Source: Paramacrobiotus metropolitanus
Taxonomy: Eukaryota > Tardigrada > Eutardigrada > Parachela > Macrobiotidae
Direction of reading: 5' to 3'
DNA length: 64,000 nt
NCBI RefSeq assembly: GCF_019649055.1
Contig: NW_026570274.1
Span: 434,001-498,000, forward strand
The notes under the pieces were generated by a model. The model was not told the origin of the DNA. It did no database searches and saw only the letters and a program-made list of their open reading frames with translations. Position numbers and translations under genes: made by a program. Position 1 is the first letter of the stretch. Each line of letters opens with the position of its first letter. Below, piece by piece: positions 1 through 64,000 of the stretch.

Positions 1-1435
1 TCATTCTACAGTTTTTACCCTTAGGAATTTTGTGTATCGGGCGATTTATGTCTGAACTTGCAATATGGTCTCACATCCATGAACCAAGCGAAACAATAGC
101 AAATATTGCATTTAATGGCGATTTTGTTCGGATAATTTACGCTGCTACTCGCTTTGTCTATAGTGTTTTGCTGTATACAATTGAGGGAATCTTTGCTTTT
201 TGCGCAAGATTGACAATAAACAAAGGTCAGCAGCTTGCATCCAATACTCAACTAATTCGTGTCCATTCCGGCGTTTTTCGATTTCAGAACGCCGGAAACT
301 TTGAGCATTTTATCTACGAAACACACATGATTATCCTGTCTTATGTAACGTTCACTAATGAGATACTTCGAAGGCGAAGCTTTTTTCTACGCTGTTGCTT
401 ATCGAAGTTGTAGGAAGTGTTTTGGAATGCATGGTAGCCATATCATGGTATGCCATGTTTGCCTTTTCGCCGGAATTGCGGGATATTAGCTGGGAAAACA
501 CGCGGTGGATTGTGAACGGTGCCTGGACGATTGCCATTATTACAGCGCAGTTCTATATTACTTTTGGAACGGCCATCAAGATGCATTGTTGCGTAAGGCT
601 TATTATGACAAAGTGACTTTATGAAAAGCATGAAATACGTAGTCCTGCTGTATTGGGATAATGGTTTTTTTTCAGCACGAGGAAATTGTGAAGAGATTTC
701 GCGTCGTACTTATTGAAACGACAAGTGCGAAAACCCTGCTTCAAAAGGTATTTTGAAAAGGTTGTGAATATTGTGTGTTTTAGACTCTATTGGCGGATTT
801 TGCTGTATGTTTAAGATTGATGTGTGTTCAGAATCAGAATCAGTTGGTCGCAGCTTATTTATGTCTTATGTTGCTGTATAAAATGTGTGCAAGCTATATG
901 TCCAAGCTTTTTGTGCTGTATCTTGTCAATTTTCTCTTCGACAGGCCATGAGCACTGTTGCTGCAAGACAATATAAGTGCACACTTAAGATTCTGCGGAT
1001 TCTCATTGATTCCAGCCGTCCATATGGTTTTACTGTTGGAGGAGTTGTTGATCTGAACAAAAGAGTCATGATGTTGGTATGGTTATGATTCTCATGAATT
1101 TAGTAATGTCCGTAATCTAGGCACATCAAGCCAAACGCCTGTCAGTCTGCGAACTTGTGCACTATGGTGAACACTGAACAGTATGTATTGCCACTAAACG
1201 CCACCGTACCATTCTACAGATAGTCACTTCCGTAGCTAAAAGTATAAAAATCGGTAATTTATCGGTGATTAGTGTTCTCAATTTCTCGGTGCCGATGCAG
1301 CTGTTGGTATGCGTATCGGGATACATAACTTTTGCTGTCGATCGCATGGAGAGCAAAGATGCCTACAGAAGCTCGCTACTGACCAGTCCAGCTGTCACAC
1401 AAGTTAACATAACCAACTGTCAGTCCTCGCCTTAA
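1..1435 (+). CDS. Gustatory-receptor-like 7TM chemoreceptor, copy 1 (5'-partial, frameshifted)
   Basis: This is the 3' part of a multi-pass membrane protein of the insect gustatory-receptor-like (GRL) superfamily, probably a ligand-gated channel in the plasma membrane. Exons: <3-592, 676-747, 945-1076, 1301-1435; the three introns are all phase 0. It aligns through TM3-TM7 with the two neighbours on the same strand. The last two exons carry the signature (S/N)RPxGF..GG...NK...LL, then LLVC.SGY, which sits where insect receptors have the TM7 TYhhhhhQF motif. There is one lesion: in the T run at 381-386 the frame slips by one base (six T where the paralogue alignment needs seven), between the TM4-5 loop and TM5. 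All splice sites and the remaining frame are intact, so this is either a young pseudogene or a homopolymer assembly error. The 5' end lies left of the window. Family assignment is by topology, intron pattern and motif position; ligand unknown. Confidence 0.7.
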
Positions 1436-1992
1436 GCCACATCGGGAAGCAACAAAACTGAATAATGGGCTCTCCTGTTACATCGATGATCCTGTCTCCT
1501 GGCAGCAGCAACTTTGTGCTAAGGAATGCCGAGGAACAAGTTAATTGTACTCGCTGTTTCGTGTCCCGACCCACGCAAATGCAGTGACGACACGATGAAA
1601 TGTCGGTGATGCTTGTGTCATCATTTTATGCAATACTGAAAATGTTGGTTTGAAAAAACAAATATTGTACTCGAGGGATACGAATACAAACACAGCTATT
1701 GGTATTCAGGACCCTTGTTCCAATCACGTATTCCTGCACCCATATCTATTCCCGTATTCCGTAAAGAAAAACGCAGTATTGCGTTCCTGTTCCTCTCGCT
1801 TGCACAGCCCTGTACGCTTGCTTGATCAAACGCACTTATTCTGCACAAAATAATGCACATACTGTTGCATTAGCCTTTGAGAGATAGTTCCCGAACATCA
1901 TTGCGTCAGTTTAAAAGTGGAGTATGAAAGATATTATTATTTATAGGCGCATAGGCAAATCGTGACTTTTGTATACACCCAGGCATTTCGAC

Positions 1993-3655
1993 ATGCATTT
2001 CAAAATACGTCTAGTCTTGATTTTCTGCTGTGTGCTGATGACAACCCTCTTTGCTTTTGACCTGGCCGATATGGTATCGTACGCATCCTCGGACGGAATC
2101 AGCGATGCCAGTCCGTTTGTGCAAGTTGTTGGTTACATCCAGTCGCAAACCATATTGGGCCGGTTATGTTTCGTATCAATTATTGCTGTAAAAAATTTTA
2201 ACATTATCTGCGCTGCCTTCGCAAAATCTTTGGACAATGAAAACAAGATTACAGTTTCCAAATGCCGGACTGCTACTTTCTGGCAGTTTGTGCCGCTAGT
2301 GCTGCTTTGTTGTGGCCGGTTTGGCTGCGATATTTGCCTGTACTGCTTAATTCCGAATCCTGTTTTCACAACCATTGCAACGATCGAGTTTAACGGCATG
2401 TTTGCCACCACCATTTACGCGATAATTCGGTTGTTGGGCGGGATATTAATTTACACTGTTGATATGGTTTTTGTGTTCTTTGCGCATTTGACACTTACCA
2501 GCGGAGCCCGGCTTCTAAACTACAGTTATCACTTCATGAACACTTGCCGGAAAAATCCGAAAAGGCTTGCGAGCGAAATACGCATGTTCTGTCATTCGTA
2601 TATTATTTTCGCTAATGACGTACAACGAAAGTGCGAGGAATTCTCCGCCGTTCTGCTGATTCAGGTTAGCGGAAGCGTTCTAGAACTGATGGCCACTCTC
2701 ACGCATTTTTATGCAGTATTTGGAACTGCAACAGTCACTGATATTGAGCTTAGTTTGGTTACTATCCTCTGGATCGTCAGAGGAACGTGGACTATTTTGC
2801 TTATTATAGTGGAATTCTTCGCCATTTTCGGTCTCGCCACAGACGTTTATCGTCAGGTGAGGGCATGCCGTATCAAGTCAATAAGAAGCGCAGTTTGTTT
2901 CAATACCCCAAAAGCGTTGCAAAAATTGTGACAATAAGACGGTTTACGTATTAATTCGTGCAGCTTCGCGTTGGTTTTATTTCTTACGATATATATACGA
3001 GTATATTGTCGCAGCATAATGATATTCTGCGAAGGATTGATCATACTGGATACATTTGGACGAGGAATACGACAGCGATTGCGAGCTTGGAGGTACAACT
3101 ACTTGCATAACTTTTTTGACCTTCGATTTAATTTTTGATTCACATATGGATTCAATAATGGTAGTTACAACGGAAGTCGAGTAGCGATTAGTATGTATGA
3201 CAGGATTTATCTAATGGTGTTTATTAATCCTCAAGCCAAGCGAAGACGAAGCAAATAGAGCAGATATCATGGATGTACTGCAAATGTTGACGAAATCCAG
3301 TCGTCCGCATGGGTTTTATATTGGAGGGCTGTTCACTATCAACAAAAGAGTTATTTTGCTGGTAACCAAGACATATCATCGTAGGGCTTATAAACATGCT
3401 ACTCATCTGCAAAGAACTGTGTAGTCCGTAAGGTAATTTTTATACTGGCTGTAATAACTTACGTTGCAGCTTTTATTGTGTATCTCGGGTTATTTGACCT
3501 TTATCGCCGACCGCACAGACCACATGCATGAACACACGGCTTTTGCTAGTCGTGAAGCACCACAACTGGATATCTCCGACTGCCGCCCAGGAAATTTGCT
3601 GCATTTGAATTTGAATTTGTCGTCCACTGTTCAGAAATTCCAAAATACTATTTAG
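1993..3655 (+). CDS. Gustatory-receptor-like 7TM chemoreceptor, copy 2
   Basis: Predicted 417-residue, seven-helix receptor, intact and tandem to copies 1 and 3. Exons: 1993-2856, 3015-3092, 3236-3361, 3470-3655, all joined in phase 0 (splice ends CAG/gtgagg, GAG/gtacaa, CTG/gtaacc). Exon 1 carries TM1-TM6. Exon 2 encodes a short cytoplasmic linker starting HNDILRRID. Exon 3 holds SSRPHGFYIGGLFTINK. Exon 4 starts LLLCISGYLTF, inside TM7. The C-terminal run of phase-0 introns and the single large first exon are typical of arthropod GR/GRL genes (established knowledge). The ATG at 1993 comes just before TM1. The frame is open a little further upstream to a possible acceptor near 1946, so a small 5' exon cannot be excluded. 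Probably a chemosensory or internal nutrient receptor; no ligand can be inferred. Confidence 0.8.
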
Positions 3656-4974
3656 TTTTTCTACAAAGTACAAACTAATGGTTTAGCTGCTTTTTCACTG
3701 TTACAATTTTCAATAACTGTATACCAGCGCGAGCATGTCATAGTAATAGTTTCCTGCGGCCAAATATAAAGGCGTTGTGACACTTTCAAATCTGTTATTA
3801 GCGAAAGCGCATCGGCATCCCAAAAGGTGAGCACCAGCAGTAAGGAAGCATGAATCATAATTGCCAAATAAGACTGTAAACACAAGCCACCAGGTGTTAA
3901 CTGATGCCAAAAACCGAAATATTAACTGCAGACGCGTACCACTACTACCTAGTACTTACCTACTGCCGCTTCGCCACTAAACAATAAAAATAACAAACTT
4001 ACACCCTTCCTCGATTAAAGATACTTCTATGCATGCTCCTTGACAAGGGCGTAGCGTTGCCTTTGACAGCTAAATCGAAACACTGTTTATATAGAACAAC
4101 TTAAGAACGCGATCATGTACACAATATTTTCGCTTCATTTTACAAATTTATTGGCTGATGGATAGAAGAAACGCTTACGGTCGGCAAAAAACTGTTAGTG
4201 ACTCAACCAACAAATGCAGATAGCGGTGCTAAGAAGGTCTTTAAACCATAAAGTCGTAAAACTACCTATCGGATTCGCCAGGTTAGTTAATGTTTCAAGC
4301 TTCCAGTCGGGTAAATGAAATGACTGAAATTCGACTACCATCCAAATTCCAGTCAAATATAGGACAGGTGCAAAGTACCGCAAATGTCAGATCCGCACAA
4401 GGGATCACGGGAAACTGCGCAAATGCACGCAAACACACACTGCCACTTCCACACGACACTGCATAGTGAGCCATTTTATTGCGAAGGTCATCACTTTAAG
4501 ATTACAACAATAGTTTGAAAAAGCTTTCTTCAAAAAATACTCTGTCGTGCTTGAGGTTGGTGTGTTGATAGTTGACATCGGATCTCCACAGATGTACTTG
4601 TGGGGGATAAGGCAGGACAGAACCTGCCGCATTTCAGTTGTGTACTCCTAATTGTCAGCGTTACGGAGACAGTATTACGTTTCATATTTCACAGTGCCAC
4701 AGAGTAGATGCATGGTCATATATATAGTACACGTGTACACATAGGATCAGGCATCCATTCTGTCAACTAGATTTTTCGATGTGCCCCGTTTCCTTATGCA
4801 AATTATAAAGACCGTCGAACTAATAACGTGCTGCAAGGTCTAGTTATCAGGATATTGATACGTAGTCTAAAGACACAGTGGAAGACACAATTTACCCTGT
4901 ATTTAGGATGCTTCTGATACAATCCTTGTAGCCATACCAACACAAGCCAGTTTGCATGACAGACCATCACGGAA
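3656..4974. other. Intergenic, no gene recognised
   Basis: Between GRL copies 2 and 3 there are only short open frames on both strands without splice partners or recognisable motifs. Presumably it holds the 3' UTR of copy 2 and the promoter of copy 3. The similar gap 1436-1992 between copies 1 and 2 also shows nothing. Confidence 0.5.
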
Positions 4975-6661
4975 ATGGGGGATCTCAAATGGTTACCGGT
5001 AGCGGTAACGTTTAGTGTGCTAGTAACAATTCTGTTTGCAGTTGATTTGGTTGATCTTGTCTCATTCGCCACTGCTGACGGAATGGGTGATACTAGTCCA
5101 TTTGTGCAAGTGATCGCTTTCCTTCATTCCCAGTCTATACTTGGCCGGCTTTCACTTATATCTATTGTAACAGTAATAAATCTCAAGTCTATCTACATTT
5201 CTTGGACAAAGCACGCCACCGGAGGCGCCAATCAGACGACCTCCAAAAATCGGACTCTACGGAAGTTAGCACCTTTAGTTTTTCTGTGTTGCTGTCGGTT
5301 TGCTTGTGACATTGGAATATACTGCTTTATTGCGGATCCCGTTAAGACGACAGTTGCCACTATCCAAATCAACGGAATTTTCTTGCAAACATTTTATGCT
5401 GTAATTCGGTTCACGGGCGGCCTACTAATCTATACAACCGATATGGTTTTTGTGTTTTTCGCCAATGCGATGCTGGTTGAAGGAAAGCAGCTTTCGAATT
5501 ACGCTGACAGTCTTATGGCGCGAAGCCGACAAATTTCAATTTCTCGCTTTATCAAAGAAACGCGCTGTCTATGTCGTTCGTACGAGTACTTGGCCTTTGC
5601 GAACAATCTACTTCACAAATACAAGGAATTTTCTATGGTTTTGCTTATACAGATCAGTGGCAGTATTCTCGAGCTGATGGCTATTGTTACGCGATGGTAT
5701 GCGACATTTGGAGGCGTAACGGGAGCAGATGTTGATCTCAGTCTGCCCAATATTCACTGGGTTGTCAGAGGAGCGTGGACTATTGTACTTGTGCTGTTGG
5801 AGTTAATTACAATATTTGGCCCAGCTGCCGGTGTCTACTCTCAGGTAAACAACTCGCCGGCAACCGCAACATTAAGTTGGGTTTCGTTTTCAGTGCCTCT
5901 AACAAATAATTCCAAGCTTTTTAGAAGGGTCACTTGTGTTGCCCTGCACGGTTTACATTGTAATTAAATGACTTTGATGAACTTTCAATTATGTACAGCA
6001 CGACGACATCTTGAATAAGATCGATAAAATTGGATTTTTATTGACAACTGTAGACGACGCACCGACTCACCACATCGTAGAGGTAATTTTTAGGCGCCAC
6101 AACCTTTTCCATACGGCCCAAGCGCATCCTTATTAGACTGTGAAATGATTGAATTATGTGAATAATTCTTTTTATTACATCAGATTATTTTATTTTAGTC
6201 CGATGAGCATAATTATGCGAGCGAGATGGATTCCTTAAAAGTCATGCAGATGCTTGCCACATCCAATCGTCCTCATGGATTTTCTGTTGGTGGACTGATA
6301 ACCATCAACAAGAAGGTTATTTTACTGGTAAATACAGATAGTTAAAATGAAACATTGTAATCACAGGTTACGAAAAGTAAGACTGCTACCTGGGCGATCT
6401 GTGACATATAAAATTACGCGCATTTGTTTTAGAAGCAAAAACTGTCACGCAATACTTCAAATATCTCCTTTATACTGAAATTTTTTGTTACAGCTTCTAG
6501 TATGTTTTTCTGGTTACGTGACCTTCGTCGTCGATCGAACGGACCACGCGCGTGAGCACACCAGCCTTAGTGGCAGCGAAAGGCAGCCAAATATAACAAA
6601 CTGCTATCCAGGAAATTTTCTGCAACTTAATTTTTCATCTGCTGTTTCCGCTCGCATGTAA
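4975..6661 (+). CDS. Gustatory-receptor-like 7TM chemoreceptor, copy 3
   Basis: Predicted 416-residue receptor and the cleanest member of the trio. Exons: 4975-5844, 5999-6082, 6199-6327, 6494-6661; every junction is phase 0 and lengths match copy 2 within a few codons. TM1 begins about eight residues after the ATG (MGDLKWLPVAV). TM2 starts near SILGRLS and TM3 near LAPLVFLCCCRFACD. TM4 is in TFYAVIRFTGG, followed by TTDMVFVFFA; TM5 is in VLLIQISGSILELM; TM6 is in WVVRGAWTIVLVLLE. TM7 is split by the last intron and reads LLVCFSGYVTFVVDR. The tail ends in SAVSARM. The key TM7 stretch has GYVTF where insect GRs have a TY...QF box. Copies 1-3 share strand, spacing of about 0.5-1.3 kb and exon plan, so they arose by tandem duplication. 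GRL identity is likely but should be confirmed by structure or profile search. Confidence 0.82.
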
Positions 6662-7499
6662 CTTCGCAACACCCCGAATGCGGTGTCACGTGTAGCTCTA
6701 TATTGCTTGCTGGTATAAACCAGCGACCGCCATTCAATTTGAAGGACGTTCTGCCAGCCAATACTGTCAGTTAACGTTAGTGTCAATTCTCATAAAGTCC
6801 CATCAAAGAAGCCCGTGAAATCGTTATTCGGATATTGCGACCATATGGGGATTCACCAGAACGAGAACAGTAGTGCGCGGCAAGTATTCACATCATTCTC
6901 AAAGCGTGATTGTTACTGCAATCCGCAACTTAGTGAATTATCCATAAATATCCGAGCTTTGCGATAAACTTTGCGATAAACAATTTGACAGGTGTCACAA
7001 GTCCAGCTTTTCTTAACGCGATGTTTAATTTGCTGTATCACGGAAGCGGGTCAGTTTTGTTCTAACCCTAACACAAGCTGACACATTTCCGAAGACACAA
7101 TTTTTCATCTGACTAACGGCGATAAAACGAATATTTCGTTCAAAATTTCACTGCAGGCGCCTTGCAAATCAGGCAACACAATAAATACGGAGGTGCTGTA
7201 TCAGATTTAAGAAGTGTGTTCGGGAGGTGTTAGACTTTAGTGCTAAAGGCTACAACTTTAGTGCTAAAGGTATAAAATATTGCCGGCGTAAGTGATACAC
7301 GTTGTTCGGGCAGAAGCTAGGCTAAGGCGACAAATACGTCCATGTACATGTACATACGCACATGTAGTCATGTATATTACTACATTGCGACAAGAGCCAA
7401 TGTACAAAAAAATATTCTAGCAGATTTAGTGGAATGACTTCGTTAAAAGTACACGCTGGAAATGCAGTTACCCTGCCGTAATTTGAGTTGATAAATACA
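6662..7499. other. Intergenic, no gene recognised
   Basis: Nothing identifiable. A short direct duplication (taayttagtgctaaaggy) occurs around 7234-7272. The rest is AT-rich and stop-rich. Confidence 0.4.
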
Positions 7500-7844
7500 A
7501 TTATGGTTAACCGCAAACGCGGCCCCTTCCACTAGACCATGCTGTCGATCAGACAATTAACGCTAAACTCCAGAAAAGCGGCAATGTATGCTTTAAGGTC
7601 ATGGTCAACGCTTTGACGAAATTGTTCTGCAAAACATTGGAACTGACACCAAAAATAACGTCAACACTGAACGGAGTGCGTAAGGATTTTTTGTGCGGTA
7701 AAGGAAAATCCACGAGACACGACCTATGACTAACAGCAAGGACCACGTAAAACGGTACACTGTGAGATTCCGCTTCCATGGAACCCATTTTGTTGGTTTT
7801 TCAAGACAAATATTCCCAGTTTTGCAAGACGCAGTGGTGCACAA
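7500..7844 (-). pseudogene. Relic of class A GPCR (TM1-TM3 part)
   Basis: On the minus strand this stretch translates, across at least two frames, into pieces matching the intact GPCR at 14557-15612. It has SLRTPFSVDVIF...NVLQN.....MTLKHTLPLFWS against SLRTPFSVYVIF...NILQN.....MTLKDAFPLSWS, and a shifted-frame IFLYRTKN against LHLYRTRA. The DNA continues to match towards the TM3 start (ggccccttccac and the following gatcagac). The rest of the receptor is missing. It lies downstream of the dead LRR copy, just as the intact GPCR lies downstream of the intact LRR gene, so it is the decayed half of a duplicated pair. Confidence 0.75.
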
Positions 7845-8371
7845 TGGTAAAGGTAAGTGTTTAGGTACAGTAGTTAGAATACAGAATTAATCTAAGTTTG
7901 TGTATTTGCTAGCGCTACTACCGTGTTAATGGTCTGAGAAGTATGGGAATCATCCTATTCAGTCGTGCCAGAGGTGCAGTTTAAGATCAAAATTGCGTCG
8001 GAGAGGGGGCGCTAATACAGTCTGCCTACACTGCTCAAACTAATGAGCTTTCCCCGTAAATCTCACTGCCTTTAATGGTGGTATAAAGCTTATTAGTTTA
8101 CTTTTACAGGAAACGAGTCGACATCGTTTTTGTTATGCAGACGGAATCACAGGGACTTTCCAAGGAAGCGAGCAGAACATTTCAAAGCAGAGTTCACTTC
8201 TCCAGTCTCATGCACGGATCCCGAAATTCCAAAATACGTTGTATAAAACCTTAGTAAAAAAGGAAAAATTTCGCAGTTGTTAGTTGTCTATGGCAATAAG
8301 TAATGCAAGTGGTACGGTATCTGCATATCAGCAATCCTAATTTTTTCATTTATGCAACGTTTTCATAAAGG

Positions 8372-8937
8372 TACTGTAGCGGCGGTTTCAGGTTAGACCA
8401 CAGAGTGTGTTTACCGGAAAATTGCGCACTGGATATACCCACGCTGCACGGGCAAAATTCACGAACCAAATCCCGTTTTACATTTTCTTATTTCTGACAG
8501 CAAATTTAAACGTAATTTTAACTATTTTTTCACCAAAAATGTTTTGTAATCACAGCTCTGAAAATCATTCCCTTTCTGCGCCCATCCTGTGAACTTGTTC
8601 ACCGTCCATCAATGGTGATTAAAAACCGTCTCCCCGTGCAGGGGCACCCCAAAAACCACAACAAACCAACATGGCCATCAGAGGTCTGCTTTGTATTACT
8701 TACTTTTCAGCCTTCTAAAATGCAGATTCTATCTGATTTTTCGTTTTAAGATATTATTAATTAGTTAAATGAATTGTTAAATCATGAACGTTGCTCAACA
8801 GCTCAAGGAACTCCGATTTTGATTTGCTGGTAAAATATCGTGAATTTTGCCCCTGCAGCGTGGGTATGTCCACTGTCCAGTGCGCATTTTTCCGGTAAAC
8901 ACACTCTGTGGTCTAACCTGAAACCGCCGCTACAGTA
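8372..8937. mobile_element. Non-autonomous DNA transposon (MITE) with long terminal inverted repeats
   Basis: A 566-bp element whose ends are inverted copies of each other over about 90 bp. The left end starts tactgtagcggcggtttcag and the right end is its complement; the arms differ by an 8-10 bp indel and a few substitutions. The centre is AT-rich and has no transposase frame. The outermost TA on each side could be a target duplication of the Tc1/mariner type. A 146-bp relative with the same outer sequence (TACTGTAGC then a GC-rich stretch, followed by CCACAGAGTG) lies at 25155. Superfamily is not certain. Confidence 0.8.
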
Positions 8938-9861
8938 CAATTTCACCGTCTAATGTACCAAACCGATGTCACAATGTCAGCATAAATAAAGTTACTGGCA
9001 CGAAGCGTTAATGGAAAACTTGATACCGGTACGTTCTTCATTGTCTTCTTTCTCGATAAACAACGCCGGCGAAGCGCAGTCAACGGCATAGAATGCTGTC
9101 GATGTCGATAGAATGCTGTCGTCACTCAGATGGCTGCCGATGACGTATAATTCGCCTTCGTCCCGATCCTCAACAGAAAGATACGGATGGGCATCCAGCC
9201 AATTGCGCACCCAAGCATATTCGCAGTCACAGTGGATCTTGCGAATTGCCGCGATCTTTGCCACAGACTCCGATGTATTCTTTGGGTGCCGCGGAAACAT
9301 CCGATCCTCCAACAAGAGCGATTTCAGCTGGGGAAGATCCGTAAAGGTATTCGGCTCAATGGATGCGAAGGTGGTCTTGTAAAAGTCCAGAACTTTTCAC
9401 ATGTTTAAACGAGGCAAAGTCACTCGTCCTGACATTCAAATTCTGAAAGTTGCACAGATATATCCGTAGGTAGATACAACAGATTCACCAAAGGTAGTGC
9501 ACCAGTGCGGGATGTGCTCGACTGGTCTTTGCAGCTCAGGAAATGCAGTTCAATGATTCGTTTCTTAATAGGATCGGCAGCCTCAGGAGACAGTTTGTAA
9601 GAGTCGAGCACTTCGCTGTAAAACACTCTCACTGCGCGGTTGGGGTTTATGCGGGAAATGGCTGTGGCTGTGTCCAGAAACTCCTGTAAAAGTAATACGG
9701 ATTGTCAGTATTTAAATTTTTCTCCGGCACATATCCGCTCTTTACCTGATCAGTTGTATGATTGTAGCACTCTAATCCCAGAACACTTGCATTCATTTTT
9801 CTCATTCCAACGTACGGTTCGCGACAGCTTTCCATGTCTCTCCAGCAGTTGGTAGTCGGTA

Positions 9862-9871
9862 ATCTATTGCA
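9862..9871. repeat. Target-site duplication, left copy
   Basis: ATCTATTGCA, identical to 13184-13193, flanks the LINE. In the intact LRR paralogue the corresponding exon sequence occurs once (as aggtgttgca). Confidence 0.9.
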
Positions 9872-12800
9872 GAACACAAGTACAAGTACAAGATCTATAC
9901 TATACATTATTTGAATTTTTCCCAACCATTCTTCCTGCGATGAACGCCATGGCTCCATCATTTTCCCATCTACACTTTTTTATGGCGGACTAACAATTTC
10001 CCGCTGAGGGTGGCCCCAGAATCTGCGTGGCCGTTGAGGAGAGGAGAGAAACCTCTCCAATATCTCTGATGATACACACGTAGCGGCGGATTCTGGTGAG
10101 CATCGAGCGAAGCTGCGTTCTCTTATTTTGTGAGTACTCCTTTTTCGATCTCCGACATTCAGATCTCTTTCTGGCCCCAGTATTTTTTAAAGGGAAGACG
10201 ATGCCTAACAATCTGCAGTGCCCAAAGTGTCGGACTGTTCTAACCTCGGAACATTATCTGACAAAACACCTCGAGAACCAGCCTCAGTACTGCAAAAAAG
10301 CCCAAGCACGTCAACAACGCTTGGAACCAACACAATCATCGGCACCTGTCGTCACCGATTCAGCCCCTAATCGCGATCTAGAATCCCGCCTTGCAGATCT
10401 GCGCAAAACAGTCCACCTACCTGACCACATACCGAAGAGCACCCGTGCAATCGTGGCAGATGCACTGATTAAGGTACTGGAGAAGGTATCCAGTGAAAAC
10501 TCTGTTTCGGCCTGGACGGATCTCCTCATCTTTAGCTATGCAGCGCTCGGGCAGCCAAAAGCAGCCAAAGGGAAAGATCCCCCTTATCCTTTCCCAATAT
10601 TGTGCGTCGCAACCTGCTGAACGCCACCACCCCAGAACAGAACTGTGGAGCTCCGGCTCGCCACCCACCCCAGCCTACCTCCCGCGAAGATCCATCCCGG
10701 ATACGAAAACTGGTAAGCCGCAAGCTACAGGACGGAGACGTATCAGGCGCTGTCAAGCAGCTGATCAGCGAAGAATCCGTGATGCCTCCCACAGAGCAGA
10801 CATTCGCAGCACTGTTGGAAAAACACCCACCCAACGTGCCTATCAACCGCCCGCCCCCGGGTGCAGCAACGCCACTGCCCCCGGAAGTTACCCCTACCGA
10901 GATATGCGAAGCCATTCGTGCCTTCCCCAACGGCTCTGCTGCAGGACCCGATGGAATGAGGCCGCAGTACCTTAAAGAGTTAATCGGTATGAAGCACAAC
11001 GAACAATCCAAAAAGCTTACTGATTTATTAGCTGCCGTTGCGAACATCATGCTAAAGGGAAAAGTTCCCCAGGAAATTGCAGATGTCTTCTATGGTGCCA
11101 GCCTCTTTGCCTTCAAGAAAAAGGACAGCGGCATCAGGCCTATAGCTGTCGGATTTTGTCTTCGGCGAATAGTGTGCCGCATCGTGTCATACAGATGTAC
11201 CCACTTGAATGACGTGCTACGGCCCGTGCAGTTAGGATTTGCGACAAAAGGCGGCGTTGAAGCAGCAGTCCACGGTGCACGGTATTTTATCGAGCACGCT
11301 CTTCAAATGGAATCCCCACAAGTCTTTCTAAAGCTGGATGTGAAAAACGCATTTAACTCCCTCGATCGAAATTGCATTTTAAAAGCTGCGGAAGAACATA
11401 TGCCGGCGTATTACCACTTCGTGTGGCAGTGCTATGGAGCCCCATCAGTGTTGATGCACGGATCCCACCAAGTCCTTTCCAGGGCGGGCATCCAGCAAGG
11501 AGACCCGCTCGGCCCGCTACTGTACTGCCTGTTTGCGGTAAAACCACACAAGAATCTGAAGTCTAAGTTGAAATCCAGTTTCCTTGATGATGATGTACTC
11601 GGTGGCGACCCGGACGATGTTTTTGATGATTTGTGTTCGCTAAAGGATGCACTGCGGGACTGTGCACTGCTGCTTAACATCAGTAAATGCGAACTAATCG
11701 TTCTGGGAGGTTCGGAAGAAGACAAAGGAAAGGTGACAGCTGCATTCCTTGATGTGTTTCCTGATCTACAGTGTCCCAAATTACACGAGCTACACTATCT
11801 GGGCGCACCGCTACACGACGATGCTACGGCGGGAGCTATTGTTAATGCGACAGAGGTTGCAGAAAAAATGACGCAACGCTTGCAAATGATACCAGCACAC
11901 CAGGCGTTGTACCTCTTAAGATGCAGCATGGGACCAGTCAGGGTGACGTATAAACTACGTACGGGTTGATGCTACATGCATAGCGGCCTTTTGCAAGCAT
12001 TCGACGCGGTAATCCGGGAAAGCCTTTGCACGATTACAAACGTTGCCATCAATGACCAAATGTGGACGCAGGCATCGCTGCCGATCTCCGAGGGCGGTCT
12101 TGGAATTCGCAGCATTGAGAAGCTAGCCCTTCCGGCCTTTCTGGCCTCGGCTTACTCAATCGCGACGCTGGCATCCGAGACTGCGGACTTTCACCCTGAT
12201 GAGTACTGCAGCGCGGCAGTAGAGCAATGGCAGGCAATTACAAAAAGGGATGCGCCGGATGTCAATATTCGCAACCTACAGAAAGTGTGGGATGAACCTC
12301 TAATCGCGGAAGCTGTGGAAATGTTGCGGGTTGAAGTCCAGGATGACCTATCCAGTCAAGCTCGGCTGCGCGGCGTGAGAACAAAAGAGAATGGGCTTGG
12401 CTAGAGGCGTTACCGGCAGCATCACTTGGTAACCTGCTGACAGATTCTGCCCTGAGAATCGCTGTTGGGCTACGCCTTGGAGCTGCTATCGTCACTCCGC
12501 ACCGTTGCATCTGCGGGGACTGGGTGGACGCCCGAGGCTACCATGGCCTCAGCTGCAAGAAAAGTCGAGGCAGAAAGCCCAGACACAGCAGCTTGAATGC
12601 TGTCTGTAAACGAGCATTCGCATCAGCCGGAATTGAAACAGAGCTTGAACCAGTGGGCTTATGTCAGACAGAATGGCCAACGCCCGGATGGCGTTACGTT
12701 AGCACCGTGGGAAAGAGGAAGAATGCTAACGTGGGATGTCACCTGCGTCTGTACGGTGGCAGTATCGCATATCGTGGCAACATCCGAGCGAGCTGGTGCA

Positions 12801-13183
12801 GCGGCGGCAAAGGCTGAACAGGATAAGGTAACCAAGTACCAGAACATCACCCCGGACTACCTGTTAAGCGCTCTGGGCTTTGAAACGCTAGGACCAAACG
12901 GACCGGAAGCTTCCCGCCTGCTGACGGAAGTGGGTAGAAGGGTACGGCAAGAAACTGGCGAGGCAAGAGCACCGGAATACCTGCGCCAACGTATCAGCAT
13001 AGAAATCCAGCGCGGGAACGCGGCCTCCGTTCAGGGAACAGCTCCACCGGGAGCAAATTTAGATCAGTTGTTCTCTGTTCTTAGACCTCCCGAGGCTGTT
13101 TTCTGCTGATTGAGTGTACTGCGTTGTGATGTTAACTGTCGTGTATAAGCTAAATGTACGTTACTGTTGAAAAACATAATTAC
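9872..13183 (+). mobile_element. Non-LTR retrotransposon of the restriction-like-endonuclease (R2-type) group
   Basis: A 3.3 kb LINE inserted in exon 2 of the LRR pseudogene and flanked by the direct repeat ATCTATTGCA (9862-9871 and 13184-13193). Removing the element and one repeat joins the exon seamlessly by comparison with the paralogue. It encodes, in order, a C2H2 finger, a reverse transcriptase and a C-terminal zinc knuckle with a PD-(D/E)XK-like endonuclease: the layout of R2/NeSL-like elements that use a restriction-like enzyme for target-primed reverse transcription. It is on +, antisense to the host gene. The 3' end has no long poly(A), only an AT-rich tail (aaaaacataattac). Confidence 0.9.
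10201..13109 (+). pseudogene. LINE polyprotein: C2H2 finger, reverse transcriptase, restriction-like endonuclease (frameshifted)
   Basis: From the ATG at 10201 the protein begins MPNNLQCPKC and contains one C2H2-type finger (CPKC...H...C, residues about 7-30). The frame shifts near 10600. The reverse transcriptase follows: APxDGMRP-like GPDGMRPQYL, then PIAVGFCLRRI, QLGFATKGGVEAAVH, motif A LKLDVKNAFNS, motif B GIQQGDPLGPLLY and catalytic FLDDD near 11581 (a variant of the Y/F-x-DD box). A stop interrupts at 11967-11969, and further frame changes occur near 12400 and 12660. The C-terminus has a zinc knuckle (CICG...HGLSC), then RPDG, WDVTCVCT and SH, typical of the endonuclease of this LINE group. 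In the related copy at 32.7 kb the corresponding triplet is VDT. With three frame breaks and one stop this copy cannot make the protein. Confidence 0.88.
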
Positions 13184-13193
13184 ATCTATTGCA
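13184..13193. repeat. Target-site duplication, right copy
   Basis: ATCTATTGCA at the 3' end of the LINE, followed directly by host exon sequence (ttccgcttcgctta) shared with the intact paralogue. Confidence 0.9.
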
Positions 13194-13624
13194 TTCCGCT
13201 TCGCTTATGGGTAGGCCGTCGAATGCAGGGAAGTCACCTTGAGCTACGACAAAACGAGCTACAACTTTCTATCGGTAAAATCTTGTCGCGATCGCTTCTG
13301 CTGGTTTAAAAACGAACACCCGGACCAGACCCGGTTACACGACTGACCTGCTGAGAAATTCCATAGTAGGTGTACACTGACTAGGAAGGGCAGCAAGCGC
13401 GATGATAACCTCCTTTCCATAATATTGATGCAAATTAAAAGTGTTACTCCGTTTCCGGCTAGGCACTTATACCAGCCAAAGAAGGAATTCTTTTGAGAGG
13501 GAAGGTGCGAATAAGCTCCGTGAAGAATGCAAAATATGTGGTTGTTGTATCGTGGTGTAATTTGCACCGAGCGCGAAACGCGAGGTGTTGCAATAAGTCT
13601 TCGTCAAGAGCCTAAAATTGGCGC

Positions 13625-13995
13625 GCGCTCAAGCTCTGACTCAGACTCTGACCGCTCAAAGTCTGACTCTGACTGTCCAAACTCTGACTCTGACTCTGAC
13701 TGAATAACCTAACCTAAGAATAACCTAAAAAATTTAAGAAAACTAAGAAACCTAAGAAACCTAAGAAACTTAAGAAACCTAAGAAACCTAAGAATAACCT
13801 AAGAATAACCTAAGAATAACCTAAGAAACCTAAGAAACCTAAGAGACCTAAGAAACCTTAGAAACCTAAGAAACCTATTAAGAAACCTAAGAAACCTTCA
13901 GAGTCAGAGTCAGACTTTGAGCGGTCAGAGTCAGACTTTGAGTAGTCAGAGTCAGAGTTTGAGTGGTCAGAATCAGAGTCAGAGTCAGAGTTGGA
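13625..13995. repeat. Palindromic minisatellite: TCTGAC arrays flanking a CCTAAGAAAC satellite
   Basis: Left arm 13629-13702 consists of TCTGAC-type hexamers. The right arm 13898-13993 has the same motif in inverse orientation (GTCAGA), including the shared CGCTCAAAG / CTTTGAGCG interruption. Between them, 13725-13895 holds about fifteen imperfect copies of a ~10-bp unit CCTAAGAAAC, with variants AATAACCTAAG. Translated on the minus strand the right arm gives Ser-Asp dipeptides, but no gene model supports it being coding. The central satellite also occurs at 34.3, 36.5, 38.6 and 39.2 kb. Confidence 0.85.
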
Positions 13996-14556
13996 GTCTA
14001 GGCCCATAAAGGCCCCCTGATGCCACGAAGAGCGTACGTCACGCTTTTCCAATTCCACAACCCCAATACCATTTTCCAGTGGTATTGGCGCTCGCGCTCG
14101 TGCAATAATGTGGTTCGCAACCACCGCTAGAAGTAGTTTTAATTCTATACTGCAATCTGTGGAAGCTGATTGAAACTGCTTGTTGTTGCACGATAAATCG
14201 GTTAAACCTGTTAAAAACTTAAAATCAGTCGTATCTGTACCCTCTGCTCGGATCGTTTCTTTGCTCGTATCTGTACAAGTCTTGCAAAATATCATTCTGT
14301 GTTCGTACATTACTCTGTAAAATGTGCACGTCGTGCATACAGTGCACAAATTACAAAATTTATGCATTCACTAAAAGCTTCTATACATTTACCAGTTCTG
14401 TACAGATAGGTAAGTAATAATTAAACGCCACTCTTCTAACGTTTGTCAAATGACTCTGTATTTATTCTGTACAATTGCTCCCTGGGTAAGACCAGAAGAA
14501 GGCAGATCATGCAATTTTGTTATTTAGTTATCCACCAATGCTCTACAGCTACTTCG

Positions 14557-15612
14557 TTAGCGACGAAGTAGATATTTCGCATTTCCAAAAATTTCGCTAC
14601 AAGCAAAGCGCAAATCCGGTAGCGCTATCAGAAACATAACTGGATCGAATATAGCTTGGACCAGCTTAAAATAATTACCAATACGGAACACGATATCATT
14701 ACGAAAATATCGAAAGAACAGATAAAAAACATTATTCGGCGTCCACGATACCAGTATGCTTAACGTCAGCAAGGTCAGTATGCGAAAAGATCGCGATGAT
14801 ATCTTAATATTAATGCGCTCCACGGCGACTTTATTTGTCGGCGGCGTGCTCAAGTCGCGACAAGACCGATCATCCAATTTTTCCAAGCGAATCTTCACCT
14901 GGATACGTCGCCGCCATCGCAGACGCCGGTAAACGAAGAACGGATACGACAAAACGATAATAAACTGCGGTGTAATGAAGAACGTTATCGACATGCAACT
15001 GATCCACGTTGTAACGACTGGAGAAGTACTAAGTCGGCACATGGAATTCAAATCCTCGGTGCGATGCAATCCATCAATAGCGATGCCCGGCAAAGCACAA
15101 ATCCCAATTAGAATAAATGCCGCTGAACAAAATATCCCACCAAATTTACTGGAATGGTGTCGTTTGTAATGCACCGGAAATGCAATGGCCCAGCCGCGAT
15201 TCAGATTAATAAACATATGGGTCACCGGTAATGCGGCCCCTCCCACCACACCCAGATAGTTTTTGATCAGACAAAACGCCGAACTCCAGGAAAGCGGAAA
15301 GGCGTCCTTTAAGGTCATGATTACTGGATTGATGATAATATTCTGCAGGATGTTGGCGGCAGCAACAAAAATGACGTAAACACTGAACGGTGTCCGCAGT
15401 GAAGCCCTGGTGCGGTAAAGATGAAGAAGAAATCCGTTGGTAACGTATACCATAACGCATAAAGTGCATGTTGCAATTTGGATGGAAGTCCAGTTGTTAT
15501 ATAAGTAAAATCGAGTGCGGAAAGGCACAGTGGTGTTCATACTGTCACAAGAATTGTGGGGCATTTTCGCACGTTGATAAAAGAATTTAAACTTGGTACT
15601 GGGGACTCTCAT
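14557..15612 (-). CDS. Class A (rhodopsin-like) GPCR, single exon
   Basis: A 351-residue seven-helix receptor with an intronless coding frame. Asn-linked sites lie in the N-terminus (NTT, NWT). TM1 is CVMVYVTNGFLLHLY. TM2 is in ANILQNIIINPVIM and lacks the usual LAxxD. TM3 starts at a conserved Cys and ends NLNRGWAIAFPVHY, so the DRY box is NRG. The ECL2 Cys is in SMCRLS. TM5 is in ITPQFIIVLSYPFFVYRRL. TM6 is LTLLTLSILVSWTPNN (CWxP replaced by SWTP). TM7 ends IFDPVMFL in place of NPxxY. It is 58-60% similar by eye to the gene at 43162-44166. It lies 1.4 kb downstream of, and co-oriented with, the secreted LRR gene, an arrangement repeated in decayed form at 7.5-13.4 kb. Ligand unknown; a peptide or orphan receptor is likely. 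An internal ATG (MPHNS..) is an alternative start. Confidence 0.88.
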   Translation of the reverse strand: MRVPSTKFKFFYQRAKMPHNSCDSMNTTVPFRTRFYLYNNWTSIQIATCTLCVMVYVTNGFLLHLYRTRASLRTPFSVYVIFVAAANILQNIIINPVIMTLKDAFPLSWSSAFCLIKNYLGVVGGAALPVTHMFINLNRGWAIAFPVHYKRHHSSKFGGIFCSAAFILIGICALPGIAIDGLHRTEDLNSMCRLSTSPVVTTWISCMSITFFITPQFIIVLSYPFFVYRRLRWRRRIQVKIRLEKLDDRSCRDLSTPPTNKVAVERINIKISSRSFRILTLLTLSILVSWTPNNVFYLFFRYFRNDIVFRIGNYFKLVQAIFDPVMFLIALPDLRFACSEIFGNAKYLLRR

Positions 15613-16604
15613 GGCAATGACGGTTTGATCGACCCACTGTTATGCATGAAAGACGCCGGCACTATCTTTTAATAAAATAATCGTCATGATTAAAACCATG
15701 ATTAACTTAGTTGGACAAGACAATGCAGTACTTCGGATTTCATAGGGAATCAGAGTCCGGATTACGTCAAGGTTAATGTGAGAAAGGTCTGCGTGGGCGC
15801 AAAGTCATATGCGGGCACGGAATCAGGATTAATCACACGACATTAGCTTTATGCAGCATTCATGCTCCCGCAGTGTAAGTGCTTGTGTCATGTGGTGTCA
15901 CTGGTTTGCGTGAAAAGTTGAGTTTGGTATATTAGAGGTATTCGGGTTTCAATAATAAAACCGTAAAATCATGTGAATTATTAGCAAATTAAAGTACGAG
16001 TTAAGTTTAAGCGCGGCTATGGGGTCGTAATGTAATTTCTGTGAAACACCATCTTCTTAATTTTGCAGAATTTGTGGTCGTATTTGTGCATGTCAAAATA
16101 ACTGGATTAAGTATTGATTATCCTGGTTGATGCCTTTGACAGCAGCGCAGCCAGACTAAGGACCCCAGAGAGGCCGCGAAGGTGCAGCTGGGGAGTAAAA
16201 TGACGTCGGAGGGCGAGTGGTCACAAGCTAATTAATATCTATTTAAGATTTATTTACAATAATGTAAGCCGAACTGTACAGTGTCACGCCCATACCGTTA
16301 CTTTGACCGTGGATACCGGTTTAATATTAAATTAGGATAACCTATTACCGAATAAAATTTGATTAATTACTCAATTTTCTGTGTTAATTCAAGCTGTGTA
16401 ACGCCCATTAAAGAGACTAACGTTCCAAGGCAACAATTGTTTTCTTTCAATCGTGCACACGCATTCCGGACAATTAATTAATTTTTTTAATTTTGATCGC
16501 CAGCAGCTGGACTAATGCGCAGAAATGCATGTATACTTCATATGGCTAATAAGGAGCTTTTGCAGCTGCTACAGTATCTGGATAATCAGCCGCAATAATT
16601 ACCG

Positions 16605-16851
16605 TACGAGGATGCACGCAGTCAAACCGACAGTAAATTTTTTCGGCGAGACCAACCGACAACCGTGCACATAGTGCAAGCGACTGCCAACCATCCACGG
16701 ATGGCTGTCACCTGTATCACGCATACAGTGCAAACAATACGTCCCTTCCACGGGTGGCTGTTATGTGAAAAAATAATCCACTTGTGAGCGTGGTTGTCGG
16801 TTGGTCTCGCTGAAAAAATTTACTGTCGGTTCGACTGCGCGCATCCTCGTA
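16605..16851. mobile_element. Inverted-repeat element (hairpin MITE)
   Basis: About 60-bp arms, 16605-16671 and 16787-16851, are inverted copies with a handful of mismatches. The left arm starts tacgaggatgcacgcagtca and the right ends with the complement. The ~115 bp between them hold no frame. TA dinucleotides border both ends. It sits between the GPCR and LRR genes of the intact pair. Confidence 0.75.
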
Positions 16852-17003
16852 TGTATGTAATCTGCTTTTAATCTCATGGCTCTTAAGCTCAAGCTTTATT
16901 AATTTTTCGTTTAATAGTATCGATAACGAGAAACTGTTAACGTTAAATCGTACCAGGTATGAGTACACGTAAGGTCAATATACCATATTCCAAGTTTCTG
17001 ACC

Positions 17004-18153
17004 TTATTTGCAATGAGCGTTAACAGAAAATCTGAGACCGGTTCTGTCTTTAAACTCTCCCTGCTCGATAAACAATGTCGGCGAAGCGCAGTCAACGGCA
17101 TAGAAAGCTGTCGATCTGAATACGCGGTTACTCAGACGGTTGCCGATAACGTACAGTTCACCTTCGTCCCGATCACTGAGCAGATAAGGATGGGCGTCCA
17201 GCCAGTTGCGCAGCCAGGCGTAGTCGCAATCACAATGGATCTTGCGGACGGCCGCTACATTTAAATCCGAATCTGAAGCATTACTTCCCCGTAAGGCATT
17301 CGCACCAAGCCGGTTCTCCAACGCGAGCGACCTTAGTTCGGGAAGATTCTTAAACGTATCAGGCTCGATGGACGCGATGGATGTCAGGAAGAAGTCCAGG
17401 CTTCTCAGATGTGTGAAGGGCGCAAAGTCGCTTTTTTTGACCACCAAACCGTCCTTGCAGCTGGAGATTTGTAAGTACAAAAGGTTCGATAAGGGTAGTG
17501 CGCCAATGCGGTATGTTGTTGACTGGTCTTTACAGTTCATCAGATACAACTCAATGACTTGTTTCTTAATGGGATCGACAGTTTCAGGAGACAGTTTGAA
17601 AGAATCGAACACTTCGCTGTAAAACACTCTGACTGCTCGGTTTGGGTTTGCACGGGAAATGCTTGTGGCTGTGTCCAAAACTTCCTGTAAAACATACCAA
17701 AAGGTTTCGAAATTTCGTTAGTTACCCAGGTCCGATTGTGAATTATAGAATTTTTCTTCGAGATTGCTAAAGAATTTCCCACCTGATCTGTTGCATTGTG
17801 GTAGCATTCAAGACCCTTAACACTGGTATTCACTTTGGTCATCCGTGCATACGATTCGCGGCAATTTGCCATTCCTTTCCAGCAGTTGTTCCTCGGTAAG
17901 GTGTTGCATTCCGCTTCGCTTACCGGCTGCCCCTCGAATGCAGGCAAAGCACTTTGCCCTACAAAGACAAACGAACTTTTTGCCTACTTAGCCATTTACC
18001 TTTGAAATTTTTTTCGATTCGTTCTTGTTGAGACCGCTCTAGTTGCTTTAATACAACAAATACGACTTTTCGTGACAAACCTGCTGCGAAATTCCATATT
18101 AAATGTAAACCGACTGCCAGGAGTAATAATCGTAATAAGGCCCTATTTTCCAT
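17004..18153 (-). CDS. Secreted leucine-rich-repeat protein with C-terminal cysteine cap
   Basis: Predicted 309-residue extracellular protein. Exon 1 (18081-18153) encodes a signal peptide, MENRALLRLLLLAVGLHLIW followed by NFAAG. Exon 2 (17783-17958) encodes a Cys-rich N-terminal segment (AEC...NNCWKGMANCRESY...LECYHNATDQ). Exon 3 (17004-17684) holds about three LRRs (LRSLDFFLTSIASIEPDTFKN, LPELRSLALE) and an LRRCT-type cap (IHCDCDYAWLRNWLDAHPYL...CASP), ending SVNAHCK. Intron phases are 1 and 0. The stop follows the cap directly, with no transmembrane helix or GPI signal, so the protein is probably secreted or part of a complex. Its partner may be the GPCR 1.4 kb downstream on the same strand. 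A split LGR-type receptor is an alternative view. No specific family name can be given. Confidence 0.82.
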
Positions 18154-18839
18154 GCTAATTCGCAGCGGGTTGTTCTGCTGTTTCCCGGTCTATGTTGGAT
18201 CAAAAGTGTAAAAAATTTATCGGATGTTAGCTGGTAGCTTTTGTTGAAACCTGTATTGCGAAGACAAAGTGTGATGCTCATCATTCACTTGGTTTCACCG
18301 GATTCCACACTAGCCGTAGGGAATGCGTGATTAAGCTTTGCTAACCAACCTATCAATTTCGGCGTACCTTAATTTTGATTGTTTTTCTAATTGCCTTTCT
18401 GGCTAGCTGCCGAAATTAATCATCATGGCATGGTTTATTCTCCACACTAATGTGAACAGTAAGTACCTGCTACATGTTAAAACGCCAAAGTGCAAGCAGA
18501 CCCGCAGGATGCAAACGGCCGCATTCATATTGTGATTAAAAAATAATCGTTTTATTAATTACTATAGGTTGTTTTATTACTATTCAAATGTACAATATAA
18601 GCAGGATTTAAAAAACAACCCCAGAACTTGAACTGCGTACATATTATTTCTTATGCAACACCGCTTTCCTGTAATTTCAAACGTGGCTTCATCTGTATGT
18701 ATTGTACGTCTATTTTAGTATCGCTTTGTAAAGCACATCAAAGAAATCTGGCATACGTATAATATAGCATTTATCCGTCACTCTGCAACTAGTCGTAAAA
18801 TACCGTACATGCGGCTGTAAGAAAAGATTAAATTGCATA

Positions 18840-19560
18840 TTTTACTTCACCCCCTGCATATTTTACTATCACCATTTTACTAATCTTCCAAAACTTTTAC
18901 TTACTATTAACCCAAAAATTTTTGAAATACTTACTATTACTTACTATTCCCATTTTTCCCAACCAATTACTTACTAATTATACTAAATAAATTTAATTTA
19001 ATTATTAATTTAATGTTATTATCATTTTTGGGACGCTTGTGCATTTCATGAAGGAATCAAAATGTACTTACTGTATTTTATGCGAATCTATGGTGTAAAG
19101 GCAGAATCTAACAGAACAACTATCTGTATGCTGCACAATCTGCTTGCCAGGCTGCTGCTGCATTGCAGTGTTTCAAATCCTATAATTATAAGTACTTTAC
19201 GTAACCGCAGTTTCGGGTCGGCGGTACATTGCGTTTACGTGAGCAGCATACCACCGTCTGTTAAGGCACCAACTTTAGGCTATGCATCACCGTTAATGAT
19301 GAACCTGCCCTAGTACATCAATGAGTCTTCTGGTTATTCGAAAAAATTCGATTAGTAAATGAATTAGTAAATAACTTTTTTTAGCGAAAGCCAAATCTTA
19401 CTATTTACTTACTATTTACTATTGTAGCTGAATATTTACTTACTTTTACTAATCTTGCTTGTAAAACTTTACTGTTTACTACACATTTAATTTTAGGGAA
19501 GCTTTTACTAATTAAATAGCATTTATTTAGTTTTATTTAGTAGCACACCACTAATTTACT
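18840..19560. repeat. Low-complexity TTACT-rich tracts
   Basis: Two stretches (18840-19010 and 19360-19530) are dominated by irregular repeats of TTACT / TTACTAT. Similar but shorter tracts occur near 24717-24760. They look like simple sequence downstream of the GPCR cluster. No gene is seen in 18154-19550. Confidence 0.55.
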
Positions 19561-20815
19561 CCAGTCCGGAAATTCCGTCGAAATAATTTGTGAAGGGCGC
19601 TGCGGTATTCTGCACTCATGATTAACAGAAAAACCTACGGTAAAACCCATCATTTCATAATCATATATACAGAGAACAAGCATATTGATCGCCGCAATGG
19701 GAAATCACGAAAATTCCATAATGCTTTATGTACTTACCGGTACCGTAAGAAATCCAAGCGGAAATAAAACCCGTGAGAATAATTGCAGTGGTACCGATGT
19801 AAAGAATACTTTGGGTGCCACGCCTAGAATTACCGGTATGGGCAGGAAGGAAAGCAGACTGACAAAGAAGATGACGAAGGACATTTTCGTGATGGCGGTG
19901 GCTGCTCTTTCGGTTGACATGCCGGATATGTCCGAATTCTGCTGTGCTAGCTTTTTGATTCGCAGCGCAGAAGACAGGACAAAGTACGAAACAACGGTTA
20001 CCGCGATGGGAATGAATACACCAAGTGATTATTATTGTTGTGCATTTCCAAATGGTCCAGTAGGCGCATAACTACATCCTCCCAGGGAGTTTTTGATGTA
20101 CCCTCCTGCTAATCCGAAGCATCCAGGTAAAGCGAGAAAAAACCCGAAAATGGTGGCAAATATTATCTGGTAGCTATTGGATTTATTGGTGGTAAATGAT
20201 GCGTAGCAGTGGGGCAACATCAAGGCAGCGAAACGATTGATGGCAACCATGGCATCCAGTAAATTAAGAACCTACTTTTAAAAGTCGATCAGTCACCGTA
20301 CCTCAGCCACGTGGTATAATTTTGCTTGATGTCAGATAATAATTTTCGGTGCTAATTGTTACAACATGTACTACTGTACATTTACGCTGTCTTCACCAAC
20401 ACCAACTTCTACTGTCAACTTGCTGCGTTTTGCTGTTGGGTGCGGACTTACGTGTATCAAGCTTTGAAAAAGGTATCGTTCGGCAACGCAAGCGGCTGGC
20501 GGCAAATCCCACTTTTTTATCTGGCTGCCGTACACATAAATGGCTGATAATGAGAAAGGTATCAGGTACATTAAAGCCATTACGAACAATGATGCCGAAA
20601 TGAGAAGTCCCACCCCGGTTCGAAGGCTTTTTTTTATGTAAAATAGTGATCACCAGGAGAAGATTTCCGGCAGCCCCGACAAAACACAGTAAAAGCAAAC
20701 CGGTAGTCCACGCAAAAACTGTCCTTGGCTCAATGAACAATAAAATCACGATGCCAGGCTTTGGACCTGTGGAATTGCGGGTCAGATCACTGTTGTAGAG
20801 GGATGAAACATTCAT
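19551..20815 (-). pseudogene. Three-exon class A GPCR, cluster copy A (frameshift and stops)
   Basis: Same exon plan as copy B. Exon 1 20452-20815, exon 2 19738-20271, exon 3 19551-19634. Exon 1 has one extra A in an eight-base run (plus-strand T at 20628-20635), which shifts the frame after the first helix. Exon 2 carries two in-frame stops from a short (AAT/CAA)-type expansion at about 20034-20040, two codons longer than its paralogues. All four splice junctions are kept (gtaagt donors; tag acceptors). Recognisable parts are IYVYGSQIKKWDLPPAACVA, LDAMVAINRF, LALPGCFGLAGGYIKN and ERAATAITKMSF. Exon 3 ends early compared with copies B-D. Confidence 0.85.
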
Positions 20816-21724
20816 TGTGATTTTTTATATATCCAGTCAGTCGCTTACCTTAAGAATTCTGGTGGTCATGGCTGCTTGGCAAAATAAATACTGCGCTTCG
20901 AAAAATTTTGAATCTGAATGCCTATGAGTGTCGCAACCTGCTTATTCTTTATGCTCAAATTAATTTCCGATTCGGTTATTATTATCTGCATGTCCGGTGA
21001 GGGAGTTCCTGTGGATGTCTTGCGAGAACACGTTTACCAAAAAGGATACGCCTTGTTTCTGTGAGTTGTATTCAGTTTCTTTTCGCGCATTACGGTTTTA
21101 ATTAGAGGTTTTTAAAGGTGATGGATGTATGTGATCGTAATTAGTAACCGATGATTCTCCATCTTTCTCTCGTCTGCTTTCTGTTGTTATTACAGTACTT
21201 ATGTACCGGCTGCAGAAATATTACGTAATTAACCATGTGCCACGCTCCAAAAAATGCCTGTATTCTCGTCAGGCAAGCCGCAAATCATAACCAATTCAGT
21301 CCAGTGGTGTTTTTTGGCCCTAGGTGACTTTTATTAACGTAAAACGTAGTAGTGAATATTGTTCTTCGCCACTGCCGATGTTGCAGTGAAACGGCACCTC
21401 ATTTTGCAAATTCCGGGAAATTACTCTAAATATAAATTTCAATAGTTCTTTAAGCTTTATGAAGAGGTTTTAAGCATAAAACATCAACCCACTTAACTTC
21501 AATAAAAACGGGTGAACCTTTTTTACCTGTTTTGCAGTGAAAGCAAATAAGTGAGGCATGTCCGAATTACAAACGCGTTCACTAAAACTTCAACCATGTC
21601 TGAAAGCAGCTTCTCAAACGGCTGCAACAGTGCTTGTCGAAAACAGTTTTGTGGAAATTTATATTTTATCGTAGAATTGTGAATCAATTCGGATGGCTTT
21701 TTGTGCAAAGATCACCTTAATACG
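20816..21724. other. Intergenic, no gene recognised
   Basis: Spacer between GPCR copies A and B. Short frames only, nothing recognisable on either strand; AT-rich. Confidence 0.4.
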
Positions 21725-23282
21725 TCAGCCTAACGATTTCAAAGCTGTAGGTTTGGCAGCACTGGATGCCATTGTGGAGGGCTGCACTGACGCGCCAAAT
21801 CTGCCATGACAAAGCATTCTGGCAACGCCACTCCGGTACTCCTTGCTCATAGCGAATAATAAAATCTGCAAAAATAATGTCATACCAGTGGCCCATAAAA
21901 TATGTAGCATTATGATGATCAATTTACAGAAGAAATCTCATCCGCACAGTTATATGTATATCCAGACTATCAGCATTACAGTCTCTTTAAAATTAGCTAG
22001 ATCTATATATACCGGTATGAAAAGAAACCCAACAGGATACAACACCCGTGACAGGAGCTGCAACGGAACGGATGCAAAGTAGACTTTCGGTGCGATACCC
22101 ATGAAAACCGGGACAGGCAGAAAGCACAGCAGGTTGACAAAGAATATGAGAAACGATATCTTCGTGATTGCGGTGGCTGCCCGCTCTTTCGAGGACCCCA
22201 CGGCCTGTCTCTCCTGACTGGTGCGCTTCCGGATCTGCAGGCTCAGGGATAAACTGAAGTAAAGCACAATAGTTATGGCAATTGGAATGAATACTCCAAG
22301 AGATTGTTGAACGTCTCCGATTTTTCCGGATGCCGGGTAGCTGCATCCACCTAAACCGTTTTTTATATATCCACCAGCTAGGCCGAAGCAGCCAGGTAAG
22401 GCCAACAGACACCCGGCTACAATGGCTGTGACCATCTGATAACTGTTGGATTTGATGTTTGTCAATATATGGTAGCGGTGTGGAAATGACAGGGCGACGA
22501 AGCGGTTGATGGCGATCATGGCGTCCAGCCAATTCAGGATCTGTACAATTGGTTTCCTTAGTATCATGGAATGCTTACAGTAAAATTAGTCGATTTTAGT
22601 TTTCATTAAGAGCTTTCTGAAATTGTGAAACCTTGAGATATTAGCCGTATTCGTGCTTACCTAATTGCACGATAAAGGACATTACAGAATTTAAACTGCA
22701 GAATTCTGTATTAAAAAATTCTGTATCACAGAATTTTTTAATTTAAAATTACATCGCATTTTTTCTCCGAGTGTTTAACAATGTTTCCACGTCCAGGTAG
22801 ATGCAGAACAGGTGGGTGAACCAATAAATAAAAGTCTAAGACATACTTGTCACAAACTCAAAGTCCAGTTCTTAGAAATTTGGCTAGTCAACGTTGAATA
22901 AAACTGAAGGAAATTACTGACGTACGTGCAGTAAACTTTGGAAGATCAGTCGGTCAGCAATACAGGCAACAGGCGGAACATGCCACTTATTAATTTGACT
23001 TCCGTATATGAAAATGGCGGACATTGGAAACGACACCGAGCACAACAGAGCCATCACCGAGAGTGATGCCGAAATGAGGTGTCCTGCTCCAATGCGCAAT
23101 GATTTCTTTAATAAAATAGTTGCTGCCAAAATAAAATTTCCTAAGCCTCCGGCAAAACACAAAATCAGCAGACATATTGTCCAAACGACAACGCTGGTTG
23201 GGTCAATCCAAATAAGGCTCGGTGGATTTGGCTTGGTCGAATTCCCGGCCAGAGAGCTTACGTTTGTCAAAAAAGTATTCAT
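21725..23282 (-). CDS. Three-exon class A GPCR, cluster copy B (intact)
   Basis: Predicted 341-residue receptor: exon 1 22926-23282, exon 2 22013-22540, exon 3 21725-21865, both introns phase 0. The N-terminus has NVS and NST glycosylation sites. TM1 includes ILCFAGGLGNFILAATILLK (conserved GN). TM2 is in LISASLSVMALLCSVSFPMS. The TM3 Cys is in VACIADR, and the DRY position reads INRFVAL. The ECL2 Cys is in GGCSYPAS. TM5 is LGVFIPIAITIVLYF. TM6 is SFLIFFVNLLCFLPVPVF (CFLP for CWxP). TM7 runs across the last intron as YPVGFLFIPILLFAMSKEYR, without a full NPxxY. The NRF-type TM3 end and AMSxEYR tail recall the moody/Tre1/melatonin-like class A group, but this is only suggestive. It is the only undamaged member of a four-copy cluster and so the likely functional gene. 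Confidence 0.85.
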
Positions 23283-25154
23283 AATGACAGCAATTTTAAT
23301 GGTCGAGCCGAATTAACTGCACCTTCATTCCTGACCGTTTCTGGAACCGTAATTTATAGGTAGAAAGGTGACGATGCGTATTTATCTACGTAACAGATAC
23401 ACAGTAGTACACTGCAATACGTGCAGTCTAATGCTCTTTTAATGCTTTCAAATACTGTATGCTTTGGAAAACGGCTGTCACATGCACACGCATACAATTT
23501 TATAGGCGCAATCGGTAAAATATCAGCTCTCGTTGTACATATCCGATTAAAAATCCACTTTAAATGTCACTTCGTCCACTTTTTCCGGATATAATGAATC
23601 TGCGCGTTGTAGTGGTACAAAATTGAGAACGTCATGTGCTGGTCTTTCAATATTTGTTACTGGTGTAATGCATGTATATACGATCACGCGGATATGATCA
23701 TAAGACAGTATGCTACATCAGGGGAAATTTCAGCCCAACATTTCGAACAATCAGCGTAGGAGTTCGGCTATTCCAAAATTTCATTGTTTCGGCTTGAATT
23801 GGATCTCGAAGTGAGATGTTGTATATAATGTATGAGTACATGATGATTTCTTCAGCAAGAGCCAGTACATATACAAAATGCTTGCGCTGAGTACTGATTA
23901 AAAATGGTATGAGTTTGACACGAGTACATTATTCTACTGTCATCTCGGAACACGCTTCTCAGGATATCATTTACTTCTTTGTTTGATTATTATATTATGT
24001 TTAGACTGGTGGATGACGAGATTTCATCACGGTGACAGGATGAAACATGATAAACGGGGAAAGCCGGTCGACTTTTTCTTCTGTGTCAGCGTCTAAGTTT
24101 GGAGATTACGCGAGGAAATTCACTTTAATAAATGTCTTTGGCACCGTGACTACCGTCCCGTAACATGTTCATGGGGACAATGTATTCCTTTTACTTCGAA
24201 TGCTCTCAGTAAGCGGTGCCGGTCACATTTAATGCAGAGTAAAGCTAAATGTCATATACTTTGTAAAAGATGACCATTTTCATACAATATCCCGGTTAAA
24301 ATTTAATACTTTGATGAAACCTTTACTAGTAAGCGCAGGTGTTGCTTCAATTTGTACTGCAATCCTTTAATAGGATAATAAGTTTTCCTACCGTAATCAA
24401 GCTGATTAAGGAATTAGTTTCATCTCTTCTGTCTAACATTAGAAAATGTATGAGAAAAAGGATGTTTGTCGCGCATTCAGTCGAAATTTTCTTAGTTGGA
24501 ATGCAGGCACGTATGATCTTTAATAAGAACATCTCAGTATTAGAAAAAGACAAAAGATGCTATGCTTATTATGAGAAACATGTGATTACTGAACCCTCTA
24601 TTAAACAGTCTCGTGTAGTGTTTGTACTAGTACTACGACATCTCGCTGGTACTTATAAGTTTTCTCTTTCATTATTGAAGCCACCACAATAGAATTCCCA
24701 TTAGCAGAACTCTTACGCTAATTACTAAAATTACTGATTACTGATTACTAAAATTGTACACTGAAATTTTCTGGATGCATGTATGTGTAAGGTTCAAAAC
24801 GTCAGTGCTCATAAATTGGAGTAAGACACTGGAATTCTTGTATCCTACAAACACATGCATTCAGAAACCTCACATTTAATTTCAACCGTAGATTATACGA
24901 GTGTCAGGTCTAACAAGAGATGCAGCGATGATGTTGTGATTAGTCTCATTAATTATACCACTGCCATGCACAAACTCATTAAAATCTCGACGATGTCGGC
25001 AAAGTTTAACACCCTGATGACACGACAGAGCGTGATACTGTGTGGTCTTCATTTGATATGTGTCGTGTAGAAACTACTCTAGGAAGGGCGCTAATGTCTC
25101 CGGCTGCACCCAGTATATGCGTGTGCATTTTAGTACCCGTTTAAAATGGCATAT
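23283..25154. other. Intergenic, no gene recognised
   Basis: About 1.9 kb upstream of copy B. One 117-codon frame on + (24339-24692) has no recognisable domain and non-coding-like composition. Nothing else is seen. Confidence 0.4.
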
Positions 25155-25300
25155 TACTGTAGCCGCCCGCACAAGTTGCCCCACAGAGTGAGGTATACGG
25201 ATATTTGGCCTCACATTGCTCGCTGTTCAGCGCAGTGTGTGCAGGGAGAAGGCAGCGGCCGGATCTGCCAATGGAGCAACTTGTGCGGGCGGCTACAGTA
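25155..25300. mobile_element. Short MITE with perfect 25-bp terminal inverted repeats
   Basis: The left end tactgtagccgcccgcacaa (25155 onward) is perfectly repeated in inverse orientation up to 25300, 25 bp in all. The 146-bp element shares its outer TACTGTAGC and an inner CCACAGAGTG with the 566-bp element at 8372, so they belong to one family. Both are bounded by TA. Confidence 0.82.
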
Positions 25301-25664
25301 CCTTGATTTTCTTGTTTGCCGCTTTGATAGAGCATGGGATTGCATATGCTATTACAGAGTGCAGTTAGAATGCACAATTACCAGTTCATCGACAACTTAT
25401 GCTCTCCGGGATTTCAAAAAGGTTAGGATTGTGAGCTCAGTAATTCTGTCTCAGCAAATAACCCGCTAGGAAGGAACCCATTAGGAAGGAACGCTTTTTT
25501 GACCAATCGAAGCACCGTGGCAAGAAATTATACCAAAGTAAGTCCATCGAGCTTACCAGTTAGTTTGGATTGAACGAACTACCGTTGCCGCTCACATAAT
25601 ATGGCACTTGTTTTGTGGTTTGTTGGAGATTTAGACATCTTAGCTTTACAGTTACTATATTTTT

Positions 25665-25790
25665 ATCTAGCAGTGGAGCAGGATACCTGATTTCGGCATC
25701 CTTCTCGGCGACGGCTCTGTTGTGTGAGGTATCGTTTATTATATTTTATTTTATCCATTATTTTCATATACGGAAGCCAAACACATAGTT
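25665..25790 (+). pseudogene. Fragment of the three-exon GPCR family (exon 1 part)
   Basis: Plus-strand translation gives GAGYLISASFSATALLCEVSF, then a frame change and IFIYGSQ, matching GAGHLISASLSVMALLCSVSF...IFIYGSQ of copy B. No other exon is found nearby. It is a dead fragment between copies B and C. Confidence 0.75.
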
Positions 25791-26694
25791 ACTGGTGTCT
25801 AATGATTTCCTGCCTTTTGTAGCGATTATAGTATATGCGTCATAATCTAAGTAGGTAAAACGATAGAATTACTGATGGCAATGTAATAATTTGGCACTAG
25901 TGCGTTAATCAATTTTATGTTCCATACAATAGTGGTTCGATTTTCTAAAAGCTGTGCATAAAAATAATCTTGCAGTAATGTAACGACAATTTTGATCTTG
26001 GTGCGGTAAATTACATGTACAATAGCTTCCGCTTGCCGGTTACTGTTTGTGCGTTAATATGATTAAACGACGGAGATTTGTTTATTTTAAACCTTTTACG
26101 AGTATATTCAATTTTCAGACAAGATTTAGGAAAGCTTATTTTCTTATGCGGCAGTATTTTCTTATCCGCATCAGCTTTCGAAGATTTCTGTTTCTCCAAA
26201 AAAAGGAAGAAAAACATGGGCCAGCAGTTATAATACAGTAACCTTACTACTAGCCACTAGATACATTCCGTATATAGAACTACCGGTCATGATTACATAC
26301 TTACAGATACATGACATTATTTAAAAAATTTGATCAAACTTCTGTTTTCGGAGACAAATGGGACAAAGCTTACATAAATAAGCAGCACCATACGAAGGTT
26401 GGCAGATTCCTTTGCAACATCCACAGGAGTAAGCGAAATTCTCACACCGGCAATGCAGATACTGAACCGGATAGCCGTAAATGTAATACCCCAAGTTGCG
26501 GAACCGTCTATTATGACAGTGACACGAACTAGCAGTGGTTGTCAGTTTTCACCCGGGGTAATTCGGGTTCTCGGAATAGAAGAGGATGTATACTTTTCAT
26601 GTTACCAGGTTGGACCGCATCCCACCAAGCATATCAGCTCTTTTAAGAACGTGACTACAGAGTACTTGGATCTGACCTTAACACAACGGTGATA

Positions 26695-28224
26695 ATGAAC
26701 TATTCGTCCTTAATCTACAGCAGTAATTCGACCCTCAGTTTGACCGGCGCGAAGTCTGGCGTCATATCATTATTGTTCATTGCACCCACGACCGTTTTTG
26801 CTTGGACTATCGGTTTGCTTATACTGTGCTTTATCGGAGCTGCAGGAAACGTTCTCTTGGTGGTTACCGTTCTGCTCCAGAAAAGTCTCCAAGCGGGAGC
26901 GAGATTTCTCATATCGGCATCATTGTCCGTAATGGGTCTAATGTGCTTGATACCGTTTCCGTTATCAGCCATTTATGTGTACGGAAGCCAGATAAAAAAG
27001 TGGGATCTATCGCCCGCCGCATGCGTTGCTGAACGTTATATTTTCCAAAGCCTTTTACACGTAAGTGCACCACCCACAGTAACGCCCAACAAGTCAATGA
27101 TATACTTCATGATAATTATTTACTTACAGATATATTTGTTTTGCCTTTGTCTTCTGCTAAAGGGAAAAGTCTTTTAACCGTTTGCAAGTACTCTTGCCTG
27201 AACTGCTATTCTAGTTTGTGAGATAATTAAATCCAATAAGTAAGACGCTGTCACATGGCTAACGTCACTGATCGACTTTTAAAATTAGGTACTCAATTTT
27301 CTGGATGCCATGATTGCCATCAACCGCTTCGTTGCCTTGATGCTACCACATTACTAAGCCGTATTTACCACAAAAAAGTCCAGTTGTTACCAAATTACAT
27401 TTGCCATAATTTTCGGTTTGTTTCTCGCTTTGCCCGGATGTTTTGGATTAGCAGGAGGATATATAAAAAATTCGGTGGGCGGGTGCACTTATCCGTCAAG
27501 TGGACCTGTAGGAAATGCTCAACAAGCGCTTGGTGTATTCATTCCTATCGCGGTGACCGTTGTTTCGTACTTTGTTTTGGCTTCTGCCCTGCAACTCAAG
27601 AAACGAGTTCCGCGGAGCGCTTACACTTCCGGCGTTACGACGGATAGAGCAGCCACTGCCATCACGAAGATTGCCTTTTTCATCTTCTTTATCAGTCTGC
27701 TGGCCTTCCTGCCATTTCCGATAATTCTCAGAGTAGCACCCAAGACATTCGGCTCGTCGGTTCCACTGCAATTATTCTCGCGGTTTTTATATCCGCTTGC
27801 ATTTCTTGCAGTACCAGTGAGTAATGATCAAGCAGTGATCAAGTAATGAGCAGGCGATTGGGATGTTTAGGATTTCATTTTGCTACGATCGAAATGTTGT
27901 TTGGCATTTGTACAGACTGTATACAGTATCTCAAAATCGCTGCGATCAGTATTTTAGGCAGAAAAAAGGTCAAAGGATTGCTGGTTTTAGGTATTCCTGT
28001 TGATCATGAGTGCCGAATATCGTAGCGCACTTCGTAAATTGCTTCGACGGAATTCCCGGCCGTCTGGAATTATAATGCCACTCTCAGCTCCTGTTGCATC
28101 CGGCAAGCCAAAACCATCAAGCTCCAATCCTAGACAACCTGCAAATGAGTTTGGAGCAATGGACTGCAATTTTGAAATTGCGGGGAGTTCCTCTCGCAAG
28201 CAGCATAAGAACTGCAATCTGTAA
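26695..28224 (+). pseudogene. Three-exon class A GPCR, cluster copy C (single nonsense codon)
   Basis: Exons 26695-27060, 27289-27816, 27991-28224; introns phase 0, same positions as copy B. The whole frame is open (about 375 codons) except for one TAA at 27355-27357 just after INRFVALMLPHY, in the second intracellular loop, where copy D has a Tyr codon (TAC). TM1 has GAAGNVLLVVTVLL. TM2-3 reads LISASLSVMGLMCLIPFPLS...WDLSPAACVAERY. TM6 reads KIAFFIFFISLLAFLPFPII. The tail starts MSAEYRSALRKLLRRNSR and is longer than in the other copies. With only one stop it could be a very young pseudogene, a polymorphic null allele or a base-call error. It is about 85-90% identical to copy D, in opposite orientation. 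Confidence 0.83.
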
Positions 28225-30527
28225 AACAAACCTTGCGGCATGGTACTGGTACTACTTGCTTTCAAGATAAGTGCCGTTGCTGCAACGAAGCCAAAAATTC
28301 AAGGCGAAATTCGACGCAATTCCCCTTTCGCCTTCTGTCGGGAATGCAAACCAGTCCAGCTCCTCTCTGTTCCATTATAGGTAATCCACAACACCCTTCG
28401 TGGCGTTCCGGACGACTTCCCACTTCCTGTCTAATTCCAGCTCATCCTCCGTTCGCGTTTCTAACGACCCGGCGAACCCAGTGGAGTTGTTGAGGCGAAA
28501 TGTAAAGCCCGAAAGATCACTGGTTCCATCATCTCCAACGCATAAAAAGTAACTTGTTCACCGCATGTTCCTGTTCTAGCACTAGTGTGATCTTCTAGTA
28601 TACAGTTTAATCGTTTAACGTCCGCACACAATCTGGATTTAGACCCAATCCGGGGCAGCAGATCCGTCATAAAGAAAAAAACAGAACAAGAGTACAGCAG
28701 CAGCAGGCTAAAAATTTCACAAATATTCACATTTACCACAGCGACACGTGTTCAGGATGGTAAAATTTTTCAACGACACAACGGACTTCCGGTCAACGCG
28801 ATTCAAAGTTTCTGTAAATCTACCAAATTCTCATACGCTTTTGCTGGAATCTGCAGGCAATTCCAAATTCTCGCCATCCGATAAGCAAACGATCTGTGCG
28901 ATGGAGGCAGTCTGTGACCGCAGAAGTTTGATCCAGTGGGAATAATCGGGCAAGGGTGTTTAACCGTTCGTTGTTGATGACGCGTTGCACCTGCAACACC
29001 GGAGCGCACGGCAGTATCTTTAGAAAATAACTGGTTACAATTGGAATTAAGATTAAATTGTATATGAACTAATAAGTCAGCTGAAGGCTGCGCTTTAGAT
29101 TCGGCAGTACGATTGGCTCTCGCTCTACTGGGTAATTCTCTTAACTTTATCAATATAGCTGCCACTGTTGATTCTGATTTTTGAGATGCAACGACTGATA
29201 CAACGACTGATGATTCTTCTTTGAGCGTTTTCAATATTATCGATTTGTCTTTTCTGAATAGATATGTTACGGATGCACAGTAGTCAGAGAACAAGACTGG
29301 TATGCAGCACACAGCTTGCCGACAATCGCGAGAGCAAAACAATAGTGCTTAAATATCTCAACCGCTTCCACATTCTGCCAGATACAGATCCGGACTGCAG
29401 TTTCCACCTGTGAAATAAATGCCAAATACTGGGTCGAATCTACTACAGGCCCCACATTTGCACAATATCTTATCAATGGAAAAGCACTGGCAACCCTTCC
29501 AGTACGTGTATAGTATCATGTTTATCGAAGGGAGGTTGGAGATCACAAAGCGTACCCTGATCACGGGATAACAGAAGGATCGGGCTTTTAGTTTAATAAG
29601 TGCTTTCCTGTCCACTGGCTTGGACATGGTTTGTTTTCACAAGAGAAATTTTATCCGCCCGAGAAGATATCCATGACCATTGAAATGCTACTCTGTACCA
29701 TTATTCTTATTCACGGAAGAAGACTACGAACTGAATTTATGTATAATATTTCTATAAATGCTGTGCGCCGTGAGGTCTTGGTCAAGATTGTAACTTGTGA
29801 CGGTCCCAGTACGTTTTCATATACTACTAAAAGTAGATGTCTAATAAAAGAGATGGTTCTACAATAGAATTATCGCCAATCGTCAGGTTAGCATGGTGAA
29901 GAAAACGCATATGTATAATGTGTTTGTATATATAGGCATCCTTTATGCAATAAATGTCTGCCAGTGTCTACTGTAGATACGTACAAGAAACAAAAGAATA
30001 ACAGTTCACTCAATTACCAACACCTTCCAAACTTGGCAAGTATAGTAACTACTACTTTACTGACAGATATGGTAGTATTTAAAATCTGTTTGTGGATTTC
30101 GCTTAAACTAATGAGACGTTCAAGGGCGGCCATCGTTTCGTACACCGTGCCGGAAGAATAGTACCTACATACCAGGTATTGATATTACAAATCAAAGTGA
30201 AAATAGCAGGCCTGCCTGCCGCGGGCTCTAGGGGTACAGCACAAGAAGAAGCCAGAAATACTGTAAAAATGGATCCGTACTTTTGTTAATTAAATAATGT
30301 TTAATCTTTGTGGACTTAAAGGGTATGCATATTGCGTACTAGCTGGGAACGGATGAACTACGACAACAGCAACAATTACAACAATTTGAATTACAATACA
30401 ATACTTCTGTATGTACTGTGCTGCCTCTTCATTAGCGGACACAGATAGAATTTGAAGACACGAAACTGCTACATGGATCCGAATTTATTTCCTAAATTTA
30501 GTATAGCTAAATTGATTTGCAAGTGCT
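28225..30527. other. Unassigned region
   Basis: 2.3 kb between the inverted GPCR copies C and D. Several open frames exist on minus (for example 28803-29342, 29358-29627), with a CSRDC that vaguely recalls an MYND finger, but no continuous model with splice sites could be built. No repeat or RNA gene was recognised. Confidence 0.4.
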
Positions 30528-31946
30528 CTATGACCGGAGGTTAATTTGTGGGGCTTTACAGGATGCAACTGTGGCTGAGCATGGTAACACTATTCCAGTC
30601 CGGGAATTCCGTCGAAATAATCTGCGAAGCGCGCTACGATATTCGGCACTCATCATTAAGAGAAAAACCTAAAACCAGTAATTTTCTGCGTAAAAACACT
30701 GATCGCAACGAGCCTGAAGTATACAGAGTTGAGTTTGAGGTTAATAGTCTCTACAGATGCCAAACAACATTCCGATAGCTGCAAAAGGACATCCTTAACA
30801 TTTCGCTTGTTCGATCATTACTTACTGGTACTGCAAGAAATGCAAGCGGGTATAAAAACCGCGAAAATAATTGCAGTGGAATCGATGAGGCGAAGACTTT
30901 GGGTCCCGCTCTTAAAATTATCGGAAATGGCAGGAAGGCCAGCAGACTAATAAAGAAGATGAAAAAGGCAATCTTCGTGATGGCGGTGGCTCATGGCTGC
31001 TCTGTCCGTCGAAATGCCGGAAAAGTAAGGGCTCTGCTGAGCTCGTTTTTTGAACTGCAGCGCAGAAGCCAAAACAAAGTACGAAACAACGGTCACCGCG
31101 ATAGAAATGAATGCACCGAGTGCTTGTTGGGCATTTCCCACAGGTCCACTTGTCGGATCCACCACCCGCCCACCGAATTTTTTATATATCCTCCTGCTAA
31201 TCCAAAACATCCGGGCAAAGCGAGAAAAAAACCGAAAATGATGGCAAATGAAATTTGGTAATAACTGGACTTTTTTGTGGTAAATGAGGCGTAGTAGTGT
31301 GGTAGCATCAGGGCAACGAAACGGTTGATGGCAATCATGGCATCCAGAAAATTGAGTACCTAATTTTAAAAGTCAATCAGTGACGTTGGCCATGTGACAG
31401 CGTCTTACTTCTTGGATTTGACTATCTCACGTACTAGCAACTCAGGCAAGAGTATTTGCAAACGGTTAAAAGACTTTTGCCTTTAGCAGAAGATAAGAGG
31501 CAAAACAAATATAATACAAGTATTATGGGTAGGAAGTATATCACTGACTTGTAGGGCGTTATTGTGAGTGGTGGACTTACAAATAAAAGGCTTTGGAAAA
31601 TATAACGTTCGGCAACGCATGCGGCGGGCGACAGATCCCACTTTTTTATCTGGCTTCCGTACACATAAATGGCTGATAACGGAAACGGTATCAAGCACAT
31701 TAGACCCATTACGGACAATGATGCCAAAATGAGAAATCCCGCTCCCGCTTGGAGACTCTTCTGCAGCAGAATGGTTATCACCAGGAGGAGGTGTCCAGCA
31801 GCCCCAACAAAACACAGCACGAGCAAACCGACAGCCCAAACTAACACTATCGTTGGATCAATGAACAATAAAGTCAATATGGTGCCGGGCTTAGCGCCGG
31901 TCAAAATAAGGGTCAAATTAGTGGTGTTGTGCGACGAAGAGTTCAT
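30528..31946 (-). pseudogene. Three-exon class A GPCR, cluster copy D (two indels)
   Basis: Exon 1 31581-31946, exon 2 30826-31359, exon 3 30528-30668, with intact splice sites. Exon 1 is a full match to copy C. Exon 2 has a one-base deletion near 31160 (after NSVGG) and a 7-bp insertion near 30990-30996 (within the stretch before the TM6 start). The net change is +6, so the frame is restored downstream, but the ~170 bp between them are read out of frame and meet a stop. Exon 3 keeps an open frame (VFLLMMSAEYRSALRRLFRR). Copies C and D are an inverted pair with similar introns, implying recent duplication. Confidence 0.84.
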
Positions 31947-32015
31947 TATGACCTTAGTGGTAGATGCAATTAATCGCGTTCTTTGAGAGCGCTGAAATGA
32001 TTGGGGGGATGAAAC

Positions 32016-32060
32016 CTGCACCTAAAATAAAAAGCTGCACCTAAAATAAAAAGCTGCACC
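32016..32060. repeat. 19-bp tandem repeat, 2.4 copies
   Basis: Unit ctgcacctaaaataaaaag repeated head to tail upstream of GPCR copy D. Its function, if any, is unknown. Confidence 0.8.
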
Positions 32061-32674
32061 CTGTTCATTTGAAGAACCTGATCTCTGCGAGTGACAACAA
32101 CTGCTTGTTCGTGCTCAACATAATAATTATACGAGTACGATTCGGCTATCATGGCTATCCGATTTATTACGTATCTCCCTTCCGGTGCACGAGTTCCTTT
32201 TATAACTGTGGATTTCTTGAAAGAACCGCTAATCTTATTTGCGGCGCTCCTGTTTTCTGTGCGTGGCATCCGGTTGTCGTCTTGGCAAACAAGATTTTAA
32301 TTATGGTTTTCGAAAAGGTCATGTACCGAATCTTATGTATTTGCAGGTGGTACACGATGCATTATACAGTACTGTATAATATCCCTAAAGACAGAATTAT
32401 GGTTGGCCCATGCTATCTTATATTTCTTGTGAAAACGCTTGCAGTTGTCGAAATAAAAACCATGGTAAATAAAAATACTAGAACTGACCAGATACCATAT
32501 AAGGTAAAGCACAGGCATATGGTATTTTCACGTTTCAAGCTAAAACTGCATCCGTTATACGTCAGTCATGCTGCGGAAATATTAGTTGTAGCCTGCGGTA
32601 ACGCGGATGACACAATTCACAAAGATTCAGCAATTTATTTCAAACCATCACTTAAACACGTGTTAGAGAAACAG

Positions 32675-33600
32675 TTACAAAAACAACAGCTCGTTAAACA
32701 TTTCGGCTTTCTCCACCGTGCCCAAAACAGAAACCGCATTACCACGCTGTACCTCTATGGACAAACGTTGTCGAAGAAATTCGTGCGAGCGGGCTTCTCC
32801 TGAATGAGAACGTAATCTTTTCCCAAGTTCTTTTATGATGGCAATGGCCGCTGGTCCCCACGGGCCCATAGTTTCAAAAGCGATAGGTGTGAATATATAG
32901 CGGCCGTTTAAATAAGAATAGAACCTAGACTTCTTCTCTTCAGCCTGCAACGCGGCCGATCCCGCAATTGCCGAAGTAGATTTGATGTGGGAAGCGGCAA
33001 CAGTATCCACGCAGGTGACATCCCATGCCAAGCACATTCCTCGCTGCCAGGCGAACGTTGTGCAGCCATCGGGGCGTCGTTCGTTGGTGTGGGAAGTGCC
33101 TCGGGGTTCAAGTTTAGCTGGGATTCCGGCTGATACAAAAGCCCGACATACGATACTGTTAAGGCCACCATGTCTTGGGTGTCTGCCGGCGGAGAAGGTA
33201 CAGGAAAGACCATGATGAGCGTATCCGTCGACCGGCTTTAAACATTTCGTGCAGTTGTGAGGTTCACAAATCCTGGCGCCGAGTCTAAGGCCTACTGAGA
33301 TTTTCACAGTGTCGTCATCGAGGAGGTTACCTATATGGGCGGAAGGCAACGCGTTGAGCCAAATGCCGGCTTCTGGTCTCGACTGGGCAAGCAGACGCGC
33401 CTTATTAATTTCATCATCCCGGTATACTTCTAGCAGGGCAGCCAGAGATACATTACACAATGGCAAATCCCATGCCTTCTGGGAATTGCGGAATTCTGGA
33501 ACGGGCAGTTCTGTTAAACGGGCTTTGCCTTCCACATTTCTAGAGCAACGGTAACGTCTGAAGTCTCTCGACTGGGAAGCAACAAAGACACCAGGTCGCC
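32675..33600 (-). mobile_element. 5'-truncated R2-type LINE fragment (endonuclease end)
   Basis: The minus-strand frame 32675-33535 (286 codons, uninterrupted) matches the C-terminal third of the LINE at 9872-13183. Shared features are LGARICEPHNC, a zinc knuckle CTKC...HHGLSC, then RHGGLNS, RRPDGCTTFAWQRG, WDVTCVDTVAASH, FETMGPWGP and RLSIEVQRGNAVSVLGT. It keeps the Asp of VDT that the other copy has lost. No reverse transcriptase is found upstream, so it is a typical 5'-truncated LINE insertion. It is divergent enough from the first copy to be another subfamily. Confidence 0.88.
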
Positions 33601-34202
33601 GACGGAGTGAATCGACGTGAATTCACAAATAAATTCTGCAGATACATATATATAAATTAATTAAAGTAGGCCGCTAATCAACAGCATCCTGGAAACCGCT
33701 TGCTCTAATCTTACTAATTTTTTCACTGATTCACTTAGTAAAGGGTACAAGCCCAGCACGGATGAATAATGTCTTAGGATTTCGAGCATGTAAAAGGGTT
33801 AAGAGCATATGTATTAAATAATGGCACGATGTTTATTACATTAAGGAGGCACGAACAAAATAAACAGGCGTGAGCAGAACCTGTTATTTTTGCTAATGCG
33901 CAGTTCGCTAATTTCAATGACAATTCGATATAATAACACATAGTAACAATCTGGGGATTTACAAACAGCCCATGTTAAGCTAATGGCCACCATGGTAACA
34001 AGCTTTTGAGTGACCACTGGATTGTGGGTAGTGGGCATTCCAGAAAATTAATGATGCAGGAACACTCTCGACACTGAGAGGATTCTGTAGCACTTTAGAG
34101 CGTGCAGATTGGATGTGTGGAACGGGAGAACATTCGAGACAACGGCAAAGTGTCGGGGACCCTTGTCACGTAGTTAGTATTCATATAACCAGTTTACGGG
34201 AT

Positions 34203-34951
34203 CTACATCCGTACACAAACTTTTGCGGCGCAAGTTTGTTACGCAATGCACACTTCGCAAGGGTTGATCGCATTGGTCCCAGCCGCTAAGAAAACTACAA
34301 AAACTAAGAAAGAGAAAATCTAAGAAAACTTGAGAAACCCTAAGAAAGCCTAAGAAACCTAAGAAAACAAAGAAACCCAAGAAATCTAAGAAACATAAGA
34401 AACCTGAGAAACCTAAGAATACCTAAGAAACCTGAGAATACCTAAGAAAACCTAAGAAAACTAAGAAACCTAAGAAATCTAAGAAACCTGAGAAACCTAA
34501 GACTACCTAAGAAACCTGAGCATACCTAAGAAAACCTAAGAAACCTAGGAAACCTAAGAATCCTAAGAAACCTAAGAAATATCGTATATGAAAGAATACG
34601 AGGTATACCGATCACGCTGGTGGGATTGACTGCGATTAATTTTTGCACATGTTTCTTAAATTTTCAATACTTTGTAACGTGCCGATGCCGAAGGCCGCGG
34701 TCTGTCTCGGTTTTTCCGAACGGTCCGCGAATAAACAATGCATTTACCATTTATGTCTATGGGGGCCCATGGCAACAATTTATTTTTTGGGGCTACTCCT
34801 TCCCTTTTGGGGCGTATCGATGGCGCAATAGCGTAAGAACATTCGCGCCGTTGAGGCGAATTTAACGCACTTGGCCGCATCGGAATCCGTTCAGCCGTTC
34901 GCCCAAACATTGGCTACATTATCAATCGTGTATACGTGGTTACGGATGTAG
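34203..34951. mobile_element. Array unit 1
   Basis: 749 bp, bounded by CTACATCCGTA / TACGGATGTAG. It contains the CCTAAGAAAC satellite (34270-34580) and a ~330-bp unique-looking body that is repeated nearly unchanged in units 4 and 6. Confidence 0.8.
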
Positions 34952-34970
34952 ATAACCAGTTTACGGAGCA

Positions 34971-35481
34971 CTACATCCGTACCCAGTTTTGGGGCGCATT
35001 TGTTTCGAAAATATTGTGAAAAGAAAACGTAAGAAAATATAACAAACATAACGTCGTTGCGGCGATTCTGCCATTTTTGACCGCGTCAAAATCTGCCTAC
35101 CCGTTCAGCCAAACATTGCTTTTTTAGGTTTGAACGTCACGGTTGTTACGGTACAGTTCTGTGGTATTTTTCCTAATATTTTTCGAGCCGAGGCCGAGAG
35201 GGCCGATCTGCCGTGCAAATAATGCTGATGCAACCCGTGTGCCTATACTTTATGTTAACCGGTTTGGAGCGAGGTCGGAAGGCGAGACTTGCAGGCACAT
35301 GGCAACAATTTGTTTTTTGAGGGCCGTGCTCCCCCCTTGAGGCGCATCGGGTCGGCAATAGCGCAACATCACCCGCTTCGTTGCGACGATTCTGGCGCAC
35401 TTTACCGCGTCAAAATCGGCCTACCCGTTCGTCCAAACATAATTTTCTTAGCAAAGGCCGTCATGGCTGTTACGAATGTAG
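34971..35481. mobile_element. Array unit 2
   Basis: 511 bp with the 11-bp inverted ends (right end TACGAATGTAG). No satellite. It carries the CATGGCAACAATTTG core near 35298 and a GAGGCGCATCGGGTCGGCAA block shared with units 3 and 7. Confidence 0.75.
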
Positions 35482-35500
35482 TTAACCAGTGTACGGAGGA

Positions 35501-35905
35501 CTACATCCGTACCCAGTTGTGTGATATTACGGCGTCGGACGCATACATTATTAAAATTTGTCGAGGTATTCCGGATAAAAACTTTGGTTTTTTACGCATG
35601 GAGGCCGGTGGCCGAGGTGCGTCCTGTACTTCACACCCGGAAATAATAAGCAGTAAACGTTGTTTACAGTACTTTGCTTTAACCAGATGGGATCGATGTC
35701 TGAAGCCGAGGCTGACAGGCCCATGGCAACAATTTGTTTTTTGAGGCACCTGCTTTCCCCTCGAGGCGCATCGGTTCGGCAATAGCGCAACATCACCGGA
35801 GTCGTTGCGACGATTCTGGCGCACTTTACCGCGTCGAAATCGGCCTACCCGTTTGTCCAGACATAATTTTCTTAGCAAAGGCCGTCATGGCTGTTACGGA
35901 TGTAG
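35501..35905. mobile_element. Array unit 3
   Basis: 405 bp, the shortest unit. Its right half is nearly identical to that of unit 2 and unit 7 (tttcttagcaaaggccgtca before the terminus). Confidence 0.75.
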
Positions 35906-36446
35906 TTAACAAGATGAGCACGGATGAATATTGGCTTACGACTAGGTACTGTAAATAAGTGAGTTAGGATTTGTTGTTACTAGTAGTCGCAGAATTACGT
36001 CGTAGTATTACTGTTTAGTGAACTGGGCTGCAAGATTGACCGAACTGTTGATACAGCTCAGTGCATTGGGCCGCAAGGTGCGACAGTGTCACAGTGATCA
36101 AGTGAAATACTGCAAGAAACGCAGAGGCGAAGCGAAAGCTGTTTCATGTTTCAGCTGATTGAGTAGCACATACAGTGTACTGTGACCGTGGTAACAGACT
36201 AGCCCATGTCACATGATGTCAGCCCTATGGCATCCATGGTAACAAGCTTTCAAGTGACCACTGGGCTTGAGGTTCTGCATATAGCAAACAACGATTAGTT
36301 TTAGATCACCCGCCGGGCCGAGCGGTTCCCAGAACATTTTAAAGCGAGAAAATTGGATAAGTGGGAGCTGAGATCATAGCGAACAAAGAAGGGAAGCAGA
36401 AAACCTGCAAGAGATGTATAGTATTCATATAACCAGTTTACGGGAT

Positions 36447-37085
36447 CTACATCCGTACACAAACTTTTGCGGCGCAAGTTTGTTACGCAATGCACACTTC
36501 GCAAGGGTTGATCGCATTGGTCCCAGCCGCTAAGAAAACTACGAAAACTAAGAAAAAGAAAATCTAAGAAAACTTGAGAAACCCTAAGAAAGCCTAAGAA
36601 ACCTAAGAAAACAAAGAAACCCAAGAAATCTAAGAAACTTAAGAAACCTGAGAAACCTAAGAATACCTAAGAAACCTGAGAATACCTAAGAAAACCTAAG
36701 AAACCTAAGATATCTAAGAAAAATCGTATACCGATCACGTTGGTGGGATTGACTGCGATTAATTTTTGCATATGTTTCTTAAATTTTCAATACTTTGTAA
36801 CGTGCCGATGCCGAAGGCCGCGGTCTGTCTCGGTTTTTCCGAACGGTCCGCAAACAGACAATATATTTACCATGTATGTCTATGGGGGCCCATGGCAACA
36901 ATTTGTTTTTCGGGGCTACTCCTTCCCTTTTGGGGCGTATCGATGGCGCAATAGCGTAAGAACATTCGCGCCGTTGAGATGAATTTAACGCACTTGGCCG
37001 CGTCAAAATCGGCCCAGCCGTTCGCCCGATCATCGCGAACATGTGCTAAGCATGTATAAGAGGTTACGGATGTAGATAACAAGAT
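36447..37085. mobile_element. Array unit 4
   Basis: 639 bp, closely matching unit 1, including the first 100 bp after the left terminus (acaaacttttgcggcgcaag) and the satellite at 36530-36725. Confidence 0.8.
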
Positions 37086-37677
37086 GAGCACGGATGAATA
37101 TTGGCTAACGACTATTTAAAATTACGTCGCGTCTGCATGTGTTGGATTGTGGTGCAAAGTCAGAATGGCAAAGCCAGACAGCTACTTATTCAGGATGGTT
37201 GCCTGCGGTGAGAGTCGTGGAGTATTGACCTTTTGCCCCTAAAGTTTTTTGGTTCATGGCTCAGCTGCTAAGTTTCTGCTTATTCTACTGAATTCTACTG
37301 AATCTGAGAAGCTACTGTAGTGGCTTATCAGTGGGCGAGGTGATTTGTAAAGTGTTTACTCAGCCAGGGGAGCACAAGAAACGCAGAGGCGAAGCCAAAA
37401 CTTTTTCTTGTTCAGATTTATCATGCCCGTGGCAACAGAGCTGCCCATCTTAGCCCTATGGCATCCATGGTAACAAGCTTTTCAGTGACCGCTGGGCCTA
37501 CCGCGATCGCGATGGCGAAAGGTCAAGGGTCTAAGAACACTCCCCGCACTGGGAGGATTCTTGTGCAATTTGAAGCAGAAAAATCGAGTGAATAGAAGCA
37601 GAGATCATGCGTTACATTCAGAAGAGGCCGAAGGTCTGCAAGAGATGTTTAGTATTCATATAACCAGTTTACGGGAT

Positions 37678-39134
37678 CTACATCCGTACGTATTGTCGCG
37701 GCGTACTTTAGTTTCGAAGGTTTCGAAATTTTTTAGTTAATGCAATTAGGACTGTCAAATATCAGCAGCCCGCTTGTATCTACGGCACGACTGCTGCGCA
37801 CGTATCGGTTACTCATTTTTCCGCTATGACTAAGAGAAAAAAAGTGAAACATGTTCCCACCACTGGTAACGGATACACTCGTAGAAACACACACCAAATC
37901 TGACAGCACCGTGAATTCTGCAATAAATCTGCATTCAGTGCCATTCACTACTATGGACAACGCAGCACAACTAGCGCAAACTTGTTAAGAAAAATAATCT
38001 CACATAGCTTAATGACATGTAATTAAATTTTCTTCATGTGTAATAAATTTTCTAATTAGGTGCTAAAAAAACCAGGTGCAAAATTGCTAATTAGGGGCAG
38101 ATTCGCTAATTAATTAGCTGCTAAATGTATGCCAATTAGGCGTGAATGACTCTAGTTAGTTCATATTTTTGCTAATCGCTCAGTTACTAATTATTAGGTT
38201 AATTAATTAAACCTTATTATCCTAAAAACTTAATGACGAACTACAGTAAGTACAGCGTAATTACATACAGTTTAATGCAGCCTGGGTCACTACGAACGTT
38301 TATTAGCAGCGCAGGATAATTTTAAAGAGTTGACAAGCGGTCATGAATGTGAGCGCGAATTATAAAACCGAGCTCAACAGCTCGGTTTTCTAATTCAGCA
38401 ACTGATTCTCCAACTGACCAATGCGCGCGGCGTTATCAGTGAATCTGTCTGACTCACAAATCAGTGCGCGAGTTGTTGCGCACTCGAGAGTTTTGACCTA
38501 GATACAATTCGCATCAGAGTCCCAATACGTAGCATATTTGACAGCAACTAATATACGAATCTTCTGCATTCACAAAGTTTTTTAAGCGTAAGAATTGTAA
38601 GACGCCTAAGAAACCTAAGCAACCTAAAAAAAAAACATAAGAAAACCTAAGAAACCTAAGAAACATAAGAAACTTAAGAAAACATAAAAAAACCTAAGAA
38701 AGCTTAAGAGACCTAAGAAACCTAAGAAAAATAAGAAACCTAAGAAACCTACGAAATCTACGAAAGCAAGAAAGTTAAGAAAGGCAAAGAATACAGATTA
38801 CGCTAATCGCCAGTTTGATCATCATTATTTATTTGTCGTACTTTTCCGAATTTTTTTAATTTTTTTCGCCGAAGCGATGTCGAAGGCCGCGGGCCGCCTC
38901 TGTCGCTGCGACTGTGCAGATTATTAGCCCACGTCCGTCTATGGGGGCCCATGGCAACAATTTGTTTTTTGGGGCCTTTGTTTCCCCGTTGGGGCGCATC
39001 GGTTTTGCATTAGCGTAACATTACCGGGGTCGTTGCGACGATTCTGGCGCACTTTACTTCGTCAAATTCGGCCCTGCCGTTCGGCCAATAATTCGGAATA
39101 AAGCATATTCGTGTATAAGATGTTACGGATGTAG
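37678..39134. mobile_element. Array unit 5 (longest)
   Basis: 1457 bp. The first kilobase is AT-rich and unlike the other units. It includes an 11-bp stem hairpin (aaaaccgagct / agctcggtttt, 38364-38389). The satellite at 38590-38790 and the CCCATGGCAACAATTTG core near 38949 match the rest of the family. Confidence 0.7.
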
Positions 39135-39151
39135 ATAACAGTTTACGGGAT

Positions 39152-39840
39152 CTACATCCGTACACAAACTTTTGCGGCGCAAGTTGATTGCATTGGTTTG
39201 ACCAATGCAATCAACTTGATTGCATTGGTCCCAGCCACTAAGAAAACTACGAAAACTAAGGAAGAGAAAATCTAAGAAAACGTGAGAAACCCTAAGAAAG
39301 CCTAAAAAACCTAAGAAACCTAAGAAACCTAAGAAAACCTAAGAAACTAAGAAACCTAAGAAACCTAAGAAACCTAAGAAAACCTAAGAATAACCTGAGA
39401 ATACCTAAGAAACCTGAGAATACCTAAGAAAACCTAAGAAACCTAAGAAGCCTAAGATATCTAAGAAATATCGTATATGAAAGAATACGAGGTATACCGA
39501 TCACGCTGGTGGGATTGACTGCGATTAATTTTTGCACATGCTTCTTAAATTTTCAATACTTTGTAACGTGCCGATGCCGAAGGCCGCGGTCTGTCTCGGT
39601 TTTTCCGAACGGTCCGCGAACAGACAATGCATTTACCATGTATGTCTATGGGGGCCCATGGCAACAATTTGTTTTTTGGGGCCACTCCTTCCCTTTTGGG
39701 GCGTATCGATGGCGCAATAGCGTAAGAACATTCGCGCCGTTGAGACGAATTTAACGCACTTGGCCGCGTCGAAATCGGTTCAGCCGTTCGCCCAAACATT
39801 GGCTACATTATCAATCGTGTATACGTGGTTACGGATGTAG
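39152..39840. mobile_element. Array unit 6
   Basis: 689 bp, near copy of unit 1 with a local rearrangement: an 18-bp perfect inverted repeat with a 3-base loop at 39180-39218 replaces about 35 bp present in units 1 and 4. Satellite at 39235-39460. Confidence 0.8.
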
Positions 39841-39859
39841 ATAACCAGTCTACGGAGGA

Positions 39860-40788
39860 CTACATCCGTAATAGTAATCTAGTAAATACTAGGGTGGCGT
39901 CTGGTTTTGCCTTTTTTCGTATTTTTAGCGCTTCGATTCGGTGGTCGAAGCGCGTTGCGTTGTTTAAATCTTAATACGAGTATTTTGCATTAACTACTAC
40001 AAATACTTAGTTTGCAGCGAGGTCCGAAGTCGAGGCGTGTAGGCCCACATACACCACTGCAGGCCCACCACCATATTTTTATTTCTGTAATTTTGAAGTA
40101 CTGTATTGGAAAACAGATGAATGCTGAATTTAACGGTAGTGGACAAATAGGGGGTTATTTTATGTCCTAAATTATACATTCGTTAAGAAGTTCAATAATA
40201 AAGGGACAATAACGGTAGTGACAAATAAGGAGTCATTTTATGTCTTAAATCCGCAACCAGCTTTGTGGCGTTACGGCGCATAATTTTATGACGTTTGTGG
40301 AAAGAATTTGCTTTTTTTACGCATCGAGGCCGGTGAGCGAGGTGCGCCCTGTACAGCATGGACAAAAAAACGCATAATCCCACCCACAGCATTCCGAACG
40401 CATGCGGCGCAGTTGCGCTGTACAACTCAGCTAAAATATCCGGTTGTCGTATAAGTGCACTTGCCCCATGCGTACGGATATCTGGGTGTGGAGTTATGCG
40501 TCTTTTTATAGTCCTCACACCGGAAATAATAAGCAGTTAATATTGTTAACAATACTTTGCTTTACCGAAATGGAAGCGATGTCTGAAGCCGAGGCTGTCA
40601 GGCCCATGGCAACAATTTGTTTTTTGAGGCACCTGCTTCCCCCTTGAGGCGCATCGGGTCGGTAATAGCGCAACATCACCCACTTCGTTTCGACGATTCT
40701 GGCGCACTTTACCGTGTCAAAATCGGCCTACCCGTTCGTCCAAACATAATTTTCTTAGCAAAGGCCGTCACGGCTGTTACGGATGTAG
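39860..40788. mobile_element. Array unit 7
   Basis: 929 bp. The left 450 bp are unique, with a local direct repeat (ggacaat/acggtagt.gacaaatag, 40132 and 40205). The right part equals units 2 and 3. The array ends here: the sequence after the terminus (ttaactatgtatcatag) lacks the spacer. Confidence 0.7.
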
Positions 40789-40790
40789 TT

Positions 40791-43161
40791 AACTATGTAT
40801 CATAGCTTTCATTATGATAACAGTAAAGAAGAGACATCAAATATTCAGAATGTCTCTATAACATATGATAGATAAGTGCTCTAATAAGGATGGGTTTTGA
40901 CACTTCGTAAATTTTGTCGAAATTTTCCAAACAAGAAGTTTGTGTGTAACTGTGCTTATAAATCTGACCCTGTTAATTTACGGTTTCCGGTTATTTTCAA
41001 TGAATATGTTTTCCATGGATAATTGCGGATCAGCAGCACGCTAATAGAATCAGCTGGTTAGATTTTGGTGTCGTGGCAGTATCTCCGACTCCACTAAATG
41101 TCGACACTCCCTGGCTGCGGCCACGTAATGCTTCAAATGTACAGTTAGAAGTTATTAGTTATTGAAAACCATTAAACAGTTCTCGGTGCTTCTTACCGAG
41201 CATGACAACATTAAGTGAATTACAAAGATCCAGTAGGGAACGCGCTCATCCTACCGACGCATACGTCGCAATCATACTAGCGCTGTCACCTTCGGTCTAT
41301 CTTTGCTAAAGTGTTATGGTACCTTTATTAAGTATCATCGTGTGAGTACAAACTAAGTACCAAAAGAAAACAACATTTATAACAGAAATACTTTGCTGAA
41401 GGCTTCGTCGAAGCATTTACCTTCAAGCAGACTCTCGAGCAGAAATGGCTACAGATTTAGATTTAAAATTATCGCACTACGGTAAATGCGCTGTGAATTA
41501 ATGAGCATGGTACAAAACTAAAATGCCAGTGCCTAATCTATCGTATTCTGTTGCTACCGAGTAGTTATCTATCTGTACAGTACATTAAAGTTATCAGTTC
41601 ACAACTGACAGTAAACTTAGGAAATCATTTTCGTCTACCACAAAATACCAACATTGTATTCACTTTTCTCGTTAATATTCAGTGTTAAGCTTTATACCCG
41701 TTTTCTACCAATTAATTTACCCAAGGGTAACAACGCTGCTGCCCAGAAGTGTCGGGGAAACTTTCGCCGCCGTCTCGCCAATCCTAGTCATAAAGTGTGA
41801 AGCCATTACAGTGATTTGAGAATATTATAATGCGAAGAATTTGCTCGAAACCCAAAATTGCACAAAACTGAAAGCACTTAGGAGTTCTGCAGGTTTATCT
41901 AATTTTTGAGGAATTTCTGCGAGCCTGCAATTAATTAACCACAACCGATACTTTTCTGTTTTATAACCATCGGGTTGGATTTGCTGGGGTGACCTTTGCG
42001 AGCGGCGTATCCGATAAAAACAGATCTCTCGGATTGGTTCTTGCGTAAATATGTGTTTTTCCCAAATAGCTAACGTCAAAATTTAATGTTGAATGCTCTG
42101 TGCACGCGCGGCAAATTTAGTTGAGTAGTTGTGCATGTTAGCTAAAAAAGTGTTTCGAGCCTTTACTTGACCATGGCCAGGTATGCGCTTGAAGCAAAAG
42201 GGTACGGTGTCTCCAGTTTGCGTATACTCTTTGGGCAGTTCCGGGCGATCGCTCATATTCACAGTCTGTCGAAATTCTATGATTGGAAAGTGATGCCAAA
42301 AGTTGACCTTTAGCCCACGCCATGGCCATGGACGCATGCCAGCCTACGCAGCGTATGTTTCTTCGCCTTGCGGGCAAAACAGCCTAAACTGGTGAATTTT
42401 GCATCAAGGCCTAGGTGCGTCAGGACAGTCAGTCGCCACTCTTATTCTTTCGAAGTCGTGTAAACCTGTGGGGTGATCTATAATGAAAGAAACTGCACTG
42501 AAGGTGACCTATAGCTATCGATCGTCAGGACAGGCATAACCATGCGAAAAGGTGAAATCAAATAACCCCCTGGTAAGATGCAATTAGCAATAGACATTTC
42601 AATAATGCAGCATGCTGTCCGCCTTTTCTGCAGAGCGGAATTATCGGCGTTGCAGATATACCGGACCCCATATCGGATTTCGGCATTTACGCGGCTATTA
42701 CGGTATTTCCTATCAAAATTTTTTGAATTGCGACCGGTTGGTGGGTTTCATTTACGCACGTCGAACGATGCCTGGATTTAACCAGTTTTCGCGTTATGCA
42801 TGCGGCATAGAATTATTGATAATAATTGTTTCACCGTCGTCATGACGCATAAGTAAGATCAACCGGTCGGCTCTGCATGGTGCAAGAAAACAAATCCAAA
42901 ATCATGTTCACCATCTCGAGACTAATAATTACTTATAATCACTAACGTCATTGGGAACATTTCGACATTTTTCGTGGATTTTGCCTAAAGGTGAATCCGC
43001 TCTTTACTGTATCCGACGAAAGGTGATCTGGCATGACTGCATATTCTATAATCTTCTACTTCTGCTTTGAACGAAACATCTAGCTAGCTACATGAAAAGA
43101 AACACGCAGACTGGTGAACGTGTATTTTGCTGAAACGTACTGCCTATATGTGACCTTGGAA
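40791..43161. other. Intergenic, no gene recognised
   Basis: 2.4 kb between the repeat array and the next GPCR. Only short frames without recognisable motifs. No LRR gene like those upstream of the other GPCRs of this type was found. Confidence 0.45.
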
Positions 43162-44166
43162 ATGGCTTACAACAACACCACAATTACAGCCTTTAATATA
43201 ACCCGATCAATTAGCCGTTTTTTCCTCTACGGCAACTGGACAACTTTGGATTCCATAACCTGTGTATTATGCTTTATGGTGTATTTCACCAACGGATTCC
43301 TCCTCCATCTCTATCGGACACGTCCAGCATTACGCAGCCCATTTGGCGTGTACGTCATCCTCATTGCCGTTGTCAACATCGTGCTCAACATATCCGTCAA
43401 TCCGCTCAGCCTGCTACTCAAGGACGCCTTTCCCGATTTTGCGACATCCACATTCTGCACGGTTCACGAGTATATCGGTGTGGTAGTCGGTGCCGCATTA
43501 CCGGTAACCCACATGCTGATCAGCCTCAATCGCGCCTGGGCCATCGCCTTCCCAGTACACTACAAACGTCATCATTCCCACACAACGGCCCTTGCTATTT
43601 GCACCTTAGCGCTCTTAATCATAAACATCTGTGTGATACCCGGCATCGTGATCGACGGAGTATACAGCCGCAACGAAAATTTAAACCAACGCTGCAGTTT
43701 GAGCCGGGACCCGGCAGTGACCACCTGGATCAGTGTTATATCCGCGGTGTTTTTCATCGTACCGGAATGCGTCATATTGGTGTCGTATCCGTTCTTCGTT
43801 TTTCGACGGCTGCACCATCGACGACAGATCCGCACGACAGCCAGTAGTCAGGGAAAAGGGGAAGATACAACGGCGCCGGTCAGTGGGATGCAGATGCAGG
43901 CAGAACGGGTCAAGACGACAACATCGTCGCGTTCCTTCTTTATCCTAACCTTGTTGACGCTGAGTGTCCTGCTGTTCTGGACGCCTAATAATATGTTTTA
44001 TTTATTAATTCGCTACCTTCCCAATGTGGCGTTGGCGCTCCGTATTGGAAATTATTTGAAATTAGTGCAGGCCATCTTCGATCCAATCCTGTTTCTAGTT
44101 GCGCTACAGTATTTACGGTTTGTCTGCATCGAGATTTTCCATGATCTTCGAGAAATTTTTGTGTAG
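43162..44166 (+). CDS. Class A GPCR, single exon, paralogue of the 14.6 kb receptor
   Basis: A 334-residue receptor, taking the first in-frame ATG (MAYNNTT). N-glycosylation sites NNT, NIT and NWT precede TM1 (CVLCFMVYFTNGFLLHLY). TM2 is in VVNIVLNISVNPLSLLL. TM3 follows a Cys (STFCTV) and ends SLNRAWAIAFPVHYKRHH, so the DRY box is NRA. The ECL2 Cys is in QRCSLSRDP. TM5 is in IVPECVILVSYPFFVFRRL. TM6 is LTLLTLSVLLFWTPNN, keeping W and P. TM7 ends QAIFDPILFLVAL (DPxxF for NPxxY). Aligns end to end with the minus-strand gene at 14557-15612; both lack introns. It is on the opposite strand and about 28 kb away, so it is a dispersed copy. An orphan receptor by this evidence. Confidence 0.88.
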   Translation: MAYNNTTITAFNITRSISRFFLYGNWTTLDSITCVLCFMVYFTNGFLLHLYRTRPALRSPFGVYVILIAVVNIVLNISVNPLSLLLKDAFPDFATSTFCTVHEYIGVVVGAALPVTHMLISLNRAWAIAFPVHYKRHHSHTTALAICTLALLIINICVIPGIVIDGVYSRNENLNQRCSLSRDPAVTTWISVISAVFFIVPECVILVSYPFFVFRRLHHRRQIRTTASSQGKGEDTTAPVSGMQMQAERVKTTTSSRSFFILTLLTLSVLLFWTPNNMFYLLIRYLPNVALALRIGNYLKLVQAIFDPILFLVALQYLRFVCIEIFHDLREIFV

Positions 44167-45584
44167 TTAACTGCTGAATTATTCTCAATATTTTCTGTGT
44201 ATAGCTGAAATGAGAATGATTTCGACGATAGTTCCGAATATCATAATATATGCATATAGGTATTCCAGTGGGTATCTTTTTGTCTGCAAGTTACTGTAGT
44301 TTCAAGTCCCGTTTGCTCTGCGCGTTGTTTGGATTTGCCGCTCTTTTATCTATAAACGATAACTCTGCAAACGGCGCCGGTTCTGCATTTTTCCGAAGAA
44401 TCGTACACTCGTATCTGTACGTTTATTTATTGATCTTTAATTACTCTGTCCGTTAACCCAAAAATACCCGCTCACCTTCATAATAAATAAAGCTTGTTTT
44501 GAAGAAACAAGGAAACTGGCTGGTCACGTTTATCAGCTGATCTACTGTACTTCTATCTACAACAAATACTTAAGTACATGTACGGTTATAACTAAAATTC
44601 GCCGCTGGGGATTCTCATTAAATTGCGGTTTCTGACGCATAATACTACAAAAACGACGAAACACACATTATATTGTACCACGTACGCAACTTCATAATTT
44701 ACTTAATTTCCAGAAGTCATAGCATGTTAACATAATACTTGTATTAATGCAATGGATATCGTTGCAGGCAACTACGGTAGCAATTACTGTACATGTCTCT
44801 GCATGCAGAATGCAAAATTAATTAAATTATGTAAACTCGTATTATTGGATCATGCAGATTAAGTAATTTATTTATTTAATTATATTATTGATTTTTTCGA
44901 GTTAATAGTAGCTATTCTAATAATACTACATAGTTAATACCAGACTATTATACAGCAGCAACAGTAATTATTGCATTAAGTAAACTGATACAGTAATTCT
45001 CATTAACATTAAAAGCTGTAAGTATTATGCCGGATATAGCCTGAGCCGCGGTAATCAAATTTTATATAATAATTATATAAATTAAAATTTGATTACCGCG
45101 GCACAGGCTTTAATTATTGTACTGAAGTATCTACGTGGATGTTGTACTGGTACATACAGATACACCGCACACGGCTGCACTCACGTATTATCTTAATACT
45201 GCATACAGTGTCATATTATAGATATAGATATTAATTTTATTTTTATTAGAAGTGTGTATCTGCGAGTACAGGACTGTTTACAGAAGTACAGCCTGCAGGT
45301 AAGTACAAGTACATACGAGTACGTGCATACGATGACTCAAACGGATTTCAGCGGCGAAGAACACGTGAGTCGACTGTTTGGCCAGTGCACAACCGGTTTG
45401 GCCGAGTCAGCTTGGACGATTTTATCGCCTCCGCACTGCAACTGCAAAAAAACGTAAACAGCTGACTTTTGCTCCGTCGTCTTGTGATTATTTCATGTTT
45501 TTTTTCGCAAATACTGTCATAGCGGGTATTTTACGAATCATTCAACGAATTTTGCGTGTATCAGGATCAGGAGGCAACAGCAGA
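44167..45584. other. Intergenic with a 26-bp hairpin
   Basis: AT-rich spacer between the GPCR and the SMYD gene, no gene seen. The inverted repeat at 45038-45109 is listed separately. The last ~250 bp probably contain the SMYD promoter and 5' UTR. Confidence 0.45.
45038..45109. repeat. 26-bp inverted repeat (hairpin)
   Basis: Left arm 45038-45063 (agcctgagccgcggtaatca...) and right arm 45084-45109 are complementary with one mismatch in 26. The 20-base loop is AT only and itself partly palindromic. It lies 480 bp upstream of the SMYD start codon. It may be a tiny foldback element or a cruciform-forming site. Confidence 0.8.
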
Positions 45585-48500
45585 ATGGCTGCGGAATCAT
45601 CGGCTGCGCGTTCGTGGACGATCGCCACGTTCCCCGTCAGCGCGGGGAAGGAAGTGATGCGCAATGAACCTTGGGTCTATTCGCTGCATCCCCGAAATTT
45701 CCACTCACTGTGCTATCGCTGCTTCACACCGCTCGATCCCTCCAAAGCCGTCCGTCCCGATCTGTTCGCCACCGTCAGTTGCAAGTTTCTTCGCTCCTTT
45801 CTTGTATGAAATTTTTTCGTGTTTGTAGACGTATCCTGCTCCAGGTGCGGTGAATACTGTGCCCTGCCCAGACTGCAATGTCGTCAGTTATTGCTCACCG
45901 GAGTGCCAGGTAAAAATGCTACGGATAAAGTTTGCCGGAGAAAATTTTTTTTAAATTAATTTATTAAATAATTACTGCTCCCAGTAAAAATGCTGCGGAA
46001 TGGGGTAATAATAATGTTGTGCGGAAAATCCTTTTAACGGAATAAAGAAATAACTGCCCACAGAAATCCTGGTTGGTATTAAAAGCATTCGCGGATTGAC
46101 ATTTGACAGGATATGATAATATTGTTTTTCGGGAAATTATTTTGATTCAATGAAAAATTACTGCCATAATTTTTCTTAAATAGTTGCAGGGTTTGATAAT
46201 GTATGTTAAAAATTAATTAAATTATTTAATTTAAAGGGAAAAACAATAAATTTAATTTATTGTTGTTAATAATTACTATTTTTCTTATTTCTGTTGTTTA
46301 GAATGCGGATAAGACAACGTGGCGCCACGGTATGGAGTGCAGTTTACTGAAGAAATTAACCGCCACAGGCACAACACCGCACCACGACATGCTGATTATT
46401 GTGAAGATTATGGCGCGTCTGCTGAATGTACGGTGACACAAAGTCACCCTGGGTGTCATTGGTCCAGTGATATGTTGTGTCATTGCAGGACGATGGCAGT
46501 AGTACCCGCGCCAGCAGCAAACCTTGGATCTACAGTGGCCGTGATTATAACCGGCAGCTGTCGCATGCCGAGGAGATCCTGCAGAATGAGGTGTGGATGA
46601 AGGATGCGCAGCATCTGCGCCACCTCCTCGAGGCCGTCATGGACGAGGCCGACATCCCGGATCTGCGCAGGCAATTTTCTAATAATTTTTTAAATCATCA
46701 CAGATTTTTTTTTACAAATTTGTAAAATTAGTCATGTTTATTAATTTCGAAAAAAGTACATTTTTAAATTTTATTTACATTGCGTATTGTCGCTGCTTGA
46801 ACTTTGATTATAAATGGTGTAGTTTGGTGGAGATGTACGGGAAGCTCAAGGTGAACTCGTTCGATATTCGCGATCAGTATCTGCGCCGTCTGGGAGAGGG
46901 ATTCTACTTCGAAGCGGCCAAGTTTGACCATTCCTGTCTGCGTAATGCGCTCTTCTTTTTCGATGGACTGACGCTGGTGATTCGGGCAATCGAAGACATT
47001 CCGGACGCCTTGAAGGTCGGTAATGGTTTGCGAAATGATCAAGTTCATAATACCTACGAATGTACTCATATCTGTACGTGCAGCAGTGTAGTACAACGGC
47101 TGCTTGGTGATGAATCCGTTTCGAGCATTCAGCGTTGATCTCTTGCAGTTTGATAGGATAATTAGCAGTTTTCTTACGTAAAATTCAGTAAGTTTTTCTT
47201 GGTCTGGCGTGACATTCTTTTCGCTAACCATTTCGCAGTTAATTACTCGACACAGTTTATAAGGTAGACGTATGTTGAGCGCAGACAATGCCACACCTAT
47301 CGTAACTGAACATTCAACCATCTTGAGTCGTATCATGAAATGCAGTATGAAAGTGTATGATGTCTGTATGACTGTATCTGCAGTATTAAAACATGAAAAT
47401 ATATAAAGTGAGATTCTTCGTTCATAAAAAGTTGCAACATGGACCGGAGATCTCGAATTTTGCAGGTGCGGGTGTCGTACATTGAGCTCTTCACCACGAC
47501 CAATATTCGTCAGAAGAATCTCGAATGGTTCTTTTTCCGCTGCAACTGTCCCATGTGCCATGATCCCCAGAAGGTTGGCATTTTTTACTGGATGTATCCA
47601 GTAAAATGTACATACAAAAATAAAATACATAATACATAATATAAAAATACATATTTTGTAATATATATGAAAAATGTACAATATATGTAGCCTATAATTT
47701 TGTCTACGTTGTGCTTTCTTCTCCTGCTTGACGGGTGAACAGAAAAGCATTATTGCAGAACGCCGACATGGAATGCATACGCTGCTGCACCCCGGCCTGC
47801 CCCCAGCCCGTCCCCCTGGACATGGACACCCGCAACCGCGACCCCTGCCCCACCTGCATGGAGTTCATCCACACCCAGCTGGCGCAAGATCCAAACGGCC
47901 GTTGGAAGGATTTTAATTGGCACGACGAGATGAGTCAGCGCTTGAACGCGGCGCATAAGCTGCTGGAGGAGCACAGTAAGCAGCACGACGACATCTTCCG
48001 CGTGCTGGATGACGCGTCGGCCACCCGCCCCGGGAATGAGGGCCAAGGGGAGGGGGCGCGGCAGACGCGGGAGGTGCTGGCGGATGTGGAGCGCCGCTGT
48101 GAGAAGATGCTGGAGGAGGGAAGAAGCTGCTGCATCCCAGTAATTGGACGCGCTGTGTGACGCATACGGTGTTGGCGCGGGTGCTGTTGGCCGGCGGGGA
48201 GGCCGGGCGGCGGATGGCGGCCGGGGAGCATTTTGCGCTGGGACTGCCCGGCATCAAGTAAGTGGTTGCTTTTTCCTATTAATGTTGATATAATAAAAAA
48301 TAAGATATCGTTTTATCTTAACTGGAAAACAGTACTTATAAATTGATTGGCATATTGCTGTACTCGTATCCTATTAACTTCAATAAAATGCAAAATAATA
48401 TGTCGTTTTATTCACGGCGTATATAGTTTTGAATTTGTCTTTTAGCTGGATTTTTGTGTTACGTCTTATTGGTTTTTTGACAGGCGAGGATTGCGAGCGA

Positions 48501-49200
48501 ACGATACCCGAGCTGGAGTTCAGACACTCATGGCCGCCTTACTTCCGCTGGCGTCGCCACAGTTTACCAATGCGGTATGGCTGTGTTTAATAATACCAAC
48601 GTGCGAAAGAATTTATTTTTTAAAAAATGGGATTTTAGGGGAAATCGCAGATGCAAACTTGCATGTAACCAGTAATTAATAATGCAGTGCACTCTGTAGT
48701 ATTTTTAATTTACCAGCAGGCAGTAGTGTTTACAGGAATGTCAATATATACGGCAAAATTGAAATCTTCACTTCAATACTGCAGCTGTGTAACGTAGAGT
48801 AGTGGCATCTTAAATAGCTGATGCAGTTACGGAATGAATGGACTACTAAGAAATTAATTATACATTTAAAGGTTGCGAAAAAGTTTTGAATTGTAATTTT
48901 TAATTTTGCTGTATTATAATTCGAATGGTTTTGTAGCTGGGCGGACAGGGCGCCGAAGTGGACCGCAACCGCTTAGCGGAGGTCAGCCAGTATGCGGCGG
49001 AGGCCAAACGGATCTTTTCCATCAGTGACGGCAGCGATCGCGGTCTGTACCGTATTGCCGACAGTCTGGCGGGATTGTGCGATCAGCTGGCCGGGAAATC
49101 CACGGAGAAGCCGGTGGTCGAGGCCCGCCAGTGGTTGGAGACGATGGTGGCCACCTTGAGCGATCTGGTGTGCCGCTCACTGTTCCCGGTGGTCTACTGA
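45585..49200 (+). CDS. SMYD-type SET and MYND domain protein (one apparent frameshift)
   Basis: Nine exons: 45585-45773, 45829-45909, 46302-46427, 46489-46670, 46823-47015, 47466-47573, 47759-48257, 48484-48574, 48937-49200, about 577 residues. SMYD proteins are lysine methyltransferases of histones or cytosolic proteins. The MYND zinc finger spans exons 1-3: CYRC, then CPDCNVVSYCSPECQ, then WRHGMEC. The SET core is in exons 4-5: YGKLKVNSFDI, GEGFYFEAAKFDHSC (NHSC-like), LVIRAIEDIPD. Exon 6 has SYIELFTT and a post-SET CNCPMC. Exon 7 adds Cys-rich CIRCCTPAC and CPTC, and then LHPSNW of the C-terminal TPR-like part. Two oddities: intron 4 has a GC donor (ag/gcaatt), and exon 7 changes frame by one base near 48110-48122 (gaggaggg), upstream of LHPSNW; both flanking frames are clearly coding. 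A base-call error or a young null is possible. Residues binding the methyl donor were not all traced. Confidence 0.86.
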
Positions 49201-49881
49201 TCCGTCACCGGCAGAAATCTTGTTCAAAAATGTTCATATTTTTTCCGGTGTTTGCATGCAGTTGCGCTGTAGTCACATTACGTGTTAATTATTAATTATT
49301 GAATTTGTCTGGTGTATTTTTCTGATAATGTTAAATGATGGCATGACACGTAATTATTGTATTTAATATGTAACGCCATTCATATAAATTTCGTAAATTG
49401 CAAATTCATATAATTTATAACTGGTTCATATAAAATCTGGATTCATGTAAAATTCAAATGGTTAGAAAATCGCATTTTGATAAATTTACTCGAGTTGATT
49501 CCAGGTAAATATTTTAAAATGGTTAGAAAATACCGGATTGTTTTAACTGTCTATTTAATCAAGCCGGCATTTGCCGAGCCTCAAAAACGGTTTCACTAAA
49601 GTATTGCGTACGTACTTAACAACAGTCGTTATAATTGGAAATATTTATTTAACTGCATCAGTATAAAAACATCAGCGTTGATGTAATACGAGTACAATTT
49701 GTTGTGATGAATGATGGTGCGTGTTTCCTCACCAGAGGCACACTACCGGAAATTACACAATCCGGATATTTGTTGTTATAAAAGCTATAAAAATTCGTAA
49801 TACTTAAGAACGGAGATAACTGGTAACAGATAATTGTGATCACAGAAAGGTAGCGATCAAACAAAAAAACGTAGCTGCTGG

Positions 49882-51078
49882 TTAGTTCGATAGGAGAATA
49901 TCCCACGATCCAGTGAATGACTTAATATCCCCGATATGCTCGACGTGCGCTATCTGGGACGGTTGACCAGAACCGCAGATCTGGCACGAGTCACGTGGAC
50001 TGAGATAGAAATCTGCAAATTAATAACATAATTGATACGAGTATTAATCGCGGAATTTATTTGATAGTTACAATGAGGTACATATAGAAGTATATATAGT
50101 ATATGCTCGTAATTGGTAACTTAATCTGCATACATACAGTTACAGTATATCATTGTACATACCTTCGGCAAAATACAACTGCGTGGTCAGTGTGGTTCCG
50201 GTGGGTTGATTATTTCTGTCCACCGGCGTAATCATAAAATGAATATGCGCTGGACGATAACCTCCGTCATCGTAGCGTCCCGGGAAGATGGATGTCAGGG
50301 AGAAAAATCCATTATCATCCGTGAAAAAGCGAATTCGGCACGTCTATATAAAAAATCATTCTATATTAATTATAAAAGAGCAAATGTATGTCGCATATCT
50401 AGGAGTACAACTGCGCGAAATCTAAAGGATTTTATATATTATACTTTGGAGAACAGCTAATAAAGCGGAAGTCGCAGAAGAAAAACTAAAATTGATCAAT
50501 ACAGCTTTCATTGACCGGAAGTGGGAAGAAACGTACATAGTCCTTGGACTGCATGGAAGTACTGCTGTATACTCCATCGGAATTCGCTTGCCAAATATCC
50601 AAGAAAGCCCTTGTACCCACACCGCAGTCGGAAGCGGATTTCTGCACCCGAATGGTGCCATTAAGGAATAAGCGATCTTGTGCCGGGGTGTTAGCGCAGA
50701 TTTGCGGGATATTTCGGCTATCGAAGGAGACAACCGGCGCGTTGCGTTTGTAATACGGACCCAGTATGTCCTTGGTCGTCACGCGGCAGCTTCCTGTAAT
50801 CAAAAACCAATTTTTAACCATGCGCAGAATTAACGAACCATCGAAATCTACAAAATATATACGAGTACTTCCATATATATCTCTATTAATTCATGCAGTA
50901 AGATTAAGTAAGTATACAAAATGCGTTACAATTTGTTTTATACTGCTACAGCATACATTTATCCGATAGATCAAAATACTTTGTATTACCATTAGGAACA
51001 CATGAAAATTTGTTACTTACTGTCCGCCGCGGTAATTCCACAAACCACTGCTAGTATAAAAACTGTAATCGCGTACAT
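49882..51078 (-). CDS. Secreted intradiol ring-cleavage dioxygenase-like protein I
   Basis: Four exons: 51021-51078, 50537-50793, 50163-50343, 49882-50012; phases 1, 0, 1; 208 residues. Exon 1 encodes a signal peptide (MYAITVFILAVVCGITAAD). The family cleaves catechol-type aromatic rings between the two hydroxyls using non-haem Fe(III) held by two Tyr and two His. Here these are Tyr in DILGPYYKRNAP, Tyr in FPGRYDDGGY and both His in RPAHIHF. The usual WHANxxGxYS appears as WQANSDGVYS, so the His after Trp is Gln. The C-terminus has an added Cys motif (DSCQICGSGQ). Divergent from copy II with identical intron positions, so both derive from one already intron-bearing ancestor. Such secreted enzymes are known from tardigrades and spider mites and are thought to be of microbial or fungal origin (recalled knowledge). 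Substrate not inferable. Confidence 0.88.
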
Positions 51079-51192
51079 CGTACAGCCGGTAATCGCAGTG
51101 AAAACCCAAGTTAAAATGAAAAATCTGAGTAAATTCTGCACTTGTAAATTGTAAATACAAATGAGTGATTTCGCACTTCAGTTAGATTTTGC

Positions 51193-51199
51193 TTATATA
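51193..51199 (-). promoter_or_regulatory. Probable TATA box of dioxygenase I
   Basis: On the minus strand ctatataagc lies about 115 bp upstream of the start codon. An initiator-like atctaactg follows some 10-15 bp later, which would give a 5' UTR of roughly 90 bases. It lies in the 945-bp divergent intergenic region shared with dioxygenase II; no comparable box was found for that gene. Confidence 0.45.
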
Positions 51200-52023
51200 G
51201 ATATACAAGCGCTGTACATAGATCGCAATAAGATGCTCGATGATATGATCACTATCGACTAATTCACCGTGGAACGGAGCCGGTGAGTAACGCTGGTATT
51301 TTCAACATGTACCACGGCATCAGAATAGCCCGGAGAATCGTTTGCGATCAGCGACATGATTTCTGTGAAACTGTATCGGTTGTTTGCAATTAAGTCGAAG
51401 GAAAACGTGACATTTACGCGCAATTTGTATCCGGTATTTTTTTGGCTTTTTGTATTCGTCAACATATATACAGCGTCGGTTTTCGCCTGACGCATGTACG
51501 TCATAGTGGTCATTAGACATTTGTGACGAATGCGGATTATACGGTTTGTACCTTAAAGCGTGACTTGCGCACACGATCAACAAGTTCAATCGGTGAATTT
51601 TGGTTTTCAGGAATTCCCGAACAAATGATCGTCACACTTAATAAAACTGTACTTTGTTTCAAGTGCACATCCAGGCAACTTTACATACGGTACATGAGTA
51701 TGAAAATTGAATTTTCGTCGTTGTGTTTTTCCCGGTAGCGCGTGACGATAAGCACCGTTTCAGCAAATAATCGACCGATGTACGGCTGTATTATGTATAT
51801 CTTTGCTTATCGATCAGCGGTGACAATTAAACATAAGACGAGCACGATCCCTTGCTGACACGGCATTGTTTTAACAGAGAATACACACTCGCCACAAATC
51901 ACACTGTGACTGATAGCACAGCGAACTACATAAACTTCCGCAGTGAAAGATTTTATTTTCGCTGCTGGCTTTAACTTTATTGCGTTTGGAGTAAGCGTGA
52001 ATTTCGGCGCATAATTAATCACA
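51200..52023. other. Divergent promoter region between the two dioxygenase genes
   Basis: Together with the TATA-bearing part this forms the head-to-head spacer. A minus-strand frame at 51259-51513 (84 codons) has no recognised motif and is not called. Confidence 0.4.
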
Positions 52024-53875
52024 ATGTTGACAAAGGTCATTCTGCTGGTTGCCGTGCTGGGCTGTGTCCACGGCGGGAACTACGATGCCACCTTTTTGAA
52101 ATCGGGTGAAACCTTGCTGCCGAAAGGTATGTATCTGTATTAGCACAGATTCGGCTGTTTATTTGCTTATTTATTATTTTGTTATTATATGGACATGGTT
52201 TCGTCCGGTGAGTTTTATACAAGTTGTTCGTTGTATAGCGCTGCAAGTGAAAGCCGGTGGATCGTGTACCCCAACGGCCAAGGATATCCTTGGGCCGTAT
52301 TACAAGGCAAACGCTCCTTTACGCCCAAACAACCCCGTTCCCTATATCTGCAACAATTTGCCGGCGAATGACCGTTTGTTCTTGAACGGCACTATTTCCC
52401 TGCGCAGCTCCGCCGCCCAGTGCGGTAAGCCTGTCCGCGCCCTCCTGGACATCTGGCACGCCAATGCCGATGGGGTGTACAGCGACACTGCGCCCACTTC
52501 CAAGGACTTCGTAAGTACTACGAATACCGCAATCGTATGTTATCCTCAGTACTATATGTCGATTCTTGGCTGCCTTTAATTTACCAGTGCGCATATATTT
52601 GTATACAATATAAATATATCGTAATTTAGATCTGTGTATAATTAATCACTGTACTCGTATTATGTACTCGTTATAATTAAGTACTCAATGTGCTCGTATT
52701 ATGTACTCGTATTATATGCATATACTATGTCCGGCTCCATAGTCAAATTTTGATCACATCTGCGGAAAACATTATTGTATTTGTATATTCCAGTTGTGTG
52801 TGTCTAAATAAGGTGGTATTGTAGTTAGCAAGTATCATCCAATCCGTACGAATATGTACATATTGCAGAGCTGCCGTGTGAAAGTGTACACCAACGACAA
52901 CGGCGCGTACTCCCTGACGTCCATCTTCCCCGGTCGGTATGACGACGGCGGCTACCGTCCCGCTCACATCCATTTCAAAATCACCCCGGTGGATAAGAAC
53001 AACAATCCCATTGGCAATACTCTCACCACCCAGCTCTACTTTGCCGAAGGTACATCAACATAAAAATTATCTGCAAAATCGTATTACGCATGCTGCATGA
53101 TCGACTTACCAGTTAGATTGTTTACATGTACAGTACTTACAAGTTACATAATATTGTTACATAATAATTTCTGTAGAAGTGTACGCTGTATCGACGCCTC
53201 GCTCTAGCCAGATAATTACCATATGAGTGACTTCGTCTTATAATGAAAAACTAAAATACAGTATAAAGCTTCGAAAAATTTTCGGCTAGAGTACAGCACA
53301 AATTACAGAGGTTTTGACCGCATCTATGGATTCATTCATAATCAGAATGCGACCTAGCACTACAATAATCCCGATATCTTTTAAGGAGGTTGCGACGTGC
53401 GACGAAGCGTGTGCGACGAAGCGTTACCATCATAACTGCGCATTCATGATCTTAACTCAATTTGAAATGAATTTGAAAATACTATGAATTTGAAAATATT
53501 AAACTTTTTGAATTAAACTCAGAGAATGCTCGCTATGACAGGTCGGACATTCTGCGCAGCTACTAAAACGAGTAATTTGTACATTTGTGCCGGGATCGTC
53601 CATAGCGCCGAATTCGTGCTTCGTCATACTTTTCAGTTTTGATCACTTGGCTCCTGTTGACGTCTATGAATTAATTTACGGATTTATTTGTTAGCATCTA
53701 CACAAATATCGATCACATAATGTTTTAATGCCGGCATTCTTAACCCGCAGATTTCTACCTCAGCCCGCGCGACTCCTGCGGCGTCTGCGGATCCGGCCAG
53801 CCGACGCTCATCTCGCACGTGGAACACGTCGGCGACATTAAGACCTATGTGGGCTCATGGAACGTTTTGCTTTAA
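52024..53875 (+). CDS. Secreted intradiol ring-cleavage dioxygenase-like protein II
   Basis: Four exons: 52024-52126, 52239-52510, 52869-53049, 53751-53875; phases 1, 0, 1; 226 residues. Signal peptide MLTKVILLVAVLGCVHG. The catalytic domain contains CTPTAKDILGPYYKANAP (first Tyr ligand), LFLNGTI, the substrate-side DIWHANADGVYSD, SIFPGRYDDGGYRPAHIHFK (second Tyr and both His ligands) and LTTQLYFAE. It ends in DSCGVCGSGQ and EHVGDIKTYVGSWNVLL. All four iron ligands and the WHAN motif are present, so it is likely active on extracellular catechols or polyphenols. The exons are GC-rich against AT-rich introns, as in the neighbouring native genes, so the gene is fully adapted to this genome. Divergently transcribed from copy I. 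Assignment to the family is firm; physiological role unknown. Confidence 0.9.
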
Positions 53876-53928
53876 ATAATTTCTCCCGTTTTACGGAGAC
53901 TGCCATCTTTGACAGAAAATCCTCCCCG

Positions 53929-54335
53929 CTTCCGAACTGAATCAAACTTTATTTTTCCGGTATATATTTTTGTAAAATGTAAAAACCGTGATAAATTCAA
54001 AACCGCTGTGAAATTATGAAAAAAACACAGCACCGTAAACCAGTAAAATACGATAGAAGTAAATAAAATTTCGGCTTCGGAGTGGAACAATACTTTAGTT
54101 TTCCCGTATATATATTTTTTGTAAAATTAAAAAAACCTTAATAAATTGCACTAAGAAATCGCGAAAACAACACCACGGTTAACGAGTAACATATGCGAAA
54201 ATCCGCTTTGGAACTGCACCAGACTTTATTTTCCCGGTATATATATATTTTTTGTAAAATTTTAAAAACCGTGATAAAATTCAGAACCGCTGTGAAACCG
54301 CGAAAAAAAACACCACAATAAACCAGTAAAATAAT
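53929..54335. repeat. Tandem repeat, three copies of about 131-145 bp
   Basis: Copies start near 53929, 54075 and 54206. Each reads ...(c)ttcggaactgaa-like, then ctttattttcccggtatata, ttttgtaaaat, aaaccgtgataaa and a cgaaaaaaacaccac end. It lies between dioxygenase II and the 3' end of Smaug. Some minus-strand frames across it are artefacts of the repeat. Confidence 0.8.
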
Positions 54336-54927
54336 TGTAAAAGCATGCAGAATACAGCATGAGAGGACAACTGCTTTTGAAACCATAACATCCCGGGCCC
54401 GCCAGAACAGAAAGGTCACCCGCATAACGCTGCTGTCATCAAACAGGACAAACATATTACAACATGCGCCAAAAACGATCGAAAACATTTATATTCCGGA
54501 TAAATGTATATAGAAGCCTCTATCACAACGATCCAAAACAGAAAGAGCCAAATAAATCCAAAATGAAAATCCTCCTCCAAAAACAGAGAATCCACAGCTG
54601 CACCCACTATTTTCCAATATATCCATATTAAAGTTGCCGGATGTGTTCGTATATCATTCAATACGAGGTGTGTTCTGTCGGAAAAGAGAGAGACTTCGAT
54701 TAGCGCTAATTGCATATCGATTGATTTTCCATAATGATCGCCATCACATTTATGGAATATATTCAGCCGACATTTTACCGTGAATATTTATTAATAAATC
54801 AAGCTATTAACTGATCAGCGTTCCGATAATCGATTATTATTCTATGTCTGTATTCTGTGGCGATTAAATTAAGTACTTATATTTGCTGCATTATTATGGA
54901 TGGAGAGGATGAAAAAATGTCGGTTAC

Positions 54928-57900
54928 CGAAGCTGTCAAGTGCGTGCTCCGTGACGCTCAGTGTCAGCGTCTCCAATTCGGGATATAATCCGTCAAACCA
55001 GAGATTCGATTCCATTTCTGTCGGCGAAGAGCAACAACAATTTGATTAATCCATATTCCATTAACAGCGCGTCAATTCAGCCGATATGTCGTCATTATAT
55101 TGCATATCAATTCTTCGATATTGACACATGACAGACAAAAAGGAAGAATTATATAAAAAATACTAAAGGCCAAATTTTCGATTAATTCAAATGGCGAAAT
55201 AAATAAAAATTAACATTCATACTGGAATTAAATCAATACTGAAATTAAATTCTAAAAATACTTAAACTAATATGTACTGAATTAAATCAGATAAAATCTA
55301 TACAAAATTAAACCATTTAAATTCAATAGTTTAAATTAAAGGATGCCATTCCGACGCAATAAAAAAACAATAAAAGAACTAATGGTTTTTCCGCTTACCG
55401 GACAACGGAGCCGACTTCGTCCGTCCGACGGGGATCTTGGCCGGTTTGAGGAGTTTGTCGGGGTCGATGGGAGACGCCGGCGTCGCCGGTCCCTTGACGG
55501 CGTACATGCGCTGAAGGGGCCGGTGGGCCGGCACCGACGCCGTCGCGGTCAAGGGCCGGAAGCGTCCTTCCGCACCGTTGCCGAAGAATTCCGGCTGTCC
55601 CACACCGTTCGCTCGGTTGTCGAAACTGCTCGAGTGTCCACTGGCCGTGTAACTAATTTAAAAAAATTTATTTTACCTATGTTAAACTAAGTCAAAATTT
55701 CTTACATTTACTAGAACGTTTAAAAACTGACCAAAAGAGAAAAGACAAACGTGTATTAAGGACAACGCAGTGTTACGACATTAGGAAAAATAAGCCGCGA
55801 AATAAGAATACAGCTATTTCATTAACTTTGAAATTTTGGAATGGAAGAAACGTTAAAACGTGAACTGCTGTAGTGGATTAGTATTACGTTGTGTATGTAC
55901 CATTTGGTCAGTTTCCGGTGTCCTTGGAAGGAATTGGGACGGAGATGCAGGTGGAGATTATGTTTGATGGACTGCAGTACGCTGCGCAAGGAACTGTAGA
56001 AGGCTTCGTGGTGCAGACAGCGGTCCGTGATCTGCAGCAACACCGCACTGGTGTCGTCTTCCGGCTGCGGGATGGCGGCGCCGCTCAAGCGCAGTGCTGC
56101 CGCTGCAATGCGAATTATTCCCATCAGCTCAAACAATAAAATCCAGTCACAAAAAAAAATTAAAGTATTATAATACAATGAACGTTTCACTGGTCGCAAA
56201 ATGCATCAAGTCATTTTTCATTGTAAGTTCCAGGATAATAGGGAAGCAAACTGCGAGACACTGTACTACGATCGCACACTGCAATTAGCTTTACCAAAGT
56301 GTACCGGTTTGAAAACCTGCAGGATCAGAAAACAAATAATACGAATAAAAATCAGTATGAAAACAACGGAAAACCGCCCATTCCGAATTACGGAGTCAAC
56401 AAAATGTCGAGCTCTAATAAGCGAATCTCCAGCTGGCTTTTGAAACACTTTAGGCGATGCTTGCGTCTGTATAAATTTCTAGCTAACTTATTTTTACACC
56501 AGTTGTAAAATGTTTTTCCATTTATTTCACTGCGTTACCTTTCTTAACGAGAAACGTTATCCGTGCGGCGATATCATTGGACGGGATCTGGTCCATGGAC
56601 ACGATCTTCTCCAGATCCCGGATGGGGGAGGTGGTCATCTTGATGGGCGTGCCCAGCATGTTGCGCACCTCTGCCAGGACGGTGGTCAGCTGTGCCGGGT
56701 CGTGGAGCTGTTGAGCATACTGCCGCAACTCCTCGGGACGATCACGCAACTTCTGAATACTCAGCGCAATCTTCCCCCGGGCGCCTTTGGTTACGTTCTG
56801 CAGCCATAAAAAACCACCACTCAATGACAAATCGCCCGACAGTTGGCTGCTGGAGAATGCATCGTTATTTTGTGTGTGTTTCATTCATACCCATGCTTCC
56901 AGCTGTGCTTCCGTGATGCCAATCAGTTCCTCGTAGGTCTTATTAGCTAATAAACTGCAGTATTTGTGCAGGCGGAGGGTTTTCAGCCAACCGGGGACGT
57001 CTAAAAAAACAGCAGGCCTGTGTAATGAATATCAAAAGCCAATATAAATAATAATCAAACTAATTTTAATTATTTCCAGACAAATATAAATGATAATTAA
57101 ACTAATGGAAACAATAATAATACCAACACACCTCACTATAAACGTACTGTAAGCTAATATGAGCAAAAATTCTTATGAAATTTACCAAGGCGCCCGTTAT
57201 TAATTACAGATTCTTTCATTCATAATTCCACATTTGTTCCCAAATGAATCGTACAAGTAAATTAATAAGAACGATATAAAAAATATAAGTGAATTTATAA
57301 ACCGGTCAGCACATTGATTTCCATTTTATCAACTTAATATCGAGAAATTGTTCAAATCAACGAAACCTTGTACAGGCTATTGCTGAATAAAACCCCCTTA
57401 CACTACGATCGTTCACTGTAGGCTGAAGCTGATTTCACCAAAATGTTGTGTAACAGCGTATCGACGGGTATAATGATTTCCGGTGCCGGTTATCTGCTGC
57501 GTTCCTAATTCGGTGCGAAGCCGGTACAAATACCGCATCGACCTGTGAAATTAAATTCCGGCAACCCCAGCAGATTGTTTTCGCCCTCTGCACTAACATC
57601 CCAAAGCCCCTACCCGGATGTCATAAACCCCTCAACTGACAGTGGAATAACCCATTTCGCGCTGACACTTCCGATTAAATTTATTAACACTGGAAAAATA
57701 GATAGCGCGCACATCCTTTCTCACGCATTCCATGCACAATACATGGCTCATCGTATTCACGAAATGTTTACGCATAATTCACGTGTTTTTCTCAAGACTT
57801 CTTTGTAGAATAAAATCGATAAAGCTATCATACAAATTTATTTTATTAATTTTAATGCGCAATATTAATTTTTCTATTTTTTTTCTATTTAACACAACAT

Positions 57901-60388
57901 TTATTTTACGATTTTTGTCTCAGAAATGCGTTTATTTTAAACCGCTTTTTGGCAATTTCATGGCGCTCGTTGCATGCGAGTTGAGCTGGAAACGGAAAGC
58001 TTAATTTATTAAGCAGAGATAATAATTAGAATTATCAGGTAAAATGTCAACGTTGAATGCACATCACACGTCCACTTAATCAGGCCAACGGAGACAATCA
58101 AATGCGCAGACAAACACACGGTTTCACAAGCCGCTGCCAGGGAGAACAGACCGGAGATCCGGTGCGTATATGGCAAAACGGCGCAGCAGCAAGCAGCCAA
58201 CGTGCCAAATCACTAACTAACGCCCGGCAGACAAATTAAATTTCAAAACTCACCTGCACGTGAAATTGAGAACACTTTTTTCACTCTTTAACACGGTTAA
58301 AAATCGGTAACGCCTCACGCATGGCTATTGTTACATTGTCATCAGTCTGCTACTACCGGCGCCTGGAAACCCCAATTCTTCCTTACGCAACAGAAAACAA
58401 CGGCATAAAAATCCGGCATATTATTTCTTATCGAATTACAGCATAATTTCTGATGAATTTATACAATTCAAATTTTTCCGTCGCAAAAATAATAAAGATA
58501 ATATGTTTAACTTATCAAAATATCTGTCGAATATCCCACTTGTAAATGCAAACAAATGCATCCGCAATTTTTAGCTCCGTTTTTGTATTTCTTTCCGGAA
58601 TTATTTTTTAGAATTTTTCTCCTTTCCCAGCCGAAAATTGTTATTAATTGTTTCGGTTACCAACCGAAGCGGTATTATTCGTAGACAAATTCCCAAGTAA
58701 AATCTCGTTATTTCTTCTGTTCCGCTGACGATACCTTTCCCTTAAATATTTACATGCGGAAATCCCTCTCTGATGTGCTCATCCGTTTCTTCCCTTTTAT
58801 AACCCACCATTCTCTCATAAATTCACCGAACAACCCGCATCCCTCGAGACCCATCATTCTCTGGCAACCCGGAACACGCCAACCCAGCATCCCAGCCCAC
58901 CATCCGTCTCACGTGACCCGGCCGATCCCCCGCACGCGGATGTAGCTTTTTCCCGGATGTAGCTTTTTCCCCCGCGCTGCACAATGCCCACACACCGATC
59001 CCATGTTTTTAAGCTGTCACACATCCTGCTCTGAAACTGGCTGGAGCAGCATATTAAACCGGGAGCAATCGATCCCGGATCGATGATCATTAGCAACACA
59101 TTCCCTTCCGCATAGATGCTGCCTCTCTATACACGCCGCACTGCACTCTCGACCTTTTATCCGAGCGACGCTTTTCAATGGGATCCCGTTCCCTTCACCC
59201 ACTACCCTATTCTTTAACGCTGAAGGCCTGAAGCCGCTCTTCGCGGTACGAACGGGAGAGTAATTTTCCCTTTCAGATGCTCGGGTTTGGAAAACATTTT
59301 TCTAATTGAATGCGCTCTAGCGATGAAACCCTCCGTGCCGGCAGATAATAGGTACGCGTTAAATTTAAACTGAAGAGTCATCTTCGACGGAAGGATGGTA
59401 GAAGCCGTTTCAGGAAAACATTTTCCAAATGAAATCATTTGCTTTAAAATACGACGCTTTCAGGGATTCCAATAACTCGTACAAGTTATTATCACGAAAA
59501 TCCGAAAAAATATTAAAGAAATATTAAATACCTACTCCACAGCTTCAAAAAATCATTCCGAACTCAAATTACATAGAGTGCAAGATGTATTATATTACAG
59601 AGTATTAAAAACAGTTTCCTAACTTTCAATAAAACTGCGTGCAAAAAAATTAAAAAAATACGGAAAATATTCGCAAAAAAAGAAAAAGTCGACTTTTTAC
59701 GCACCTTTCATTCCCGGCTGCGGAACATGGATAAACGGTTCGGCGTTCAGCATACTGGAGCAGCTGCCATTCAAATCCAACCTCGATCCTCCCATCCGCT
59801 CCTCCTGATTGGGACTGGACGACAGCGAGCGGTGCAGCGGATCCCCGCCGTTCATCCGTCCCGGCGGCATCAGACTCATCGTCCGCCGCACAATGGCGGC
59901 CGTATCCGACACCGCCGCCTGCAGGGGCGCGTGGAACGGCAGCTTGGCGTTCTCCTTCCCGGGCGGCTGCTCCGCCGGACCCTCCCCGATCCCCGACGAG
60001 CCGGCGGAGTTCTGCGGCGACAAGGACGCATGCGACAAGGACGAATTCATCGGGGACAGCGAGCGCGGTGAGATGGTCCCCAGGGAGGCGCTGGGCGACA
60101 GCGGCACCACGGCCTCCCCGGTCGACGAGGCGATGACCATGGGAAAGGTCACGGCGCCCACCGCCGAGGCCGCCCAGATGGCGAACGTCTCGCGGTCCTT
60201 ATCACAGAATGCCGGATGGATGCTGGCCATGGTGACCAGCTGGTGCAGGAGTTTGGAACTGCCGCCCGGATGGTGGTAGGCCTGCTGCACGGCGGTGGAC
60301 AGGGCGTGACGGAGGGACGGCGGGTGGTCGGGTTTCAGGAAGCATAGAAGGGTTATTAGCTTGTCCAGGGGCTGTTTGGATAGGCTGT
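54928..60388 (-). CDS. Smg: Smaug (SAMD4) RNA-binding translational repressor, 5'-partial
   Basis: Smaug binds stem-loops in target mRNAs through a SAM domain and recruits deadenylase and repressors in the cytoplasm (established for the family). Exons found: 59705-60388, 56891-57000, 56539-56797, 55901-56102, 55399-55652, 54928-55017; all phases match. The first starts inside the N-terminal SSR1 region (LHQLVTMASIHPAFCDKDRE aligns with the family's LLSYALIHP..EDR). It continues as a Ser/Pro-rich linker with NSSLSHASLSP and ends PGMK. The SAM domain follows across a 2.7 kb intron: DVPGWLKTLRLHKYCSLL, KTYEELIGITEAQLEAW, then NVTKGARGKIALSIQKL. LGTPIK and further C-terminal exons follow (MYAVKGPATPASPIDP; LETLTLSVTEHAL). 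One substitution stands out: LEAW-NVTKG for the usual LEAQ-NVTKG. The N-terminal ~70 residues must lie right of the window or in an unrecognised exon. The 3' end is unresolved: the frame may read on to a stop about 22 codons past 54928, or splice once more. Confidence 0.9.
57001..59704 (-). other. Smaug intron
   Basis: 2.7 kb intron splitting Smaug just before the SAM domain (donor gtgcgt, acceptor ttttttag). AT-rich on the left, more C-rich around 58750-59400. No nested gene, repeat or RNA recognised. Confidence 0.6.
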
Positions 60389-63300
60389 CTGTAAAATGCA
60401 GGCATGCGGTTGAGAGTGAGAGATGTGTGTGAGATTGTTTATACGCGCAGAGGGATGCGACTGGAATGCACAAATAAACAAAAATCGCGCCGTCTGCGCC
60501 GGAACACATGCCAGGCCGAATTCTGCGGTGCTGTTTGGCATGTGGATTATACGGTACGCGTACTACTTTAAATCGACTCCTTCAGTCAACACGGTTAACT
60601 TGTAAGCAATTTCTTCCTATCAGTTTTCAGATGCACGATCATTTCTGCCAACGATTAGCTCAGCAGTCAAAAGCAAACAACAAAAAAGCGATTTTATGAA
60701 ATTCTTCATGTTAGGTAATATTTCCAGCCCGGTTTTTAGAATTACTCTAGTAAGAAAAAAAACAGTTATCAGAAATACAAGTTTTAAAATTCCAATAAAT
60801 AAACAGAGCACTCCAAAAAAAAATTGTATAAAATTAATCGAAGAAATTTTCATATTCAAATTTCAAATATGCGAGACAACATGCGAATCAAGAGTAAACA
60901 TTTAAAAACTAAAAATAGATTATGTGCCTTAAAGCAATTAAAATCCCGGAAGATTTTCTAAGCCGGCACCGCTACGTATCGTGCGCTATTTTCGTAGTTA
61001 CCAACATCCCGATCAAGCGGCCATGTGTAAATGAAAGATCAAGAGATTAATCCATTAAAGTATTTTCATTTACCGCCGGCGGGCAGAAGACGATCAAATA
61101 AATATGCAGATCAAAGATCACATTCTCAAGTGATGAGCAAGACACACACCAGCATCCATTGCCAGATGCTACATCGCTATTTGCACACATTTCAACACAA
61201 CTGAATCAACACACCGGACAATAACCAACAACATCCCTTTCCTTTTAATTCCAAAACAAACCAATCGCTTCAGAACACACTTTCTGCGATAAAAAAATAA
61301 CGGCAACACATACAGTGGGTGTTTCCATCTGAATCGATCTGATACTAATAGATGTGAAAAACGCCTAGCATTTAAATATGTTTCAATAATTAGCTCTGTT
61401 AATTCAACGATCGCACGTCGCATGCATTGGGCGCCGCCAGCCATCTGACCAGCAAATCGGCGTCATCAAGCACAATACGGAATTGAGTTCAAGTTTGCAG
61501 ACAATCGGACTGTTTCATGCAATTTAAAATTTTTCAACCAGCCCCGGTGTTAACGTACGAAGTTCCTGCTGCACTATGACATACTTTGCCTTAATTTATT
61601 TCGTCCCGCTTATTTAAACACGCTTAAAAGCTCGTTATTAATAAAAGTTTTAAACAGAGCACAGAAATCAGAGGTTTTAGACAATTTCTAAAGTAATTAT
61701 CCGAAATGACAGACATTTTGCCGCCGGTTTTTATAGCGTTGCAGTTTGGTCAGATGTTTTAACAAAATTTAATGATACAGGTACTTTTGCAATTTTATAA
61801 ATTTCATCCTTATACCTATTCCTAATTTATATTTTCACTGTCCTGTTTTGCAACACAGATGACCCAAAATTAACAGTTACTGGTAAACAGGTAAATTAAT
61901 TTTTCCAAATTTTATACGTATAAAGTACTGTATTAAAAATAGGGCAAATATTCTGAATATTTTGAATTTAAAACAGCCCATTTTTAAAAAAAATAGTTTT
62001 TCTTGCTAGTATCATTTAAAAATTTTAAAATAAAATTTTTTATTTTTTTCCTTCCATTTTAAATTTCCAATCAATTGAGGTAAAGACGCTAATGACCCAC
62101 AAAATGGTACAATTAACTAAGTGGCCATGCTAAGCGGCGCGGTAATTGCATTCTCGGTCTACGAACTAACTAGCGTAACGGCTCGCTCAAGCAACACACA
62201 CACAGGGAGACCGTAAAGAGAGCCCCACACACAAAGCGCAATTTGGCAACAATCAACAAGCGACTTGTCCGCGACGTGCCTCATTGCCAATTTCACAGGG
62301 CGGTCGCGTCAGGTAAAAGGGAAAGAAGAATCGGCGCGCGGCGGCGGAGACAGATAACGCACTCTCTTTGCATTCCCTTCACACTTTCGTTGGCTTACAT
62401 ATTGGCACCGGCCATTCATCCGCAAGTGAATTTAAAAGCGGAATGCGGCGGCGCTACAGTTACCCAGTTACGCAACGCATCTCTTCATTGCCAGGGTCGG
62501 CACAGCGGCCAATTTTTATTACGCATTAAAAACTGCGCAGGTCAGCCAGGAGAGAGAGAGAGACGGTTGCGTGATTTTTTTATGCTATTTTAACGAGGCA
62601 TTCACTGACTGATAAAATGAAACTGAGCTTTAAAAATTAATCGTCTAGCAAAAACACTTTTATACACGACGCAAATTGGAGCACTTTGTAAAAAATGAAA
62701 TAAATAATTGGATCCTGCGGCCTTAAAATCGGATATTAAATTTTTCCGACGAAGGTCGATTTAAATCACAAGTTCACAACATCATAGTAATTAATTAGAT
62801 TAAACCTTCTGAATTCAAAGTCTAATTAATGCCGAAGCAAAATACTGTTATTTACAGCTACTTATCGCCTGACAATAAAAATATCGTTTTTTCCATTAAA
62901 AATATGAACAAAGTACTACAAAAATTTCAAAAAACAGACTCGCATTAAATCTAGCTACTCTACTTTAAAATTAAATCTAGCTACTTTAAAATAAAAATAT
63001 TTGGAGAAAATCTTTAATATTACTAATAAAAAAATTCGCTAAAAATATTTTGCACGGAACGAATTTTGGTTGTCTTTACTGTAGTCTGCTCAACAAAATT
63101 TCCATGAAGCATCTGAATATTTACTCAAGGTGGAAGCGCCCGTAAAACACGTTACAAGTTACATATGATAAATCGGCGAAATTGTTTGAGCCGATAACGA
63201 ATGGCGTTCATGCCGTTGGGGCCGGATATTTCCCGGAACGCATCACTCACGTTTGATTATCAAATATCTTTGCGTTCAAAAGGCAACATGCGTGCAACTG

Positions 63301-64000
63301 TGGTACCGTGTGAGGACAACCGGTTTGCTGAAAGTGTGTTAAGTGCGTAGCCGATGAGTTGCACTTTACAAATTCTCAAACCCGAAACTGAATTTTAAAC
63401 AAAAGCAAACAAGCTGCGAAAGGTTTTGCAGCCGTAAACAATTCCCGTATAGAAATGTGCGTGACGCAAATGTGACTCATGATTGTGCGATTGACGCTCG
63501 AAAGAAAAATCTAATCCGGTTTAAAATCTAAGTTTATTAAATCTACAGATTTTCAAGCGGACGTCAAAAAGAAATAAAAGTACAAGTACAAAACATTTAA
63601 AGGAAAATCTCAAGTACGCAATATTTAACTATCCCTGTTTGAAATGGTACGCTTAATATTATAACGTAGACTAGCGTATTTTAAATCGGAACAATTCTGT
63701 CTAAAATACTTACTATGCTCATCAAATAATTATTATAATATGTCAGAATACTAATAAAACGCGCTGCTCGTCTTCGAACAGTATTTCTTCGAAATATTAT
63801 TTAAAAGAAATCCAAACAGTACGAGTATTTAAATGATATTTTAAAGAAATGTGATTATTAATTTTTATATTACTAAGCTGAAGTTTAACAGATTTTTCCT
63901 TTTAGACTTCAAAAGCATTTAAGCAATATTTAAAAGTAAGTAATACGATTATTAAGTTCTTATGTTCTTATATCACTAGGTTTTTTTGCTTTTTCCTTTC
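60389..64000 (-). other. Smaug upstream intron and possible promoter
   Basis: No exon encoding the missing Smaug N-terminus was found on the minus strand, so most of this is probably intron or 5' region. 62150-62580 is less AT-rich and has an ACACACAC run and a GAGAGAGAGAG tract, which could mark a promoter or a 5' noncoding exon. The rest shows nothing. Confidence 0.4.

Follow-up and report, generated by a model that had tools for sequence, protein, structure and literature searches.

In the account of Helitron2 elements given by Bao and Jurka (2013, PMC3627910), the terminal repeats measure 8-15 bp and lie 0-2 nt from the 5' end and ~20-30 nt from the 3' end, and the target is given as TTTT^T/C. 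Helitrons are also known in tandem. A report on oyster elements describes the inner copies of tandem Helitrons as often 3'-truncated (PMC7492417), and a study of Fusarium oxysporum refers to cases of tandem insertion from bat, Drosophila, rice and maize (PMC5148889). Here we analysed a window of 64,000 nucleotides from the tardigrade Paramacrobiotus metropolitanus, together with related loci across the genome. The repeated segments of the window very probably belong to two related families of rolling-circle transposons in the Helitron superfamily, closest to the Helitron2/HINE type, and represent their short, non-coding (non-autonomous) members, with the elements' own ends acting as acceptors. 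They are a new pair of Helitron2-like families and not a new class, and we file them by their ends and their RepHel content. An apparently unnamed repeat is identified in this way as a Helitron2-like system with a likely source of transposase. Literature on Helitrons in a tardigrade, Ulp1 or tandem context yielded no description of this system, which leaves its absence from print unproven.

The array spans 33748-40789 of the window and consists of ten abutting units arranged head to tail, seven of family A and three of family B, the latter with different ends. One TAA follows each of the ten units. The features are as follows.

33748..34185, minus strand: family B unit, cluster B.8, with ends CAAGCCCAGCACGG... 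and ...AGTATTCATA, then TAA; it starts the array, its true 5' end is on the right and its left flank is non-unit DNA
34186..34188, no strand: TAA linker, the first of ten; these linkers read as the elements' 5' TTA in true orientation
34189..34952, minus strand: family A unit 1, cluster A.1, with ends CCAGTTTACGGGAT-CTACATCCGTA and TACGGATGTAG-A; 9-bp repeats of the CTAAGAAAC type lie inside
34956..35482, minus strand: family A unit 2, cluster A.6, right repeat with one mismatch
35486..35906, minus strand: family A unit 3, cluster A.4; single units at two other loci are 99.3-99.5% identical to it
35910..36429, minus strand: family B unit, cluster B.11, absent from the count of the initial annotation
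36433..37076, minus strand: family A unit 4, cluster A.1
37080..37660, minus strand: family B unit, cluster B.2, likewise absent from the earlier count; a unit at locus L022 is 98.6% identical to it
37664..39135, minus strand: family A unit 5, 1472 bp, the largest of the array
39139..39841, minus strand: family A unit 6, cluster A.1, left end one C short (CAG for CCAG)
39845..40789, minus strand: family A unit 7, cluster A.16, the last of the array, followed by TAAC and then non-array flank

The initial annotation had described seven segments of 405-1457 bp with facing 11-bp repeats and four spacers of 17-19 bp, and these measurements hold. CTACATCCGTA or its complement occurs 14 times in the window at up to one mismatch, all within 34203-40788, against 0.56 expected, and 14 was reached in none of 100 shuffles; 13 copies are exact and the copy at 35471-35481 carries one mismatch. 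Six of the seven A units carry the shared core, CCATGGCAACAA, without change, and unit 2 differs by one letter. The longer flank noticed before units 1, 4 and 5 is indeed common to all three, but it is the right part of a family B element; the array therefore has ten abutting units and not seven. Nor are the units nested in themselves, as had been proposed, since they stand head to tail, and the supposed spacer is no separate sequence, being made of the 3' tip of one element and the 5' TTA of the next.

In true orientation, which runs opposite to the window, an A element begins with TTA[A/T]CTACATCCGTA and ends with TACGGATGTAG plus a tip of 14-15 nt that finishes in CCGTAAACTGG. The 11-bp repeat lies 4 nt from the 5' tip and is subterminal at the 3' end, 14-15 nt from the tip, and it is an asymmetric terminal inverted repeat of the Helitron2 type. 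The inverted repeat of family B is 7 bp only (ATGAATA/TATTCAT). Elements start with TTA and finish with CTGG or CTTG, and the two tips of a unit do not form an inverted repeat. With Helitron2, as characterised in PMC3627910, the two families share a RepHel, short copies that are non-autonomous, insertion beside a T, apparently without duplication, and asymmetric repeats of which one is near the 5' end and one is subterminal at the 3' end, the 11 bp of family A falling within the 8-15 bp of that account. They differ from it in the distances of the repeats from the tips, in an inconstant 5' hairpin, in their target, T[AT][AG]^T[AT], and in the 7-bp repeat of family B, which is below that range. 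The HINE/DINE-1 elements and Helentrons, in the features reported by Thomas et al. (2014, PMC4067079) and for oyster (PMC7492417), are similar in several respects. Their non-coding derivatives have subterminal inverted repeats of 11-15 bp together with short tandem repeats inside, and there is a coding partner with the same ends. They also make no target duplication, to which the one clean empty site described below offers a possible parallel.

The initial annotation recognised no named family and suggested a search for an autonomous partner with the same ends. Such partners exist for both families, and they encode the Rep (HUH nuclease) and PIF1 helicase of a Helitron transposase. Locus L055 contains a single unit of 9,714 bp with exact A ends, adjoined on both sides by B units, and its 1476-aa ORF (P0001) matches Helitron_like_N (4e-22) and PIF1 (8e-29). 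Locus L060 contains a single unit of 7,726 bp whose ends are exact B ends and whose neighbours are one A and one B unit; two ORFs in it match Helitron_like_N (9e-21) and PIF1 (3e-34). The Rep parts of the two are 51% identical. P0001 aligns with the bat Helitron transposase Helraiser (PDB 7lcc; 1.6e-7, and 1e-30 for the helicase part), and its catalytic motifs correspond, HTH to HAH and the Y-x3-Y pair YLAKY to YLFKY; in L060 the transposase is split and has Asn for the first His of HUH (N-T-H). Homologous Rep and helicase with the same catalytic motifs link these families to canonical Helitron1 elements such as Helraiser, but, set against the Helitron1 features given in PMC4778049, no 5'-TC and CTRR-3' ends are common to all units and there is no A^T insertion rule. 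Unlike Helentrons as described in these sources, P0001 carries no endonuclease (AP endonuclease) domain by Pfam at E 0.001, in a scan for that domain that covered this one ORF of L055; its tail instead has a weak match to the Ulp1 (C48) protease family. Judging from this coding capacity, the transposase of the short copies probably comes from the large relatives with the same ends.

The flanks define a preferred target, T[AT][AG]^T[AT]. In a table picked by hand, with 24 right-end rows taken from 69 and 21 left-end rows from 36, T stands at -3 in 23/24, T at +1 in 20/21 and A or T at +2 in 21/21. The table omits ends beside another unit or beside a mutated or inverted one, as well as opposite-strand left-end reads, one-mismatch chance matches and degenerate ends; also omitted is position 1302 of L005, an outer right end with a non-array flank and without TAA. 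The element's TTA is preceded by G or A in 22/24, its first T being taken as element and not host, and this is unlike the Helentron/HINE insertion within TT, unless that first T belongs to the host. Left outer flanks are often without TAA, and the first units of arrays are often preceded by A/T-A. The empty-site comparison proposed in the initial annotation gave a clean empty paralogue at one of six joined sites, L023, and none for the other five flank pairs. The L023 site shows no duplication beyond four ambiguous shared bases (ACAA), which constant element ends can explain; with ACAA shared, a 4-bp duplication would be possible from that site alone.

The arrangement extends far beyond the window. 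Genome-wide, the 11-mer occurs 525 times (267+258), compared with 41 (23+18) for a backwards control, and TACGGATGTAG-N(8-38)-CTACATCCGTA, which is its own complement and was counted once per strand at each place, occurs at 78 places against 0. The concern that the 11-mers might be scattered genome-wide without pairing, followed up in part, gave way to counts far above the control and to pairing in clusters. An exact junction follows a B end in 215 cases and an A end in 165, compared with 1 and 0 for the backwards patterns, and hundreds of natural junctions are thereby given at base resolution. Abutting pairs separated by 0-8 bp number 177 in 54 loci plus the window array, and in 169 of them the intervening sequence is exactly TAA or [AT]TAA. 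About 63% of A units sit exactly on the end of another unit, far above motif chance. Many of the arrays are on separate contigs and have dissimilar flanks. The unusual feature is the frequency with which units stand exactly on the ends of other units, with A and B freely mixed. The FoHeli elements of F. oxysporum (PMC5148889) are likewise non-canonical Helitrons with asymmetric inverted repeats, but that account gives one tandem case, 2 bp from a partial copy, whereas at least 380 exact junctions occur here; and unlike the tandem Helitrons reported in PMC7492417, the inner copies keep both ends.

We propose a mechanism drawn from work on Helitrons. A nick made by Rep at the 5' end would let a single strand be peeled off as far as the 3' tip, where Rep would stop and join the strand into a circle; the circle would then be inserted before the T in T[AT][AG]^T[AT] without true target duplication. 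Every insertion would restore the acceptor junction (..TG|TTA..), and resident ends of both families receive insertions at a frequency well above that expected from the motif alone. With the acceptor re-created and resident ends preferred, units would pile up head to tail at one exact junction. The initial annotation's alternative of repeated insertion at one sequence, or into the element's own ends, comes close to what the evidence shows. The preference for self ends is evident statistically, and nicking of the resident ends by Rep presumably underlies it. We tentatively hold it a real possibility that resident ends, whether of A or of B, form a dedicated acceptor, on which mixed, integron-like chains of complete units grow. 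If so, element ends would be recognised as targets by Rep or by a partner, for instance the Ulp1-like tail, and self-targeting rolling-circle transposition would limit host damage. Because one genome contains the two families with their coding partners, near-identical recent units and an empty site, self-targeting, read-through and recombination can be separated here.

Read-through, in which Rep passes the 3' end and takes the neighbour along so that multi-unit blocks move together, is known from experiment for the Helitron 3' end (PMC4778049). An A.3 unit follows an A.1 unit more often than in shuffles (11 times against 7.7, p 0.019), the divergences of these partners correlate (r 0.84, 11 pairs), and repeated neighbour pairs taken all together exceed the shuffles (30 against 20.9, p 0.004). 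However, the correlation vanishes when one subgroup is removed (r 0.29, p 0.23, 9 pairs), repeated neighbour pairs outside A.1-A.3 match the shuffles (20 against 19.6) and repeated triplets number 2 against 0.75 (p 0.175). Near-identical units, moreover, mostly lie beside different neighbours: 16 cross-locus pairs of units are at least 98.5% identical, and where the neighbour could be compared (11 pairs) it differs in nine and is the same in two. In the closest pair, at L017 and L019 (99.9% over 730 bp), the neighbours differ on both sides. Units appear to move singly, some co-movement of neighbours is possible, and read-through is an unlikely general explanation of the arrays. The direction of array growth left no signal, the more diverged side splitting 35 to 35 among 70 adjacent pairs.

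Local duplications arising by crossing-over are common in tandem DNA, and unequal crossing-over between units, after few insertions, could have been the main reshuffler of the arrays. Three hybrid units, two A-B and one B-A, fit such exchange. Crossovers in shared interiors should, however, give many hybrids and unequal lengths, and for exchange between the families the yield is low, since both ends belong to one family in 183 of 186 complete units. The many arrays on separate contigs with unlike flanks also argue against this reading, which we consider quite improbable. The single TAA between units is the remnant expected if cut-and-paste MITEs (e.g. Harbinger-like) with a TAA target duplication had inserted into each other's TAA. 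This was the reading first favoured from the junctions, and it was dropped because of the non-inverted tips and the RepHel-coding relatives. Harbinger-type MITEs would have inverted repeats at their tips and a TWA duplication, and the A/T-A in place of TAA before many first units also speaks against such an origin, which is very improbable. A tyrosine-recombinase or integron-like cassette system acting on the junction palindrome would account for mixed head-to-tail units with one conserved junction, and the facing 11-bp repeats do resemble recombinase arms. Inside the elements, however, RepHel and not a tyrosine recombinase was found, and site-specific cassette recombination was rejected because family B units join at the same point despite another, shorter repeat; we give it hardly any credence.

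Arrays such as these risk being split in annotation into unrelated 'MITE' families, because the interiors differ while the ends are common. The terminal hairpins, which in Helitron2 stand at both ends and at the 5' end involve the repeat, vary here. The B ends that were checked have almost none, and the 5' hairpin CTACAT..ATGTAG is absent from one A end type and from L055 and folds in the other A end type. The 3' hairpin is present in two A types, and the 3' tip of L055 folds otherwise than TACGG..CCGTA.

The initial annotation had described an 11-bp inverted repeat in facing pairs, and its 14 copies in the window, against 0.56 expected, bear this out. In the genome holding the window (169.8 Mb, 533 contigs), the 11-mer has 525 copies compared with 41 for its backwards control, and forms 78 short-distance facing pairs compared with none. 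The pairing therefore also held when checked genome-wide, and both excesses indicate a genome-wide repeat and not a local accident.

Across 54 loci fetched for anatomy and the window array, the repeat comprises two families of units, A and B, arranged head to tail. In window orientation, A units read CCAGTTTACGG(GAT or AGGA)CTACATCCGTA ... TACGGATGTAG[A/T] and B units CAAG..AGCACGGATGAATATT ... AGTATTCATA. The window array (33748-40789) holds ten units, three of them B. Among neighbours in these loci with a gap of 0-8 bp, a single TAA separates the units in 169 of 177 cases (B-A 52/54, A-A 45/49, A-B 45/46, B-B 27/28). From 61 loci and the window array, 186 complete units could be extracted: A ends bound 99 of them, B ends 84, and three are mixed. 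Exact junction words number 215 after a B end and 165 after an A end genome-wide, with backwards controls of 1 and 0, and 25 of them lie within 19 kb at C30:1197562-1216363. Hybrid units, which combine an A and a B end, and inverted units occur in the following fetched loci:

L056, 6363-6916: hybrid unit
L057, 191-1877 (minus strand): hybrid unit
L017, 2629-2938: hybrid unit
L009, about 2088-2546: inverted B-type unit adjoining array units
L057 (minus strand), from about 1880: inverted B-type unit adjoining array units

The inverted unit of L057 is followed by a second RepHel transposase (P0003). Inside the units of the window we recognised:

33990, 34767, 35721, 36234, 36890, 37465, 38949, 39656, 40604: CCATGG[CT]AACAA
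34286-34583, 36530-36720, 38600-38790, 39240-39470: 9-bp CTAAGAAAC-type tandem repeats in A units
39180-39218, 38357-38396: near-perfect 18-bp hairpins in A units

The motif CCATGG[CT]AACAA, which resembles a half X-box (RFX site) and might act as a promoter or Rep-binding element, is found some 175-215 bp away from the junction in A and B units alike and in the large coding B element L060; the large coding A element L055 has CCATAGCAACAA at this position. Words of the form CTTAGGTT, similar to the CTAAGAAAC type, were seen in the repeat that hosts the B unit of locus L023.

A Pfam search of the genome gave 79 Helitron_like_N matches, some close to arrays already seen; they fall into several score classes, which suggests Helitron families beyond A and B. 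Three of these places were fetched and yielded L055, and further ones yielded L060. L055 is a single unit of 9,714 bp whose ends match A exactly, with a B unit abutting each side; on the opposite strand it carries a 1476-aa open frame with Helitron_like_N and PIF1 domains. Its protein can be aligned with Helraiser, the Helitron transposase of a bat (PDB 7lcc), with the HUH motif and the two tyrosines among the aligned residues, and shares 80% identity over 927 aa with that of another A-type copy, L056. L060, a unit of 7,726 bp, has exact B ends and is flanked by one A and one B unit; its Rep and helicase parts fall in two open frames and the first His of HUH is Asn, and this copy is damaged. 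The A and B Rep parts are 51% identical over 599 aa. The last 200 residues of P0001, the L055 protein (L055:3391-7818, minus strand), match the Ulp1 (C48) protease family at 21.2 bits (Pfam cut-off 20.7, E 3e-4), a protease-like tail fused to RepHel that barely exceeds the cut-off.

Judging from the coding strand and from repeat asymmetry, the elements lie in reverse orientation in the window; gene direction alone would be insufficient, since some Helitron2 elements, as outlined in PMC3627910, carry the gene in the opposite direction. In true orientation, the A 5' end reads TTA[A/T]CTACATCCGTA and the 3' end TACGGATGTAG followed by ATCCCGTAAACTGG or TCCTCCGTAAACTGG. The same source outlines for Helitron2 an inverted repeat by the 5' tip, a partner subterminal on the 3' side and hairpins nearby, and the A ends share the asymmetry of this layout. 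On folding, one A type formed a 5' hairpin and two A types formed a 3' hairpin; the 3' tip of L055 adopted a different fold, and B ends showed hardly any structure. By its transposase, we assign the system with high confidence to the Helitrons, and by its ends it is nearest to Helitron2. Canonical Helitron1 was rejected, as was a Helentron identity, the Helentron endonuclease domain not being found among the Pfam matches of P0001. Tandem Helitrons are already known (reported in PMC5148889), with inner copies often 3'-truncated according to the account in PMC7492417; here, in contrast, inner copies are complete, two families are mixed and junctions run into hundreds.

To look for empty sites, outer flanks were joined in six pairs and the joined sequences used as queries. 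One, from the solitary B unit at L023, has an empty copy on contig C34 (96% identity); two partial relatives, on C4 (88%) and C175 (81%), either are rearranged or do not include the joined point. Read in true orientation, the site without the element is GGTTG^TACATATA and the site with it GGTTG[TTATATGAATAC...CTTG]TACATATA, so that TTGT occurs once in the former and at both ends in the latter. This site alone is compatible with a 4-bp duplication, yet the same letters are constant in B ends elsewhere. Outer flanks favour T[AT][AG] before the element (T 23/24, A/T 22/24, G/A 22/24) and T[AT] after it (T 20/21, A/T 21/21), in hand-picked rows.

Outside the array, the window carries the target motif once every 33 bp when both strands are counted, which scales to some five million sites genome-wide. 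If the motif were used at random, about 7 of every 100,000 insertions would fall on one of the 380 junctions known. The 165 exact A-end junctions correspond to roughly 63% of about 262 A units (half of the 525 11-mers, some of which are chance words). This disparity indicates either that ends are favoured or that another local process makes arrays grow, and our confidence in self-end targeting is moderate. The element ends, coding partners and statistics are seen in the sequence; nicking, circles and end recognition would follow what is described for Helraiser (PMC4778049) and in the general model (PMC6213432).

We read the arrays as the product of one-by-one insertion at existing ends, because near-identical units mostly have different neighbours, neighbour order outside the cluster pair A.1-A.3 resembles shuffles and age shows no bias. 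Identity reaches 98.5% or more in sixteen cross-locus unit pairs; in the best of them (99.9% over 730 bp) the neighbours on both sides are unlike. Neighbours differ in 9 of 11 pairs and agree in 2, five not being comparable. Units thus appear to move singly. A and B succeed each other without preference (A-A 33, B-A 29, B-B 27, A-B 24; 113 pairs), with no consistent age difference between the two neighbours (35 to 35). Co-movement of some units is possible: neighbour order including the cluster pair A.1-A.3 gives 30 repeated pairs against 20.9 in shuffles (p 0.004), compared with 20 against 19.6 without it. The divergences of A.1-A.3 partners correlate (r 0.84, 11 pairs), but dropping one subgroup abolishes this (r 0.29, p 0.23, 9 pairs).

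Other genes in the window are:

10536-11969 (plus strand): reverse transcriptase ORF (Pfam RVT_1)
32675-33622 (minus strand): ORF directly left of the array, no Pfam match
14557-15639 (minus strand), 43096-44166 (plus strand), ORFs in 20393-32021: Rhodopsin-family 7TM receptor gene (Pfam), with several ORFs of similar, repeated type by eye

The ORF at 32675-33622 shares motifs, by eye, with an ORF at 12347-12817, and may be another copy of the same retroelement. A receptor gene cluster, which points to an animal genome, surrounds the array, its similar repeated ORFs being judged by eye.
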